Shown here: positions 1 through 64,000 of the stretch, piece after piece
Numbering within the stretch: the first letter of the stretch is position 1
Layout of the letters: every line of letters starts with the position of its first letter
Assembly (NCBI RefSeq): GCF_013141865.1
Contig: NZ_RCST01000001.1
Coordinates: forward strand, 992,001 to 1,056,000
Direction of reading: 5' to 3'
DNA: 64,000 nt
Origin: Methylomonas sp. ZR1
GTDB taxonomy: Bacteria; Pseudomonadota; Gammaproteobacteria; Methylococcales; Methylomonadaceae
Made by a program: the position numbers and the translations under genes
Notes under the pieces: generated by a model
What the model was told of the DNA's origin: nothing
Seen by the model: the letters and a program-made list of their open reading frames with translations, nothing else
The model's database searches: none

Positions 1-40
1 AGCCACATTAGGCGATATCTTTAAACAAATGGACAAGTAG
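1..40 (+). CDS. rpsA: C-terminal end of 30S ribosomal protein S1 (partial)
   Basis: Only the last twelve codons (ending TLGDIFKQMDK) and a TAG stop are inside the window. The tail resembles the end of ribosomal protein S1, where many proteobacterial S1 proteins finish with a T-[LI]-G-D-[LI] stretch. The following gene is ihfB, and rpsA-ihfB is the usual gammaproteobacterial order, so the assignment rests mainly on synteny. A strong intrinsic terminator follows within 15 bases. Confidence 0.65.
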   Translation, partial: ATLGDIFKQMDK

Positions 41-53
41 TAAAACCATCTCC

Positions 54-88
54 AAGGGTGGCATGACTAGCTCATGCCACCCTTTTTT
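54..88 (+). terminator. Rho-independent terminator after rpsA
   Basis: A perfect 13-bp stem (54-66 with 72-84) has a five-base loop and runs into six T residues (83-88). It lies directly after the rpsA stop codon. The first in-frame ATG of the next reading frame (74) sits inside the 3' arm of this hairpin, which argues against that ATG as the ihfB start. Confidence 0.9.
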
Positions 89-106
89 GATTATTCAGGG
101 CTGGAT

Positions 107-412
107 GTGACGAAATCAGAATTGATAGAGATGCTGGCACGAAAACAGCCTCATCTCGCGCTTAAAGATGTTGAATTGGCAGTTAGATGCGTTGTTGATC
201 ACTTGAGCGATACGTTGGCAAGTGGCGATAGGATAGAAATTAGAGGTTTTGGCAGTTTTTCGTTACACCATCGTTCTGCACGACTGGGACGTAACCCCAA
301 GACCGGCGATTCAGTGTCCTTAACAGAAAAGCATGTGCCGCATTTTAAACCGGGAAAGGAGTTACGGGATATGGTTGATGCTTCCAGGGAAAAATACAAA
401 ATCGTCGATTGA
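107..412 (+). CDS. ihfB: Integration host factor subunit beta
   Basis: IHF-beta is one half of the IHF heterodimer, a nucleoid protein that bends DNA sharply at specific sites and acts in recombination, replication and transcription. From the GTG at 107 the protein is 101 residues, close to the usual 94-100, and begins MTKSELIE as in other IhfB proteins. The DNA-binding arm carries the family signature RGFGSFSLH (about 46-54) and GRNPKTG (61-67), with the intercalating proline at about 64. GTG 107 is preferred over ATG 74 because 74 lies within the rpsA terminator and an AGGG ribosome binding site (97-100) sits six bases before 107. The C-terminus carries a short lysine-containing extension. 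Confidence 0.93.
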
Positions 413-484
413 CGATAGCTTGTAAACCAACAATAGCGACGCCCTCCCATGTTAGGGATGGTGTTGTACTTTAGATGATTTTCT

Positions 485-516
485 AGTGGCGGCAGTGTCC
501 GCCGCTTAAAATTTTT
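485..516 (+). terminator. Probable intrinsic terminator after ihfB
   Basis: An 8-bp stem (485-492 with 499-506, one G-U pair) with a six-base loop is followed after five bases by TTTTT (512-516). It lies about 70 bases after the ihfB stop. The gap before the T-run makes it less canonical than the rpsA terminator. Confidence 0.55.
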
Positions 517-579
517 GCCCCATTGCTAAATAGACCCTTAATACAGGATCTAGCTAGAATTTAATCAGGCCGGTAGCCC

Positions 580-1539
580 GTGAGCTTATTTGATCATTAT
601 TACAGCTATGATCCTGGCTATGGCTACAGTCTCGACGATCTGTTAAGTGTTCCCGCACCGCAAGAGCCTGCCGATTTCTGTCGGTTTTGGCGGGATAAAT
701 ATCAAAAAGCCTTAACGGTCTCTCCGCAATTTTCTCTGAATTACCAATGCCAGCGCGCAGGCTATCGGGTTTATGACATTAGCTATCGGTCTACCGATGA
801 TTTTCAGATAGCCGGCTGGTTGCTTGAGCCGGATGCGAACCCCATTACTCAGAGCATAGTGGTCGGCCATGGTTACGGCGGCAGAGAGCAACCCGATTTT
901 CATCTGAACATACCAGGTGCCGCCTTACTTTTTCCTTGCTTTCGTGGCATATCTCGCAGTCGCTGCGAGCGCTTGCCGGAACAACCCAATCAACATGTCG
1001 TACAAGGCATTGATGATCCTAATCATTATGTAATCGGCGGATGTGTAGAAGATCTCTGGCTGGCTGTAACCGTTTTGGCCGAACGTTATCCAGCAAGCGT
1101 GGATAAGATCGGCTATATGGGCATTAGCTTTGGTGGCGGCATCGGAGCATTGGCCGCGCCATGGGACGCCAGAATCAAGAGAGTGCACTTAAATGTGCCC
1201 ACCTTTGGCAACCAACCCTTGCGTTTAAGTTTGCCTACCAGCGGCAGTGCCGCGGCTTTGAAAGCCTACAGTCAATCTCACCATAATGTGTTTGACACAT
1301 TAGCCTATTATGATGCCGCTGTCTCGGCGCGTTATGCATTGCAACCCTTGCATGGTGCCGTCGCGCGATTCGATCCGGTCGTAGCGCCACCCGGACAATT
1401 TGCAATCTACAACGCTTGGGCCGGCGATAAACAGTTATTTATATTGGATGCGGGGCATTTTGATTATCCGCGCCAACATGATCAGGAGCGGCAGCTGATT
1501 GCGGAGCTGCAAAGTTTTTTCGGGGAATCGTCGCTTTAG
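580..1539 (+). CDS. Alpha/beta hydrolase, acetyl-xylan esterase (AXE1) family
   Basis: A 319-residue cytoplasmic esterase-like protein of the AXE1/cephalosporin C deacetylase group, which removes acetyl groups from sugars or small esters. The N-terminal part has the family look (DDLLSV...P.DF..FW). The oxyanion segment is VGHGYGGR (about 95-102), the nucleophile elbow GISFGGG places Ser183, and the acid and base are probably Asp265 (RFDPVVAPPGQF) and His293 (DAGHFDYP). Translation starts at GTG 580, with only a weak AGGC upstream. The next hydrolase begins three bases after its stop, so the two are probably co-transcribed. The natural substrate cannot be read from sequence. Confidence 0.82.
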   Translation: MSLFDHYYSYDPGYGYSLDDLLSVPAPQEPADFCRFWRDKYQKALTVSPQFSLNYQCQRAGYRVYDISYRSTDDFQIAGWLLEPDANPITQSIVVGHGYGGREQPDFHLNIPGAALLFPCFRGISRSRCERLPEQPNQHVVQGIDDPNHYVIGGCVEDLWLAVTVLAERYPASVDKIGYMGISFGGGIGALAAPWDARIKRVHLNVPTFGNQPLRLSLPTSGSAAALKAYSQSHHNVFDTLAYYDAAVSARYALQPLHGAVARFDPVVAPPGQFAIYNAWAGDKQLFILDAGHFDYPRQHDQERQLIAELQSFFGESSL

Positions 1540-1542
1540 ATT

Positions 1543-2271
1543 ATGAATCGCGAATATCATCACTGGTACAGCCCGCGCTTGGGTCGCGACATGGAGTTTC
1601 TGGTTTTCGGGCATGCCGGAGCCAAAGTACTGATTTTTCCTACTCGCGACGGCCGTTTTTACGAGTACGAGAACCTCGGCATTGTCGAACGGTTACGCAA
1701 TAAAATTGAAGCGGGACACATACAACTGTACTGTGTTGACAGCATTGATCATGAAACTTTTTACTGCTTTTGGCGCAAGCCGAAAGACCGTATTCAGCGG
1801 CACATGTTTTTCGAAGACTACATACTGAACGAAATCATGCCGTTCATGGCCTTGAAAAATCCACACCCCTGCGTCATCGCGCACGGCTGTAGTTTAGGCG
1901 GTTATCATGCGGCCAATATTGCTTTCCGTCACCCGCATTTGTTCAGAAAATTAGTAGCCTTCTCCGGTCGTTTCGATTTGACGCTGGAAGTAGAGTGTTT
2001 CAAAAACCTGTTCGACGGCTACTATGACGATCATGTCTATTTCCACACGCCAACGCATTTTTTACCCAACCTGAATTGCCAAGCGCAATTAAAGCATTTG
2101 CAGGAAATGGAAATTACTTTGGTGATCGGTAAGGAAGATCCGTTCTTGCAGAACAATCACGAGTTAAGCCACATATTGGCTGCCAAGGGTATTCCTCATG
2201 CCTTATACGAATGGGAAGGGCGCGCGCATCAGGGCCACTACTGGCGCAGAATGGCCCCGCTGTATATCTGA
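1543..2271 (+). CDS. Esterase-family alpha/beta hydrolase (putative esterase/FrmB-like)
   Basis: A 242-residue protein of the putative-esterase group that includes S-formylglutathione hydrolase and mycolyltransferase-like folds. The nucleophile elbow GCSLGG places Ser117. Asp199 (GKEDPF) and a histidine in RAHQGHYW (His229 or His232) complete a plausible triad. No signal peptide is seen, so it should be cytoplasmic. It follows the AXE1-like gene by three bases, suggesting a two-gene operon. In a methylotroph an FrmB-like formaldehyde role is tempting, but sequence similarity alone does not establish it; ester hydrolysis of unknown substrate is the safe statement. Confidence 0.75.
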   Translation: MNREYHHWYSPRLGRDMEFLVFGHAGAKVLIFPTRDGRFYEYENLGIVERLRNKIEAGHIQLYCVDSIDHETFYCFWRKPKDRIQRHMFFEDYILNEIMPFMALKNPHPCVIAHGCSLGGYHAANIAFRHPHLFRKLVAFSGRFDLTLEVECFKNLFDGYYDDHVYFHTPTHFLPNLNCQAQLKHLQEMEITLVIGKEDPFLQNNHELSHILAAKGIPHALYEWEGRAHQGHYWRRMAPLYI

Positions 2272-2305
2272 CAGACTCTATTTCTGCTTGGTGAAATAAA
2301 GCGCG

Positions 2306-4150
2306 CTACTGCTCTAGTGTGTTCCCAGCGTCGAAGGATTGTTTTGCATCAAGCGCCGGCGGTGCGATGGTTCGACCTTGCATCAATTCATCTATCTGAT
2401 ATTTATCCAATGTTTCCCAGTCTAATAGGGCTTGCGCCATATTATGCAGAATATCGATATTTTCCTTCAGCAGGGTTTCGGCTCTAAGATAATTATTGTC
2501 GACAATTAACCTGATCTCCCGGTCAATCAAGCGCGCCATGTGTTCCGACATGGGTTTGGCTTGCGGTCCCAAGTAGCTGCCTTCGTTATCGCCGTAGTCC
2601 AGCGGCCCCAGGTTGTCGGATAGCCCCCATTTGGTGACCATATTACGGGCCAATTGGGTGGCGCGTTGGATGTCGTTACTCGCGCCGGTGGTGACTTTAT
2701 TCTTACCGTAAACTAGCGCTTCCGCGGCTCGGCCGCCGAACAGGCTGGAGATTTGACCTTCCAATTTGTCCTTGCTGGCGCTGTATGCATCGCGCTCCGG
2801 CAAAAACATCGTAATACCCAGCGCGCCGCCGCGCGGCATGATGCTGACTTTGTAAACCGGATCGTGCTCAGGTACCAGCCGGCCGACGATGGCGTGACCG
2901 GCTTCATGGTAGGCGGTCATTAACAGGTCTTCGCGGCTCATTATCATTGTGCGCTTTTCCGCGCCCATGATGGTTTTGTCGCGGGCTTTATCCAGATCGT
3001 TCATCGTGATCTCCCGCTGATTATTGCGGGCAGCGAACAATGCGCCTTCGTTGATCAGGTTGGCCAATTCGGCGCCGGAAAAGCCTGGTGTGCCGCGCGC
3101 CAAATCATTCAAATTGACGTCATCGGCTAAGGGTACTCGGCTGGAATGTACTCTGAGGATTTGTTCGCGGCCTTTGATGTCCGGCAGGCTGACTTGCACT
3201 TGCCGGTCGAACCGTCCGGGGCGTAGCAAGGCTTTATCCAATACGTCGATACGGTTGGTGGCGGCGATGACGATGATGCCTTCGTTGCCGCTAAAGCCGT
3301 CCATTTCCACTAGTAATTGATTCAGCGTTTGTTCGCGTTCTTCCGTGCCGCCCATATTGCCAGGGCTGCGCTGCCGGCCGACCGCGTCGATTTCGTCGAT
3401 AAAAATGATGCACGGGGCCTGCTTTTTGGCTTGCACGAATAGATCGCGTACTCTGGATGCGCCAACGCCGACAAACATTTCCACGAAGTCGGAGCCGGAA
3501 ATCGAGAAGAAAGGTACACCGGCTTCGCCGGCAATCGCGCGGGCCAGCAAGGTTTTACCCGTGCCGGGAGGGCCGACCATTAGCACGCCTCTGGGGATTT
3601 TACCGCCCAGGGCCTCGTATTTACCCGGTGCTTTCAGGAAATCGACCATTTCCGCGACGTCCTGCTTGGCCTCCTCAACGCCGGCAACGTCGCTGAAACG
3701 GATTTTTACCTGATTCTCTGTCATTAACTTGGCGCGGCTTTTACCGAAATTGTTTTGTGCTCCGGCGCCTAGCAGTTGTTTGCGCATGAAATAAATCAAT
3801 ACGCCAATCAGCAAAAAGGTTGGCGCCCAGGAGTAAAACACCTGCATGAATGTGGATTGGGTTAACGGTCTTTGCACGATGATCTTCACACCGTTCTGCA
3901 ATAGATCGTCTATCACCGTGATGTCACCAGGGCTATATGCGGTAAAACGTGTGCCGTCATGCCTCAGACCGTTGATGGCTCTACCGTCGATCACCACTTC
4001 GGCTACCATTTTGCCGCGCACATCCTGGATGAAGTTGGAATAAGGAATATCGCCTTGCGATTTGTAGGTGGCAGGGGCAGGATTAAAAATGACAAATGCC
4101 GCGATGGCGATGCCGACCATTATCAACAATAAGAATAAAATTTTTTTCAT
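2306..4150 (-). CDS. ftsH: ATP-dependent zinc metalloprotease FtsH
   Basis: FtsH is a membrane-anchored hexameric AAA protease that degrades misfolded membrane proteins and regulatory proteins. From ATG 4150 it is 614 residues. It has an N-terminal membrane segment (about 4-22), a periplasmic domain, a second membrane segment (about 108-122), an AAA module with Walker A GPPGTGKT (about 193-200), Walker B FIDEID and [11 protein letters not shown], and a peptidase domain with zinc motif HEAGH (about 415-419). An upstream in-frame start at 4213 would add 21 residues before the membrane anchor. The later ATG is preferred because it puts MKKILFLLL at the N-terminus and has an AGAGAA element upstream. 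Confidence 0.97.
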
Positions 4151-4222
4151 GGTTGTGTTCTCTATGTTCTGCGGAGCGATTTTGGCTTGGGTGCCAAAAC
4201 CGCCCGGATTCAAGCTAAGAGA

Positions 4223-5317
4223 TCATGATTCGTCTACAGCCAGCGCTAAATTAGCCAAATGCTGTAAGGCCTCGCGATAGGCGGATTCCGCGTCGGCTCT
4301 GACCGTTGCATGCGCAACTTTTCGGCCCTTGCGCGGCGTTTTATCGTACAGATGTAAATGTGCGTTGGGGATGTTTAACAGTGTCGCGTCGTCGGCCAGA
4401 CCTCCGATGAAGTTCACCATGCCCGCATAACCGCGCGGTTCCGTCGAGCCCAGCGGCAAATCCAGAATGGCCCGCAAGTGGTTTTCGAATTGGCTGGTTT
4501 CCGCGCCTTCTATGGTCCAATGTCCGGAGTTATGCACGCGCGGTGCGAATTCGTTGGCTAGGAGTTCGCCGTTCAGATCGAACAATTCCAGTGCAATCAC
4601 GCCTACGTAATCGAGTTTTTCCAGCAACAGACTGACGTAATTTTCGGCAATCGCTTGTTCGGGGTCGTTAGCACAGCATTCGGCAACGCGCAAAATGCCA
4701 CCGCGATGCTGATTTTCAGACAATGGATAGTAAGCGATTTCGCCGGATGGGCTGCGAGCGGCGATAATAGATACTTCGCGTTGAAACGGCACGAAACCTT
4801 CGACGATGGAGGCGGCCCCTTGCATGCTTTGCCAGGCGGATTCTAGTTCGTCGGCCGATTTTATAACCACTTGGCCCTTGCCGTCATAGCCCATGCGCCG
4901 GCTTTTCAGAATAGCCGGGTAGCCGATTTCAGGCATGGCTTGTTGCAAGTCTGCCAAGCTATTGATGGCCGCGAACGGTGCGGTGCGGATGCCTAAATCC
5001 TTGAAGAAATTCTTTTCCAGCAGACGGTCCTGAGCGACAGCCAATGCACCGGCGGGCGGGTAGACTGTGGTGTGACTGGACAGGAATTCGGCGACATGCG
5101 CCGGCACGTTTTCGAATTCGTAAGTGACGATGTCGGCTTTTTCGGCTAGTTGAGCCAACAAATCCGGATCGTCGTAAGCGCCTAACAGATGCTCGCTTAA
5201 ACCGGCAGCACCGGCATTGGGATCGGGATCTAGGACGATAAATTTCAATCTCAGCGGATAACCAGCCAATGCGATCATTCTGGCGAGCTGGCCGCCACCC
5301 AAAATGCCAATTTTCAT
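4223..5317 (-). CDS. purK: N5-carboxyaminoimidazole ribonucleotide synthase
   Basis: PurK uses ATP and bicarbonate to convert aminoimidazole ribonucleotide into N5-CAIR in purine synthesis. The 364-residue protein begins [16 protein letters not shown], the classic PurK N-terminus, and has the ATP-grasp fold. Its active-site region [18 protein letters not shown] and the following [12 protein letters not shown] are diagnostic of PurK rather than PurT. It overlaps the upstream purE by four bases (ATGA), so the two catalytic steps are translationally coupled. Confidence 0.97.
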
Positions 5318-5811
5318 CCTGTCACCTGTCTTGGATCAGGGGTGGCGATCACGCTGTCGGTTTGTTGTTGCCGATAAGCATCGAGAGCAGGGCGGTATTG
5401 CGGATGTTTATTGCTGATGATCGCGGCGGCCAATAATGCGGCATTGATGGCGCCAGCCTTGCCGATAGCCAAGGTGCCTACCGGAATGCCGGCGGGCATT
5501 TGCACGATGGATAACAAAGAATCCATACCGTTCAATGCCTTGGATTGCACAGGTACGCCCAGCACCGGCAATGCGGTTTTAGCGGCAGTCATGCCCGGCA
5601 AATGCGCGGCACCGCCGGCGCCGGCGATAATCACTTCCAAACCTTTGCTTTCCGCGGTTTCCGCATACTTAAACAACTTGTCGGGGGTGCGATGGGCCGA
5701 AACCACTTCCACTTCATGCGGAATATCAAGATGTTCTAGGGTTTGCGCTGCATGTTGCATGGTTTCCCAATCGGATGTGGAACCCATGATGATGCCTATC
5801 AATGCGGTCAT
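5314..5811 (-). CDS. purE: N5-carboxyaminoimidazole ribonucleotide mutase
   Basis: PurE moves the carboxyl group of N5-CAIR to C4 of the imidazole ring, giving CAIR. The class I bacterial signature is present: GSTSDWETM near the N-terminus, SAHRTPDK with the catalytic histidine, and [10 protein letters not shown]. The start is placed at ATG 5811 (165 residues) rather than 5841 because a GGAG ribosome binding site lies eight bases upstream and the family starts at this point. It is the first gene of a purEK pair on the minus strand and is divergent from ccmA. Confidence 0.97.
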
Positions 5812-5956
5812 GCAAAATCTCCGGTATTTGCGATAAATCAAAACGGCTCGATTATCGCATAAATGGGGAGATTTTCTCTGTCGGCAAATTGCTAACTATG
5901 CCGGGCTTAGTGATAAGATAGCGCCCCCTGTAATGTGTCAGCCTAAGGATGGATGG

Positions 5957-6589
5957 ATGGAAAACTCGCAACACGCTTCGCTGCAAGCCAGTGAACTATC
6001 GTGTTTTCGCGACGAGCGCTTGTTGTTTTCCGACTTGAGTTTTACCGTGAATACCGGCGAAGTGTTATTGCTGGAAGGCGCCAACGGCAGCGGCAAAACC
6101 TCGCTATTGCGCATCCTGTGCGGATTCAGGGAAGCCGATGCCGGCGAGATTTATTGGTGCGGCAGCAAAATCGCCGACAGCAGCTATTACGATGACATGG
6201 CTTATGTCGGTCATGCCGATGGTACAAAAAAGGAATTGACGGTGCTGGAAAATTTGAAGTTTGCGCTGGCACTAGGTAGTGCGGGCAAATATGACATCGA
6301 GCAAGCTTTGGACAAGGTGCAATTGGCCGGTTTTGACGATAATCCGGTACATACCTTGTCGGCCGGCCAAAAGCGCCGACTATCGCTGGCGCGCTTGTTG
6401 ATCACGCATAACTTGCTGTGGATACTCGACGAACCTTTCACCTCGCTGGATAGACAAGGCATTAAATTAATAGAGTCGCTGATGGCTGAACATATTGCCC
6501 AAGGCGGTATGGCGGTTTTGACTTCCCATCACGATCTAAGCATGGCCGATCTCAATCTGCAACGCATTCACCTGCAAGCATGCCAATAA
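5957..6589 (+). CDS. ccmA: Cytochrome c biogenesis heme exporter ATPase CcmA
   Basis: CcmA is the ATPase of the CcmABCD complex, which releases heme-loaded CcmE in system I cytochrome c maturation. The 210-residue protein carries Walker A GANGSGKT, the ABC signature LSAGQKRRLSLARLL, Walker B LLWILDEP and the switch histidine in LTSHHD. The start at 5957 is chosen over upstream starts because AAGGA (5945-5949) is seven bases away. It overlaps ccmB by ten bases and opens the ccm operon. Confidence 0.95.
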   Translation: MENSQHASLQASELSCFRDERLLFSDLSFTVNTGEVLLLEGANGSGKTSLLRILCGFREADAGEIYWCGSKIADSSYYDDMAYVGHADGTKKELTVLENLKFALALGSAGKYDIEQALDKVQLAGFDDNPVHTLSAGQKRRLSLARLLITHNLLWILDEPFTSLDRQGIKLIESLMAEHIAQGGMAVLTSHHDLSMADLNLQRIHLQACQ

Positions 6590-7254
6590 TTCAGGCTTTT
6601 TGGGCGATCATTCGCCGAGATTTATTATTGGCGTTTCGGCGCCGCGCGGAAATGGCCAACCCGCTGTTTTTTTTCGTGCTGGTGGTGACTTTGTTCCCTT
6701 TGGCCGTGGGCGCCCAGCCAAATTTGCTGAAAGCTATGGCGCCGGGCGTGATTTGGGTGTCTGCCTTGTTGGCGGCCCTGTTGTCATTGGATGGGCTATT
6801 CCGCAGTGATTTCGAAGACGGGTCGCTGGAGCAGATGCTGCTCAGCCCGCATGCATTATCGATCTTGGTGTTGGGTAAAATCGTCGCCCACTGGCTGGTG
6901 ACCGGTTTGCCATTGCTGCTGGTAGCGCCATTATTGGCGGTGTTTTTGGGCTTGCCCGAGCAGGCCATGGGAACTTTATGGCTGACGTTGATCTTAGCTA
7001 CGCCGCTATTGAGCCTGATCGGCGCGATCGGCGTGGCGTTAACGGTCGGTTTACGCCGGGGCGGCATGTTGTTGTCCTTGTTGGTCTTGCCTTTGTATGT
7101 GCCGGTGCTGATCTTCGCCAGTGGTGCCGTCGACAGGGCGGCCAGCGGCTTGCCGGTTGGCGCCCAACTGAATATTTTATTGGCTATGTTGCTGTCGGCA
7201 CTGGTATTGGTGCCGCTGCCGACAGCGGCCGCGTTAAAAATGAGTGTTAATTGA
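6580..7254 (+). CDS. ccmB: Heme exporter membrane subunit CcmB
   Basis: CcmB is the integral membrane partner of CcmA. The 224-residue protein is very hydrophobic with about six predicted membrane segments. It starts with a cytoplasmic RRDLLLAFRRRAEMANPLFFF segment, typical of CcmB, whose FxxxD/P region is thought to contact CcmA. It overlaps ccmA at its start, and its TGA stop overlaps the ccmC ATG (TGATG). Confidence 0.95.
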   Translation: MPIIQAFWAIIRRDLLLAFRRRAEMANPLFFFVLVVTLFPLAVGAQPNLLKAMAPGVIWVSALLAALLSLDGLFRSDFEDGSLEQMLLSPHALSILVLGKIVAHWLVTGLPLLLVAPLLAVFLGLPEQAMGTLWLTLILATPLLSLIGAIGVALTVGLRRGGMLLSLLVLPLYVPVLIFASGAVDRAASGLPVGAQLNILLAMLLSALVLVPLPTAAALKMSVN

Positions 7255-8015
7255 TGTCTTGGATACCCGCGCCGGTTAGCCGGTTTTTTCACCGCACCTC
7301 GTCGCCGCCGCACTTTTATGCATTGGCGGATCGGTTCATTCCCTGGTTGACGGTTATTTTTCTGTTACTGCTCGGCGCCGGTTTGTATGGTGGCTTGTAT
7401 TTGGCGCCCACCGATTACCAGCAGGGCGATAGTTACCGTATTATCTATATACACGTGCCGGCAGCCTGGATGTCCTTGTTTATTTACGTGCTGATGGCGG
7501 TCATGGGCGGGATTGCCCTGATCTGGCGTATGAAACTGGCCGAGGTGATGCTGATCAGTAGCGCGCCGATTGGCGCCGGCTTTACCTTTGTGGCCCTGGT
7601 GACCGGCTCCTTATGGGGCAAGCCGATGTGGGGGACCTGGTGGGTGTGGGATGCAAGGTTGACGTCCGAATTGATCCTGTTGTTTTTGTATCTGGGCGTG
7701 ATCAGTTTGTACGGCGCCATCGAAGAAAAGCGGGCGGCGGCGCGGGCCGTGTCTATTTTGGCACTGGTGGGCGTGGTGAATATCCCCATCATCCATTATT
7801 CGGTGCAATGGTGGAACACGCTGCATCAGGGGCCGACAGTCAGCAAGATGGATAAACCGTCGATACACGTCAGCATGTTGGTGCCCTTGTTGCTGATGGC
7901 GGTGGCTTTCAAGTTTTACTACTTGGTTGCGGTATTGCAGGCAGCCAAATTGGAATTACTAAAGCGCGAAACCACCTCTCAATGGGTGAAAGCACTACTG
8001 GAGAAACAGGCATGA
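7254..8015 (+). CDS. ccmC: Heme delivery protein CcmC
   Basis: CcmC is a six-helix membrane protein of the heme-handling family that passes heme to CcmE. The tryptophan-rich WWD motif is visible as GTWWVWDARLTSE. Conserved histidines flank it (IYIHVPAAW before it and HYSVQWWNTLHQG after it), matching the heme axial ligand loops. The start is placed at ATG 7254, overlapping the ccmB stop by one base; a TTG three bases upstream is disregarded. The 253-residue length is normal. Confidence 0.95.
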   Translation: MSWIPAPVSRFFHRTSSPPHFYALADRFIPWLTVIFLLLLGAGLYGGLYLAPTDYQQGDSYRIIYIHVPAAWMSLFIYVLMAVMGGIALIWRMKLAEVMLISSAPIGAGFTFVALVTGSLWGKPMWGTWWVWDARLTSELILLFLYLGVISLYGAIEEKRAAARAVSILALVGVVNIPIIHYSVQWWNTLHQGPTVSKMDKPSIHVSMLVPLLLMAVAFKFYYLVAVLQAAKLELLKRETTSQWVKALLEKQA

Positions 8016-8179
8016 GCTGGGAAAGCTTTTTATACATGGGCGGTTACGCCGTCTACGTCTGGCCGGCTTACGGCGTGACGGCATTAGTGTTGGTCGTCAA
8101 TATCGTGTTGCCGGTGTTGCAGCGTAAACGGCTGTTACGTCAACTCACTATCAAACAAAAACGGGCGCAAGTTCGATGA
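8012..8179 (+). CDS. ccmD: Heme exporter small subunit CcmD
   Basis: CcmD is a small single-span membrane protein needed to release holo-CcmE from CcmABC. The 55-residue protein begins MSWESFLYMGGYAVYVWPAY, typical of CcmD, followed by one membrane helix and a basic cytoplasmic tail (QRKRLLRQLTIKQKR). ATG 8012 overlaps the ccmC stop as ATGA. A start 30 bases upstream in frame is rejected because it would lie inside ccmC without a ribosome binding site. Confidence 0.93.
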   Translation: MSWESFLYMGGYAVYVWPAYGVTALVLVVNIVLPVLQRKRLLRQLTIKQKRAQVR

Positions 8180-8610
8180 AACCAATCCGAAAACAGCGCT
8201 TGTTTCTGATCATCCTGATGCTGGCGGGACTGGGCTTGGCAGCCGCCTTTGCTTTGCAGGCTTTTAACGAAAACCTGATGTATTTTTTCTCCAGCAGTGA
8301 TGTGGTGGCTGGCAAAGCCCCAAATAACGCGGTATTTCGTTTGGGCGGCATGGTCGTCAAAGGCAGTGTGGAGCGGCCGAATGCGGATTTATTGGTGCGC
8401 TTCAAGCTCAGCGATTTCGAAAAGGAAGTGACGGTGGAATATTCAGGCATCTTGCCGGATTTGTTTAGGGAAGGGCAGGGCATCGTCGCCAAAGGCCAAT
8501 TGGACAGCCGAGGCATATTCGTCGCCGAGGAAGTGCTGGCCAAGCACGATGAGAACTACATGCCGCCGGAAGTAGCCGGCAGCCTGAAAAAACCGGCGGC
8601 TCAGCCATGA
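8176..8610 (+). CDS. ccmE: Periplasmic heme chaperone CcmE
   Basis: CcmE binds heme covalently in the periplasm and delivers it to CcmF for attachment to apocytochromes. The 144-residue protein has an N-terminal membrane anchor (about 8-29) and an OB-fold domain. The heme-binding motif LAKHDENYMPPEV places the covalent histidine at His124 and the axial tyrosine at Tyr128. It overlaps ccmD and ccmF by ATGA junctions. Confidence 0.97.
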   Translation: MKPIRKQRLFLIILMLAGLGLAAAFALQAFNENLMYFFSSSDVVAGKAPNNAVFRLGGMVVKGSVERPNADLLVRFKLSDFEKEVTVEYSGILPDLFREGQGIVAKGQLDSRGIFVAEEVLAKHDENYMPPEVAGSLKKPAAQP

Positions 8611-10550
8611 TCCCGGAAATCGGCCACTTCGCACTTATCCTGGCCTTGTGCATGGCAATCGTACAAGGCGTCTTACCGATCTTCGGCGCAGCCAAATCGA
8701 TTACCGGTTGGGTGCATGTCGCCAAACCCGCCGCGTTCGGGCAATTGCTGTTCATGGGCCTGGCCTACGGCTGTTTGACCGCCAGTTTCATTAGCCACGA
8801 TTTCTCGGTGGCTTATGTCGCGCAGAACTCCAATACCGCCTTGCCGCTAATTTATTTGATTTCCGGGGTGTGGGGTGCGCATGAAGGTTCCTTGCTGCTG
8901 TGGGCACTGACTTTGTCGATTTGGACCGCGCTGGTCGCGGCATTCAGTGCGCATATTCCCGATGCCACCCGCGCCAGAGTGTTGGGTGTAATGGGCTTGG
9001 TCAGCATCGGCTTTATCCTGTTTTTATTGCTGACCTCCAATCCCTTCGAACGCTTGTTTCCGTTCCCATCTGAAGGCCGCGACTTGAACCCCTTATTGCA
9101 AGACCCAGGCTTGGCGATTCATCCGCCGATGCTGTACATGGGCTATGTAGGCTTCTCGGTGGCTTTCGCGTTTTCGATAGCCGCGTTGCTGGAAGGCAGA
9201 CTCGATGCAGCCTGGGCACGCTGGTCGCGGCCCTGGACCAATATCGCCTGGATGTTTTTAACGCTGGGTATCACGCTGGGCAGTTGGTGGGCCTACTACG
9301 AGTTGGGTTGGGGCGGCTGGTGGTTCTGGGACCCTGTGGAAAACGCCTCGTTCATGCCCTGGCTGGTTGGCACGGCGTTGATTCACTCCCTGGCCGCTAC
9401 CGAGAAACGTGGCGTGTTCAAGACCTGGACCGTGTTGCTGGCGATTTTCGCGTTTTCGTTGAGTTTGCTCGGCACCTTCCTCGTCCGTTCCGGCGTGTTG
9501 ACCTCGGTACATGCCTTCGCCAGCGATCCGGCGCGCGGCTTGTTCATCCTGATCTTTTTGGCCGTGGTAGTCGGCGGTTCACTGCTGTTGTACGCGATTC
9601 GCGCGCCGCAGGTTAAAAGCCATGCCCGTTTTGAACTGGTTTCCAAAGAATCGGTACTTCTAGTGAATAACGTGTTGCTGGTTGTCACTGCCGCCAGCAT
9701 CTTGCTGGGTACGTTGTATCCCTTGGTGGTTGATGCCTTGGGCCTGGGGAAATTGTCGGTTGGCCCTCCTTACTTCAATGCGGTATTTATTCCACTGATG
9801 GCGCCTTTGGCATTGGTGGTTGGCTTGGGCGTGTTGATGCGCTGGAAAAGCGACGATTTGAAAGCGTTGGGCTTACGCGTGCGCTGGTTGATTGCCGCCT
9901 CTGTGGGGCTGGCATTACTGACGCCGTTGCTTATGCCGTTTTATTCCTGGGGCGCGGCTTTGGGTACAGGCTTGGCGTTATGGACTTTGGCGATTACTGC
10001 TTTGGCGTTCAAACAACGTCTGCAAAGCTGGTCAATCGAACGCTTTATACAAATTCCGGCCGGCTTTTACGGCATGACCTTGGCGCATGTCGGCATCGCG
10101 GTGTTTGTGATCGGCATTACCTTTACCTCGGTGTATAGCATCGAACGCGATGTACGTTTGGCACCGGAAGAAACCCTGGATTTGTTCGGTTATGTGTTTC
10201 AGTTTCATGGCGTGAAAAGCACCGAAGGACCCAATTACCGCGCCGAGCAAGGCTATCTGACTGTCAGCCACGCTGGCGAAACCGTCGCCGAGTTATCGCC
10301 GCAAAAACGTGTGTATCGGGTGCAAACCATGCCGATGACCGAAGCGGCTATCGATGCCGGCGTGTTCCGCGATCTCTTCGTGGCCTTAGGTGAGCCTTTA
10401 GATCAACAAGGTGCCTGGAGTTTGCGCGTTTATTACAAAGCCTTTATCCGCTGGATTTGGATGGGCGGGGTGTTCATGGCCCTGGGTGGCCTGATTGCTG
10501 CCAGCGACCGCCGTTACCGTTTGCTTAACAAGCCTCTCCCGCAAAATTAA
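8607..10550 (+). CDS. ccmF: Heme lyase subunit CcmF
   Basis: CcmF, with CcmH and CcmI, ligates heme to the CXXCH cysteines of apocytochromes c. The 647-residue protein has many membrane helices and the WWD heme-handling motif WGGWWFWDPVENASFMPWL. Conserved histidines lie in GAHEGSLLLW and in HSLAATEKRG. Length agrees with E. coli CcmF. It overlaps ccmE by ATGA, and its stop abuts the ccmG ATG (TAATG). Confidence 0.97.
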   Translation: MIPEIGHFALILALCMAIVQGVLPIFGAAKSITGWVHVAKPAAFGQLLFMGLAYGCLTASFISHDFSVAYVAQNSNTALPLIYLISGVWGAHEGSLLLWALTLSIWTALVAAFSAHIPDATRARVLGVMGLVSIGFILFLLLTSNPFERLFPFPSEGRDLNPLLQDPGLAIHPPMLYMGYVGFSVAFAFSIAALLEGRLDAAWARWSRPWTNIAWMFLTLGITLGSWWAYYELGWGGWWFWDPVENASFMPWLVGTALIHSLAATEKRGVFKTWTVLLAIFAFSLSLLGTFLVRSGVLTSVHAFASDPARGLFILIFLAVVVGGSLLLYAIRAPQVKSHARFELVSKESVLLVNNVLLVVTAASILLGTLYPLVVDALGLGKLSVGPPYFNAVFIPLMAPLALVVGLGVLMRWKSDDLKALGLRVRWLIAASVGLALLTPLLMPFYSWGAALGTGLALWTLAITALAFKQRLQSWSIERFIQIPAGFYGMTLAHVGIAVFVIGITFTSVYSIERDVRLAPEETLDLFGYVFQFHGVKSTEGPNYRAEQGYLTVSHAGETVAELSPQKRVYRVQTMPMTEAAIDAGVFRDLFVALGEPLDQQGAWSLRVYYKAFIRWIWMGGVFMALGGLIAASDRRYRLLNKPLPQN

Positions 10551-11080
10551 TGAAATATTTGTTACCGCTGCTGTTGTTCATCGCCTTATCGGTGTTTTTG
10601 GCGATCGGTTTAAAGCTCAATCCCCGGGAAATCCCGTCGCCGCTGATAGACAAACCCGCGCCGGCGTTTAATCTGCCGATTCTGGCAACGCCGGAACAGC
10701 GCCTGAGCCAAACTGATTTTAAAGGTAAAGTCTGGCTGTTGAATGTCTGGGCATCCTGGTGTGTGTCCTGCCGCGAGGAGCATCCTTTGTTGATCGAGCT
10801 AGCCAAGCAAAACAAGGTGTTGCTGGTGGGTTTGAATTATAAGGACGAGGCTCAGGCCGCCAACGCCTGGCTGAGCAAACACGGTAACCCTTATAACGTC
10901 AGCGTGATGGACGCCGATGGCCGAGTGGGTATCGATTACGGCGTCTACGGCGTACCGGAAACCTTCGTGATCGATAAACGCGGCGTGGTGCGTTACAAAC
11001 ATACCGGACCGGCGCAACCCGGCGAACTGGAAAGCATTTTCCTGCCGTTGATTGAAAAATTGGAGGCGGAAAGCGCATGA
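10550..11080 (+). CDS. ccmG: Thiol:disulfide interchange protein CcmG/DsbE
   Basis: CcmG is a membrane-tethered thioredoxin-like reductant that keeps apocytochrome or CcmH cysteines reduced. The 176-residue protein has an N-terminal anchor (about 4-22). Its thioredoxin domain has the active site WASWCVSCREEHP, cysteines 71 and 74, and the cis-proline segment YGVYGVPETFVID. It lies between ccmF and ccmH with one- and four-base overlaps. Confidence 0.96.
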   Translation: MKYLLPLLLFIALSVFLAIGLKLNPREIPSPLIDKPAPAFNLPILATPEQRLSQTDFKGKVWLLNVWASWCVSCREEHPLLIELAKQNKVLLVGLNYKDEAQAANAWLSKHGNPYNVSVMDADGRVGIDYGVYGVPETFVIDKRGVVRYKHTGPAQPGELESIFLPLIEKLEAESA

Positions 11081-11532
11081 AAACTCTCTACGCCTTGATC
11101 TTGTGCTTGTTTGTCTATCAAGCCCAAGCCGAGATCGAATACCGCGACTTCAAACAACCCGAGCAGGAGCAGGCTTACCAAACCCTGATTTCCGAGCTGC
11201 GCTGCCTGGTCTGTCAAAATCAAACCATCGCTGATTCTAACGCCGACCTGGCCAAGGACTTACGCCGCCAAGTCTACGAAATGCTGCAGCAAGGCAAATC
11301 TCGGCAGGACATCGTCGATTTCATGACCGACCGTTACGGCGACTTCGTGATGTACAAACCGGCCTTGAAATTGAAAACCCTATTGCTTTGGTTGGGCCCG
11401 GTCCTGTTCCTGGTCATCGGCTTGGCGACAGTATGGGTATTACGCAGTAAAACCGGGAGCGTCAGCGCACAGCTAAGCAAAGAGCAGCAGGCCAAGCTAA
11501 ACAGCATTTTGGAAAAAGGTGACGACGCGTGA
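11077..11532 (+). CDS. ccmH: Cytochrome c biogenesis protein CcmH
   Basis: CcmH supplies the thiol pair that presents the apocytochrome CXXCH to the heme lyase. The 151-residue protein has a signal peptide (cleavage after about residue 18, YQAQA). The LRCLVCQNQ motif gives Cys43 and Cys46, and a membrane helix follows at about 103-125. Here CcmH and CcmI are separate genes, unlike the fused E. coli CcmH. It overlaps ccmG and ccmI by four bases each. Confidence 0.96.
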   Translation: MKTLYALILCLFVYQAQAEIEYRDFKQPEQEQAYQTLISELRCLVCQNQTIADSNADLAKDLRRQVYEMLQQGKSRQDIVDFMTDRYGDFVMYKPALKLKTLLLWLGPVLFLVIGLATVWVLRSKTGSVSAQLSKEQQAKLNSILEKGDDA

Positions 11533-12737
11533 ATCTTGAGTTTTGGCTAGTGATAGTCGGTTTAATCGTGCTCGCGTTGTTGGTGCTGTTGCCGCCCTTG
11601 TTCAAAAAAACACCGCTACGCTACGCCGACGGCGAGCAACGCAATACCGCAATTGCTCGCCAGCAATTGGCCGAGCTTAAACTGCAATTGCAAAATGGCG
11701 TATTGTCGCAGGAGCAGTACGATGCCCAGTATCGCGAATTGCAACTGACTCTGCTGGATGACCTGGAAGACGATGTGCCGGCCGCGTCTAGCGCCAAAAC
11801 CGGCCGTTGGATAGTGCCGGTCGTGGCGATTACGGTACCGCTGTTAAGTCTGTTTTTATATGGCTTGCTCGGCGAACCGCAAGCCTTGGTCAAAGCCGAA
11901 TTGGCGGCCAACAATCAAAAAGTGGCCGACAATGTCAAAAGCATGGTCAACAAACTGATAGAGCGTCTAAAACAGCATCCGGAAGATTTGGAAGGCTGGA
12001 TGATGTTGGGCCGAGCTTATGTTTACGCGCAGCAATATCAGGATGCCGCCAACGTATTTGCCGAGCTGAATCGCCGTAAACCCAACGAGCCGGCGGTGAT
12101 GCTGCATTATGCCGACGCCTTGTCGATGGCGCGTAACGGCCAAATGGACGGCGAACCAAGCGAGCTGGTGGAAAGAGCCTTAAAGCTGGTGCCGGAAGAC
12201 CACACTGCGTTATGGCTGGCGGGCATGGCCAAAGCTGAAGCCGGGGATTTTGCCCAGGCAATCACGCATTGGAAGAAATTATCCGCTCTGCTGCCTGCCG
12301 ACGACGAATCCCAGGCGCAATTGCAAAAAATGATACAAATGGCTGAAGCGGAGCAGCAAAAACCGCAAGCGCCGGCATCATCGGCGGCGGCTATCGATAT
12401 TACTGTGAAAGTCGAATTGGATGCGGCAGTCAAAGCCAAAGCTGAACCGCAACACACCGTGTTTATCTATGCTCAGGCCGTCAACGGTCCGAAAATGCCA
12501 CTGGCCATCGTCCGGAAACAAGTCGCTGACCTGCCGGCCAGCGTGGTGCTGAACGACAGCATGGCGATGCAGCCGCAAACCCATCTGGCCGATTTCAAGC
12601 AGCTGCGCATCGTCGCGCGGATTTCCAAAACCGGTAACGCGATGCCGCAAGCCGGCGATTTGATCGGCACGGCGCAGCTGGATTCTGTGTCGGGCAATCC
12701 AAGCATCGGTATTGTCATCAATCAAGAAGTGCAGTAA
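11529..12737 (+). CDS. ccmI: Apocytochrome chaperone CcmI (TPR protein)
   Basis: CcmI holds the C-terminal end of apocytochromes c during heme ligation. The 402-residue protein has two membrane helices (about 5-22 and 95-115) and a cytoplasmic loop rich in leucine and glutamine between them. A periplasmic TPR region follows (LEGWMMLGRAYVYAQQYQDA at about 155-174), then a C-terminal beta-rich domain. GTG 11529 starts it, overlapping the ccmH stop. Its TAA stop shares a base with the hemN ATG. Confidence 0.93.
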   Translation: MNLEFWLVIVGLIVLALLVLLPPLFKKTPLRYADGEQRNTAIARQQLAELKLQLQNGVLSQEQYDAQYRELQLTLLDDLEDDVPAASSAKTGRWIVPVVAITVPLLSLFLYGLLGEPQALVKAELAANNQKVADNVKSMVNKLIERLKQHPEDLEGWMMLGRAYVYAQQYQDAANVFAELNRRKPNEPAVMLHYADALSMARNGQMDGEPSELVERALKLVPEDHTALWLAGMAKAEAGDFAQAITHWKKLSALLPADDESQAQLQKMIQMAEAEQQKPQAPASSAAAIDITVKVELDAAVKAKAEPQHTVFIYAQAVNGPKMPLAIVRKQVADLPASVVLNDSMAMQPQTHLADFKQLRIVARISKTGNAMPQAGDLIGTAQLDSVSGNPSIGIVINQEVQ

Positions 12738-14116
12738 TGGACCAATCAATTCAATTCGACCTGGACCTGATCAAACGTTACGACAAGTCCGGGCCGCGTT
12801 ACACCTCGTACCCCACCGCGCTGGAATTGCACGAGGGCTTCGGCGAAGCCGAGTATTTGCAGCATATTCAAAAATCCAACACCGCTGGCGGGCCGTTGTC
12901 GCTGTACTTTCACATCCCGTTTTGCGATACGGTGTGTTTTTATTGCGCCTGCAACAAAATCGTCACCAAAAATCGCGCCCACGCCGTGCCTTACCTGGAT
13001 AACTTGTGCCGTGAAGTGGCGATGCAAGGTGCGTTATTCGACAAGAGCCGCTCGGTTAATCAGCTGCATTGGGGCGGCGGTACGCCGACGTTTTTGAATT
13101 ATGAGCAAATGAAACGCTTGATGGATACCACCCGCGCGCATTTCAATTTGCATGACGACGACAGCGGAGAATATTCGATAGAAGTCGATCCGCGCGAAAC
13201 CAATGACCTGACCATCGCCCAATTACGCGAACTGGGCTTTAACCGCATTAGTTTGGGCTTGCAGGATTTCGATCCGGACGTGCAAAAAGCCGTCAACCGC
13301 CTGCAAAGCAAGGAACAAACCTTTGCGGTGTTGGAAGCCGCACGCAAGGAAGGCTTTCGCTCAACTAACATCGATTTGATCTACGGTCTGCCGCTGCAAA
13401 CCGAACAAACCTTTGCCCACACGCTGGAGCAAGTGCTGACCTACGCGCCGGATCGATTTTCGATCTTCAACTACGCCCACATGCCCAGTCGCTTCAAAAC
13501 CCAGCGGCAAATCAACGACGCCGATTTGCCATCGCCGGCGGTGAAACTGGAAATCCTGCAAATGGTCGGGCAAAAACTCACCGATGCCGGCTACGTTTAC
13601 ATCGGCATGGACCACTTTGCCAAGCCGGATGACGAACTGGCCGTGGCGCAACGCGAAGGCAAGTTGTACCGCAACTTCCAGGGCTACTCTACCCATTCCG
13701 ACTGTGACTTGGTGGGCTTGGGCGTGACCTCCATCGGCCGGGTCGGCGACGCCTACATGCAAAATTACAAGGAACTGGACGAATACGACGCGGCCATCTC
13801 GCAAGGCAAATTACCGGTATTTCGCGGCGTGGACTTGGATGAAGACGACAAATTGCGCCGGGCGGTAATCACCCAACTGATTTGCCATTTCGAACTGACT
13901 TTCAGCAAAATCGAAACCGAGTTTGCTATCGATTTTGCCGAGTATTTTGCGCCCGAGCTGGAAAACCTGAAGCTGATGAAAGCCGACGGTTTACTGGATT
14001 TAGACGCCGACGGCATTCAAGTATCCACCGCCGGCCGCCTGTTGATCCGCAATATCTGCATGGTGTTTGACAAATACCTGGCGCGGAAACAGCAGCAATT
14101 TTCTAAAGTGATCTGA
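12737..14116 (+). CDS. hemN: Oxygen-independent coproporphyrinogen III oxidase
   Basis: HemN is a cytoplasmic radical SAM enzyme that decarboxylates coproporphyrinogen III to protoporphyrinogen IX without oxygen. The 459-residue protein has the iron-sulfur motif CDTVCFYCAC (Cys63, Cys67, Cys70 plus Cys72) and the GGGTPTFL motif, as in the true HemN subclass rather than HemW. Its ATG overlaps the ccmI stop by one base, so heme synthesis is coupled to cytochrome c maturation in one operon. Confidence 0.96.
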   Translation: MDQSIQFDLDLIKRYDKSGPRYTSYPTALELHEGFGEAEYLQHIQKSNTAGGPLSLYFHIPFCDTVCFYCACNKIVTKNRAHAVPYLDNLCREVAMQGALFDKSRSVNQLHWGGGTPTFLNYEQMKRLMDTTRAHFNLHDDDSGEYSIEVDPRETNDLTIAQLRELGFNRISLGLQDFDPDVQKAVNRLQSKEQTFAVLEAARKEGFRSTNIDLIYGLPLQTEQTFAHTLEQVLTYAPDRFSIFNYAHMPSRFKTQRQINDADLPSPAVKLEILQMVGQKLTDAGYVYIGMDHFAKPDDELAVAQREGKLYRNFQGYSTHSDCDLVGLGVTSIGRVGDAYMQNYKELDEYDAAISQGKLPVFRGVDLDEDDKLRRAVITQLICHFELTFSKIETEFAIDFAEYFAPELENLKLMKADGLLDLDADGIQVSTAGRLLIRNICMVFDKYLARKQQQFSKVI

Positions 14117-14416
14117 GCCAAGGCGCGGAGTGGGTTTCCGAATTGATAACCCGATAAAGCGCGTTGAGTCGTCCCAACACAGCTTAACTTTACTTTAAGG
14201 GATTTGAGCAAATGTCTTGATCCCGGTGCGGAAGCGAGTATCCAGTGCCGTGGATGGTAAGCTCGGCCCCATCTGTGGTGACGCGACTTTGGCAATCCCA
14301 GACCAAATCATGCACACCTTTCAGCGTCTGACAACGTAGAATTAAGCGGGAATATGAATCCCCCGGTTTTGCCGGGGGATGTTTACAAATTATTTTGGCC
14401 GGTCGGGGCGATGGGT
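14117..14416. other. Intergenic region between hemN and ald
   Basis: The two genes are convergent here. The stretch holds the hairpin at 14358-14380 and no convincing gene. On the minus strand, 14195-14324 can be read as a short run containing GVHDLVW, loosely like the end of a cation diffusion facilitator. It is too short and lacks a start, so I do not call it. Confidence 0.6.
14358..14380. terminator. Hairpin between hemN and ald, possible shared terminator
   Basis: A perfect 9-bp G+C-rich stem (14358-14366 with 14372-14380) has a five-base loop. It lies between the convergent ends of hemN and ald. Neither side has a clean T-run, so its role as a terminator for either strand is uncertain. 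Confidence 0.45.
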
Positions 14417-15532
14417 TCAGCTCAGAAACTGCTCCGGCGGCAAATAATTAAAACCAAACGCATCGGCAATCCCTTGGCAAGTAACGTTACCGCCCACGAT
14501 ATTCAAGCCTTTCAGTAACGCCGAATTGTCCCGCAATGCTTGTTGCCAGCCTTTATTGGCGAGTTGTAGAGCATAGGGCAGGGTGGCGTTGGTTAACGCC
14601 AGGGTCGAAGTGCGCGGTACAGCGCCGGGCATGTTGGCAACGGCATAATGCACGACATTGTCGATGACATAAATCGGATCGGCGTGGGTAGTGGGGTGGG
14701 TGGTTTCCACGCAGCCGCCTTGGTCCACCGCGACATCGACGATGACCGCGCCGGGTTGCATCGATTTTAAATCGTCGGCCCGGATCAGCTTGGGTGCTGC
14801 GGCCCCGGTGACCAATACGCCGCCGATGACCAGGTCCGCCGTGCGAATTTGTTCCAGGATGGCATGACGGCTGGAAAACAACAGCTGCACGTTGGCCGGC
14901 AAAATGTCGCTAAGTTGGCGCAGACGCTCCAGCGACAAATCCATGACTGTGACTTGCGCGCCTAAACCTGCCGCCATTTTTGCCGCCTGCGTGCCGACCA
15001 CTCCGCCGCCCAAAATCAACACTTTGGCCGGTAATACCCCCGGTACGCCGCCGAGCAACATGCCGCGGCCGCCGTACAGTTTTTCCAGATAATGCGCGCC
15101 TTCTTGCACCGCCAGTCGGCCGGCTACCTCCGACATTGGCGTCAGCAAGGGTAACTCGCCGGTCGGCAACTGCACGGTCTCGTAGGCGATACAGGTAGCG
15201 CCGGATGCCAGATGTGCTTCGGTTAACGGGCGGTTGGCGGCAAAGTGAAAATAGGTAAACAGGGTTTGTCCGGGATGAATCCGCGACCATTCGGGTTCTA
15301 TCGGTTCCTTGACCTTGATAATCATCTCAGCGGAGTCCCAAACCGGCTCCGGACCGTCCATCAACTGCGCGCCGGCAGCCTGGTATAGCGCGTCTTCGAA
15401 ACCGGCGCCAACGCCGGCGCCGCTTTCCATCGTCACGCTATGGCCGGCGCTCACCAACGCGGCAACGCCGGACGGTACCACCGATACCCGGTTTTCGTTG
15501 GGTTTGATTTCCTTGGGTATACCGATTTTCAT
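14417..15532 (-). CDS. ald: Alanine dehydrogenase
   Basis: Ald interconverts L-alanine with pyruvate and ammonia using NAD. In methanotrophs it is often used for ammonium assimilation. From ATG 15532 the protein is 371 residues, the standard length, beginning MKIGIPKEIKPNENRVS. The nucleotide-binding segment is KVLILGGGVVGTQAAKMA, and the catalytic region includes HFAANRPLTEAH. The start is preferred to one 93 bases upstream because AGAGGTG lies about five bases before it. Divergent from the HerA-like gene. Confidence 0.96.
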   Translation of the reverse strand: MKIGIPKEIKPNENRVSVVPSGVAALVSAGHSVTMESGAGVGAGFEDALYQAAGAQLMDGPEPVWDSAEMIIKVKEPIEPEWSRIHPGQTLFTYFHFAANRPLTEAHLASGATCIAYETVQLPTGELPLLTPMSEVAGRLAVQEGAHYLEKLYGGRGMLLGGVPGVLPAKVLILGGGVVGTQAAKMAAGLGAQVTVMDLSLERLRQLSDILPANVQLLFSSRHAILEQIRTADLVIGGVLVTGAAAPKLIRADDLKSMQPGAVIVDVAVDQGGCVETTHPTTHADPIYVIDNVVHYAVANMPGAVPRTSTLALTNATLPYALQLANKGWQQALRDNSALLKGLNIVGGNVTCQGIADAFGFNYLPPEQFLS

Positions 15533-15795
15533 ATTCACCTCTTGTGCAATATTAAATGATGCCGGTTTGATGACAGCAATAATCAGACCGTATGGCTTTG
15601 TCAGCCAAAAGTGCCAAATGTTCAACGACTTACTCTTACGAGCCTAGCGCCATGTTGTCGCGTTTGTAGCGATTTGTTTGCCATTTTGGCGCAAAACCGC
15701 TGTGCTGTCCCAGGTGGTTGCATAGATTGCTCTGGACGGGACGGGCCGTAAAAATCGTCTAAGCTTAGCCCAGCGGCTTTACCAGAGAGAACATC

Positions 15796-17457
15796 ATGAC
15801 CCAACAAACGCAAAACATCCTGATCGGCCATTTAACCGAAGTCAGAGGCGACGGTATGGATGCCCGTATCACTGAAGAACATTCAACAGCGGCGCCCATC
15901 ATCAAACTCGGCGATGAAGAAATCCTGGCCGGCCATATCGGTTCGTACGTGGTGATCAGGCAGTCGCATATAGGCGTGTTGGCGCTGGTGTTCAAAATGT
16001 GGGAACGCGATCGTTTCGACGCTGCCGGCAATCGTGCAACCGACCGTTTTATTGCCTTAATCCCGGTCGGCGAGTTGAACGAAAACAATATCTTCATTCG
16101 CGGCGTGCGGCATTATCCGACGCCGGGCGCGGCGGTTTATGCGGTTGGGCTCAGCGAGATCAACGCGATTTTTTCCAAATTCCGCGATTACGAATTTTTT
16201 ATTGGGCAGCTGGCCAGTCACAAGGATTATCACCTGAGCCTGGACCCACGTGCGTTGTTTGGCCGGCATTTTGCGATTATCGGTCAATCCGGTTCCGGTA
16301 AATCCTGGACCGTCACCAGCTTGATCCAGCACACCATGAAAGCCATGCCTAAGACCCATATGATCATGCTGGATCTGCACGGCGAATACTGTTGGAAACG
16401 ACCAGATGGCAGTATCGAATCGGCATTTCCCGAAGAGCAAGTCAATTACGTTGATGCCATGGATTTGGAGATGCCGTACTGGATGATGTCCTATGCTGAG
16501 TTGGTGGACTTGTTCATTGATCGCGATGACAGAGGGGCCTCGATGCAGATGTCTTTCATGCGCGAAGTGCTGCAACAATTGAAGCGTAAGGAAGCCAAAG
16601 CCATTGGTCTAGGCGTGGTATCGATAGACACGCCGATTTATTTTTCGCTGGCGGAAATGTATATGCAATTCAAGGCCGCCAACGAGGAGCGTAAAGACTT
16701 TGGCAAAACCAAGGGCGCCTTATTCGGCCAGTTCGATGAGTTTTTGGTGACGATGCAGAGCCGTTTCAACGACGTGCGTTACGACTTTTTGTTAAAACCC
16801 AAAAAACGCAACAACTCGGCCAGCATGGCGGATTTGCTCAGGCAATTCGTCGGTCTGGGGCAAAAAAAGGCCAACATCACGGTGGTCGATCTCAGTTCCG
16901 TACCGACCGACGTGCGGCCGGCGGTGTCCGCGCAAGTCGGGCGGTTGGCGTATGAGTTCAACTACTGGAACCCGCGCCGCCGCGAATTTCCGATCACGCT
17001 AATCTGCGAAGAAGCGCATGCCTATATCCCGCGCGAAAAAGGCGGCCAATTCGACGGCACCAAGCGGATGATGGAGCGGATCGCCAAGGAAGGCCGGAAA
17101 TACGGGGTCTCTATCGGCGTGGTTAGCCAACGGCCCACCGAACTGTCGGAAACCATGCTGGCGCAATGCAGCTCGTTTATTTGTTTGCGCACCACCAATC
17201 CGGACGACCAGCAGTATATTCGCGGCCTAGTGCCGGAGGCCGAGGGCGATTTGGCGGATATTCTTAGTTCGCTCGGCCGGGGGGAAGCGCTAGTGCTGGG
17301 CGAAGCGGCGCCGCTGCCGACCCGGGTCCAAATCTACCGGCCCAATCCGGAACCGAAAAGTAACGATGTCGATTACTACACTAGCTGGCGCGAAGGCCCG
17401 GATGACCTGGATGTGGAAGGTATCGTCGCGAACTGGCGGACGCAGAATCGGCATTAA
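15796..17457 (+). CDS. HerA-type ATPase / bipolar DNA translocase (DUF87)
   Basis: A 553-residue hexameric ATPase of the HerA/FtsK superfamily. The N-terminal beta-barrel HAS domain (ILIGHLTEVRGDG, about 8-20) is followed by the motor domain. Walker A is GQSGSGKS (163-170), the Walker B region is ITLICEEAHAYIP (near 400), and a sensor-like segment reads GVVSQRPTELSETML. HerA normally works with the nuclease NurA in end resection, and some bacterial relatives are anti-phage components (HerA with SIR2 or DUF4297 partners). Neither partner is adjacent here. The gene stands alone, so its partner and role are open. Confidence 0.85.
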   Translation: MTQQTQNILIGHLTEVRGDGMDARITEEHSTAAPIIKLGDEEILAGHIGSYVVIRQSHIGVLALVFKMWERDRFDAAGNRATDRFIALIPVGELNENNIFIRGVRHYPTPGAAVYAVGLSEINAIFSKFRDYEFFIGQLASHKDYHLSLDPRALFGRHFAIIGQSGSGKSWTVTSLIQHTMKAMPKTHMIMLDLHGEYCWKRPDGSIESAFPEEQVNYVDAMDLEMPYWMMSYAELVDLFIDRDDRGASMQMSFMREVLQQLKRKEAKAIGLGVVSIDTPIYFSLAEMYMQFKAANEERKDFGKTKGALFGQFDEFLVTMQSRFNDVRYDFLLKPKKRNNSASMADLLRQFVGLGQKKANITVVDLSSVPTDVRPAVSAQVGRLAYEFNYWNPRRREFPITLICEEAHAYIPREKGGQFDGTKRMMERIAKEGRKYGVSIGVVSQRPTELSETMLAQCSSFICLRTTNPDDQQYIRGLVPEAEGDLADILSSLGRGEALVLGEAAPLPTRVQIYRPNPEPKSNDVDYYTSWREGPDDLDVEGIVANWRTQNRH

Positions 17458-17706
17458 AAAGGGGGTATCTCGTGGTTTCTATTCCAGCCAGGAAGAAGAG
17501 GCCCTATGAGATGATCGTTAACCATTGATCGCCAAGCTCGCCGGGGGTAAGTCAGTCATGTCTATGCTGTTCGTTTGTGGGATCGGGCCACAGCAAGTGC
17601 GAATGCTGCGAGCTTAGTTTGGGTGTTGTAGCGGGCCGGCGTTGCTTTTGCAGATAAGATCATCTATGCGCAACAGTGATTGGTCGGGAAACCGACAGTA
17701 ATCAAC

Positions 17707-17913
17707 TCAAACCAAGTCACAGGTATCAAAAAACAGTTCCAATCTATCCAGCTCACAGTTGGCTAACTCCAGTGCGGCATCGAAGGTTTGAACATCATCG
17801 GCTTGCGCCGCGATGTCCAGCATCAGATCGCACATGCTTCCGGTTTTAAGCAGAGAGTCATGCTTTTTTCCAATGTTTTCCAGTTGGTCTTCCGTTATTA
17901 GGTAAATTTTCAT
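17707..17913 (-). CDS. Small acidic hypothetical protein
   Basis: A 68-residue acidic protein (MKIYLITEDQLENIGKKHD at the start, ending FFDTCDLV) with no recognised family. AAGGA lies seven bases before the ATG, which supports translation. No membrane segment or signal peptide is seen. The upstream minus-strand frame at 17858-18034 overlaps its start, so the two could be coupled. Confidence 0.55.
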   Translation of the reverse strand: MKIYLITEDQLENIGKKHDSLLKTGSMCDLMLDIAAQADDVQTFDAALELANCELDRLELFFDTCDLV

Positions 17914-18034
17914 TTCTATGTCCTTGGCAGCCTGAATTTAACAGCAATTGATCTTGTGTTTCCAAATTAAGTTTTTTGGCAACGTCCTCTGCCGGTTTTT
18001 GCGATGCAAATAACAAATGGCGAGTGTTGTGCAT
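17858..18034 (-). CDS. Possible 58-residue protein overlapping the next gene
   Basis: This short minus-strand frame reads MHNTRHLLFASQKPAEDVAKK and on, with protein-like composition. An AAGG ribosome binding site lies seven bases before its ATG. The same frame stays open upstream without another usual start codon, so the true start may be earlier or the gene may be a remnant. It overlaps the 68-residue gene by 56 bases in another frame. No family is recognised. Confidence 0.35.
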   Translation of the reverse strand: MHNTRHLLFASQKPAEDVAKKLNLETQDQLLLNSGCQGHRNENLPNNGRPTGKHWKKA

Positions 18035-18343
18035 ATCTTCGCCTTGACAGTAGCTGATCCGGTATTGTTCTAGGGTACAGGGTGCAGCGTTTTTTACCCG
18101 CGGTGGCGATATTTAATGGTCGGATAAATTAGGATAATTTCCCTACGCGCGAAGGGATGTAATCCCGTCGAGCTTCGGGTTAAACTTCTCAACCGCAGGG
18201 GAGGGCATTGCTTGTGATAGGCCGTGTTAGCGGTTTTATATCTATCTCTCTCCGCTGACTACATCGATTTGTTGGTGAAGCGTTATCTCTCGTTACACTA
18301 AATAGACCAGTAAAATGACATCAGGCATACCAAGGAAAAGTTT
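18035..18343. other. Intergenic leader of the beta-propeller/ABC operon
   Basis: The 309-base stretch before the beta-propeller gene holds short hairpin-forming segments between 18139 and 18179 (TCCCT with AGGGA, GGGAT with ATCCC, CCCG with CGGG). They share bases and so could form alternative folds. AAGGA precedes the downstream ATG. No riboswitch class is recognised. Confidence 0.4.
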
Positions 18344-19306
18344 ATGCATCCGATAAAAATGGCCGGAATGGCCGCCATCTTATTTGCGACGGCCGCGCAA
18401 GCCGAAACCGTATTCGTCACGCTGGAAAAAGATAACGCGATTGCGGTACTCGATCCCGTCGAAGGCAAACTAGTCAAAACCGTACCTGTTGGCCAGCGGC
18501 CACGCGGCATCGCGATTAGCAAGGATGGCAAGACGCTGTTCGTTGCTACCAGCGACGATAACACCATCCGCATGATCGACTCGGAAACACTGAAGGAAAT
18601 CGGCAAATTGCCGTCCGGCGAAGATCCGGAAACCTTTGCTTTAAGCCCGGACGGCAAATTCATGTATGTTTCCAATGAAGATGATGCGGAAGTAACGGTG
18701 ATCGACATCGCCGCAAAAAAAGCCGTTGGTAAGATCAAGGTAGGTGTGGAGCCGGAAGGCATTACGGTCAGCCCCGACAACAAATGGACGATTAGCGCCT
18801 CGGAAACCACCAATATGCTGCACTGGATCGATACCAACACTAGGCAAATTGCGGATAACACACTGGTCGATCCGCGGCCGCGCGCGGTAACGTTTACCGA
18901 CGATAGCCTGCAATTATGGGCGACGTCAGAAATGGCCGGCACGCTGACGATTATCGATGCGGCATCCAAACAGATCGTGCAGAACATCAAGCTGGACGTC
19001 CAAGGCGTCAGCAGTGATCAGATTCAGCCGGTGGGCATCGCGATTGATAAGGAGCGCCGCTACGGTTACGTGGCGATGGGGCCTGCCAATCGCGTCGCTG
19101 TGATCAACGCCCAAACCTACAAGGTCGAGAAATTTTTGCTGGTGGGGCAACGGGTGTGGAATCTAGCGTTTTCGCCGGATCAAAAACGTCTGTACACCAC
19201 CAATGGTGTCAGCAACGATGTGTCGATCATTGATCTGGAAAACCATAAAGTGACCAAATCAGTGGCGGTGGGTCGTTATCCCTGGGGTGTGGCGGTTAAA
19301 CCATGA
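18344..19306 (+). CDS. Periplasmic YVTN beta-propeller protein, PQQ-catabolism-associated type
   Basis: A 320-residue secreted beta-propeller. The signal peptide ends near ATAAQA/E (about residue 20). About seven repeats follow of the form hydrophobic-VIDxxxxKxVxxIxVGxxPxGIxxSPDGKxLYV, for example GQRPRGIAISKDGKTLFVA. It matches the class of PQQ-dependent catabolism-associated propeller proteins, which sit beside an ABC exporter in methylotrophs and alcohol oxidisers. Here it is followed directly by an ABC ATPase (four-base overlap) and permease. Its exact function is not known; a periplasmic cofactor- or substrate-related role is inferred. Confidence 0.83.
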   Translation: MHPIKMAGMAAILFATAAQAETVFVTLEKDNAIAVLDPVEGKLVKTVPVGQRPRGIAISKDGKTLFVATSDDNTIRMIDSETLKEIGKLPSGEDPETFALSPDGKFMYVSNEDDAEVTVIDIAAKKAVGKIKVGVEPEGITVSPDNKWTISASETTNMLHWIDTNTRQIADNTLVDPRPRAVTFTDDSLQLWATSEMAGTLTIIDAASKQIVQNIKLDVQGVSSDQIQPVGIAIDKERRYGYVAMGPANRVAVINAQTYKVEKFLLVGQRVWNLAFSPDQKRLYTTNGVSNDVSIIDLENHKVTKSVAVGRYPWGVAVKP

Positions 19307-20040
19307 CCGAGAATGCGTTGGCCGTCGAAAACCTGAGTTTTGCCTATGGTGCAAAAAAAGCGCTGGATGCCGTGAGTTTTAACGTGCAGTCAGGCGAATG
19401 CACCATCTTGCTCGGCCCTAACGGCGCCGGCAAAAGCACGCTGTTTTCCTTGATCACCCGGCTTTACGATGCCAGGGAAGGACGCATCGAGCTTTGCGGT
19501 TTTGATCTTAAAAAGCAAAGCCTGCAAGCCTTGGCGCGCTTGGGTGTGGTATTTCAGCAGACCACGCTGGACCCGGACTTGTCGGTCACACAAAATCTGC
19601 GCTATCACGCCGCCTTACACGGCATCGGCCGCAAAGCCGCCGATAAGCGTATCCAAGAAGAACTGGAGCGTTTGGCTATGTTCGAACGGCGCGGCGAAAA
19701 GGTCAGGCAATTAAACGGTGGCCACAAGCGCCGGGTGGAAATCGCCCGCGCCTTGCTGCACAAACCCAGTTTGCTGCTGCTGGATGAGCCGACGGTTGGT
19801 CTAGATATGCCCAGCCGTCAGGCTATCGTCAGCCATGTACACGATTTGGTCAAACAGCAAAATCTGGCGGTACTGTGGGCGACGCATTTGATTGACGAAA
19901 TTGCCGCCGATGATAGCTTGATTGTTTTACACAAGGGCCAGGTCAAAGCCAGCGGCAAACTCTCGGAGATATTGCAGACCACTGGTTGGGCCGATCCCGG
20001 CCAGGTATTCCAAAAACTGACTCAGGGGCCGCAAGCATGA
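19303..20040 (+). CDS. ABC transporter ATP-binding protein (PQQ-associated exporter)
   Basis: A 245-residue ABC ATPase with Walker A GPNGAGKS, the Q-loop VVFQQTTLD, an unusual signature LNGGHKRRVEIARALLH (Gly-Gly-His in place of Gly-Gly-Gln), Walker B LLLLDEPTVGLD and switch histidine WATHLID. It overlaps the propeller gene by four bases, and its TGA overlaps the permease ATG. The arrangement fits the exporter found with PQQ-dependent alcohol dehydrogenase systems, although no dehydrogenase gene is in the window. Confidence 0.88.
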   Translation: MTENALAVENLSFAYGAKKALDAVSFNVQSGECTILLGPNGAGKSTLFSLITRLYDAREGRIELCGFDLKKQSLQALARLGVVFQQTTLDPDLSVTQNLRYHAALHGIGRKAADKRIQEELERLAMFERRGEKVRQLNGGHKRRVEIARALLHKPSLLLLDEPTVGLDMPSRQAIVSHVHDLVKQQNLAVLWATHLIDEIAADDSLIVLHKGQVKASGKLSEILQTTGWADPGQVFQKLTQGPQA

Positions 20041-20846
20041 GGGTTTTACATTACTGGCGGGCAACGCTTGGCATCGTCGGCCGTGAATTGCTGCGTTTTT
20101 TACATCAGCGCGAACGCTTTGTCTCGGCCTTGGTGCGGCCGCTGGTGTGGCTGTTCGTCTTCGCCGCCGGTTTTCGCGCCGCGTTGGGCATAGCCATTGC
20201 GCCGCCCTACGAGACTTATATCCTTTACGAGGTTTACATCACCCCTGGATTGTTGGGCATGATCCTGTTGTTTAACGGCATGCAAAGCTCGCTTTCAATG
20301 GTTTACGACCGGGAAATGGGCAGCATGCGCATGTTGATGGTGTGTCCGTTACCACGTTGGTTTTTATTGTGTAGCAAGCTGATCGCCGGTACGGCGGTGG
20401 GTGTGTTGCAATCCTATGCCTTCTTGGGTATCGCCTGGTTGTACGACATTCAAGCGCCGCTGATGGGCTATGTCTGGATTTTGCCCGCCTTGGTGTTGTC
20501 CGGCATGATGCTGGGGGCATTGGGCTTGCTGTTGTCGTCGTTCATCAAACAACTGGAGAATTTCGCCGGGGTGATGAATTTCGTAATTTTCCCGCTGTTC
20601 TTCATGTCCACCGCTTTGTATCCGTTGTGGAAGATCAAGGAATCCAGCGAATTGTTGTCAAACCTGGCGCAATACAATCCGTTCTCGCAAGCGGTGGAGT
20701 TGATCCGTTTTGCCTTGTACGAGCAGTTTAATCAACAGGCCTTACTCTTTACCGGCGCGGCGTTTTTGCTGTTTATGGGCGCGGCGATCATGGGCTATAA
20801 CCCCAGTAAGGGCATGATGGTTAAAAAAGGTGGTGGTGGCGATTAA
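20037..20846 (+). CDS. ABC-2 type permease (PQQ-associated exporter)
   Basis: A 269-residue membrane protein of the ABC-2 family, with about six helices and a cytoplasmic start (LRFLHQRERFVSALVRPLVW). The conserved NFVIFPLFFMSTALYPLW region and YNPFSQAVELIRFALY are typical of this exporter class. The start is ATG 20037, overlapping the ATPase stop; an in-frame start 51 bases upstream lies inside the ATPase gene. It ends with a glycine-rich tail. With the propeller and ATPase it forms a three-gene operon. Confidence 0.88.
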   Translation: MRVLHYWRATLGIVGRELLRFLHQRERFVSALVRPLVWLFVFAAGFRAALGIAIAPPYETYILYEVYITPGLLGMILLFNGMQSSLSMVYDREMGSMRMLMVCPLPRWFLLCSKLIAGTAVGVLQSYAFLGIAWLYDIQAPLMGYVWILPALVLSGMMLGALGLLLSSFIKQLENFAGVMNFVIFPLFFMSTALYPLWKIKESSELLSNLAQYNPFSQAVELIRFALYEQFNQQALLFTGAAFLLFMGAAIMGYNPSKGMMVKKGGGGD

Positions 20847-21147
20847 TAGTGAATTGGCCCAATATCGTTTGGATGCGGCCGGTCAATTTCCTACAAGTTA
20901 AGGCTTGTGCGCTGAGCATCGCTAGCCATCGGCTGTTTACCCATTCGTCCTGCGATAAACCAAGCTGCGCATGGCAAAAACCAACCGATAATCTAAGTTG
21001 ACGACCCGCTTTTAATTACCCCTTGGTTACTTTTAACGTGAGGCAATTCGAGGATTCGGACGACGTCATCGCTTGGGAAGAATCTACGATATAATTCCAA
21101 GATTTTCCGGCAACACCCATCGCCTTGCCGGGAGTGTACTTTTAATT
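20847..21147. other. Intergenic region upstream of prfC
   Basis: No gene is seen. A 7-bp inverted repeat (21107-21113 with 21125-21131) with an 11-base loop lies near its end and is followed by an A/T-rich stretch. It could be a weak terminator or a leader structure. Confidence 0.5.
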
Positions 21148-21171
21148 TTGTGTACATCATTGTGTACACAA
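21148..21171. promoter_or_regulatory. Perfect inverted repeat just upstream of prfC, candidate operator
   Basis: Nine-base arms TTGTGTACA (21148-21156) and TGTACACAA (21163-21171) are separated by six bases. The right end also contains a 12-bp palindrome, TTGTGTACACAA (21160-21171). The inner GTGTACAC fits the GT-N-TA-N-AC pattern recognised by HutC-type GntR regulators. A further GTGTAC lies at 21134-21139. Position next to the prfC start suggests an operator, but no regulator gene is adjacent. Confidence 0.4.
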
Positions 21172-21173
21172 CT

Positions 21174-22772
21174 ATGCAAATTCAAATAAAGCAATCAATG
21201 GAATCCCCTGAATACAAGCGACGCCGCACTTTTGCCATCATCTCCCACCCTGACGCCGGTAAAACCACCATCACTGAAAAATTGCTGCTGTTCGGCGGTG
21301 CTATTCAGTTAGCCGGTTCGGTCAAAGGTCGCAAAGCGGCGCGCCATGCCACCTCCGACTGGATGGAAATGGAAAAGGAGCGGGGGATTTCCGTGACCAC
21401 CTCGGTGATGCAGTTCGAGCATAACGATTGCATCATCAATTTGCTGGACACCCCAGGCCACGAAGACTTTTCCGAAGATACTTACCGAACATTAACAGCG
21501 GTAGACTCTGCGTTGATGGTGATCGACGTGGCGAAAGGCGTAGAGGATAGGACCATCAAATTGATGGAAGTCTGCCGGTTACGGGATACACCGATCCTGA
21601 CCTTTATCAACAAGTTGGACCGTGAAGGCCGTGAACCGATCGAACTGCTAGACGAAGTCGAGAGCGTGCTGAAAATTCAATGCACGCCGATGACTTGGCC
21701 AATCGGTATGGGTAAACGCTTTAAAGGGGTTTATCAGCTATATAAAGACGAAATTTTGCTGTTTAGTCCGCACCACGGCGGTCGTATCGCCAAGGCCGAA
21801 GTCATTAAAGGCTTGAACAATCCCAAGCTCGACGAATTGCTAGGCTATCAGGCGGAAGAATTGCGCGACGAAATCGAATTGGTCAAAGGCGCCAGCCACG
21901 AATTCGATCACGCGAAATATTTGGCGGGTCAACAAACCCCGGTGTTTTTCGGTTCGGCGATCAATAACTTCGGCATCATCGAACTGCTAGACGCTTTTGC
22001 CGAATATGCCCCTGGTCCTAGATCACGCCAGGCCGAGCAACGCGAAGTGATGCCCGATGAAGAAAAATTCACCGGCTTTGTATTTAAAATCCAAGCCAAT
22101 ATGGACCCGGCGCACCGCGACCGCGTGGCGTTTTTAAGAATCTGTTCCGGCAAATTCGACAAAGGCATGAAGGTCAATCAAGTGCGCATCGGTAAAAACA
22201 TCCAGGTCGCCAATGCCATTACTTTTCAAGCGGACAGCCGTAAAAACGTCGAGGAAGCTTATGCCGGCGACATCATAGGCTTGCACAACCACGGCACTAT
22301 TCAGGTCGGCGACACCTTTACCCAAGGCGAAGTCTTGAAATTTGGCGGCATCCCTTACTTTGCGCCGGAATTATTTCGTCGCGTGGTATTAAAAGATCCG
22401 CTCCGTGCAAAAGCGCTGCAAAAAGGTTTGATTCAATTGACAGAAGAAGGCGCTACCCAGTTGTTCCGCCCGCTGAAAAACAATGACTTAATCCTCGGTG
22501 CGGTGGGTATTTTGCAGTTTGATGTCACCGCCCATCGTCTGAAAAACGAATACAACGTGGAATGTGCTTACGACGTTTCGCCGATTAATACGGTGCGTTG
22601 GGTCAGCGCGAAAAATCCGGCCAAACTGGAGGAGTTTAAGAACAAGGCCTTTGAAAACCTTGCCGAAGATGGCGGCGGCTATTTGGTTTATCTAGCCAGC
22701 AGCCGGGTGAATTTACAATTGACCGAAGAGCGCTGGCCGGACATCCAGTTCAGTCAAACGAGAGAGTTGTAA
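21174..22772 (+). CDS. prfC: Peptide chain release factor 3
   Basis: RF3 is a translational GTPase that ejects RF1/RF2 from the ribosome after peptide release. It has G1 SHPDAGKT, G2 region [13 protein letters not shown]3 DTPGHEDF and G4 NKLD, and the RF3-specific [21 protein letters not shown]. From ATG 21174 it has 532 residues, near the E. coli 529; ATG 21198 (524 residues) is equally possible. A GTG at 21150 in the same frame is rejected because it falls within the inverted repeat. No strong ribosome binding site is visible for any start. Confidence 0.95.
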
Positions 22773-23085
22773 CAGCTGGTGCAAATCGGGGTTTCGGAAG
22801 CGCATGGCAGAATGGATTCCGAAGCACCCGACAATTCGCCGGCTACCCGTCACTCGCGGAAATTCACCCACTCTATAACCGCCCCGCCTAGCCGTCGCCA
22901 GGCACCTGAAGCCAGACAAGGCTGACGTTGCTGTCCGCCTCCGGCCGCACTATCCGAGCCGTTAGCTGTAAATTATTTCCAGCTAAACACCTAATATTCA
23001 TAGTAATTTTTCTGCTGGAGATATACACTGAGGCCGACAATCCGATAAAGATACGACTTTAAGCAACATCCTTGGGAGTAAGCTT
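22773..23085. other. Intergenic region between prfC and the deacetylase-like gene
   Basis: I see no gene, hairpin with a T-run or repeat in these 313 bases. The last part holds a GGGAG ribosome binding site about eight bases before the next ATG. Confidence 0.6.
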
Positions 23086-24054
23086 ATGCGCACACTTTAC
23101 TATAGTCATCCGGATTTTTGGGGCCATGACACCGGCATCACCCATCCGGAGAGCATTGATCGGCTCCACGTGATTGAACAAGCATTGTCAGCACCGGAAT
23201 TCTCCGAGTTGCAACGCATCTCCGCGGAGATTCCGGTCGATATTCAAGACATCATTGGCCTGGTACACAGTAAAACCATGATTGCCAAAGTGTTGTCGAC
23301 CATTCCCGAGCAAGGCTACGCCAATTTTGACGCCGACACCGTGGTATCGCCCGGCTCGAAGCAAGCCGCTCTGCGCGCGGTGGCAGCCGTATGCGATGCG
23401 GTCGATAGAGTTTGTAGCGGGCAAAACACTAAGGCCTTTTGCGCTACCCGCCCACCGGGGCATCACGCCATGCCGGATTATGCGATGGGATTTTGCCTAT
23501 TCAACAATATCGCCATTGCGGCGGAATATGCACGCAACCGCTACGGTTTGACCCGAATTGCCATTGTCGATTTTGACGTACATCACGGTAACGGCACCCA
23601 AGCTGCTTTTTGCGAACAGCCGCAAGTGCTGTATGCATCCAGCCATCAATGGCCGCATTATCCCGGCAGCGGCCATCCCTCGGAAACCGGCGTCGGGAAT
23701 ATTATCAACGTCCCCCTGCCCACCGGCAGCGGCGGCGATGTGTTTCGGGACAAATATCGGCAATCCATATTGCCGGCGGTGAAAGCTTTCAATCCGGAGC
23801 TGATTTTGATTTCCGCCGGCTTCGACGCGCACCAGGACGACCCTTTAGCCTCGCTTGGACTACTGGAAGACGATTATCGCTGGATTACTGATGAACTGAT
23901 CACCATCGCCGACACCTATTGCCAGGGCCGACTTATTTCGGCCCTGGAAGGCGGCTATAACCTGAGCGCGCTGGCGAACAGCGTCGCCGCCCACGTCAGC
24001 AGCTTAATGGGCAACACAGCCGGGCAGCGCGTAATGCATCGCATGTCTCTCTAG
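23086..24054 (+). CDS. Histone deacetylase-family (acetylpolyamine-type) zinc hydrolase
   Basis: A 322-residue arginase/deacetylase-fold enzyme. It removes acetyl groups from amines, probably small molecules such as acetylpolyamines or acetylated proteins. The catalytic histidine pair is in RPPGHHAMPDY (His126, His127). Zinc ligands are Asp164 and His166 (DFDVHHGNGT) and Asp247 (SAGFDAHQDDP). The transition-state tyrosine lies in LEGGYNL. No signal peptide is seen, so it should be cytoplasmic. GGGAG precedes the ATG. The next gene is convergent. Confidence 0.87.
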   Translation: MRTLYYSHPDFWGHDTGITHPESIDRLHVIEQALSAPEFSELQRISAEIPVDIQDIIGLVHSKTMIAKVLSTIPEQGYANFDADTVVSPGSKQAALRAVAAVCDAVDRVCSGQNTKAFCATRPPGHHAMPDYAMGFCLFNNIAIAAEYARNRYGLTRIAIVDFDVHHGNGTQAAFCEQPQVLYASSHQWPHYPGSGHPSETGVGNIINVPLPTGSGGDVFRDKYRQSILPAVKAFNPELILISAGFDAHQDDPLASLGLLEDDYRWITDELITIADTYCQGRLISALEGGYNLSALANSVAAHVSSLMGNTAGQRVMHRMSL

Positions 24055-24062
24055 CTGGCGAT

Positions 24063-24554
24063 TTATTGCAGATTAGGTAAGGTGTAAACATAGTCACTCT
24101 CTTTCATCGGCAAATGACATGCAAAACAGGGTGCGGATTGTTCCTTATCCAGCATTTTTAAGGTCTGGCCTTCCCAGATACCAAAGCCCCAACCGCCGGT
24201 TTCCGCGTATTTTTTGCTGTCTTTGACCATGGCTTCGGCGGCGGTGAATTCGCCCGGCACTGACGCTTGTTCCCAATTCGGATGCTTTCTTTCGCCCCAC
24301 TTAATTTTGGCGATGATGCTGCCGTCCGGCCAAGGTTTGACTTTACCCGCACGCGCGGCAGCGATAGCCACATGGTTACCAACGATGGCGCGTATGCTGT
24401 TTTTATCGTGACGTAAAGACACGCCCAACAAACGCCAGTCGCGGTATTCGCCATGTTCGGGTTTAGCAGTCGGTTGGGCTTCCGCGAAAGCCAGGCCAAA
24501 CGGCATTAACGCCACCGCTGCCAAACATAAGCCGCTGAAAATAGTTCTGTTCAT
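24063..24554 (-). CDS. Cytochrome P460-family c-type heme protein
   Basis: A 163-residue periplasmic heme protein. The signal peptide ends near residue 24 (PFGLAFA). The mature part begins with the P460-like EYRDWRLLGVS region and ends with one heme motif CFACH (Cys143, Cys146, His147). Cytochrome P460 oxidises hydroxylamine in ammonia oxidisers and methanotrophs and carries a lysine cross-link to heme; a lysine in DGSIIAKIKWGERKHP is the best candidate here. The related cytochrome c'-beta, which lacks the cross-link and binds NO, cannot be excluded. AAGGAG precedes the ATG. Divergent from cstA. Confidence 0.85.
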   Translation of the reverse strand: MNRTIFSGLCLAAVALMPFGLAFAEAQPTAKPEHGEYRDWRLLGVSLRHDKNSIRAIVGNHVAIAAARAGKVKPWPDGSIIAKIKWGERKHPNWEQASVPGEFTAAEAMVKDSKKYAETGGWGFGIWEGQTLKMLDKEQSAPCFACHLPMKESDYVYTLPNLQ

Positions 24555-24795
24555 ATTCTCGTTCTCCTTTATCTGTAGTGGATACCAAGCCGTTATTATA
24601 CGCCGGCACGTTAGTAGCTAACGCCTGATCAATTCAGCTAAATAAAACCAGCCGTTTGCAATGACGAATTACGGGTAAAACCTGGCAAAACAGCCGGTTT
24701 CAAAGCGAATCCGCCAACAGCAATTGACGCTGGCATGCTACCATTTTGCGAACTCTATCACGCAGTACACCGATTACAATCCAAAGGAACCCGCC

Positions 24796-26871
24796 ATGTC
24801 TGGCCCTAACAAACAAGTACCGTCCATTTTTTTCTGGGCTTGCGTCGCCCTGACCGGCGCCTTCGCCGTCGGCGGGATTGCTCTGCAACGCGGTGAAAGC
24901 ATTAATAGTATGTGGCTAATCGTCGCGGCGATTTGTATTTACGCATTGGGCTATCGTTTCTATAGCGCATTTGTCGCGACTAAAGTATTGGTATTGGATC
25001 CAAGCCGCGCCACTCCCGCAGAGCGTTTCGACGATGGTCGCGACTTTATGCCTACCCATAAATGGGTGGTATTCGGGCACCATTTCGCGGCAATCGCCGG
25101 CCCTGGCCCCTTAATTGGGCCGACCTTGGCCGCCCAATTCGGCTACCTACCGGGCACGTTGTGGATTTTGATCGGCGCCGTATTAGGCGGCTGTGTGCAG
25201 GATTTTGTCACGTTGTTCTTCTCGGTGCGCCGCGACGGCCGCTCACTGGGACAAATGGCCAAGGATGAACTGGGCAATATCGGCGGCACGGCCGCTATGT
25301 TGGGCGTGATGGTGATCATGGTAATTCTGATCGCGGTGTTGGGCTTGGTGGTGGTCAATGCGATGAAACACAGCCCGTGGGCCACTTCCACCGTCGCCGC
25401 AACCATTCCGATCGCGATGTTGATGGGATTGTATTTAAACCAGTTGCGGCCGGGCCGCGTTGCGGAAGCCACGCTGATCGGCGTCTCCCTGTTGATTTTC
25501 GCCGTAGTCGGCGGCGGCTGGATCGACGACAATCCGACCATCCGTGGTTGGTTCGATTACGACGCACCGCAACTGGCGTTGATGGTGATTTTGTACGGCT
25601 TTGCCGCTGCCGTGTTGCCAGTCTGGCTATTGCTGGCCCCGAGAGATTATTTATCCACGTTCATGAAGCTGGGCACCATCAGCGCGCTGGCGATTGCCAT
25701 TGTGGTGTTGCGCCCGGAACTGAAAATGCCGGCCCTGACCCAGTTCATCGACGGCAGCGGGCCTATCTTCGGCGGCAAACTGTTTCCGTTCGTGTTTATC
25801 ACGATTGCCTGTGGCGCAATTTCCGGCTTTCACGCCCTGATTTCCTCCGGCACCACACCCAAGCTGCTGGCTAACGAGCAAGACGCCCGTTTCATCGGCT
25901 ACGGGGCGATGATGATGGAATCCTTCGTTGCGATTATGGCGATGATCGCCGCCTCAGTTTTAGAGCCCGGCGTGTATTTCGCCATCAACAGCCCGGCTGG
26001 TATCGTCGGCAAGGAAGCGGTGGACGCGGTCGCCAAAATCAGCAGTTGGGGCTTTCCGGTGAGCGTCGACCAAATGCAAACCCTGGCCAAAACCATGGGC
26101 GAATCCACATTGTTTGCCCGCACCGGCGGCGCGCCATCGCTGGCGGTGGGCATGGCCAGTTTGTTTGCGCAAGTATTCGGCGAGCATCTGCTGGCGGCCT
26201 GGTATCACTTTGCCATCATGTTCGAGGCCTTGTTTATTCTGACTACACTCGACGCCGGCACCCGCGTCGCCCGCTTCATGTTGCAAGATATTCTGAGCAA
26301 TGTTGGTTTGCCTAAAACCAACAGCTATCCCAGCATACTGTTGACCAGCGCTCTGGTGGTCGGGGCTTGGGGTTATTTTCTGTACATGGGCACTATCGAT
26401 CCCTTAGGCGGCATCAACAGCCTGTGGCCGTTGTTCGGCATCGCCAACCAAATGCTGGCCGCGATTGCCTTGTGCGTCGCCACCACGATTTTGGTGAAAT
26501 CCGACAAATTGAAATATGTGTGGGTCACGGCAACACCCTTGGCCTGGTTGATTATCGTCACCAGCACCGCCGCTTGGGAAAAACTGTTTGCCACCGATTT
26601 AAGGGTCGGATTTCTGTCCCACGCCGCCGATTTATCCGCCAAACTCGCCAACGGCAACCTGCCCGCCGAGCAAGTCAAAAACGCCCCGCATTTGATCTTC
26701 AACGATTATTTGAATGCCGGCTTAACCAGCTTGTTTATGCTGATCACCTGGTTATTATTGGCAGACACCCTGCGGGTGATCTATTGCGTTATCGCCGGCA
26801 AAAACCACCCGCAATCCAGCGAATCGCCGCATATACCCAGCCGTTTGGTTGAAGAGTGGGTAAGGGACTAA
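24796..26871 (+). CDS. cstA: Carbon starvation protein CstA (peptide/pyruvate transporter)
   Basis: CstA is a large inner-membrane transporter, linked to peptide and pyruvate uptake under carbon limitation. From ATG 24796 it is 691 residues, with about 16-18 membrane helices. Conserved CstA regions include [20 protein letters not shown], the segment ending [13 protein letters not shown], and [24 protein letters not shown] lies eight bases upstream; a start 72 bases earlier lacks one. The gene is monocistronic here. Confidence 0.95.
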
Positions 26872-26970
26872 AGCATTTTCGAAAAAGTAGGCGTCGCGGC
26901 GGATACTGTTTTAATCACCCGTCCTTGACGTTAATACCAGCAACTGGGATACGAGGCTTGTAGAAGCAAA

Positions 26971-26996
26971 GATAACGCAGCCTACGCCGCGTTATC
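26971..26996. terminator. Hairpin between convergent cstA and leuB-like genes
   Basis: A perfect 8-bp stem, GATAACGC (26971-26978) with GCGTTATC (26989-26996), has a ten-base loop. Both neighbouring genes end here. It lacks a T-run on either side, so its role as a bidirectional terminator is only suggested by position. Confidence 0.4.
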
Positions 26997-27012
26997 GTAT
27001 GGCAAGCCCTTA

Positions 27013-28119
27013 TTAGACTTTAGGCATTTCCCGTAGCTTTGCCACCACTTTGTCGCCAAATTCAACGGTGCTGATCATCGTCACGCCGCTACCGGGTTTG
27101 GATAAGTCGGCGGTAGAGTAGCCGTCGGCAAATACGCCCTGCATGGCCGCCCAGACGTTTTTCGCTTCCGCTTCCATGCCAAAACTGTTTTCCAGCATCA
27201 TCGCTACCGAACCGATCATCGAGTATGGATTAGCGATGTTTTTGCCGGCGATGTCCGGCGCCGAACCGTGTGAAGGTTCGTAGTACGCTTTGTCAGGGCC
27301 GATACAAGCCGATGGCATCAAGCCCAGCGAGCCCAAAATGCCGCCGCCCTGGTCGCTGAGAATGTCGCCGAACATGTTTTCCATCACCATCACGTCGAAC
27401 TGGGTGGGTTTCAGACATAGTGCGGTCGCGGCCGAATCGACGAGATAATTGACGACTTGCACGTCGGGGTATTCCTTGGCGACTTCTTCCATCACTTCGT
27501 TCCACAGCACGCTGGATTTCAGCACATTGCTTTTATGGATGTTGTGCAGCAATTTGCGGCGTTTTTGCGCCAGTTTGAAGGCCTGGTGCATGATGCGACG
27601 AATTTGTTCCTCGTCGTATTCCAGGGTTTCGCGCACGTAACGCAGGCCTTGCTCGTTGACTCCCGCTTCTTTTTGGCCGAAATACAGGCCGCCGACCAGC
27701 TCACGCACCATAATCAAATCGATGCCATCGCCGATCACTTCTGGCTTCAGCGGCGAGAAATGCGCCAACGACCTGGGCAGGAAAACCGGGCGAAAGTTGG
27801 CGTAAGTGTTATAGCGGCGACGTAGCGGCAACAGAGCGCCACGCTCCGGTTGTTTGTCGACCGGGATTTTCTTCGATTCTTCGTGATTCAAGCCTATGGT
27901 ACCTTTCAGGATGGCGTCGGCCTGGTCGCAAATGTCGATGGTGGCTTGCGGGAAAGCATCGCCGGTTGCGAAGTAAGCGCAGGCGCCGAACAAAGCCGGC
28001 ATCAGTTCGAAGCTAACGTCGTTACGTTCTTCGATGACTTTCAAAACCTTGATGGCTTCCGCGGTGATTTCAGGGCCGATGCCGTCGCCGGCCAGAACTG
28101 CGATTTTGTAGTTTTTCAT
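27013..28119 (-). CDS. Isopropylmalate/isocitrate dehydrogenase family protein (LeuB-like)
   Basis: A 368-residue decarboxylating dehydrogenase. It starts [18 protein letters not shown] and has the metal-binding [15 protein letters not shown] and nucleotide-binding [18 protein letters not shown] regions of the family. [10 protein letters not shown] is close to the LeuB motif. The substrate-binding region [17 protein letters not shown] differs from standard LeuB (usually LLPLRKxLxLFANLRP), so it may act on a related substrate such as methylmalate. The leuA-like gene on the same strand lies 1.25 kb upstream, and the two may work in one pathway. 3-isopropylmalate dehydrogenase is the default reading. 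Confidence 0.8.
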
Positions 28120-28507
28120 GAGATGGTGAGTGCTGAGTGGTTAAAGCGTTAAATCAGGAATTTCTATCGGAAAATAAACAGCGGATTTTAGCAGATTGGC
28201 CGCCACGCTTCTGCCGAAAAACGGCTTTCGTTTGCCAATAGCCTAGGCTTCAACTAGGCGTCATGTGGGAGCTTGTCTGATGAGTGACTGGAAATGCCTT
28301 CCCACTCTGCAATTGACCAAGCGGCACGTAGCCTCGATGCAGCTTTAGCAGAATCGAGGGCGACGAGATGGCCAATCCAATCCTCAGGCGAAAGTCAAAT
28401 AACAGACCCCTATTGGCCTACAAAACCTCAATTGCATCTAGGCTATTTGCTAACCGGAAAGAATTGGACACAACATAAATTTTAAATACAAACCCAAGGA
28501 GAATCCC
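28120..28507. other. Intergenic region with a non-supported short frame
   Basis: This 388-base stretch separates the divergent leuB-like gene and the orphan gene at 28508. A 63-codon frame (28294-28485) is open but has no ribosome binding site and no recognisable protein character. I see no terminator or known repeat. Confidence 0.5.
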
Positions 28508-29086
28508 ATGACCCATTTTTATCGTTTTTGCCAAGTTTTCGATTCCATCGAACAAGGCGATTTTCGTTTGATGGAGGCTTATCGGCCGTCCGGGATCAAA
28601 ACGATGTTGCCAATCGGCTGGACTCGGGCGATGGAAGAGATCCCTCAAGACCCGCCCTGGCCGCATTGCAAGATGTTGCGTGCACCGCTGTTTCCGGCAG
28701 GTTACGAGGAGGAATACAACATGTTCAGAGTCAAGCCCGGTACGCCCATACCGGATTTTTACGGTACCGGCGAGCGCCTACTGGTGTCGGAACGGGCGCG
28801 AGCGGTACTGGAGACCTGCGACGATTTCGAGCACGAATACATCGAAACGGAAATCCAGGACGAAAATCGACAAAGGATCAATGAACAAACCTATTACTTG
28901 TTGAGTGTCAGGCGTTACTTAAGAATCGAGGAACTGGGTGAAAAACTCAATACGGGCCTTATACCGTTCTCCGCAGATGCATATGAAAAGGATTACTTCC
29001 CCGTCCTGCAGAACCACCCCGATCTTATGGAAAAAGTGGCGCAATTGCCGTTGTGGCGGCATCGCTTGAATGAGTCTGTGGTTTAG
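28508..29086 (+). CDS. Orphan hypothetical protein, possibly of an immunity-protein type
   Basis: A 192-residue soluble protein with no signal peptide or membrane segment and a strong AAGGAG ribosome binding site. The layout (an N-terminal beta-rich part with P.DFYGTGERLLVSERARAVLE, then an acidic helical part) recalls imm11/DUF1629-type immunity proteins, in which a [LV]SERA segment precedes the last domain. This is a weak resemblance. A 37-codon fragment just downstream carries another LSERVLTTLRDAG run, as if a similar gene had decayed there. No toxin gene is nearby. Confidence 0.6.
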   Translation: MTHFYRFCQVFDSIEQGDFRLMEAYRPSGIKTMLPIGWTRAMEEIPQDPPWPHCKMLRAPLFPAGYEEEYNMFRVKPGTPIPDFYGTGERLLVSERARAVLETCDDFEHEYIETEIQDENRQRINEQTYYLLSVRRYLRIEELGEKLNTGLIPFSADAYEKDYFPVLQNHPDLMEKVAQLPLWRHRLNESVV

Positions 29087-29200
29087 TTGAGCGAGCGAGT
29101 GCTTACCACTTTGCGGGATGCCGGCCTAACCGGCCTTAACGAATACAGCGGCCGCTATGGCGAACCCGGCGAAACCATCACCCGCTTCGAAGTCCGGTAA
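29087..29200 (+). pseudogene. Possible C-terminal remnant of an immunity-like gene
   Basis: Directly after the preceding stop, an open run of 37 codons reads LSERVLTTLRDAGLTGLNEY and on to ITRFEVR before a TAA. It has the look of the end of an immunity-type protein, but has no start codon of its own apart from TTG and no N-terminal part. I read it as a gene fragment; a very short real gene is less likely. Confidence 0.35.
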
Positions 29201-29370
29201 CCAAATAGTCACTCATAGCGATTTCACCGTTCCCGGCCGAAGAGTGGGAACAACAACGGCAGGGATTTAACATTAAAAACCCACGGATTTGCAGGTCGAA
29301 TGGATGGGGTTACTTCTAAATACCTTCTTCATCCGGAACAGCAACCCTCCGATCAGGTAGTCAATGTGAA

Positions 29371-30918
29371 CTAAGCCTGTGCGGTATTGGCCTTTTCATG
29401 CAACTGGATGTTGATCAACTTGATGGTCGCTAAAATCCCGGCAAACACCTGGTTGACGTGTACGCCGCGGGTTTTGCGCAGTTCGGTGCCGCAATCCCAG
29501 GTAATCACGCATTCGGTCAAAGCGCTGGTGTGGCCGCCTTTGGGGATGCGGATTTCGAAATCGGCCAGCGTCGGCAAGGTGTATTCGTAATGTTGCAATA
29601 CCTTGCCGATGGCGTCGATAAAGGCGTCGAAACCGCCGCTGCCGGCCCCGGTGGTCTGGTGTTTCTCGCCTTTGACATCCACGCGGATACTGACCGTAGA
29701 CGGCAAATCCAGACCGCTGTTGATCGAGCAAGCCAGTAATTTGATGTGCTGATAGCTCTTGCTTTCCAACACGTCGGCGATAATAAACGGTAGGTCGTCG
29801 GTGGTGATGGTTTGTTTGGAATCGCCGATACTGACGATGCGCGCCAGCACCTTCTTCTGGTCTTCTTCCGATAGATCCAGCTCCAGCTGCTCCAGATTTT
29901 TTTTCAAGGAGGCTTTGCCGCTCATTTTGCCCAAGGCGTAGCTGCGGATACGGGAAAAGCGTTCAGGGCCGAGCTTGGTTTTATACAAACCGCCTTTCTG
30001 GTCGCCATCGGCATGGATACCCGCAGTTTGGGTGAACACGTCGGCACCGACGATGGGCGCATTGGCGGCGACGCGCTTGCCGGAGAAGTTTTCCACCATT
30101 TCGCTGATGCGCACCAAATGGCTCTCGTCCACGGACAGTTCCATCGCCATTTTATCGCGCAGTACCACCGCTACTTCGGCGATGGAGGCGTTGCCGGCCC
30201 GTTCGCCCAGACAGTTGACGGTGCAATGCACCGCGCTGACGCCGGCCCGCACCGCCGCCATAACATTGGCGGTCGCCAAACCGTAATCATTGTGCGGATG
30301 GAAATCGAATTGCAGCGTCGGGTAGCGCTGGCACATATCGCTGAAGCTGGCGAAAACTTCGTCAGGCGCCATCACGCCCAAGGTATCGGGCAGCATGAAA
30401 TGGCTGATCGGGGCTTGTTGCAAGCGTTCCATCAAGCCGTAAACATAACCCCGGCTGTCTTTGTAGCCGTTGGACCAATCTTCCAGATAAACATTGATCT
30501 TCAAACCTTGTTCGTGGGCATAGGTGATGGTTTGCAGCACATCGGCGCTGTGTTGCTCCAGGGTTTTGCCGAGCTGTTCGCGGCAATGTTTCTCGCTGCC
30601 CTTGGCTAGTAGGTTGATGACGCTACCGCCGGTCGATTTGATCCAATCGACGCTGCGGGTATGATCGACAAAGCCCAAGACTTCAACGCGCTCGGCAAAA
30701 CCTTCGTGTCGTGCCCATTGATTGATCAGGCTGACGGCTTCTTTTTCGCCTTCCGAAACCCGCGCCGAAGCGACTTCTATGCGGTCAACGCGCAAAAACT
30801 GCAACAAAGCTTTGGCTATGCTGACTTTTTCCATCGGCGTAAACGCCACGCCTTGGGTTTGTTCGCCGTCACGCAGCGTGGTATCCATTAACTGGATGTG
30901 TCTTGAATGGGTAGACAT
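29371..30918 (-). CDS. 2-isopropylmalate/citramalate synthase family protein (LeuA-like)
   Basis: A 515-residue enzyme of the HMG-CoA-lyase-like family that condenses acetyl-CoA with a 2-oxo acid. The metal and substrate site LMDTTLRDGEQ (Asp12, Arg16) and the metal histidines in FHPHNDYG are present. A C-terminal LeuA-type regulatory domain spans about 385-510, with the glycine-rich GEKHQTTGAGSGGFDAF. The sequence is unlike standard E. coli LeuA, so it may use pyruvate (citramalate, giving isoleucine) or 2-oxoisovalerate (leucine). It is likely to act with the LeuB-like gene on the same strand. Confidence 0.82.
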   Translation of the reverse strand: MSTHSRHIQLMDTTLRDGEQTQGVAFTPMEKVSIAKALLQFLRVDRIEVASARVSEGEKEAVSLINQWARHEGFAERVEVLGFVDHTRSVDWIKSTGGSVINLLAKGSEKHCREQLGKTLEQHSADVLQTITYAHEQGLKINVYLEDWSNGYKDSRGYVYGLMERLQQAPISHFMLPDTLGVMAPDEVFASFSDMCQRYPTLQFDFHPHNDYGLATANVMAAVRAGVSAVHCTVNCLGERAGNASIAEVAVVLRDKMAMELSVDESHLVRISEMVENFSGKRVAANAPIVGADVFTQTAGIHADGDQKGGLYKTKLGPERFSRIRSYALGKMSGKASLKKNLEQLELDLSEEDQKKVLARIVSIGDSKQTITTDDLPFIIADVLESKSYQHIKLLACSINSGLDLPSTVSIRVDVKGEKHQTTGAGSGGFDAFIDAIGKVLQHYEYTLPTLADFEIRIPKGGHTSALTECVITWDCGTELRKTRGVHVNQVFAGILATIKLINIQLHEKANTAQA

Positions 30919-31297
30919 GATTTTTGTTGTTCTCGATGCGTCCTGTAGCGGTATCTGACCAAGCTAACTTCGTAGACAGGGTAGAGCGATAGCGACACCC
31001 CGTGCGTCTTTAAAAAATGACCTTTGTGCATAAGCTGGTCGCGCGGCTTATGAGCAATCTGATTGCTTATTCCGAAAGAGACTGAGCTATGCGTAACGTG
31101 CCATTTTCGCCTAAAACAGAATGAATTGGCAATTTGCGGCAAGTTATGGGGTCGTGAGAAGCGAAACCGGGAGGAAATTGGCTTGCATAATCTCCGCTGA
31201 TTTAAACGCATGCACTGTCGTGCTGCTTGATCATTTCGACTGGCGGAAGAGTCAGGTAACGCTGGCGCGCAACCTGAACTATTTGGCTGCAAACCTC
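30919..31297. other. Region upstream of the leuA-like gene
   Basis: This stretch lies between the leuA-like start and the terminator of the PEP-CTERM gene. It presumably holds the promoter of the leuA-like gene. I do not see a clear attenuator with leucine or isoleucine codons. Open frames on both strands lack ribosome binding sites and are not called. Confidence 0.5.
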
Positions 31298-31327
31298 AAA
31301 ACCGCCAGCATATTTAAGGGCTGGCGG
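31298..31327 (-). terminator. Intrinsic terminator of the PEP-CTERM gene
   Basis: A perfect 8-bp stem, CCGCCAGC (31302-31309) with GCTGGCGG (31320-31327), has a ten-base loop. Read on the minus strand it is followed at once by TTTT. It lies about 40 bases after the stop of the minus-strand gene ending at 31368. Confidence 0.6.
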
Positions 31328-31367
31328 CTTGGAGTATTTGCGAAGACAGACGTGCTTTAACTAAGAC

Positions 31368-32189
31368 TCAGACAGACCGCGTAAAGATTTCGCGCCGGCG
31401 GTAGCCGACAAAACCGAGCAGGCTTGAACCAAATAACCAAAATGCGGCGGGCACAGGCACGGGAGCTGCGACGACTGTCCGCGCAAATTTCTCTGAGCAA
31501 GTTGGATCGGGTTGCGCTGCACATGCGGTGCTGGCGATTTCCAGGCTACCGTCGGCGTTAACAAAATCCTCCAAAATCGGATCTCCGTTCCCATCCAGAA
31601 CCGGTGCACCGTTTTCATCTAATTTCGGAGCCCTAACCGTACCGTAAAAATATAGACTCAATCCCGCCGTATAAAACTCGTATTCGCCGACTGCGGCTGC
31701 GCCATTTTTCGGGGTAAATTCGCCAAGCAAATACTCAACGCTATCACCAGGGTTTAAGGCTATATTCTGCTTACTTAGGATACTGTTCGGGCTGGAGTCG
31801 AAATTGAATTCGTAAGGTCCGGAAGAGCAGCTATCGGCCAGAAATGTACCGGCACAACCAATAGAAGTACTCAAAGAAATACTATCCACGGTGATAAGTA
31901 CGCCATTGTCTATGTATCTGCTTTGGCTAGTGTTTGAATCATAGTAAGTAAAGCTGCTTGGGTAGTTGGCCGGATTGATGCCAAACGGCGGGTTACCGCC
32001 ACCTGTGCTGGAAAAAACCAAGGGATCCGATGTGGCGTCCAAACTTAGTTTCAACCAAATCGGAATGTTATCGGTCGCAACGACAGTGCCCGTGGGTTGA
32101 ACAAACGACAGACTACCGCTGTAGGCCGCCTGAGCATTGGGTAGCCAAGCCAACGCCAATGCGGAAACAACAAATCGTAATTTAGACAT
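31368..32189 (-). CDS. PEP-CTERM sorting domain-containing secreted protein
   Basis: A 273-residue exported protein. The N-terminal signal peptide (MSKLRFVVSALALAWLPNAQA) is followed by a beta-rich body. The C-terminus has the PEP-CTERM signal: VPVPAAFWLFGSSLLGFVGY and then an arginine cluster. Such proteins are processed by an exosortase and placed at the cell surface or in exopolysaccharide. The start is ATG 32189; a TTG 15 bases upstream is part of the GGAG ribosome binding site. No exosortase gene is in the window. The specific function is unknown. Confidence 0.88.
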   Translation of the reverse strand: MSKLRFVVSALALAWLPNAQAAYSGSLSFVQPTGTVVATDNIPIWLKLSLDATSDPLVFSSTGGGNPPFGINPANYPSSFTYYDSNTSQSRYIDNGVLITVDSISLSTSIGCAGTFLADSCSSGPYEFNFDSSPNSILSKQNIALNPGDSVEYLLGEFTPKNGAAAVGEYEFYTAGLSLYFYGTVRAPKLDENGAPVLDGNGDPILEDFVNADGSLEIASTACAAQPDPTCSEKFARTVVAAPVPVPAAFWLFGSSLLGFVGYRRREIFTRSV

Positions 32190-32786
32190 AACGTATTTCT
32201 CCAATTTAAAAGCGCTTGAAAATCATTTTCCCAAGAGGTCTAAACCTTTAGTTTGATGACCAATTCAACCCGTCAATATCGTCGCTCTCATGCAGCAGTC
32301 AGTCCAGCGGTTCAAGTAGATTAGCGCCGCGGCAGGCGGCAACGAAGAATGCCGGGAATTTAAGGGCCAAGCCAGTATTCTAGGCAGAAAGCAGACTACA
32401 CGGGTCAGATCATAACAAAATATTGTCGGGTTTATATGACAATAACGCTGTATCGAATTAGCGGCAGCATGTCCGCCACATTCATCGAAATCCGGTCACG
32501 CATGGCTGGGTTAGAACGCTTAAAGATTGGCCCCATTCGCGTTTTCATCGTTATGCGAAACAAGGCGTGTATCCTGAAACTTGGAGTGTTGACTGCGATT
32601 TATCGAGGTTAACGGCTAGAAGATAACGCGAAGGATGCCAGCATTTAGGGAAGTGGGTGGCTCGGTATCCGTAGCTCGTTTATCTGATTATAATTTCAGA
32701 GCAAAAATACGAAATCCACACCCTCCTTTCTGCCCGCTGTAATCAAGCACCAGCGCGTATTTATTAAACAAACCGGGACGCTATTT
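32190..32786. other. Long intergenic region holding a transposase remnant
   Basis: Between the PEP-CTERM gene and the methyltransferase there are about 600 bases. The part 32462-32626 is the decayed tail of a REP-associated transposase. The rest shows no gene and no convincing REP palindrome. Confidence 0.6.
32462..32626 (+). pseudogene. C-terminal remnant of a REP-associated tyrosine transposase (RayT/Y1)
   Basis: The frame reads RQHVRHIHRNPVTHGWVRT and then LKDWPHSRFHRYAKQGVYP, followed by ETW and a TAA stop. This is the conserved C-terminal pattern of RayT-type Y1 transposases (H..YIH.NPVKHG.V.....DWP.SSFHRYV..G.YP..W). An in-frame TAG just upstream and the lack of the N-terminal HUH nuclease part show it is a remnant. 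It marks past transposase activity next to the accessory region. Confidence 0.7.
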
Positions 32787-33545
32787 ATGAATTTGAATGA
32801 AAATGCCGTGATGCCTTCTTTAACCGCACAGAATCCGTTTACCGGCCGTATCGGTGAAGAGTACGATTTTCTCGGTATGATGTGTCCCAATGTCGTGGTG
32901 CTGACGCAAAAGCTCGGTGAGACAGTCGCCGCATGGCATCCCGGCAATAGTCTACAGGGGCTGGAGATCGGCTGCGGCACAGGATTGAGCACGCTGTCCT
33001 TGCTTACTCAGCGCGAGGACCTGCATCTGCGCGCTTTCGATGCCTCAGCGGCAATGCTTACGCAGGCGCGCGCGAATTTGGCGGAGTATGTCGACAACGG
33101 TCGTGTCGAATTCATCGAGAGCGATGCACTAGCTTTTTTACAGCAGCAACCAGACGCCAGCGTTGAGGTTGTAGCCTCGAATTATGCCATTCACAATTTT
33201 CTGAATGACTATCGGGATCAAGTCTTTGCCGAAATCTGGCGCGTGCTTAAACCGGGTGGATTGTTCGCAAACGGCGACCGCTTCGCTATCGATGATCCCG
33301 CGCGGCATTTGGCTTCCACGCAAGCCGACATTCGCCATTGGTTCAAGACCTTTGGGGAACTGCAGCGTTACGATCTTTTGGAAGACTGGGTGGTACATTT
33401 GTTGAGCGACGAATCACCGGACCACATCATGCATGTGCCAGCCGTCATATCCACCCTGCAATCTCTGGGATTCAGCGATGTGCATTCGCCTTATCGTGAA
33501 GGCGTGGACATGTTGATGACCGCGATAAAGCCGAAATTGGCTTAA
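32787..33545 (+). CDS. Class I SAM-dependent methyltransferase
   Basis: A 252-residue soluble methyltransferase. Motif I is LEIGCGTGLSTLSLL (about 59-73), the acidic residue of motif II is in LRAFDASAAML, and motif IV/post-motif regions ASNYAIHNFL and WRVLKPGGLFANGDR follow. The substrate cannot be told from sequence; small molecule or cofactor methylation is likely. It is separated from the downstream conflict-type operon by about 175 bases, so I do not count it as part of it. Confidence 0.82.
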   Translation: MNLNENAVMPSLTAQNPFTGRIGEEYDFLGMMCPNVVVLTQKLGETVAAWHPGNSLQGLEIGCGTGLSTLSLLTQREDLHLRAFDASAAMLTQARANLAEYVDNGRVEFIESDALAFLQQQPDASVEVVASNYAIHNFLNDYRDQVFAEIWRVLKPGGLFANGDRFAIDDPARHLASTQADIRHWFKTFGELQRYDLLEDWVVHLLSDESPDHIMHVPAVISTLQSLGFSDVHSPYREGVDMLMTAIKPKLA

Positions 33546-33720
33546 TTTTTTTATCGGTCATCGTTCCGGCGCTGCGTGTCGCTGGAGCACGGGAAAGATA
33601 ACTGTTGGGGAGATTGAGTTCAAAGACAATTCAGAGCGCTCAGAAAGGCGCCCGATAACGAATTGGTAAAACACAGTCGGTTACGCCCAACACTTTAAAT
33701 AAATGACGAAGGGAGCGGCT

Positions 33721-34056
33721 ATGAACGAGAACGACAAGCTGAATTTGGCGGAAGTGATTCAAGAGCTGAGACAAAGTTTGGTGACTGCTTCCGCTCATGG
33801 CGAAGCGGAAACCATTCGCTTTAACGTCAATAGCGTAGAAGTGGAATTGCAAATGGTGGTCGAAAAGACAGGAAGTTTAACGGGTAAGGGGAAATTCAAT
33901 TTCTGGGTGCTGGGTGACGTTGGCGCCGAGGCGTCAGCCACTTACAAAAATTCAGCAACACACAAGATCAAATTTAATTTACAACCGGTGGATGTGAAGA
34001 ACCCGGACCCGCAGACGGGTGAGCCGAGTAAACTATTGTTGTCCGGTGATGAATAA
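33721..34056 (+). CDS. Trypsin-co-occurring domain protein (Trypco2-like)
   Basis: A small 111-residue protein. Its N-terminal helix LAEVIQELRQSLVTASAHGE is followed by a beta-rich half with IRFNVNSVEVELQMVVE and GKGKFNFWVL. It ends with the THKIKFNLQPV strand. This matches the Trypco2 domain, described as co-occurring with trypsin-like proteases in bacterial conflict systems, where it may tether or regulate the protease. AGGGAG sits just before ATG 33721; an ATG 18 bases upstream is less well placed. The protease gene follows after 25 bases. Confidence 0.75.
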   Translation: MNENDKLNLAEVIQELRQSLVTASAHGEAETIRFNVNSVEVELQMVVEKTGSLTGKGKFNFWVLGDVGAEASATYKNSATHKIKFNLQPVDVKNPDPQTGEPSKLLLSGDE

Positions 34057-34081
34057 CCGAGGCACTTAGCGGGGATTAACT

Positions 34082-35533
34082 GTGGATACCAAGCTGATTG
34101 CAAAGATTCTGCCGACGAAAAAGGATGGCAAGCGCGCTATTGGCACAGGTTATCCCATCGCTGAGGGTTTGGTATTGACAGCACGCCACGTCGTTGTTTT
34201 TGATGAGCGTGATAAGGCGGTGCCTATTGTGATTGAATGGCCGGATTCAAAGCATTCGGATACGAATGTCACCGAATTTGTTTGGGTCAGCGATGAACAC
34301 GACATGGCCATTCTCAGGTGTCAAACCCCGCCAAACATGTCGCTTTCCTCAGGCCTATTGGCGTCACGCGATCCAAAAAGCCATGAACAGTGGAGTGGTT
34401 ATGGCTATCCGGCTATCGGCAAGGAAGCTGAATCGGGATTGCGCGAAAAAATACCGGTGATGGGGGAGTTCTTTCCACCGAATGTCGCCACGCCTAAACT
34501 CACCATTTCCTGCAAAAGTGATGCTTTGGAGAAAGCCGGTTGGTGCGGATTATCGGGGGCGCCGGTATTTCACGGGCCGCAACTATTTGCGATTATCACT
34601 GCGACGCCCCAAAAGCGTGATGAATGTTTCACTGCTATTTCCATACCCTGGTTAATTCGAAATGACCAAGAATTCCAAGAAATAACCGGTATACAAGGCC
34701 AGATTCAAAAACATCAAAAATTCGTTGCCGAGCAGAAACGACAAATTAGCGAGGTATTGTCAAAAATGACCACGCAGGACGCTCTGTTCAAGCAAATTGC
34801 CGGTCAATTAAATTTGAATGTCGCGAATATTACCAATCAAAAATTAACAGACAAATTGCTGGAAGCCTTTAAGCAGGATGATTTAGCGGTTTTAGATCTG
34901 TTGCTGCGCGCCGGTGCCGATGCGTTCAAACAAGATTCCGGCGAGTCGATACGCCGGAATCTCAGACAGCTATTTTGTTTGTTTGCGGGCTTGATGGCCC
35001 CGGAATGCCAAGCAATCAGGCAGGCATTGATTAACTTGCCGGTGCGCACCGCGATGGCTGCTGAATTGTCGCTGGCGGCGCTTTACGATACCAATCCCGA
35101 GTTCGTGAGAAATGACGGCAAAGTGCATGGCAGGCATACGATCAATGCGGACGTGTTTACCCGCGAAACCGGTTGGGGCCAGACAGAGTTCATAAAAGAC
35201 GCCACCGAAACCATTTACAAGGTTATTCACAAAGCGCCGCCGCCCGAGCCGCTGGACGCCTTTGAGCTTGAGGCGTTGAATTCCACGATTAAACAGCGGC
35301 AAAACCGCTCGTTAAACCAATTGCATCGCCTGGAATTAAATCGGCGGGATGCCAATTTGACTAACAACCCTTTGCTTGATGAAGCCAATTGTCAGGCTTT
35401 AAATGCTGCAGACTGCCTCCCTGATTTACCCATCGTGCACTATGGCGAAGCCGCAGCGGAAAAAGAAGCCAAGCTGAGTGCCAAAATCACAGAGCTCTTC
35501 AACATACTCGAAACCAGCCAATCAAGCACATGA
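34082..35533 (+). CDS. Trypsin-like serine protease with C-terminal helical region
   Basis: A 483-residue protein without a signal peptide, so a cytoplasmic trypsin-fold protease. The catalytic triad is clear: His36 in LTARHVV, Asp74 in DEHDMAILR and Ser158 in WCGLSGAPV. The C-terminal part (about 200-480) is mainly helical, with a coiled-coil-like start (about 205-235) and a charged end. In NTP-dependent conflict systems such proteases act as the cleavage switch that activates effectors. Translation starts at GTG 34082 after GGGGA. It overlaps the MoxR gene by ATGA. Confidence 0.85.
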   Translation: MDTKLIAKILPTKKDGKRAIGTGYPIAEGLVLTARHVVVFDERDKAVPIVIEWPDSKHSDTNVTEFVWVSDEHDMAILRCQTPPNMSLSSGLLASRDPKSHEQWSGYGYPAIGKEAESGLREKIPVMGEFFPPNVATPKLTISCKSDALEKAGWCGLSGAPVFHGPQLFAIITATPQKRDECFTAISIPWLIRNDQEFQEITGIQGQIQKHQKFVAEQKRQISEVLSKMTTQDALFKQIAGQLNLNVANITNQKLTDKLLEAFKQDDLAVLDLLLRAGADAFKQDSGESIRRNLRQLFCLFAGLMAPECQAIRQALINLPVRTAMAAELSLAALYDTNPEFVRNDGKVHGRHTINADVFTRETGWGQTEFIKDATETIYKVIHKAPPPEPLDAFELEALNSTIKQRQNRSLNQLHRLELNRRDANLTNNPLLDEANCQALNAADCLPDLPIVHYGEAAAEKEAKLSAKITELFNILETSQSST

Positions 35534-36516
35534 CAGCAACCACCCTCAAACATTTTCAAGCCGATAGTGTTATCGATTACGCGGACTGTGGTTCCTGGCG
35601 GCAAGGCCGTTACTTTTTGGATAAAGCCAGCGCTTATGCCCTGGAAATGGCCTTGGCGACCCGCCGCCCTCTGTTGGTAAAAGGTGATCCAGGGTTGGGC
35701 AAGAGCTATCTGGCGCGGGCAGCTGCTGCCAAGCTCAAGCGCAAATTCATCGCCGAAGTCGTCAACATCAACACCGAAGGTCAGGATTTGCTCTGGCGTT
35801 ACGATCCGGTCGCACGCCTAAACGACGCTCACGCCGGCATCAAAGATGATGACAAACTCAACCCCAAGCATTATCTCAATCCCGGTGTGTTGTGGTGGGC
35901 CTTTGGCTGGGATAGTGCGGCCCGGCATTACAACGATGTGTGCCGTCATAAAGTCTATCGTCCGCAGATTTCCGACGACGGGGAACTGGACAACGGCATT
36001 GTTTTGCTAATCGACGAAATCGACAAAGCCGAGCCTTCTTTGCCCAACGCACTATTAGAAGTGCTGGGTAACGGCGGCTTTGACGTACCGCTGTTGGGAG
36101 AAACCATCGGCAAGACACTGCAGACGGCAGACAAACAAGCTGCGCCGCCGCTAGTGATCATCACCAGCAACGACGAGCGTGAATTGCCGGCGGCGTTTAT
36201 TCGGCGCTGTCTGGTGCTGCATTTGGCGGTGGATGATAAAAACCTTGAAACCTGGTTCTTGGAGCGCGCCAAGGTGCATTTCAATGATAACCAGTGCAGC
36301 GAAGCCATCAAACGCCTGGCGCTACAACAACTAATCGCCGACCGGCAGGAGGCTGAGCGCCACGGCACCATCAAGGCCGGTTTGGCGGAGTATCTGGATT
36401 TATTGGCGGCGCTGGATGAAATGACCGATTCCTCGCTGCAAGGCCAAGAACGGGATGCCTATCAGCAATGTTTGCTGGCTGAGATCCAGCACTTTGTGTT
36501 GCGCAAAGCGTTGTAA
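35530..36516 (+). CDS. MoxR-type AAA+ ATPase
   Basis: A 328-residue AAA+ ATPase with Walker A GDPGLGKS (52-59), Walker B IVLLIDEID (about 157-165), sensor 1 IITSNDERELP and arginine-finger region FIRRC. The DLLWRYDPVARLNDAH segment is typical of the MoxR-like ATPases found in conflict systems, not of methanol dehydrogenase MoxR. It probably remodels or gates the neighbouring protease and the FGE-fold proteins. The ATG overlaps the protease stop, and its TAA shares one base with the next ATG. Confidence 0.9.
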   Translation: MTATTLKHFQADSVIDYADCGSWRQGRYFLDKASAYALEMALATRRPLLVKGDPGLGKSYLARAAAAKLKRKFIAEVVNINTEGQDLLWRYDPVARLNDAHAGIKDDDKLNPKHYLNPGVLWWAFGWDSAARHYNDVCRHKVYRPQISDDGELDNGIVLLIDEIDKAEPSLPNALLEVLGNGGFDVPLLGETIGKTLQTADKQAAPPLVIITSNDERELPAAFIRRCLVLHLAVDDKNLETWFLERAKVHFNDNQCSEAIKRLALQQLIADRQEAERHGTIKAGLAEYLDLLAALDEMTDSSLQGQERDAYQQCLLAEIQHFVLRKAL

Positions 36517-39470
36517 TGTCGATTCATACTCAGACCAGTCGCGGCGACTTACTGCGCTGGCTGCAGCGCTGTCAAACCCATGACGAAAAATGCCTGAGCG
36601 CTACGATATTGGGTTACGAATGGTGTGCGCCAGTCACGATAGGCCATGAAATTGATTATAAAGTGCCCCGTCCGGAGCCTCCCAAAATCGATCCAAATCC
36701 TGCTCCTACGCCGGCTAAATTAGCGCTGAAACGCCCGCAAGCATTGTTCTACGCCCTTGCATCTCAGGAGCATTATGCCGATCCGCAACAGCTCGGCGAC
36801 AGCCTGCCGCCCGTGCTTCAAGGCGTTGAGCCGCTCTCCGATGCCGATTTGCAGCCCTTTGCCAGCGGAGAACCGCTGCCGCACCAAGCCATCGTCCCGG
36901 AAGCCCGCATGCGCGATTTTTTGCGGCAATCCATAAGCCATAGCTTGGGGCAGCGACTGGATATACCGCAGTTGGTCAAACGTATCGCCCGCCTGCAAAC
37001 CTTGTATCATCTGCCGCGCAAGCCACGAGTCGTGCCGGCCGGGAGGGTTTATGTCGTCCTCGACCTAAACAAACGCTTGCTGCCGTTCTGGTTGGACGCC
37101 CATCGCTTGTGTGAAAGTATCGTCCGTCAGTATGGGTTGAACGGCCTGGAAATTCGCGTGATTGACGACGACCCACAAGGCGAATATTGGGATTGGTTTG
37201 ATCAACAGCAACGGCTTAAGCAGTGGCAAGCGCTCACAGCGCAAAGTGTGGTGTTCATCGTCAGCGACCTGGGGCAATTGGCTGAACAACACAGCCCGAT
37301 ACGCTCGCGGTGGGACAGTTTTTTCCGGCAACTAAGCCGTAAAAACACCGCACCGGTCGTGCTAGCACCAGTATCGGCCGTCCAGCAACAGCCCGAGCGC
37401 CTAAAAACCATCCGCCAAGTGTTGTGGCACAAACACGGCAAGCTCAAACCGGAAAAGATCGATCCGGATATCAAGGCCCACGCTGAGCATGTCCGCAAAG
37501 TCTTGGCATTGTTATCCGTCGCCGTACACGTCGAACCTGAATTGCTGCGCGCCTTGTTGCGCTGTTTACCCGCTGAACAAGCCGATAGCGGCATCGAAGC
37601 GGCGGTGTATCAGCATGCCGATATGCAATGGGGTTATACCGCCATCAGCATGCGCCCGGAAAAACGGGCCGAGTATCAGGCCGAATTTAAACAGCTGGAC
37701 GCTGGCTTGCAGTATCAAGTCTTGAGTTTGCTCAAACGCCAGCATATCGGCCAGTTTCCGGCGATTTGGGCGGAGGAAATCATCAACGCCCTGCCGCTGG
37801 TGTCGTTCCCGCTCGAACAACTGGCCGATGTCCAACAGGCGGAGGCTTTTATGCAACGTTTCGCCAAAACCCTGCAGGGTGCCCAGTCCGACAGCGGCAT
37901 GACGCAATTTGCCCGGCGGCATTTAAACCGGTTAAGCGGTGAGGCGATTCGTTTGAATAATCACCGCTATACCAGTGCGCTTTACGGTTTAGCGTATCGC
38001 GAGCAACTGCGGGCTGGCGCTCCGTTGCCTGCGGAATATGATGCCGCCATCGTCCACGAGCTGACTCGTGAACGCACTGAATTAAATCGCTATGGCATCT
38101 GGCAAGTTGGTGAAGCCTTGAGTATCGCTTATGCCGACACCAGGCCCGTAGCGATAGGTGGCGCGAAACTGGCCGAATTAGACGCAATCCACGACAGTAT
38201 CATGCTGTTCAAAAGTTGGGTAGAAAATGGCCGGATTCGAGTGGATAAGAAATTGCTTCGCTTGCCGGACCATGGCGAGTCGTGCATCGTCGGTCAGTTG
38301 GATGGGCAGATCCTGGATTTTGATACCGGATTGGCGAGCCTGACGTTTGCAGCATTTACAAAGCCCAGTTGGGCTGACAGTATCGTCCGTAATTCAGAAG
38401 GACTCTCGGCTAATTTACGCTTTGCAGGCAAAGATTATCGCTTTGGGTTACAAGCAGGGGAGGGTTTCAACCCTTACATCGAGTTACAACGGTTTTCTGA
38501 GGCCGAACCCTTGTCGGAAAAATGGGGCGAGCAATTTGTCAATACCAGCCTGTTAAATCAGGAAGATAGAAGGATGCTGCTTACGCAAGTGAGATGGGAA
38601 CCGGAAAAGCCTAGATCCTGGCCTGTTGGGGTAGACCAATACGGTCTCTACGCCGACCTCACCGTCAACCAGGTCACCCAGCGCTTCCGCTGGATAGAGC
38701 CGGGCAGTTTTATGATGGGTTCTGGGCGCGGTTCTATAAATTACGCCAGCGAAGCCGCGCACGCCGTGACCTTGACAAAGGGTTTTTGGTTGGCTGATTC
38801 CGCTGTTACGCAAGCCTTTTGGCTTGCGGTGATGGGGGGCGCCAATCCCAGTTACTTTCAAGACAACCAAAACAACCCAGTTGAACAGGTGAGTTGGGAC
38901 GATGCGCAAAGTTTTATTGCCAGCCTAAACGCTTTACAACCCAGTCTGGGGGCGCGTTTGCCCAGCGAAGCGGAATGGGAACTGGCCTGTCGAGCCGGCA
39001 CTACGGCGCAGTTTGCTTTTGGCGACTACATCACGCCAAGCCAGGTCAACTACGATGGACGCTCCCAGTATGTTGGGGGTGAAGAGGGGCTATATCGAGG
39101 CAAAACCGTCCCGGTGAAATCCCTACCTGCAAATCCTTGGGGCCTCTACGAAATGCACGGCAATCTATGGGAATGGTGTGAGGACGTTTGGCAGTATGAC
39201 CTTGGCTCGGTTAATACGGTTGATCCCCTGGTAGAGTCGAATCAGGATTCAGACGGTCGCCGTGTGCAGCGCGGCGGCTCTTGGTGTGACCCCGATAGCC
39301 ATGGACGCTCTGCCGCCCGTGCTGGAGGTCGACCCGGTGATCGTGACTTAGACGTCGGTTTCCGGCTTGCTATAGGTCATGCTGAGTTAAAGCCAGGGCC
39401 GGTAAACGGCGAGGTAAAATCTGCCAATGGCGGTGATTCATCGAAGCCGGGCAGCGGCGTTGCGGAGTAA
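36516..39470 (+). CDS. Large conflict-system protein: degenerate vWA-like region plus C-terminal FGE/SUMF1 domain
   Basis: A 984-residue protein. Residues 170-260 alternate strands and helices, with VYVVLDLNKRLLPFW and VVFIVSDLGQLAE in the manner of a von Willebrand A fold, but the MIDAS motif is degenerate. Residues about 330-710 are mostly helical. Residues about 715-955 are an FGE/SUMF1 domain: FRWIEPGSFMMGS, VSWDDAQSFI, RLPSEAEWELACRAGT, EMHGNLWEW and RGGSW. The catalytic cysteines of true FGE are absent. Residues 923-952 resemble a diversity-generating retroelement variable region. An unusual low-complexity tail of about 30 residues follows. Its ATG overlaps moxR by one base. Confidence 0.75.
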   Translation: MSIHTQTSRGDLLRWLQRCQTHDEKCLSATILGYEWCAPVTIGHEIDYKVPRPEPPKIDPNPAPTPAKLALKRPQALFYALASQEHYADPQQLGDSLPPVLQGVEPLSDADLQPFASGEPLPHQAIVPEARMRDFLRQSISHSLGQRLDIPQLVKRIARLQTLYHLPRKPRVVPAGRVYVVLDLNKRLLPFWLDAHRLCESIVRQYGLNGLEIRVIDDDPQGEYWDWFDQQQRLKQWQALTAQSVVFIVSDLGQLAEQHSPIRSRWDSFFRQLSRKNTAPVVLAPVSAVQQQPERLKTIRQVLWHKHGKLKPEKIDPDIKAHAEHVRKVLALLSVAVHVEPELLRALLRCLPAEQADSGIEAAVYQHADMQWGYTAISMRPEKRAEYQAEFKQLDAGLQYQVLSLLKRQHIGQFPAIWAEEIINALPLVSFPLEQLADVQQAEAFMQRFAKTLQGAQSDSGMTQFARRHLNRLSGEAIRLNNHRYTSALYGLAYREQLRAGAPLPAEYDAAIVHELTRERTELNRYGIWQVGEALSIAYADTRPVAIGGAKLAELDAIHDSIMLFKSWVENGRIRVDKKLLRLPDHGESCIVGQLDGQILDFDTGLASLTFAAFTKPSWADSIVRNSEGLSANLRFAGKDYRFGLQAGEGFNPYIELQRFSEAEPLSEKWGEQFVNTSLLNQEDRRMLLTQVRWEPEKPRSWPVGVDQYGLYADLTVNQVTQRFRWIEPGSFMMGSGRGSINYASEAAHAVTLTKGFWLADSAVTQAFWLAVMGGANPSYFQDNQNNPVEQVSWDDAQSFIASLNALQPSLGARLPSEAEWELACRAGTTAQFAFGDYITPSQVNYDGRSQYVGGEEGLYRGKTVPVKSLPANPWGLYEMHGNLWEWCEDVWQYDLGSVNTVDPLVESNQDSDGRRVQRGGSWCDPDSHGRSAARAGGRPGDRDLDVGFRLAIGHAELKPGPVNGEVKSANGGDSSKPGSGVAE
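39282..39371 (+). other. Candidate retroelement variable region (VR-like) in the FGE-fold C-terminus
   Basis: These codons follow RGGS and read WCDPDSHGRSAAR then AGGRPGDRDLDVGFRLA. The fixed positions W, R-S-A-x-R, R-P, R and [LIV]-G-F-R-L-A, with three-residue variable blocks between, match the layout of FGE-type diversity-generating retroelement targets, where template AAC/AAT codons give the variable residues. No reverse transcriptase or template repeat is in the window, so any mutagenesis would act from elsewhere. Confidence 0.45.
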
Positions 39471-39484
39471 CCAGATGAAAGCTT

Positions 39485-40297
39485 ATGAATTACAGTAACC
39501 TATTGTCTCCGCTAGTTTTTCCCTGTCCCTGGGCCTCTGAATGGGGTGAGGATACTCAGGGTTTGTGGCAAACGTTAAACTACCGCGGCGTGCGGCAGGT
39601 GTTTCGCTGGATCGAACCGAGCACTTTCATGATGGGTTCGCCGGATAGTGAATTGGGCCGCTACGACTACGAAGTTCGCCGAACGGAAGAGGTTGAATCG
39701 GGTTATTGGTTGGCCGACACTGCGGTCACTCAGGCACTATGGGTGGAAATTCGTACCGGCGAGAGTCCTAGCCGCCACCATGATAATTTGGTGTACCCGG
39801 TACACGGTGTCAGTTGGGATGACGCCCAGGCCTTTATTGCCGAGTTGAACCAGAGGGTTCCCGGCTTTAATGCTCGATTACCCAAAGAACTGGAGTGGGA
39901 ATACGCATGCCGGGCAGGCACCGACACGGCGTTTAGTTTCGGCGACAGTATTGATGCCAATCTGGTGAATTTCAACGGTAACTACCCCTACGCAAACGCG
40001 CCGAAGTGTGAATTTCGCGGTAAACCCGTGCCGGTAAAGAGTTTGCCGGCGAATGCCTGGGGGCTTTACGAGATGCACGGCAATGTTTGGGAGTGGTGTC
40101 AGGATGCTTGGCGAGAGGGTTTCAGTGCTGGAAGCTCAGTTGATATGCCATTGTCTTGGGACTCTCCAAATGAAAGAATCGCCCGCGGCGGCTCCTGGGA
40201 TGCCGATGCGACCTTCGCCCGTTCCGCCTACCGATACCACTTCGATAAATCCCAACGCAGTGAGTTCTTTGGATTTCGTTTGCTGGTTGATGGCTAG
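39485..40297 (+). CDS. FGE/SUMF1-fold protein (non-catalytic)
   Basis: A 270-residue protein made almost wholly of one FGE/SUMF1 domain: FRWIEPSTFMMGSPDSE, GYWLADTAVTQALW, VSWDDAQAFIAEL, RLPKELEWEYACRAGT, EMHGNVWEWCQD and RGGSW at about 235-238. The 30-residue end after RGGS has the same length as that of the preceding gene but different residues (RSAYRYHF, FFGFRLL). The FGE catalytic cysteine pair is missing, so it is unlikely to oxidise cysteine to formylglycine. It is paralogous to the C-terminus of its neighbour and lies 14 bases after it. Role: probable binding or effector module. Confidence 0.8.
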   Translation: MNYSNLLSPLVFPCPWASEWGEDTQGLWQTLNYRGVRQVFRWIEPSTFMMGSPDSELGRYDYEVRRTEEVESGYWLADTAVTQALWVEIRTGESPSRHHDNLVYPVHGVSWDDAQAFIAELNQRVPGFNARLPKELEWEYACRAGTDTAFSFGDSIDANLVNFNGNYPYANAPKCEFRGKPVPVKSLPANAWGLYEMHGNVWEWCQDAWREGFSAGSSVDMPLSWDSPNERIARGGSWDADATFARSAYRYHFDKSQRSEFFGFRLLVDG

Positions 40298-40529
40298 CTT
40301 CAATTCCGGGGTTTCCGGGCAGGGATTTACCTGAGATATTCCAAAGATCAATGCTTTGCTTGGAAATAAAGCGGTACTGCAAGCAAGCGACAGTAGCGAT
40401 TGGCGGATCTCGCTGTTTGGTTAGGATGACCCGGCTTAACTCAATGCGTCAGATAAGCGAAATACCTTAACCGGATTCTCCAGCTATATTTCGTGCTACG
40501 AATATTGCCTGACAAGGAAGGGCGTTAGT

Positions 40530-41726
40530 ATGACGAGTCTAAATATTGCGGGATTGCTTCACCACGGCGTATGGCGCTGCATTGGCTATCTGGCATTCAG
40601 TCGAATAAGAGTCATCGGCAAAGAGCGGCTAACGTTAGTCGGCCCTGTCGTGTTTGTAGCCACTCACCGCAATGGCGCACTCGATGCCGCACCGTATTCG
40701 CTTGCCGTTCCTTTGGTCATGCCGATGGTATCGGCGCAGCTGCAGCGTTTACCGTTGGGCAGATTTTTGTTTCGTGGTATTGCGGTAGCCCGTGCCAAGG
40801 ATAAGGCTCGCGGCATTAAGGCCGATAACGGCAAAGCCTTGGCAGAATGCATAGAGTTACTGAAAGTGGGTGGACAACTCTTCATCATGCCGGAAGGCAC
40901 CAGTTCGCTCGGTTGCCGACATTTACCGTTTAATCGTGGTGCCGCGCGTATCGTAGCCCAAGCCATGGCTGCTGGAGTCAGGCCCATTATCCAGCCTTTG
41001 GCTGTTCATTACGAAGACCCTACTCACTGGCAAAGCCGTGTTGAGGTATTAATAGGTGAACCCATAATTCCGCAAAACGCCGACGAGATAGCGATACACC
41101 AGTCGATTACCGATGGTCTGGAGGCCGTTGGGGCTAATTTTGTTGATACCGAAGCTCAGCAAACGGCAGAAAAATTGGCTTATGCCCGCATTTTAAGTAC
41201 CGATCTTTCTTACGCTGAAAACTTAAAAATATTTGAGGGCCAGATTGCGCCTGCTTTATCCGAGTCGCTAAGGCAGTTGGAGACAGTTGCCAAGGATAAA
41301 GGTCTTTTTCTTCATCAAGGCCTACCTTTAATGCCGCTCCGCTTGTGGCAGCGGGATTTAGTCAAGTGGTTACTGCTGGCGCCTGTCATCGCTTGTTTCA
41401 GCATATTGAATTTTCCGGTACTGGCCGCTGGGCATATCGCTAGTCAACTTCTGCCGGACGAGCCGAATGTTATTGCCTTTTGGCGCATGGTCGTCGGTGT
41501 GCCGGTAGGATTATTTTGGTTCGTGACCGTCTGCGTGGGTTTGTTTTTATGTGCCGGGCCAAGTTGGTGTGTTCTTTACGGCGCGATCAGTACCGTTGGC
41601 CTATTGGCGTGGTACCGATTCCGTAAATTGACGGTAGCACTCGGTAACGCGGTTTTTCATCCTGAGGCGAGGGCGGTATTGGTAACAGCCTATCGGAATT
41701 TGGCGGAGCGCAAAGCGCATGAATAA
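40530..41726 (+). CDS. Membrane-associated 1-acylglycerol-3-phosphate-type acyltransferase
   Basis: A 398-residue PlsC-family acyltransferase. Motif I is THRNGALDA (His46, Asp52), a variant with one more residue than the classic H-x4-D. The acceptor motif is MPEGTSSLG (Glu122). The C-terminal third has two or three membrane helices (about 275-300 and 315-355), anchoring it at the inner membrane. AAGGAAGGG precedes the ATG. Its end overlaps the PAP2 gene by eight bases. Transfer of acyl chains to a glycerolipid-like acceptor is likely, but the acceptor is unknown. Confidence 0.85.
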   Translation: MTSLNIAGLLHHGVWRCIGYLAFSRIRVIGKERLTLVGPVVFVATHRNGALDAAPYSLAVPLVMPMVSAQLQRLPLGRFLFRGIAVARAKDKARGIKADNGKALAECIELLKVGGQLFIMPEGTSSLGCRHLPFNRGAARIVAQAMAAGVRPIIQPLAVHYEDPTHWQSRVEVLIGEPIIPQNADEIAIHQSITDGLEAVGANFVDTEAQQTAEKLAYARILSTDLSYAENLKIFEGQIAPALSESLRQLETVAKDKGLFLHQGLPLMPLRLWQRDLVKWLLLAPVIACFSILNFPVLAAGHIASQLLPDEPNVIAFWRMVVGVPVGLFWFVTVCVGLFLCAGPSWCVLYGAISTVGLLAWYRFRKLTVALGNAVFHPEARAVLVTAYRNLAERKAHE

Positions 41727-42588
41727 ACTTCTCGACCCGCCCTTACGCTATTTCAGTATCTATCTGGGCGCCGTTTCAACCATGGAAATCGCGCATCTGA
41801 CGGTTTGGAGTCTATTGTTTTGTCCGATGCTGGCCGGCATGGCCGGATTGGCGCGCAAGTATTCCAGGCAACGCAGTTGGGGGCTATTGGCGGCCATTTG
41901 CGTCAGCTTGGCCGTGGGTATGAATGTGTCGTATCAAGCCATGGCCGGGGCTATCCCCGCTGTCCGGAGCGTACGCTTCGATGCCCAGCTATTGGCATTG
42001 GATCGGCTATTGATAGGGGAAACGCCGTCGGTATGGTTGGAACGATGGATTAGCCCACCGCTCACCGAACTAATGAGCGCTTGCTACTTGTTATTGATGC
42101 CATTATTGCTGGTCAGCCTGCTGCGTTATTTTTTCCGGCGCCGGGAATTGCTCGGGGAATTTTACACCGGTCTATTCGCGGTTTACGGCTTGGGCTTCCT
42201 CGGTTATCTGCTGGTGCCGGCTGCCGGGCCTTGGCTGGCCTATCCGGAGTTGTTCAACGTCAAATTGAACGGCGGCGCGGTCACGGCATTTAATCAAGCG
42301 ATGGTTGAGCAAGGCAGCAATAAAGTGGATGTCTGGCCGAGTCTGCACGTGGCCGTGACGCTCTATATCTTGGGATTTGCCGGACGGCATCATCGCCTTG
42401 AGTTCTGGGTTTTGTTGTTGCCGATATTGGGTTTATGGATCGCTACTTTTTATTTGCGTTATCACTATTTTGTCGATGTCCTCAGCGGCTTGGCGTTGGC
42501 AGGCTTTGGTTTATACGAAGCTCGCCGTCATGCCGCTCACCCCGCCATCAACCCCAACAAGAAGGATACCTATGCCAACGCTGTTTGA
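41719..42588 (+). CDS. PAP2-family membrane phosphatase/phosphotransferase
   Basis: A 289-residue integral membrane protein with about six helices. The PAP2 active-site elements are VWPSLHVAV (C2) and RYHYFVDVLSG (C3, with catalytic histidine and aspartate). The first motif is not obvious, as in the inositol-phosphorylceramide-synthase-like branch, which transfers headgroups between lipids. It overlaps the acyltransferase upstream by eight bases and the PEP-synthase-like gene downstream by seventeen. Lipid phosphate removal or headgroup exchange is the inferred role. Confidence 0.83.
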   Translation: MNKLLDPPLRYFSIYLGAVSTMEIAHLTVWSLLFCPMLAGMAGLARKYSRQRSWGLLAAICVSLAVGMNVSYQAMAGAIPAVRSVRFDAQLLALDRLLIGETPSVWLERWISPPLTELMSACYLLLMPLLLVSLLRYFFRRRELLGEFYTGLFAVYGLGFLGYLLVPAAGPWLAYPELFNVKLNGGAVTAFNQAMVEQGSNKVDVWPSLHVAVTLYILGFAGRHHRLEFWVLLLPILGLWIATFYLRYHYFVDVLSGLALAGFGLYEARRHAAHPAINPNKKDTYANAV

Positions 42589-45079
42589 TTTTCATCATCC
42601 GTCTGCTCTGGATTCGGCCCTATCCGGCGGTAAGGGCGCCAACCTTGCCCGCTTGACGCAGGCTGGGTTTGCCGTTCCGTCAGGCTTTGTGTTGCCGCCG
42701 GAGGGTTATTACTCGTTCATTGAGCAATACGATGCATTGCCGGATTTGCTTCGGAATTTGCCTATAGACGAACCCCTGGCCTTGGAACAGGCGTGCACAC
42801 GTATATGCGAGCAGTTGACCCAGCTACCGGTGCCAGAAAGCTTGAAGCAGGCAATTGCGGAGATGTTGGCTGAGTTTCCGGGCGACACGGCATTCTCCGT
42901 GCGTAGCTCCGCCACTGCCGAGGACTTGGGCGGCGCCGCATTCGCCGGGCAGCACGAAACGTATCTGAATTGCATCGGCATCGACGACATTGTTTCGCGC
43001 ATCCGGGATTGTTGGGTATCGCTGTGGAGTGCCCGCGCCATTGCTTACCGCTTGCAGGCCGGCATCGGCTTGTCGAACACTGCGATGGCGGTGGTGGTGC
43101 AAAAAATGGCCTTCAATCGGGTCGCCGGCGTGGGGTTTTGCATCAATCCGGTTACCGGCGATCCTGCACAACAGTCGGTCGATGCCAATTATGGTTTGGG
43201 TGAATCGGTGGTGGGCGGTGAACATCAGGTTGATCATTGGTTGCTGGATAAGTCGTCCGGGCGAGTGTTGGATGCGGTTTTAGCCCATAAATCCTCATGC
43301 ATCGTCGCCGACCGCACCGGTACGCGCAGCGAGAACTTGTCAGATGATCAAGCTAATTTACCTTGTCTCAGCGAACCTGAGTTGGTTGAGTTATCCGATT
43401 TGATGCGGCGTGTCGAAAAGTTTTACGGTTATCCGCAGGACATAGAATGGGGTTTTGAGGGTGAACAGTTGTGGCTGTTGCAAGCGCGACCGATTACCCG
43501 CATCCCGCCGCGCTGGACCCGTGACGAATCCGCCGAGCGATTTCCCTCGGTGATTACGCCGCTGGCTTGGGACTTGGTGGAGGAGGGTTTTCACCAATCG
43601 CTGTCGCATTCTTTCGAATTGATGGGCTTGCCGCCGTTTCACGGCAAGTGGTTCGCCTTGTTCGATAATTATGTATACGGCAATCAGAATGCCGTCGAGG
43701 TTTATGCCGAAGGCACCGCAAATTCCTTAAACGTGCGTTCAGTTGCCGAACTGCTGTCTGCTTTACCGACACTGCGCAAACGCTATGCCTGGGTGCAGGA
43801 ATTACCGATGGCGTGGTCGCGCGATTTGGATCGCTATTTACTCGGCCTCGGCGAATTAATGGCCGAGCCGCTGACAGGACGCTCTATTCCCGAGTTGTGG
43901 AATTTTGTACTGCGGGTGAAGCAGCTAGGTGCGGAATATTTTCTGCCGAATATTGCCATTTCCATTACGCAGCGCACCCTTTACAAGCTGGTGTACAGCA
44001 TCGTTGGGGCGGCGGTTGGCGAAGCGGATGCGCCGACGACCTTTGATAGCTTGCTGGCGTACTGCGAAACCAAAACGGGTTTCGTCAACAAGGAACTTTA
44101 CCGGCTGGCAAGGCGGATAGCCGAATGCCCCAAACTCGTGCAGGCGTTGCGCACCCAAACTGGTCAGCAATTTCTGGCTTCCGGCGGATTCATACAGGAA
44201 GCAGATATTGCAGCCGCTTTCCAGCGTTTTTTACAGGATCATGGGCATCGGGAAGTGGAGTTTGATCCCTATCATCCGACCTGGTTGGAAGCGCCATGGC
44301 TGGTGATTGAAAATCTGAAAATGATGTTGGACTCGACCCTGGAAGACCCTGCCGAAAAAGAACGTACTCTGAAAATCCGGATGTTGGAAACCGAACGGCA
44401 ATTGATCGGCGGGTTGCCGGAGGATTTGCGGTTTCCTGTTCAGGAGCTATTGCGCTTGGCGCGGGTTTATACCGCATTGGACGACATCGAACATTACCAG
44501 ACTACACGGCTGACATTGCCGTTCCGCAAGGGTTTACTGGCCTTGGGTGTAGCCTTGCAGGCCAGAGACATAGTTACGGAAGCGATGGATGTATTCTTTG
44601 CCAGAGCCGAACAGCTCTCGGAAACAATCCGCCTTAACGACGCCGAGTCGTGGCGTTGTTTGGCGGATAGCATAGAAAGGGAAAAACAGGCTTATCAAAA
44701 CCATAGGCAGCATTCACCGGAATGGGAGTTGGGTAAGTCACAAGCCTATTCCGCTAAAGACGGGGATTTTGTTGGTTTACCCGGTAGCCCCGGCGTTGCC
44801 AGCGGCGTGGTTTTTAAGGTGTTGTCGCAGGACGATTTCGCCGATTTTCCCGCCAACGCGGTACTGGTAGCGCGTACCACCAACCCGGCCTGGACGCCTT
44901 TATTTTATAAGGCGGCGGCCGTGATCACCGAAAGCGGCGGACCTTTGTCGCATGGTGCAGTGACTGCAAGGGAAGTGGGTTTACCTGCGGTAATGAGCGT
45001 CAGAGGTGTGCTGGATGCATTGACGAACGGCGACAAAGTGACAGTCGATGGTATTGCGGGCCGAGTAAGGCTAGATTGA
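42572..45079 (+). CDS. PEP-synthase/rifampin-phosphotransferase-like dikinase
   Basis: An 835-residue enzyme with the domain order of rifampin phosphotransferase: N-terminal ATP-grasp domain (KGANLARLTQAGFAVPSG, FSVRSSATAEDL, ending LLQARPITR at about residue 310), a middle domain of about 420 residues, and a C-terminal swivelling phosphohistidine domain (GGPLSHGAVTAREVGLPAV, His794). It lacks the PEP/pyruvate TIM barrel, so it is not PpsA. Expected chemistry: ATP plus acceptor to AMP, phosphate and phospho-acceptor. The start at 42572 follows AAGGA; a frame open from 42377 is an artefact of the PAP2 overlap. The acceptor is unknown. Confidence 0.8.
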   Translation: MPTLFDFHHPSALDSALSGGKGANLARLTQAGFAVPSGFVLPPEGYYSFIEQYDALPDLLRNLPIDEPLALEQACTRICEQLTQLPVPESLKQAIAEMLAEFPGDTAFSVRSSATAEDLGGAAFAGQHETYLNCIGIDDIVSRIRDCWVSLWSARAIAYRLQAGIGLSNTAMAVVVQKMAFNRVAGVGFCINPVTGDPAQQSVDANYGLGESVVGGEHQVDHWLLDKSSGRVLDAVLAHKSSCIVADRTGTRSENLSDDQANLPCLSEPELVELSDLMRRVEKFYGYPQDIEWGFEGEQLWLLQARPITRIPPRWTRDESAERFPSVITPLAWDLVEEGFHQSLSHSFELMGLPPFHGKWFALFDNYVYGNQNAVEVYAEGTANSLNVRSVAELLSALPTLRKRYAWVQELPMAWSRDLDRYLLGLGELMAEPLTGRSIPELWNFVLRVKQLGAEYFLPNIAISITQRTLYKLVYSIVGAAVGEADAPTTFDSLLAYCETKTGFVNKELYRLARRIAECPKLVQALRTQTGQQFLASGGFIQEADIAAAFQRFLQDHGHREVEFDPYHPTWLEAPWLVIENLKMMLDSTLEDPAEKERTLKIRMLETERQLIGGLPEDLRFPVQELLRLARVYTALDDIEHYQTTRLTLPFRKGLLALGVALQARDIVTEAMDVFFARAEQLSETIRLNDAESWRCLADSIEREKQAYQNHRQHSPEWELGKSQAYSAKDGDFVGLPGSPGVASGVVFKVLSQDDFADFPANAVLVARTTNPAWTPLFYKAAAVITESGGPLSHGAVTAREVGLPAVMSVRGVLDALTNGDKVTVDGIAGRVRLD

Positions 45080-45150
45080 CGCAAATCTTCGTAAGCAGGT
45101 CGGTCGGTCCACTTGGCAAAAATTCGGGACACCACCGGTTTTTGTCATAA

Positions 45151-45465
45151 GCGCAAGTTTCAGAGCTTTGCGCGCAAGCCAATTAGAGCTGTGCGCAAGG
45201 CTTTTCCGGATTCGCGCAAGCTTATTTGCCTGGCGGGCAAGGCTTTTTTCCTTGTGCGCAAACCATTGAAGCTAGCGTGCGAACCAAATAAGGTGGCGGT
45301 TTGGCCTCAAGGCCTTGCGCTTAAGCCATTTCGGTTTGCGTTTATTGCAAATTGCCTTGCCCGCGAAGCGATTTACCTTGCGGGCAAGGCTTTGAAAGTG
45401 GCGAGTGGCTCTAATAAGCTTGCGGCTTTAGCGGAAAGGCTTGCGCGCTATACTTTCAGCTATTC
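45151..45465 (+). repeat. Degenerate tandem array of fifteen 21-bp units
   Basis: The sequence keeps an exact 21-base period for fifteen units, each starting near G[CG]GCAAG. Examples of unit starts are GCGCAAGCC, GCGCAAGGC and GGGCAAGGC. Translated in the + frame beginning at 45113 (TTG), the units give heptads such as PIRAVRK, AFFLVRK, PFRFAFI and AIYLAGK, consensus about P-F-K-L-A-R-K, with no stop. No ATG or ribosome binding site supports translation. A coding role for a basic amphipathic heptad-repeat protein or a non-coding minisatellite are both possible. Confidence 0.75.
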
Positions 45466-45532
45466 CGCCAAGGGATAAAGCTTAGGCGGTAAGCCGGAAT
45501 GCCTTGCCGGGCAGTCATTATGCTTATCTTGC

Positions 45533-46009
45533 TTAGCCGGCAGGTTGGGTGGCCTGGGTTTTGGCCTTGGCGCCGCGATTAAACCGAACAGACATGGCCT
45601 GCCGCAGCGTTTCCAAGCCCGCGCCCTTGCCGGCGATTTTCAATGAGGCGTATGCATCCAGGCTAAAACTATAAATATCACTGCCCAGTGCCATGTCGGT
45701 GTCTTCGCCTCTACTCATTAAATCGCGCAGGCGGTGCAGGCGAGGGCGGAGTTTATCGAGCGTTAGCAGATCCGCTTGCGCTTCGACGACATCGAGACCG
45801 GGCGGAATGGCTTGCGTGTTTTGGGTGGCCACCGTCAGCGTCTGGCGGCAGAACGCTTCGGTTTTATCGCCCATCTTCAGGATGGTACGGCGCTCTTCGG
45901 GTGATAAGACCAGGAAGCCGGCGAAGCGGTCTTCCAATGTCTTCAGGGCGGCGTCTATGTCGGTCAGATCATTGTCGGAAAGGCTTAAAGAAATCAGATG
46001 TTGACTCAT
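45533..46009 (-). CDS. Conserved-looking hypothetical protein
   Basis: A 158-residue soluble, largely helical protein with a strong AAGGAG ribosome binding site six bases before the ATG. It begins SLSLSDNDLTDIDAALKTLE and has an EERRTILKMGDKTEAFCRQTL segment and a basic alanine-rich tail. No catalytic motif, signal peptide or membrane segment is seen and I do not recognise the family. It faces the 21-bp repeat array across 67 bases and is divergent from the GAPS6-like pair. Confidence 0.75.
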   Translation of the reverse strand: MSQHLISLSLSDNDLTDIDAALKTLEDRFAGFLVLSPEERRTILKMGDKTEAFCRQTLTVATQNTQAIPPGLDVVEAQADLLTLDKLRPRLHRLRDLMSRGEDTDMALGSDIYSFSLDAYASLKIAGKGAGLETLRQAMSVRFNRGAKAKTQATQPAG

Positions 46010-46130
46010 GTTTATCTCCTTTTGGCGTTTGTGATACTGCGGAGGATGGGGTGTGGTCCGCAGATGAAAAGCGTAGGCTATTTTTGGAGGTGCGCGTGAT
46101 TTTGTTTGCTAGGAATTGGCATGTATTTCG

Positions 46131-46157
46131 TGATTCTGAGTTCCAAGCTTTGGCTTG
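46131..46157. repeat. Left flanking repeat with CAAGC/GCTTG hairpin
   Basis: This 27-base element matches the one at 50130-50156 in 23 of 27 positions, in the same orientation. Both hold a hairpin with an AAGC-NNNN-GCTT core; here the stem is CAAGC (46144-46148) with GCTTG (46153-46157). The two copies bracket the low-G+C gene pair. Confidence 0.6.
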
Positions 46158-46326
46158 TAATCGGAGACAGTCAGCCATAACCAGTCAATCAAAATTAATG
46201 AGATATAATTAAGAGACTTATGAGAAAACTGTTTTTTCCGCACATGGGCACTTCATTTTCAGGCACCATCTCAGCAGTTCTAAGTCGGAAAAATCAAAGA
46301 GCTCATAATTCTGAGTCACATGCTTC

Positions 46327-46355
46327 TTGTAATCAGTAATTTTTCCCTTTATATC
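46327..46355 (+). promoter_or_regulatory. Candidate sigma-70 promoter of the GAPS6-like pair
   Basis: TTGTAA (46327-46332) and TATATC (46350-46355) are separated by 17 bases, each matching four of six consensus positions. The spacing to the gene start at 46396 is suitable. The region is A/T-rich, so chance matches are frequent. Confidence 0.35.
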
Positions 46356-46395
46356 GATAAACTACATTAATCAAATATCTTCAAAGAGGAATTGT

Positions 46396-46731
46396 ATGGA
46401 AGAGTTCTTAACAGCTACGATTTTATCAGGCATTGCCTATGATGTAATGAAATGCGGTGTAGTGCTGAGTATCGATGAGCTAAAACAACGACTAAAAGGG
46501 TGGCTAATTAGTGATACTGAAATCGTGATTCTTACTGATGAATTGAAGAATCTTGAATTGACCAATCAAATGAGCGAAACAGCAATTGAAAGAAGAATTT
46601 TAGATTCGCACCAGATTCAAAGTATTATTAAAAATATAAAACCTGCCTCAGAAGGTAACACAATTATTCAACATCACTCAGGTAGCGGCGACAATATTGG
46701 TAGAGACAAAATAATTCATAGCGGAAAATAA
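46396..46731 (+). CDS. GapS6a-like small protein of a two-gene defence cassette
   Basis: A 111-residue protein with a hydrophobic N-terminal segment (FLTATILSGIAYDVMK), a helical core with LKQRLKGWLI and LELTNQMSETAIERRI, and a C-terminal HHSGSGDNIGRDKII motif. The G-x-G-D-N-[IV]-x-x-D-K motif also occurs near the start of the next protein (GDGDNIARDKN), so the pair shares an interaction element. The arrangement recalls GapS6a of the anti-phage GAPS6 system; I rely on memory for this. AGAGGAA precedes the ATG. Three bases separate it from the next gene. Confidence 0.65.
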   Translation: MEEFLTATILSGIAYDVMKCGVVLSIDELKQRLKGWLISDTEIVILTDELKNLELTNQMSETAIERRILDSHQIQSIIKNIKPASEGNTIIQHHSGSGDNIGRDKIIHSGK

Positions 46732-46734
46732 AGC

Positions 46735-49700
46735 ATGGATTTAATGACGGAAAGAAATTCCACTGTTTACCAAAATGCTACAGGCGACGGTGATAATATC
46801 GCTAGAGATAAAAATGTAATTGTTTATCAAAGACTCGCCCCAGAAGCACTTCGTAAACCGATCGAACTAATACTTTCCAGTGTCCGTGAAAGAAAACAGG
46901 ATGTTGCAAAAATCCAATTGGAAACCATTAAGGCAACCGAACTGGATTCCAATAGCGAAGCTATCCTTGACATGCTTTCTATTCAGTTGAATTTACTTGA
47001 GGATAATGAAAATTCTAAAGTCTACAACTCGTTACTTTCAACATTCAAAAGCTCAACTGATAGTCTCTTCCGTGATTTATGCTTAGCTACGCTGATTCGG
47101 TTGGATGCAAAAAGTAACCGAATTGATGATGCTAGAGAGCGCTATATTCAGGCTAATGCGCCCAATTCCTACTGTCAAGAAGCATTTTATGAGTTTGTTG
47201 CAACGACTGAAGAACTGGAGCAAGCGTATAAAGAAAAGCGTATTGATCTTGATGAAAGCCAGCTAAATGGCCTTATTCGTGGGACATTTAGAACACAACA
47301 GTTTGAACTGTCATTAACCACTGCTAACCGCCTAAATGAGATATTTCCATCTTCCAATAGCAAAGTGCTATTGCTTTTTGCCACTGCTTGTGGCCTTGAT
47401 GTAAAGCTTGCCAACAAACACTTTTGGATTATCAGTTCAACATTAAAAACAGAAATAATAAATCTCATTGACGAAGTGGTTTTTTTGATAAATGAATCAA
47501 AAGGTACGGATGCAAGGTTGTTTAATATTGCTGCGCCATATTGGTATAACTTACGAGGCGACCATAAGGAACTAAATGAAATTTGTTGGAAGTATATTGA
47601 TGAAGTTGAAAAAGTTCGACCTGAAATAGCGGTCATTCTTCGTCGAGTCAATACGCAAGATATATCAAATACAGATGATCTTGAATCTAAATGCAATAAA
47701 GCTCACAGCGATATAAGCTATCGCACCAAATTATTAAATAACATATTCGATAAAAAAGAAATTTCCAATGATGATTTTGTAATTGTCAGTCTTTTTTCTG
47801 ATCCTAATAGTTTGAGCAGATGGGTTAGTTCTGGCGGGAAGGTCGTAGGGGAAGATGAAATAACCACAGACTTTGATAATCTTAAGTTACTACTTATTAC
47901 TCTACCCAATAAAAAACATTATGATCAAAAAGACAAAATTGAAGAAATTATTCTTCTGGCTAAAAAAATAATTGAAAAATATAAGGAAAAGCTAACTTTT
48001 CTGCATCCTGTCTCTTTGCTCGATATCACTAAACGCTTGGGATTACACCCAAAACTTGCTGTCATCGCTTGTGATTTAATCAGCCCCATACTACCCCCAT
48101 CTGACTTATGGGCTTCACCCATCGTCGAGTCTTACTTAAATGCGTTGCTAGTTAGTCAGCAAATGGCAACACTTGCTTTAGTACTTTCAAACATCAATCA
48201 AGATGAATGGAATAGTTTTGTTTGGCGAGTTCAAGCTCGTCTATTTGAACAACAGAATGATTATCCCAGCGCCATCAAAGCCATTGAGGAAGCCATAAAA
48301 CTTGATTCTAATTTATTAGATGCGTGGTATTTGCTGACATATCTGCATCGAAAACTGGAAATATCGGATAGTGATTTATCATTGATTTTAAAAAATATTC
48401 CAGAAAAGATTTTAGCAAGAAAATCAGATATGGCGGTATATTTATTAATTGAAACCGCCAAAACGGGAGACTTTTCTAGAGCTGAAAACATAATTCTTTC
48501 TTGGTTTATTAAAAGTCCAAGCTCCAGCGCGACAGAAATAACAAACTTCTATTTTAATCTCATTTTTGTCAATGTTAACGTAATACCAACACCTGAAAAA
48601 ATTGGTGGTTGTATTGTTGGCGTAAGGTTCAAAAAAGATAATGAAGAATTTACCAAGTTGTTAGTAGGCAAAGTAACTGTCAACCATCACTGTTTGTTGG
48701 ATATTAATTCTGAGCTAGGCGATGCTCTTTACCAAATGGAAGTAGGTGAGACTAAACAACTTGGAATGTACGATTTAACACTGCTTGAGCGATTGCCTCC
48801 TTTTGTTGCGGCCATTCAAATTTCATTAGAATTGCGACATACGCAAAATGATGGAAGTGATTGTTTTTTTGCATTAAAAGTGCCGAATGGTCCTGGTGAA
48901 TTGCTTGCGCTTCTTGAGCGTAAATTACCTAAAAATAGGGACGATAATATTTTTAATAATTCTGAAATCCCTTTATTTTGTAAGGGTCGTATTTTAAATC
49001 GCCATCATCCCCTCAAAGCAGCGCTAGAACAATTAACAACAAAAAAATCAGTTCCGTGTGCTTTGCCCTGTTTTGGTGAAGAAGAGGCTACTCTAATTAT
49101 ACTTGATGTTTATGCGATAACTTACCTCGCTATTACTGGTTTAGCTTATGGTATTAACCACACTTCGATTAATTTTGTTATTACTCAAGAAACCAAGATG
49201 GCTATTGAGCAATGGTTGGAAGAGATAAGTCGCGAGGATTATTTGTCAGTAGGCGTAATACCTGGTGAGGGGCTATGGAAAGTAACAGCGGATGATATAA
49301 GACGATCCACTCATGACTTTCAAAAAGCATTGCACCTGATTATTGATAAATCGGAAGTTATCAAACCTAACTTGGTAGATATGCCACCGTTGATGCTTTC
49401 CATTCATGATATTGTCGATATTTCCGTATATTCAAGCGCTTGCTTATCAATCAGCAACAATATTCCTTGGCTCTGTATTGACGAAGTTTTCGCCCATTGC
49501 ATTAAAGAATTAGGACATAAGCAAGCCAATGCTGTTAAATTATTTATTGAGCTCGGAAACTCGGTGGCTTTTGAACAAAAGAAACATGGTTTGTATTTAT
49601 ACGCCGAGCAAATCATTCCCTACGCTTTAAGTTATAACGATTTGAGATTACTCAGTGTTTCCGATGAGGAGCATACCCATTACTTCTTAGCAAAAATACT

Positions 49701-50097
49701 TAACCTTCATCCTAAAGCTTTTCCCGACACCGAAACAGCAGTTGCTATGCTGATCGAGTTACTTGTTCCTGTATTGGGAAAAGCTTATTTGGATGGGAAT
49801 ATTTTGAGAGGGCTGAGAATCCATAACCCTAGAAATAACGGTTATGCGGAAAGAGTATTCAACGCTTGTTGTTATGTTTCCATACAATGTAATGACGGAG
49901 ACATAGTCGAAAGAAAACTAGCAATGCTGTTATGCAGGTTATTTGTAAGATTTAGTCTGATCCCGCCAATGTTGCAAGTGCTTCGAGTGATGGCGTCAGC
50001 GTTCATAACTGGTCATTTTATGGATTTTGAAATAATTAATGCTTGTATTAAGGAAGAATATAACAAGCTCGAAGGTTTGATTGAGAAAGGTCTGTAG
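46735..50097 (+). CDS. GapS6b-like large protein: TPR region and PIN-like domain
   Basis: A 1120-residue A/T-rich gene product. It begins with a GDGDNIARDKN motif (about 17-27), then helical repeats. A clear TPR-like unit reads AIKAIEEAIKLDSNLLDAWY (about 523-542). A beta-rich middle part (about 620-720) is followed by a C-terminal PIN-like segment. There IILDVYAITYLA supplies Asp791 and ACLSISNNIPWLCIDEV supplies Asp916, in the places of the first and last acidic residues of PIN nucleases. TPR plus PIN fits GapS6b, in which the PIN-type RNase would be the toxic arm. The PIN call is by pattern and needs a structure prediction. Confidence 0.65.
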   Translation: MDLMTERNSTVYQNATGDGDNIARDKNVIVYQRLAPEALRKPIELILSSVRERKQDVAKIQLETIKATELDSNSEAILDMLSIQLNLLEDNENSKVYNSLLSTFKSSTDSLFRDLCLATLIRLDAKSNRIDDARERYIQANAPNSYCQEAFYEFVATTEELEQAYKEKRIDLDESQLNGLIRGTFRTQQFELSLTTANRLNEIFPSSNSKVLLLFATACGLDVKLANKHFWIISSTLKTEIINLIDEVVFLINESKGTDARLFNIAAPYWYNLRGDHKELNEICWKYIDEVEKVRPEIAVILRRVNTQDISNTDDLESKCNKAHSDISYRTKLLNNIFDKKEISNDDFVIVSLFSDPNSLSRWVSSGGKVVGEDEITTDFDNLKLLLITLPNKKHYDQKDKIEEIILLAKKIIEKYKEKLTFLHPVSLLDITKRLGLHPKLAVIACDLISPILPPSDLWASPIVESYLNALLVSQQMATLALVLSNINQDEWNSFVWRVQARLFEQQNDYPSAIKAIEEAIKLDSNLLDAWYLLTYLHRKLEISDSDLSLILKNIPEKILARKSDMAVYLLIETAKTGDFSRAENIILSWFIKSPSSSATEITNFYFNLIFVNVNVIPTPEKIGGCIVGVRFKKDNEEFTKLLVGKVTVNHHCLLDINSELGDALYQMEVGETKQLGMYDLTLLERLPPFVAAIQISLELRHTQNDGSDCFFALKVPNGPGELLALLERKLPKNRDDNIFNNSEIPLFCKGRILNRHHPLKAALEQLTTKKSVPCALPCFGEEEATLIILDVYAITYLAITGLAYGINHTSINFVITQETKMAIEQWLEEISREDYLSVGVIPGEGLWKVTADDIRRSTHDFQKALHLIIDKSEVIKPNLVDMPPLMLSIHDIVDISVYSSACLSISNNIPWLCIDEVFAHCIKELGHKQANAVKLFIELGNSVAFEQKKHGLYLYAEQIIPYALSYNDLRLLSVSDEEHTHYFLAKILNLHPKAFPDTETAVAMLIELLVPVLGKAYLDGNILRGLRIHNPRNNGYAERVFNACCYVSIQCNDGDIVERKLAMLLCRLFVRFSLIPPMLQVLRVMASAFITGHFMDFEIINACIKEEYNKLEGLIEKGL

Positions 50098-50129
50098 GTT
50101 GTATCTGACAAAATCCGATACATCAATCT

Positions 50130-50156
50130 TGATTCTGGTTTCCAAGCTCTCGCTTG
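50130..50156. repeat. Right flanking repeat with AAGC-NNNN-GCTT hairpin
   Basis: This is the same-orientation partner of the element at 46131-46157, 23 of 27 bases identical. It contains an 8-bp perfect stem, TTCCAAGC (50140-50147) with GCTTGGAA (50152-50159), and leads the hairpin array that continues to 50244. Confidence 0.6.
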
Positions 50157-50244
50157 GAACCTAAATCTTGGAAGCTATTGCTTCCTTGCTAATAAGAAAG
50201 CTGGAGCTTTCGAGGTTCGGTTACCAAGCTGGAGCTTGGTAACC
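50140..50244. repeat. Array of four tandem hairpins with a shared AGC-NNNN-GCT core
   Basis: Four perfect hairpins follow each other: 50140-50159 (8 bp, loop TCTC), 50170-50185 (6 bp, loop TATT), 50196-50211 (6 bp, loop TGGA) and 50219-50244 (11 bp, loop TGGA). Each has the core AAGC-4 bases-GCTT (or AGC/GCT), with different outer stem sequences that pair perfectly. They lie between the GAPS6-like pair and hrpA. They may act as REP-like elements, RNA structures or terminators; no T-run is present. Confidence 0.8.
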
Positions 50245-50360
50245 AGTGGAATAGACGGCAACACTTTACAGCCCGGAGCCAAGTTAATTCTCCCAAGTCA
50301 AATATAAAACCGCCCCATCTGCCCTTATAATGCCCGGCTTTTACGATATTCGCCATCCTC

Positions 50361-53300
50361 ATGTCTGTTCCTGACACTCTCAAACAACTCTCCAAAAATC
50401 TCCAAAACTGCATGGGCACCGATCGCCACGGTCTGAAGCGGCAACTGGATCGCTTGCGGAGCGAGGCGAGTAAGGGCAAGGATGTATCCGGGGCGTTGCA
50501 GCAAGTGGCTGATAAGATCGAGCGTTCGGTCGGGCGGTGCAATCAGCGCCGGGCTTCGGTGCCGGTGATTAATTACCCGGATTTGCCGGTCAGCGGCAAG
50601 AAGGACGAGATTGCCGAATTAATCCGTAACAATCAAGTCACCATCGTCTGCGGTGAGACCGGTTCCGGCAAGACCACGCAGTTGCCGAAGATATGTCTGG
50701 AAATCGACCGTGGCTTAACCGGTTTGATCGGTCACACTCAACCACGAAGAATCGCGGCCCGCACCGTCGCCGACCGTATCGCCGAGGAATTGGGCCAACC
50801 CATCGGCCAGGCGGTGGGTTACAAGGTGCGCTTTCACGACCAGACCCATCCCAATTCGCTGGTCAAACTGATGACTGACGGCATCCTGCTCGCCGAGTCG
50901 CAGAACGATCCTTATTTAAATCAATACGACACCATCATCATCGACGAAGCGCACGAGCGTAGCCTGAATATCGATTTTTTAATGGGTTATTTGCGCTGGT
51001 TGTTACCCAAACGGCCGGATTTGAAAGTGGTGATTACTTCCGCGACCATCGATCCGGAGCGCTTTGCCAAGCATTTTAATGATGCCCCCATCGTCAACGT
51101 CTCCGGCCGCACCTATCCGGTGGATGTGCGTTACCGGCCCATCGAACTGATCGAGGAAGATGACGAAACTTCCGCCGATTTGCAGCAAGCGATTCTGGAT
51201 GCGGTGGACGAGTTGTATCGAGATATGCGCGGCGACATCCTGATTTTCTTGAGCGGCGAGCACGAGATTCGCGAGACCACCGAGTCCCTGCGCAAGTCGC
51301 ATAACAACACCCGTTACGAAGTGTTGCCGCTGTATTCCAAACTCAGCGTCAGCGAGCAAGAGCGGGTGTTCAAACCCAGCGGTAACAAGCCGCGCATTGT
51401 CTTGGCTACCAACGTCGCGGAGACGTCCTTGACCGTGCCGGGCATTCGCTGCGTGATCGATTCCGGCCATGCTCGCATTAGCCGCTACAGTGCCAAGAGC
51501 AAGATTCAACGCCTGCCGATCGAACGCATTTCGCAAGCCAGCGCCAACCAAAGGGCAGGACGTTGCGGCCGGGTGGCCGAAGGTATTTGCATCAGGCTGT
51601 ATTCTAAAGAGGATTATCTGGCCCGGCCGGAGTTTACTGATCCCGAAATACTGCGCACCAATCTGTCGTCGGTGATCTTGCAGATGGCGGCGTTGAAATT
51701 GGGCGACATCGAAGAATTCCCGTTCGTCGAGCCTCCAGACGAAAAAATGGTCCGCGACGGCAAGACTTCGCTGTTCGAAGTCGATGCGCTGGATAAGCAG
51801 GGCAATCTCACTGAAACTGGCCGGCAGTTGGCGAAGATTCCGACCGACCCCAAACTGGCGCGCATGCTGCTGGCAGCCGCGCAGTTGGGTTCGCTGCACG
51901 AGGTCGCGATCATCGTATCGGCTTTGAGCATTCAAGACCCACGCGACAAGCCGGCCGATAAGCTACCGCAGGCAGAAGCCAAACATGCCCAGTTCAAGGC
52001 TGAGGATTCCGACTTTTTGAGTTTGCTGAATCTGTGGAATGCCTTTGAAGAACAGAAAAAGCATTTGACTAACAGCAAGCTCCGCAAATACTGCCAGGAC
52101 AATTTCTTGTCCTACATCCGCATGCGCGAATGGCATGACATTCATACTCAAATTATGCAGGTGGCACGCGGTGATTTGGGCTTGAAGACCAGCGGTAATC
52201 CGGCCAATTACGAGCAAATCCATATGGCGTTGTTGCCGGGTTTGTTATCGAATATCGGTTTCAGACACGAGCAATACGAATATCTGGGCGCGCGCGGTTT
52301 GAAATTCTTCATCTTCCCCGGCTCCGGTCAGCATAAGCTGCGGCCGAAATGGATCATGGCCGCCGAACAAGTCGAAACCAGCAAGGTTTACGCGCGCACC
52401 GTGGCTAGAATCGAGCCGGAATGGATAGAAGCTGCCGCACAGCACTTAGTTAAACGAAATTACTACGACCCGCATTGGGAGAAAAACGCCGGTCGTAGCG
52501 GGGTTTACGAGCGCACCCTGTTGTACGGTTTGACCTTGCAAGCCAAGCGCAAAGTGCCTTACGAAAACGTCGATCCTAAAGCCGCGCGGGAGATGTTTAT
52601 CCGCCATGCGTTGGTGAATCATGATTATCACAGCAACGCGCCGTTCTTTAAGGCCAACGAGGCCTTGCTGGAAGAGGTGGGGTACATTCAGCACAAGGGC
52701 CGCCGCGTCGATTTGGTGGAAGACGAAGAGTGGCTGTATCAGTTTTACGATAAAAAGCTGCCGACTGAGGTGGTCAGCGGCATTACCCTCGATCAATGGC
52801 GCAAGAAAGTCGAGCGCGAAAACCCGAAGATTTTGTTTCTGACCAAGGAAGATTTGACCCGCCACGACGATGGCAAGATCAACGATTGGGATTTTCCGGA
52901 CAGCAAGAAGATTGGCGATTTGACTATCGAACTGCATTACCGCTTCGAGCCGGGCCACGACGAAGATGGGGTGACGGCCATCGTGCCGGTGCATCAGCTC
53001 AATCAAATTCGCCAGGCGCCGTTCGATTGGTTGGTGCCGGGCATGCTGGAAGAAAAAGTTACTGCGTTAATTAAGTCGCTACCCAAGCATTTACGCAAGC
53101 ACTTCGTGCCGGTGCCGAATACCGCCAAGGCTTGTCTGGAAATCGAGCCGGATTTTAAGGGATCGTTATTCGAATGGCTGAGCGGGCGCTTGCGTAAACT
53201 GACCGGCGAGTCGATACCACTGAATGAGTGGCAGCCTGATGCGTTGCCGGAGCATTTGAAAATGAATTTCCGCATCGTTGATGATCATGGCCGGGCCTTG

Positions 53301-54254
53301 GGCTATGGCCGTAACCTGGCTAAGCTGCAAGCCGACTATGCCACAAAGGCTGGTGACAGTTTCGACAAGCTGGCACAGGAAGAGATGAACCATACCGGCT
53401 GCATTGCCTGGGCATTCGACGACTTGCCCGAGACCTGGCAGTTCATGCAAAAAGGCCAGACCTTCATCGGCTTTCCGGCCATTGTCGATGAAGGCGAAAC
53501 GGTGGGGGTGAAGATTCTCGACACCCAATATAAGGCCGATCTGGCGCATTTCGATGGCTTGACCAAGTTGTTTCAATTGCAATGCCGCAAGGACGCCCAG
53601 TATTTGTTAAAAAACAGTGGTGTCCAGGCCACCTTGCAATTGGCCTATAACCAACTGCCCAAGCATCCGTTGTTGACAGAACGGCCGGGCGGTGATTTTA
53701 AGGAGGATCTACTATTCTTGATCTTTAACAGTGTGTTTGTTGCTGATAGTACGATTCGGAGCCAGCAGCAGTTCGAAGCAGCGTTGGCGGCCAAAAAGTC
53801 TACGCTGGTCACGGTTGGGAATCAGGTGGGCAAGCATGTCACGGAAATCATGGCAAACTACCAAACCGTAAGACAGCGATTGAAGCAGCCTGGCGTTAGC
53901 CCGGGTTTGCGAGAAGATTTGGAAAAACAGCTGAGTTTGCTGATATTTGCTGGTTTTTTGCGGTATACGCCGCTGCCGCAGGTGCAAGCTATTCCGCGCT
54001 ATTTAAAAGCAATCGAGTGTCGCCTGGATAAGCAGAAGCCCGATTCAGCGGATATACAAGGTTTGCACAGACTGTCGCAACGTTTTTGGCAACATGTCGA
54101 GAAGCAAATGAAGACGTTGGTGCCTATGCCCGAGCGTGAACCCTTCCGCTGGAGTTTGGAAGAATTGCGCGTGTCCTTGTTTGCGCAGCAACTTAAAACC
54201 GCTTACCCGGTTTCGGTGCAGCGGCTGGAGAAGACTTGGAACGAAAAATTTTAA
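50361..54254 (+). CDS. hrpA: ATP-dependent RNA helicase HrpA
   Basis: HrpA is a DEAH-box helicase that resolves stalled ribosomes and mRNA structures. The 1297-residue protein has motif I GETGSGKT (98-105), motif Ia TQPRRIAA, motif II DEAH (in IIIDEAHERS), motif III SATID, and QRAGRCGR as motif VI. The large C-terminal HrpA-specific region (DUF3418) continues to the end. Length agrees with E. coli HrpA (1300). No strong ribosome binding site is visible; the upstream hairpin array may affect expression. Confidence 0.97.
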   Translation: MSVPDTLKQLSKNLQNCMGTDRHGLKRQLDRLRSEASKGKDVSGALQQVADKIERSVGRCNQRRASVPVINYPDLPVSGKKDEIAELIRNNQVTIVCGETGSGKTTQLPKICLEIDRGLTGLIGHTQPRRIAARTVADRIAEELGQPIGQAVGYKVRFHDQTHPNSLVKLMTDGILLAESQNDPYLNQYDTIIIDEAHERSLNIDFLMGYLRWLLPKRPDLKVVITSATIDPERFAKHFNDAPIVNVSGRTYPVDVRYRPIELIEEDDETSADLQQAILDAVDELYRDMRGDILIFLSGEHEIRETTESLRKSHNNTRYEVLPLYSKLSVSEQERVFKPSGNKPRIVLATNVAETSLTVPGIRCVIDSGHARISRYSAKSKIQRLPIERISQASANQRAGRCGRVAEGICIRLYSKEDYLARPEFTDPEILRTNLSSVILQMAALKLGDIEEFPFVEPPDEKMVRDGKTSLFEVDALDKQGNLTETGRQLAKIPTDPKLARMLLAAAQLGSLHEVAIIVSALSIQDPRDKPADKLPQAEAKHAQFKAEDSDFLSLLNLWNAFEEQKKHLTNSKLRKYCQDNFLSYIRMREWHDIHTQIMQVARGDLGLKTSGNPANYEQIHMALLPGLLSNIGFRHEQYEYLGARGLKFFIFPGSGQHKLRPKWIMAAEQVETSKVYARTVARIEPEWIEAAAQHLVKRNYYDPHWEKNAGRSGVYERTLLYGLTLQAKRKVPYENVDPKAAREMFIRHALVNHDYHSNAPFFKANEALLEEVGYIQHKGRRVDLVEDEEWLYQFYDKKLPTEVVSGITLDQWRKKVERENPKILFLTKEDLTRHDDGKINDWDFPDSKKIGDLTIELHYRFEPGHDEDGVTAIVPVHQLNQIRQAPFDWLVPGMLEEKVTALIKSLPKHLRKHFVPVPNTAKACLEIEPDFKGSLFEWLSGRLRKLTGESIPLNEWQPDALPEHLKMNFRIVDDHGRALGYGRNLAKLQADYATKAGDSFDKLAQEEMNHTGCIAWAFDDLPETWQFMQKGQTFIGFPAIVDEGETVGVKILDTQYKADLAHFDGLTKLFQLQCRKDAQYLLKNSGVQATLQLAYNQLPKHPLLTERPGGDFKEDLLFLIFNSVFVADSTIRSQQQFEAALAAKKSTLVTVGNQVGKHVTEIMANYQTVRQRLKQPGVSPGLREDLEKQLSLLIFAGFLRYTPLPQVQAIPRYLKAIECRLDKQKPDSADIQGLHRLSQRFWQHVEKQMKTLVPMPEREPFRWSLEELRVSLFAQQLKTAYPVSVQRLEKTWNEKF

Positions 54255-54296
54255 TTCGCCTCTGATTTATGTGCCCTCTACTTTAGGAAGCCTAAG

Positions 54297-55004
54297 ATGA
54301 TACCCATTCGAGATTCGATACCTTGTAACATCAAGCCTTATGTGACCTGGGGCATCATGGCTATTTGCATAGCAGTGTACGTAGCGATGCTGTTTATGCC
54401 GGATGAAATGGGGCAGCACTTTGTTTACATGTACGGGATGGTGCCGATTCGCTATTCCAATCCGGATTGGGCTTATAGTTTTGGTTTGCCGCCGGATCAT
54501 TATCTGTCGTTTTTTACCAATATGTTCCTGCACGGCGGTTTCCTGCACCTGTTGATGAACATGGTGTTTTTATGGATCTTCGCGGATAACATCGAAGACT
54601 TGATGGGACATAAACGCTTTGTGGCGTTTTATGTGTTATGCGGGCTGTTGGCAACTTATGCGCAGTGGTATTTTTACCCGAAGATGCCGGTGCCGGTGGT
54701 GGGTGCATCGGGGGCGATTGCCGGGGTGTTGGGGGCGTATTTCTTCCGTTTCCCGCAAGCGACCGTAGTGATACTGGTGCCCATCCTGTTTTATCCGCTG
54801 TTTTTCCATGTGCCGGCGATAGCTTTTCTTGGATTTTGGGTGATTATCCAAATCGGCGACGTATTCACTGCAGCGGTTTTAGATAATGTTGCGGTGGATT
54901 CGGCCTGGTGGGCGCATCTGGGTGGTTTCGTTGCCGGCGCTTTGCTGCATCCGTTTTTTATCGAAAAGAAACCCGCGGCATATCAACTCCAGTCAGATGA
55001 ATAG
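54297..55004 (+). CDS. Rhomboid-family intramembrane serine protease
   Basis: A 235-residue membrane protein with about six helices. The catalytic serine is Ser138 in GASGAIAGVLGAY and the histidine is His207 in WWAHLGGFVAGAL. The FLHGGFLHLLMNMVFLW segment provides the conserved histidine and asparagine of rhomboid proteases. AGGA precedes the ATG. It follows hrpA by 42 bases; substrates are unknown. Confidence 0.93.
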   Translation: MIPIRDSIPCNIKPYVTWGIMAICIAVYVAMLFMPDEMGQHFVYMYGMVPIRYSNPDWAYSFGLPPDHYLSFFTNMFLHGGFLHLLMNMVFLWIFADNIEDLMGHKRFVAFYVLCGLLATYAQWYFYPKMPVPVVGASGAIAGVLGAYFFRFPQATVVILVPILFYPLFFHVPAIAFLGFWVIIQIGDVFTAAVLDNVAVDSAWWAHLGGFVAGALLHPFFIEKKPAAYQLQSDE

Positions 55005-55159
55005 GCCTTAACGCCGCGTTTAACCGGCAAAAAAGCAAGAAACAGTAGGGCTTTTATTTTATAATGCCGCCAGTTGGCTAACCGGCTGAAAAGGCAACGA
55101 AAAACAAGTTCGTTGCCTGTGTTTGCAAAAGATTCTTCATTCATTCGAGACAAATTAAC

Positions 55160-55483
55160 ATGAAAAACCTTAATGTCGCATTGGTAAGACTGCTGCAGTT
55201 TGTGGTGTTCGCGCTGTTCACATTCATCGTATTGTTGTACTTCGGTACTTTGATTTTGTTGCCGCTGGATATAGTGGTGTTGATTACCAAAATGCTGCAT
55301 ATGGTAGGTATCGGTACCTTGTTCGGTGCGATTGTTGCCGTGCCGGTAGTGGCTTACATGGGCAAAATTGTTTACAGCACACCAGGGTTGATTCAAATGA
55401 TCGTCGAGAATGGAATCGATTTAGCCAATACCGGCAAGCAACGGGTTGAAGCGTTCAACAAAATTGCTGAAGCGGTTAAATAG
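55160..55483 (+). CDS. Small membrane protein of unknown function
   Basis: A 107-residue protein with two hydrophobic segments (about 9-30 and 37-67) and a C-terminal amphipathic part ending QRVEAFNKIAEAVK. No motif or family is recognised. It is well separated from its neighbours and followed at once by a strong intrinsic terminator, so it is a single-gene transcript. The ribosome binding site is weak. Confidence 0.75.
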   Translation: MKNLNVALVRLLQFVVFALFTFIVLLYFGTLILLPLDIVVLITKMLHMVGIGTLFGAIVAVPVVAYMGKIVYSTPGLIQMIVENGIDLANTGKQRVEAFNKIAEAVK

Positions 55484-55503
55484 ACTGCTCAACGCAATCT
55501 TAG

Positions 55504-55529
55504 AAAAGGGGCTTGCAAGCCCCTTTTTT
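55504..55529 (+). terminator. Rho-independent terminator of the small membrane protein gene
   Basis: The arms AAAAGGGGCTT (55504-55514) and AAGCCCCTTTT (55517-55527) are perfectly complementary and run into T residues up to 55529. It begins 20 bases after the stop codon. Confidence 0.92.
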
Positions 55530-55976
55530 GTGCCTGTCGGTTTGCCGAACATTGATTATTTTCCGAAATGGTTGCGCGGTCCGGCGGCTTGAATAATGGT
55601 ATTTGGCCCGGTAAATTCCCTGGTAGCCGGCCAGATCCCCGGCGTTTATCAGCTGTCGGAATTTTTTACAGCAGCTTTTTTGCAAGCAAACAAACTGGTT
55701 CAGTTGATTTTTTCGATTTCACTCTATTAGCTGCTCAAATTCTGCAAATTGGCGTATTAAGCAGCTGTTGTATCGGTAAAGCGGATGGTTAGCGTCAATG
55801 GCTAAGTCGAGAAAATTTACACCTGACGGTTCGACTTTTGCGGGGTTTGGTCTGCGGCTAATAAAAGTCTTTTAAGTACATAAGCTTGTGTTCTGTGCGT
55901 ATGTTTTTTGCTTAACTTTTAACGTAAAAAATTTGTTAAATAATCCTGTAAGTATGCGTAAAGCAAGGGGAAGATT
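55530..55976. other. Intergenic region before the zinc-finger-like small gene
   Basis: About 450 bases with no supported gene. The last 80 bases are A/T-rich and probably carry the promoter of the small gene at 55977. Short open frames here lack ribosome binding sites or overlap the terminator. Confidence 0.5.
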
Positions 55977-56141
55977 ATGGACGCAAAGAAATTAGATACA
56001 TCAACTAAAAGCAGAAATGACGAGCACTGCGACCACCCGTCCTTAGCCAAAGAATATGTCTCCGGCGTACCCACCGGAAACTTTGTTTGCGCACAATGCG
56101 GTCGTCATCTGACTTCAATTATCAGAACATCCAAAAAGTAA
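55977..56141 (+). CDS. 54-residue zinc-finger-like protein
   Basis: A short gene with an AGGGGA ribosome binding site five bases before the ATG. The protein starts MDAKKLDTSTKSRNDEHCDH and has FVCAQCGRHLT near the end, giving Cys18, His20, Cys38 and Cys41. This C-x-H...C-x2-C spacing suggests a small zinc-binding module, perhaps a regulator or RNA/DNA-binding factor. The family is not recognised. A terminator 290 bases downstream may end its transcript. Confidence 0.65.
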   Translation: MDAKKLDTSTKSRNDEHCDHPSLAKEYVSGVPTGNFVCAQCGRHLTSIIRTSKK

Positions 56142-56433
56142 ATTCTGCCGATTCCGCGCATGCCTTCACCGGTATGCGCTTTCAGGATCATTCTTCCAAC
56201 CTTCAATTACTTTCCGGTAACGCTAGGCTTTGGCTGGCAGTGCTTTCTTGCGGCTTGAATTTACTGTCTTTGATTGATGGCCGGCTATCCCAGGGATGCA
56301 CGATGCGCCTGGCTGCAGGTTGCAAAAATCTTCAAACAGGCGCAATCTTGGAGCTGTGGTACTACGGCTATTCAGGGCGTGTGCAACACGTTTTTCTGAT
56401 TTAGCGGTGTGAGCTTAATTCAACCCCACAAAC
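56142..56433. other. Untranslated stretch or possible small RNA before a terminator
   Basis: Between the 54-residue gene and a strong terminator lie about 290 bases without a supported gene. A 105-codon frame (56087-56404) begins inside the small gene and has no ribosome binding site. The region could be a long 3' UTR or encode a small RNA. Confidence 0.4.
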
Positions 56434-56467
56434 AGCCAGTGCAGGTCAATGCGCACTGGCTTTTTTT
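56434..56467 (+). terminator. Rho-independent terminator upstream of cysK
   Basis: A 9-bp perfect stem, AGCCAGTGC (56434-56442) with GCACTGGCT (56453-56461), has a ten-base loop and is followed by T residues to 56467. It ends a plus-strand transcript shortly before cysK. Confidence 0.9.
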
Positions 56468-56494
56468 GGACTATCCATTTTGAAGGAAAATGTT

Positions 56495-57472
56495 ATGGCA
56501 TATTGGTATCCCGACAATTCACAGTCTATCGGCAAAACACCGCTGGTCAGGCTTAACCGTATTACCGACGGCGCTCAAGTCACCCTGTTAGCTAAAGTCG
56601 AGGGGCGTAACCCTGGATATTCGGTGAAATGCCGCATCGGCGCGGCAATGATCAACGATGCGCAACAGCGCGGCCTGCTGGGACCCGGCAAAGAGTTAAT
56701 CGAGCCAACCAGCGGCAATACCGGCATCGCACTGGCCTTTGTCGCCGCCGCCCGCGGCATTCCGTTGACTTTAACGATGCCGGATACCATGAGTATCGAG
56801 CGCCGCAAATTACTGGTGGCCTACGGCGCCAAACTGGTGCTGACCGAGGGCGCCAAAGGCATGAAAGGTGCCATTGCCAAGGCTGAAGAGATTGTCGCTT
56901 CCGATCCTGAGCGCTATGTACTGTTGCAGCAGTTCAAAAACCCCGCCAATCCGCAAATCCACGAGCAGACCACCGGTCCGGAAATTTGGCACGATAGCGA
57001 CGGTGCAGTCGATATTTTAGTGGCCGGCGTCGGCACCGGCGGCACCATTACCGGCGTGTCGCGCTATATCAAACTCACGCAAAGCAAACCCATCGTTTCT
57101 ATCGCCGTGGAGCCGGAAGCTAGCCCGGTGTTGACTCAGTATCGCAGCGGCCAAGATATACAGCCTGGGCCGCATAAAATTCAGGGCATAGGGGCCGGAT
57201 TTGTGCCCGATGTATTGGATTTATCCATGATCGATGCCATCGAGCAAGTCAGTAATGACGAAGCGATTGAGTATGCGCGGCGTTTGGCGCGGGAAGAAGG
57301 CTTGTTATCCGGAATTTCCTGCGGCGCAGCGGTCGCGGCGGCAGTGCGCGTGGCAAAACGGCCGGAAAATGTCGGCAAGACCATTGTGGTGGTACTGCCG
57401 GACTCCGGCGAGCGGTATTTGAGCTCTGCTTTATTCGAAGGCTTGTTCGATGCGCAGGGCGTGGCGGTTTGA
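56495..57472 (+). CDS. cysK: Cysteine synthase A (O-acetylserine sulfhydrylase)
   Basis: CysK makes L-cysteine from O-acetylserine and sulfide with PLP. The 325-residue protein has the PLP lysine in [10 protein letters not shown], the substrate loop [10 protein letters not shown] and the PLP phosphate loop [11 protein letters not shown]. It follows E. coli CysK closely ([27 protein letters not shown]), and is CysK, not CysM, by these segments. The start is ATG 56495 with AAGGA seven bases upstream; a TTG 15 bases earlier is disregarded. The preceding terminator makes it an independent transcript. Confidence 0.95.
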
Positions 57473-57836
57473 GTCGGCGCTGAAGTTAAGGGGCAGTGGC
57501 TAAGGTTTTTGTAAAAGCTTGGCAAACTGGCTGCTGCCCCCTTTGTATTTCCGCTATATGCATTATTAGGTCGAAACATCATTTTGGCCGGTAGCTGAAA
57601 TATTTCTGTATTGTGCAAAATGCGGCTGAATAATAAACAGGGAAGTCCGGTGTTCAGGGCAAAGCGGGAGGATTGAGATTGTTGACTTACCGCTATCGAC
57701 CCCAAGCCGCCCTTGATCAACTCCAGTAACGACTGACCGTTATCGATACCTTCCCGAACATTCGAAGCGCCTTAACTATTACTTAAATCTTGATCATTTA
57801 CACTGTTGGCCAGATGAAGAAACTTTAAAGGTCAAC
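57473..57836. other. Intergenic region between cysK and the two-component operon
   Basis: The 364 bases contain one possible long-loop hairpin near the cysK end (57488-57544) and presumably the promoter of the downstream efflux operon. No gene or clear operator is seen. Confidence 0.5.
57488..57544 (+). terminator. Weak candidate terminator of cysK
   Basis: GGGGCAG (57490-57496) can pair with CTGCCCC (57534-57540) across a loop of 37 bases, followed by CTTT. The long loop and short T-run make it a weak candidate. Confidence 0.3.
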
Positions 57837-58502
57837 ATGCGTTTGATATTAGCGGAAGACGATCCGATGATCGGCCAGTCGATACGGGATGGATTGCAGT
57901 TGGATGGCTTCGTGGTCGATTGGGTAAAAGACGGGGAACAAGCCAAACAAGCCTTATCTTATGCGGCGAGTGAGTACGCTTTATTGTTGCTCGACTTAGG
58001 GCTTCCGCGCCTATCCGGCCAGGAGCTACTGGTCGAACTTCGTAAATCCGGCAACGCCATCCCCGTGTTAATCCTAACAGCACGCGATGGGCTAAGTGAT
58101 CGAGTCGCCGGTCTCAATAGCGGCGCCGACGATTATCTAGTCAAACCGTTTGCCCTGGAAGAACTCGTTGCCCGTATTCATGCGCTGGTACGCAGAAGTG
58201 CTGGACGCGGCACTTCAGACATTGAATACGGCGCCTTGCGCATTAACCCGCTGAGTCACGAGGCCTGGTTACGCGAAACCTTGGTAGACTTATCCGCCCG
58301 CGAGTTCGCATTGCTACATGCTTTGATGGAACAGCCGGGTGCTGTACTGTCTCGTCCGCAATTGGAAGAGCGCCTCTATGGATGGGGCCAGGAAGTGGCG
58401 AGTAATGCGGTCGATGTCCACCTGCACAATCTGCGCCGCAAACTCGGTGCCGACATTATTTTTAATGTCCGTGGCGTCGGTTTTAAAGTGGTGAAGCCAT
58501 GA
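57837..58502 (+). CDS. OmpR/PhoB-family response regulator
   Basis: A 221-residue two-component regulator. The receiver domain has the acidic pair Asp8/Asp9, phosphoacceptor Asp53 (LLLLDLGLP) and Lys103 (LVKPF). The winged-helix DNA-binding domain follows (about 125-220, with SAREFALLHAL and VDVHLHNLRRKLG). It is of the QseB/PmrA-like type. It overlaps the kinase gene by four bases and heads an operon with TolC-like, adaptor and RND genes, so it probably controls metal or drug efflux. Confidence 0.93.
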   Translation: MRLILAEDDPMIGQSIRDGLQLDGFVVDWVKDGEQAKQALSYAASEYALLLLDLGLPRLSGQELLVELRKSGNAIPVLILTARDGLSDRVAGLNSGADDYLVKPFALEELVARIHALVRRSAGRGTSDIEYGALRINPLSHEAWLRETLVDLSAREFALLHALMEQPGAVLSRPQLEERLYGWGQEVASNAVDVHLHNLRRKLGADIIFNVRGVGFKVVKP

Positions 58503-59824
58503 CTACTTCTATTCGCAACCGGCTAACCTTTTGGTTAATACCCGTCTTGCTGGTTGCCGGTATCACGTTTGCCGTGCCGACTTGGCTGAACGTTCACGAA
58601 GAAATTGACGAACTATTCGACAAGGTGTTGCGTGAAGCAGCTTATTCCTTGTCCCATTCAAACAGCTTGCAAGATGTTAAACCCAACACAAACAGCTCTG
58701 GTTTAAACAGCGATGGCATTGACCTAGTCAGTCAGATCCGTGGCCCGGATGGTCGAATTCTGTTTCGATCCCATTCGTTTTCGCCATTACCGCAAGGCGG
58801 AAAACTGGGATACGACACGCTTAACTGGCAGAACCAAGACTGGCGAGTATTTAATTTAAAAACCGATAGTGGATTTGTCCAGGTCGCTCAAACGACGCAA
58901 GAACGCCGTGAAACCGCCAACGAAGTTGCCTTGCATGTATTGACGCCGTTACTGATTTTACTGCCGGGATTAGCTTTATGGGTTGGCTGGGCGATTGGTC
59001 GCGGTTTAGCGCCATTGGCTCAAGTCGCTGAAGCGGTGGCGTGTCGCAATCCTCATTCATTAGTTCCGATTCCGAATAAGGGCTTACCGGAAGAAGTTAG
59101 CATCTTAGTCAGCGCAATAAACACGCTGCTGAGTCAATTGGATCAGGCACTGGCGACGCAGCGCCAGTTTACTGCCGATGCGGCGCACGAACTGCGCAGT
59201 CCGCTCACTGCACTGTCCTTGCAGGCACAACTGGCCGAGCGTGCCACTGAACCCGCTCAGCGTGATCACGCTATGCAAACCTTACGGCAAGGTATAGCCC
59301 GTGCCAGTCATCTGGTTCAGCAATTGCTGATTTTGGCTCGCCTCGATCCGGAGGCTGGCGATTATCCGCTCACCCCGCTGTTTTTGGATGATTTGGCGCG
59401 GAACGTGGTAGCCGATTTTGCCCCGCAAGCCGCCCATCGCCACATCGATCTCGGCCTGTCGCGCGCGGATCATGTCAGGGTTGCCGGTACCGAAGAGGCG
59501 CTGCGCATTCTGCTCGGCAATCTGCTCGATAACGCCATCCGCTATTCACCAGCAGATGCACGGATTGACGTCAGTGTCACCTCCGAAGCCACTGCGATTC
59601 GTCTGGAAGTCAACGACACCGGCCCAGGTATTGCCTTGGATGAGCGGGCTCGCGTGTTCGACCGCTTCTACCGAGTATTGAACAGCGCCGAATCCGGCAG
59701 TGGTCTTGGCTTATCCATTGTGCGGCGAATAGCCGAGCAGCATCAGGCTGATATTAGGCTGGCCGATGGGGATGGTGGCATTGGCCTCAAAGTGATTGTG
59801 ACGTTCCCGGAGGCGAGCGCATGA
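58499..59824 (+). CDS. Sensor histidine kinase
   Basis: A 441-residue membrane kinase. One helix lies near the N-terminus (about 10-30), a periplasmic sensor domain follows, and a second helix is at about 146-168. A HAMP-like linker leads to the H-box FTADAAHELRSPLTAL (His230). The ATPase domain has the N-box LLGNLLDNAIRYS, G1 NDTGPGI, F-box VFDRFYR and G2 SGLGLSIV. It pairs with the adjacent regulator (four-base overlap) and overlaps the next gene. The sensed signal, probably periplasmic, is unknown. Confidence 0.93.
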   Translation: MTTSIRNRLTFWLIPVLLVAGITFAVPTWLNVHEEIDELFDKVLREAAYSLSHSNSLQDVKPNTNSSGLNSDGIDLVSQIRGPDGRILFRSHSFSPLPQGGKLGYDTLNWQNQDWRVFNLKTDSGFVQVAQTTQERRETANEVALHVLTPLLILLPGLALWVGWAIGRGLAPLAQVAEAVACRNPHSLVPIPNKGLPEEVSILVSAINTLLSQLDQALATQRQFTADAAHELRSPLTALSLQAQLAERATEPAQRDHAMQTLRQGIARASHLVQQLLILARLDPEAGDYPLTPLFLDDLARNVVADFAPQAAHRHIDLGLSRADHVRVAGTEEALRILLGNLLDNAIRYSPADARIDVSVTSEATAIRLEVNDTGPGIALDERARVFDRFYRVLNSAESGSGLGLSIVRRIAEQHQADIRLADGDGGIGLKVIVTFPEASA

Positions 59825-61143
59825 CGCCTTTTGTTTCCGGCCATTTCCCAATAACGCTTCTCGCTTTGTCGTTGACGGCCTGTACCTCGCAGGGCATGGG
59901 TTTGAGTGACGTCGCTAACGATCTGGAACAACGTACCGGTCAGCATTTTGCCGAAACCGGTGCCGACGAAACCGCATGGCCCGCCAATATCTCTTTGAAT
60001 GACGGCTTAGCCGATGACGAGTTGGTCAGTTTGGCGCTATGGAACAATGCGGCCTTTCGCGCGACCTTGGCGGATTTAGGCCTGTCTCGCGCCGATCTAG
60101 TGCAAGCTGGAATGCTGCCCAACCCCACTTTTTCGATGTTGATACCTTGGGGAGCAAAACCTTTGGAACTGACGATACGCTATCCCTTGGAAATTTTCTG
60201 GTTGCGCCCGCAACGGGTCGAGTTGGCTAAATTGGATGTTGAACAAACCGCGCAACGCCTGGTGCAGACTGGATTGGACTTGATTCGCGACGTCAGATTG
60301 GCGCATGCCGAGCTAACGTTAGCCAAAGAACGCCTGCAACTGGCTCAAACCGCTGTAAGCCTGAGTCACAATATCGCCGAACTCACACAAGCTAGGTTGC
60401 GCGCCGGCGATGCCAGCGAACTGGAAGTCACCAATGCGCAAGTCGATGGCCTGCAAGCCCAGGAACAACAAAGCCGCCTGCAACACGATTGCGAGATAGC
60501 GAATGAGCGTTTACGGCATCTGGTCGGCCTGAGTCTGGAACAGTGGCCCAATGCCATCAGTACGGAAGCCTCAGCCAATGGCGAAAAATTTGAGTCGGAA
60601 AAACTGGTCGCGGAGGCGTTACTGGCTCGCCCCGATCTACGTGCCGCAGAAATTAATGTAGAAGCCGCTGGCGAACGTATCGGCTTGGCGCGCGCCGAGG
60701 TATTTAATTTCACCGCCAGCCTCAACGCTAAGCAAGTCAACGGGCCTTTATTGGCAGGACCAGGCTTAGACGTAACATTGCCTATCGTTAATCAAAATCA
60801 AGGTGGCGTCGCCCAAGCCCAGGCACGCTTTGACAAGGCCGCCAGGCAATATGTCGCCACCCGACAACGGATTGCCTTGGATGTCCGCGAAGCCCATGCC
60901 CGATTGCAACAGGCCAGTGAAAGTCTGAAACAGTGGCAACAGACTATCCTGCCGCCGCTGCAAGCCGCCATACAGGATGCTGAAAACGCTTACGCGGTAG
61001 GCAATGTCACCTACCTCTTCGTACTCGAAACCCAACGCCGTTGGCTGGACGCGCAATTAAAAACCGCGCAAGCCGCCGCCGATTTACGCCGCGCCCGCGC
61101 AGAACTGGAACGCAGCGTCGGCCAGCGTCTGCAGCCTGCTTAA
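59821..61143 (+). CDS. TolC-family outer membrane efflux lipoprotein (CzcC-like)
   Basis: A 440-residue outer membrane channel protein. The N-terminus has a lipobox (LSLTAC, Cys21), so it is probably a lipoprotein. Two TolC repeats contain the typical helices (AHAELTLAKERLQLAQTAVS and RLRAGDASELEVTNAQ in the first half, KAARQYVATRQRIALDV in the second). It forms the outer tunnel of a three-part efflux pump with the two following genes. ATG overlaps the kinase stop by four bases. Confidence 0.88.
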   Translation: MTPFVSGHFPITLLALSLTACTSQGMGLSDVANDLEQRTGQHFAETGADETAWPANISLNDGLADDELVSLALWNNAAFRATLADLGLSRADLVQAGMLPNPTFSMLIPWGAKPLELTIRYPLEIFWLRPQRVELAKLDVEQTAQRLVQTGLDLIRDVRLAHAELTLAKERLQLAQTAVSLSHNIAELTQARLRAGDASELEVTNAQVDGLQAQEQQSRLQHDCEIANERLRHLVGLSLEQWPNAISTEASANGEKFESEKLVAEALLARPDLRAAEINVEAAGERIGLARAEVFNFTASLNAKQVNGPLLAGPGLDVTLPIVNQNQGGVAQAQARFDKAARQYVATRQRIALDVREAHARLQQASESLKQWQQTILPPLQAAIQDAENAYAVGNVTYLFVLETQRRWLDAQLKTAQAAADLRRARAELERSVGQRLQPA

Positions 61144-61177
61144 CTTACACATTACAGGACTCAAAGGTCGGATATTT

Positions 61178-62224
61178 ATGAACCTCGCGCATCCAAACCA
61201 CAAGCCATCGACTTGTCGGCTCCTGCTGCCAGCTTTATTACTATTGGCTGGCAATCTACCGGCCGCCGAATCAACATCGCCGCCGCCTGCCAAAATAGAA
61301 AACCCGGTCAAGGAAAGTAATCTGACACAAGTCGTTTTGGCACCCGAAGCCACGAAGCGGTTGGGCATCGTTAACACTAAAATTGAAAAACGACCACTGA
61401 CGCGCACGCGGTTGTTCGGGGGCGAGATCACGCTACCGGCCTTGAACGGTTCGGGAAAAGCTAACAAGCAATCGGTTTATACCATCTTGCCATCGCTGGC
61501 ACCGGCGGAACTAGTGCGTTTGGCGCAATCACAAATCGATGCCGATGGTCAGGTGGAACAGGCCAAGGTGCAAGTGCAAGCCGCGCAGATAGCCTTGAAT
61601 CGCACCGAACAGATGCGCCGCGACAAGGTGGGCACCGAACGCTCGGTCGATGATGCACGAATACAGCTAGGCTTGGCCGAGGCCAATCTGAAAACCGCGC
61701 ACGAACGCCGCGATTTGCTTGGTCCCGCGCTGTTAGACGTCAACAACCGCAGCACGTTTTGGGTGCGGGTGCCGGTCTATGTTGATGATTTATCGGGATT
61801 GAACGCCACCGCCCAAGCCCGTGTTGGCGGGCTAAAAGATTCGCCTGAAAATGTCTATCTTCCTGCCTTGCCGGTCGCGGCGCCGCCTTCGGCTAATCCG
61901 GCTGCCGCCACTGTCGATCTGTTCTATGCGGTAAAAAATTCGGATGCCGCATTCCGCCCCGGTCAGCGGGTCGGTGTCTCAATCCCGTTGCGTAGCGAAG
62001 ACGAAAATCTCGTCGTACCCTGGTCGGCGATTGTGCATGATGTAAGTGGTGGCAGCTGGATATATCAAGTGTTGGAAACTAATAGGTATATGCGCCGACG
62101 GGTACAGGTATTGCGGGTGGTTGACGATCAAGCCGCCATAACGGGCGACATCGTGGCGGGTATCGAAGTGGTTACTTCCGGTGTGGCCGAATTGTTCGGC
62201 ACCGAATTTGGAGTCGGCAAATGA
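61178..62224 (+). CDS. RND efflux periplasmic adaptor subunit (CzcB/CusB-like)
   Basis: A 348-residue membrane-fusion protein that links the RND pump to the outer channel. A signal peptide ([18 protein letters not shown]) is followed by the beta-barrel and lipoyl parts. The alpha hairpin is recognisable in [20 protein letters not shown] and [14 protein letters not shown]. The middle part is shorter than in many adaptors, and the second lipoyl half is not clear to me. It overlaps the pump gene by four bases (ATGA). Confidence 0.83.
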
Positions 62225-64000
62225 TGCGCTGGTTGATTACCGTTGCCTTACGCCAACGTCTACTAGTGTTGGCCTTGGCTGTGGTACTGGTGATATTGGG
62301 TGTGCAAGCCGCCCGACAAATGCCGCTGGACGTGTTCCCGGAATTCGCACCGCCGCTGGTGGAAATCCAGACTGAAGCACCCGGATTGTCCACCGAGGAA
62401 GTGGAAAGCGTGATCACCGTGCCCTTGGAAAACGCAGTCAACGGCACGGCCTGGCTAAAAACCCTACGTTCCAAGTCGGTGTTGGGTCTGTCGTCAGTGG
62501 TCTGTATCTTTCAGGAGGGCACGGATTTGATGCGAGCCAGGCAGTTGGTGCAGGAGCGCATCGCCACCATCACACCACGCCTACCCGCTGTTGCTCGCGC
62601 ACCGGTGATGCTATCGCCGTTATCGTCCACCAGTCGGGCGCTGAAGATTGGCGTTTCATCGAAAAAACTATCGCAGATGGAATTGTCCGAATTGGCTTTG
62701 TGGACCATTCGCCCACGCTTGATGGCGGTGCCGGGTGTGGCCAACGTAGCCATTTGGGGGCAACGTGATCGGCAGTTACAGGTACTGGTCGATCCTGATC
62801 GCCTGGCCGCCAACGGCGTGACGCTGGATTCGGTGGTGCGTGCGGCGGGCGATGCTGCCACCGTATCGGCTGGGGGTTTTGTCGATCTACCCAATCAACG
62901 CCTGCCGGTGACCCATGTGTCTTCGCTGCAAACACTGGACGATATGGCCCGCACCGTGGTGCAGTTCACTGGCGGTGCGCCGTTGCGCTTGGGCGATGTG
63001 GCTGAAATCGTTGAAAGTCATCCGCCGCCGATTGGCGATGCGGTGATCAACGATGGGCCGGGCTTGCTCCTGATCGTCGAAAAACAACCCTGGGGCAATA
63101 CCTTGGATGTGACTCGCAAGGTAGAAGCGACCTTGGCGGCTTTGCAACCCGGTCTGCATGAGGTCGACATCGATCCGACTATCTTTCGTCCGGCAACCTT
63201 CATTGAACGTTCGTTAAATAATTTAAGCGACGCGTTGATATTGGGCTGCATACTTGTCGCCGTGATTTTGATTGCCTTTTTGTTCGAGTGGCGTACCGCT
63301 GTGATCAGCCTGTCGGCGATTCCGCTGTCGCTGCTGACGGCTGCGGTGGTGCTTTATTTGCGCGGCGGCACGCTTAACACCATGGTACTGGCCGGCCTGG
63401 TGATTGCAGTCGGTGAAGTGGTGGATGATGCGATTATCGACGTCGAAAACATCATGCGCAGGTTGCGGTTGAACCGAGAGGCAGTGCATCCGCTGTCAAC
63501 TTTCCGGGTGGTCCTGAAGGCCTCGCTGGAAGTGCGTAGTGCGGTAGTGTTTGCCAGTTTGATCGTCGCACTGGTGTTCGTGCCGGTGTTTTTCCTGGAC
63601 GGCTTGGCCGGCACCTTTTTTAGGCCACTGGCGTTTTCCTATTTATTGGCGATTTTGGCTTCGCTGCTGGTGGCGCTGACCGTGACGCCGGCCTTGTGCC
63701 TGATGCTGCTGCCGAATGCCAATCCGCGCCAAAGCGAAGCGCCGCTGACGCAGGTTTTAAAACGGCATTATCGGCAGCTCTTGCCGGCTATCGTCAGCCG
63801 TCCGCAATGGGCGACGGGTTTCCTGATGGTGGCTTTTATATCGACGGCTATCGCTTTACCGCGACTCGGTGAATCGTTTCTGCCCAACTTCAAGGAAACC
63901 GATTTTTTGATGCACTGGGTCGAAAAGCCTGGCACATCGCTGGAAGCCATGCGCCGCATTACCGTGCAAGTCAGCAAGGAACTCCGAGCAATTCCCGGTG
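62221..64000 (+). CDS. Heavy-metal/drug RND efflux pump, inner membrane subunit (partial)
   Basis: The first 593 codons of an RND permease (CzcA/CusA-like), running off the right edge. It starts [20 protein letters not shown], with the first membrane helix and a periplasmic porter loop ([12 protein letters not shown]). The helix-4 region contains [17 protein letters not shown], the RND proton-relay signature with two adjacent aspartates. Substrate (metal ions or drugs) is not decided by the visible part. The operon context is a two-component system plus the three pump parts. Confidence 0.92.

Follow-up and report, generated by a model that had tools for sequence, protein, structure and literature searches.

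A chromosomal Methylomonas operon of paired C-type-lectin sensors, a MoxR ATPase and a trypsin-like protease, probably a former target of a diversity-generating retroelement

The closest described counterparts of the operon considered here are loci targeted by diversity-generating retroelements (DGRs), which, in the naming used here, rewrite the variable region (VR) of a target gene from a template repeat (TR). Dore et al. 2024 describe DGR clade 5A loci in which a MoxR gene lies beside a long target with an unknown N-terminus and a second target that consists only of a C-type-lectin (CLec) domain, and these loci often neighbour Trypco and trypsin-like genes (PMC10907252). Also related are the VMAP ternary systems (Kaur et al. 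2020, PMC7159879), which have in common with our operon MoxR and possibly a vWA-like partner, the pairing of Trypco with trypsin, and FGS ends (equivalent to FGE and CLec); there is, however, no VMAP match in our case, and the vWA-like region is degenerate and weakly supported. Leftover DGR targets have been reported from Treponema denticola (PMC4891356) and, as cyanobacterial all3226 (PMC7517822), in genomes or loci without a reverse transcriptase (RT); the present case differs in that the entire effector operon has been retained, that relatives show graded steps of RT loss, and that blocks of sensor sequence have been exchanged.

The window, a stretch of 64,000 nucleotides from the chromosome of Methylomonas sp. 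ZR1, contains five genes in the order Trypco2, trypsin-like protease, MoxR-type AAA+ ATPase, long protein of 984 residues with a C-terminal FGE domain (called CLec below) and CLec protein of 270 residues. The features are as follows.

33703..34056, + strand: Trypco2 protein, 117 residues, with an alternative ATG at 33721 (PF19631, E 3.7e-21)
34082..35533, + strand: trypsin-like serine protease with a GTG start; domain at about residues 16-195, C-terminal region without known family (Trypsin_2 and PADLOC matches, triad)
35530..36516, + strand: MoxR-type AAA+ ATPase (AAA_5, E 9.9e-13; Walker A and B)
36516..39470, + strand: long sensor, 984 residues; N-terminal region without Pfam family, C-terminal FGE/CLec (FGE-sulfatase, residues 726-952, E 5.1e-43)
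37047..37373, + strand: degenerate stretch of the long sensor, suggestive of a vWA domain (weak VWA_CoxE similarity)
38045..39983, no strand: block replaced relative to Methylomonas sp. LW13 (divergence inside against outside)
39260..39379, + strand: putative former DGR VR of the long sensor (adenine-biased differences from relatives' TRs)
39471..39484, no strand: 14-base gap where RT-bearing relatives hold an HRDC gene, RT and TR
39485..40297, + strand: short CLec-only sensor, 270 residues (FGE-sulfatase, E 5.4e-41)
40178..40294, + strand: frozen VR of the short sensor, residues 232-270 (amino acid identity and dN/dS across three genomes)

The junctions are, in order, a 25-base gap, an ATGA overlap, a TAATG overlap, which places MoxR immediately upstream of the long target gene, and a 14-base gap; coordinates and junctions agree with the preliminary description of five closely packed genes on one strand. 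Its expectation that the genes travel together is likewise borne out by the neighbourhood comparison, in which the same five occur in identical order at seven loci (the window, L006, L007, L162, L189, L192 and L193), more often than chance would give. Counts of promoter-like (3) and terminator-like (11) sequences are unremarkable against shuffles (5.1 and 9.0). In the plasmid and phage collections 85 and 13 records matched the long protein in part, none of them over 80% of its length. The view that this composition is an untested novel variant cannot be kept: the clade 5A loci of PMC10907252 are alike in having MoxR upstream of a long CLec gene, a short CLec-only gene and Trypco and trypsin neighbours. 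Unlike those loci, the window has no RT, TR or HRDC accessory gene, its VRs are eroded or frozen, and its sensor block has been replaced between strains of one species. The link to DGRs, their loss and the strain difference in the sensor block had been overlooked previously.

The Trypco2 protein is probably the partner of the protease. The latter matches Trypsin_2 (E 2.8e-4) and Trypsin (E 9.1e-4) in Pfam, both below the curated cut-off, and its protease part gives PADLOC matches to LmuA (E 1.1e-11) and to Avs1b (E 1.3e-9). The likeness to Avs1b, the protease of Avs1 (AVAST type 1), is also seen with NCBIfam (E 6.8e-10), but it is limited to residues 16-172/191 of our protease, set against a model of 1931/1924 positions, and its 36.7 bits lie far under the curated NCBIfam cut-off of 1500. 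The catalytic triad, previously described as intact, can be read in the motifs ARH36V, HD74MA and GLS158GA; H36 and D74 are invariant in all five aligned rows (window counted), and the Ser158 column is clean in four of the five, the fifth being gapped there in that alignment. Among solved structures the protease profile finds weak glutamyl endopeptidase matches at most (best E 0.0078), and the structure predicted from three aligned rows (mean pLDDT 37.0) was too poor to use. The C-terminal region has no Pfam match under E 0.02, and its homology to the third components of the TIR and SEFIR relatives is not demonstrable. A single C-terminal docking domain common to all effectors was considered and dropped (trypsin against the others, E 0.012 or worse), the sole related-looking pair in that comparison being SEFIR and one TIR protein (E 7.9e-5). 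In Pfam, which includes VMAP models, no VMAP match appears below an E limit of 10 for residues 201-483 of the protease or for residues 1-695 of the long protein, in keeping with the earlier remark that a separate VMAP is missing. The identity of the ATPase as MoxR-type is likewise upheld by its AAA_5 match, by midasin as its best match among solved structures, and by Walker A (GDPGLGKS, residue 52) and Walker B (residue 158).

It might be supposed from the missing DGR machinery and the eroded VR signature that the operon is a functionless, decaying leftover. This is quite improbable, given that all five reading frames are open, that the triad and Walker motifs are intact, and that over three genomes Trypco2, protease and MoxR have dN/dS values of 0.07-0.21 and the short VR has values of 0-0.10.

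Methylomonas sp. LW13 belongs to the same species, and its copy of the operon differs from that of the window chiefly in a block of about 1.9 kb that covers the sensor domains, where divergence is 0.374 (n=1860) against 0.055 outside (n=5256). The edges are sharp in a 250-base divergence profile, and the limits obtained for three pairs of genomes differ (38045-39983, 38720-40185 and 38045-39365), as expected under separate replacements. Such a pattern indicates replacement of sensor sequence within the species; no donor of the block was found. The alternative is very fast evolution of the sensor domains under selection, without recombination; sensors exposed to phages can change quickly, and between the window and LW13 the long protein has a dN/dS of 0.35, above the 0.18 of the protease and the 0.08 of MoxR. 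We regard this as quite improbable, however, because besides the sharp edges and the differing limits dS is also raised: in the long sensor it rises from 0.16 in residues 1-470 to 1.33 in residues 701-900, or is saturated in the C-terminal half, against 0.13 in the protease and 0.18 in MoxR (the small Trypco2 gene gives 0.45).

That the long protein ends in an FGE domain and that a second, stand-alone FGE protein follows was correctly recognized beforehand, and these ends are likely to be sensors. The FGE-sulfatase matches, well above cut-off in Pfam, and the NCBIfam matches to PvdO, EgtB and GldK, all far under their curated cut-offs, would also suit enzymes, formylglycine-generating or related iron or copper ones, in an operon for protein modification or maturation. 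This is very unlikely. At the positions of the two cysteines of solved FGE, its active-site pair, cysteines are lacking in the short protein and no pair is present in the long one; there is no sulfatase gene among the five; and among solved structures the short protein comes closest to TvpA, a DGR variable protein (2y3c, E 6.8e-19), while the long protein matches FGE enzymes (E 6e-19) slightly better than TvpA (E 2.5e-15). The N-terminal region of the long sensor is common to related loci and finds nothing convincing among solved structures (best E 0.023); the structure predicted for the long protein from four aligned rows (mean pLDDT 34.7) was too poor to use. The degenerate vWA-like region proposed for it is no more than suggestive: the hhalign score against two VWA_CoxE proteins (22.6) exceeds all 150 column shuffles (maximum 21.9), but the probability is 1.2% and E is 0.044, and VWA_CoxE is matched (E 0.007) by one of eight long-protein members, the window's own having no match.

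Both FGE domains appear, by descent, to be targets of a DGR that is now gone. Measured against proxy TRs from relatives, the long VR of the window is changed at 18 of the 26 A sites of the G010 TR and at 27 of its 94 remaining sites; for the G076 TR the counts are 21 of 27 and 28 of 84 (Fisher p 9.7e-5). The third-base signature is gone from the window's VRs (long 4/8, expected 3.2, P 0.41; short 5/8, P 0.19), so the argument for a DGR past is built on the relatives and on this position bias, part of which may come from surface codons under loose constraint. The long VR of the L162 locus shows no significant adenine bias (16/27 against 34/84, p 0.12). The VRs compared were those found by pattern, plus four that it missed (L006 short, L163 short and both of L168). 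The short VR is frozen, with 100% amino acid identity to LW13 and 97% to M. fluvii, dS of 0.15-0.22 and dN of 0-0.017 over three genome pairs.

Some RT is carried by 26 of 37 Methylomonas genomes. The assembly of our strain, two contigs with a listed completeness of 100%, has no match to Pfam RVT_1 anywhere, no DGR-like RT was found in the genome, and neither a second VR-like DNA copy nor a VR-matching TR was found in the genome or in window positions 28001-46000. A working TR is expected to match its VRs at nearly all non-A sites; a much-diverged remnant could escape such DNA searches, since the G076 TR as query missed the window's VRs even at E 10. Trans-acting DGRs are reported for Thiohalocapsa (PMC10907252), but that one acts from elsewhere on these sensors and still mutates them is highly unlikely with neither an RVT_1 match nor TR-like DNA found in the genome, the third-base signature eroded and the short VR frozen in three genomes.

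Among 25 paired-CLec loci of Methylomonas and its family, RT is kept in six and absent from 19, six of which have a TR, an HRDC fragment or a transposase at the RT site. It should be noted that the family loci were hand-picked from the stronger matches and that the count covers these rather than weaker FGE pairs; L195 and L008 are one locus, entered once, and it leaves out loci that are truncated or have a single sensor (L167, L170, L172, L199, L200, L202-L205), L198 (RT present, contig stopping before the short gene), the divergent L174-L176, and L009 along with further distant FGE loci. L174 has a bAvd-type accessory gene and a TR. Downstream of their short gene, L165 and L169, counted as clean, carry a partial repeat that shows no adenine bias. 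In RT-bearing relatives an HRDC gene, a DGR RT (motif GLPIGSLTSQ) and a TR sit between the two CLec genes, and their DGRs are working-looking from the mismatches between TR and VR: template A accounts for 13 of 14 (long) and 15 of 16 (short) of these in G010 and for 17 of 19 and 18 of 20 in G015. L192 combines this arrangement with all five genes (Trypco2, trypsin, MoxR, long, HRDC, RT, TR, short). At L171 a truncated HRDC gene (E 4.3e-7) and the TR remain without RT, 19 of 21 and 15 of 18 mismatches lying on template A, and the closest full-length relative found outside the genus, L201, retains its TR. On a MoxR tree of 24 rows, RT state requires at least five changes. This series, from RT-bearing through TR-only to RT-free loci, suggests that in this family the mutator is commonly lost while the sensor operon stays.

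Taken together, we favour, with a probability of roughly 0.7, a chromosomal conflict operon of DGR targets, MoxR and protease that lost its DGR and would now serve as a sensor-MoxR-protease defence of fixed specificity. A function as a phage alarm is probable; no experiment tying such an operon to phage defence was found in the literature searched. The two CLec faces may bind a ligand borne by an invader, and the long protein could relay this binding to MoxR through its vWA-like N-terminal part. ATP-driven remodelling would then free the protease, restrained until that point by Trypco2, to cut cell proteins, leading to growth arrest or cell death. After loss of the DGR, the specificity of the short VR would be maintained by selection, and specificity might be altered by imported sensor sequence comprising the long CLec and the N-terminal two thirds of the short one.

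More tentatively, and possible rather than probable, there may be a two-stage immune repertoire, in which lineages with a DGR generate the binding faces of CLec domains, and lineages without RT have a fixed receptor that they alter by taking over entire sensor blocks from such DGR-bearing relatives by homologous recombination. The long VR of LW13, in whose genome no DGR-like RT was found, has a fresh DGR signature (third base C in 8/8 counted variable codons, 3.15 expected, P 2.5e-4) and would be such an import.

This operon bears on the cellular role of DGR-diversified CLec proteins. Lacking RT and having a single fixed pair of sensors, it should lend itself to testing more readily than a hypermutating operon: its ligand specificity is single, its protease and ATPase motifs are intact, and the copy in a same-species strain differs mainly in the sensor block. 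The replaced block also represents another route to altering a sensor.

The operon consists of five genes, all on the + strand and separated by overlaps or by gaps of 14–25 bases, for a Trypco2 protein, a trypsin-like protease, a MoxR ATPase, and a long (984 aa) and a short (270 aa) sensor of the C-type-lectin/FGE (CLec) fold. Trypco2, AAA_5 and two FGE-sulfatase domains score far above the Pfam cut-offs; the protease falls below the curated cut-off for trypsin, although the assignment is upheld by the PADLOC protease models and the catalytic triad. The preliminary description had treated the five genes as a complete operon; they are found in identical order in seven loci (the window, L006 of M. 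fluvii, L007 of Methylomonas LW13, L162, L189, L192 and L193). Nearby, at 31368-32204 (-), is an ORF whose product looks secreted; it carries a VPVPAAFWLFGSSLLGFVGYRRR stretch at the C-terminus, which by eye we take to be PEP-CTERM-like.

The composition of the operon is already known in kind from clade 5A of the diversity-generating retroelements (DGRs), which pair a reverse transcriptase (RT) and a template repeat (TR) with a variable region (VR) in the target gene. We consider it about 70% probable that the DGR has gone from this genome and has left behind a chromosomal conflict operon of the DGR-target/MoxR/protease kind. DGR loss with leftover target genes has precedents in Treponema denticola (PMC4891356) and in cyanobacterial all3226 (PMC7517822). 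In the open-licence literature we found no report of a MoxR–protease operon of this type that has lost its DGR, of a series of DGR losses in this family (Methylomonas and relatives), of a frozen short VR, or of sensor-block replacement between strains.

Both sensors probably descend from DGR targets. Amongst solved structures, the top match of the short sensor is TvpA, a DGR variable protein of Treponema denticola (E 6.8e-19); the long sensor matches FGE enzymes best (E 6e-19), with TvpA at E 2.5e-15. The structure-match alignments show that both lack the active-site cysteine pair of the FGE enzyme. In two Methylomonas loci (L160 and L161), the stretch from the long CLec gene to the short one contains an HRDC-domain gene (PF00570, E 3.1e-18 and 8.4e-17, respectively), an RT with the motif GLPIGSLTSQ, and a TR. 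At these loci, VR/TR mismatches in genome G010 fall on 13/26 A sites and 1/94 other sites (long) and on 15/26 and 1/94 (short); the counts for G015 are 17/27 and 2/100 (long) and 18/26 and 2/100 (short). The ZR1 genome has a third FGE-domain gene at G000:C1:1851622-1852182 (L003, L173), an ORF of 360 aa with 37% identity to the short CLec.

The whole ZR1 assembly (5.18 Mb, two contigs) has no match to RVT_1 (Pfam). An RT of some kind occurs in 26 of 37 Methylomonas genomes; when all 37 were searched with the DGR RT of G015, two matches were strong, at 785 bits (itself) and 285, the next being at 82 bits. Of the weaker RTs, those in the subset of loci scanned have mostly group II-intron- or retron-like motifs. 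Across the family, DGR-like RTs at E 1e-24 are present in 6/151 genomes; the long protein finds matches at E 1e-15 in 67/151, many of them other kinds of FGE protein. A DNA search of the ZR1 genome found no second copy of the VRs. The TR of G076 gave nothing convincing there (best E 0.165), and a much-diverged TR remnant could escape detection, since this query also fails to recover the window's own VRs.

Twenty-five paired-CLec loci, 13 from the genus search and 12 from the family search, are readable between both sensors. The RT is present in six (L160, L161, L192, L194, L196 and L197) and absent from 19, six of which have other sequence at its position; these are listed with L163, a locus of genome G026.

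Sequence found between the two sensors
L171: truncated HRDC (E 4.3e-7) and TR, no RT
L187: HRDC fragment, 78 residues at 40%, no Pfam match
L188: HRDC-like fragment by eye and IS200-like transposase, below cut-off (E 0.0011)
L190, L191: DDE transposase (E 5e-15)
L201 (G076): TR and plasmid-type Rep3 gene (E 1.2e-34)
L163: sigma-54 domain fused to the short CLec

Mismatches of the L171 TR with its two VRs lie on a template A in 19/21 and 15/18 cases. The Rep3 gene beside the TR of L201 might reflect an assembly join. No DGR parts were found between the sensors of the remaining 13 of the 19 RT-less loci, the window included. In the MoxR tree, which comprises 28 rows and has four open forks and some joined long branches, RT-bearing loci pair with RT-less ones (L198 with L165; L192 with L189), and RT state changes at least five times over the 24 rows scored. 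The tree alone is directionless; it is the TR and HRDC remnants that show loss.

Three further observations concern these relatives. At L174:9803-10288, in a divergent locus that includes Trypco1, trypsin and MoxR, lies an accessory gene resembling bAvd (E 7e-7, below cut-off); the locus also has a TR, with no RT seen up to the contig end. L201 and L202, on two contigs of G076, have trypsin–MoxR–long stretches with near-equal match statistics, through either duplication or assembly redundancy. At L163:10887-12497, a sigma-54 interaction AAA+ domain (PF00158, E 3.3e-61) forms a single protein with the second CLec sensor, which suggests transcription switching under CLec control.

With the L201 TR as proxy template (Fisher test, A sites against others), the long VR differs at 21/27 A and 28/84 other sites in the window (p 9.7e-5), 22/27 and 21/84 in M. 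fluvii (p 3.8e-7), 14/27 and 16/84 in LW13 (p 0.0021), and 16/27 and 34/84 in L162, where there is no clear bias (p 0.12); the window's short VR differs at 20/27 and 40/84 (p 0.025). AAC codons altered by a DGR are expected to retain C in third place, as is the case for 8/8 counted in LW13 (expected 3.15, P 2.5e-4) and 7/8 in M. fluvii (P 0.01). The window's counts are 4/8 for the long VR (P 0.41) and 5/8 for the short (P 0.19), and thus its own DGR signature has faded. Residues 232-270, which make up the short VR, share 97-100% identity across three genomes (dS 0.15-0.22, dN 0-0.017); for residues 1-150 of the short sensor, the window shares 62-70% with each of the other two.

LW13 belongs to the same species as the window strain by genome-level assignment. 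In 250-base bins over 31250-45000, the two are 90-99% identical except for 83% at 33750, 86% at 40250, and 50-69% in the bins 38000-39750. A two-breakpoint fit over 34100-41400 places a block over the sensor domains at 38045-39983, with a divergence of 0.374 inside and 0.055 outside. DGR action or protein-level selection alone would be insufficient to explain this, because synonymous change is also raised within the block and its span is far above that of the 120-base VR. An internal donor is unlikely, the single further FGE homologue in the genome being 37% identical, and the searches made found no donor of the replaced block. The limits for the other two genome pairs, 38720-40185 and 38045-39365, differ from these, which would be consistent with two or more replacement events. 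The Trypco2 gene (33703-34056) has a dS of 0.447 against both LW13 and M. fluvii, compared with 0.159 between those two, and so it may also have been exchanged.

In other loci, the place of the protease beside the same type of MoxR/CLec pair is taken by a TIR protein (L161, L165), a SEFIR protein (L163, L164) or a phosphoesterase-TIR protein (L008), and effector type changes at least five times on the MoxR tree (20 rows). This variety, together with the changes on the tree, supports a predicted switch-and-sensor core with a plug-in, exchangeable effector, which resembles systems that Kaur et al. 2020 (PMC7159879) put forward. A sensor role of DGR targets is a proposal of Dore et al. (PMC10907252). 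In the most likely mode of action of the operon described here, the CLec faces would bind a ligand of the invader and the long protein would signal to MoxR, which would then remodel the complex and free the Trypco2-bound protease; cleavage of cell proteins would stop the infection, probably at a cost to the cell.
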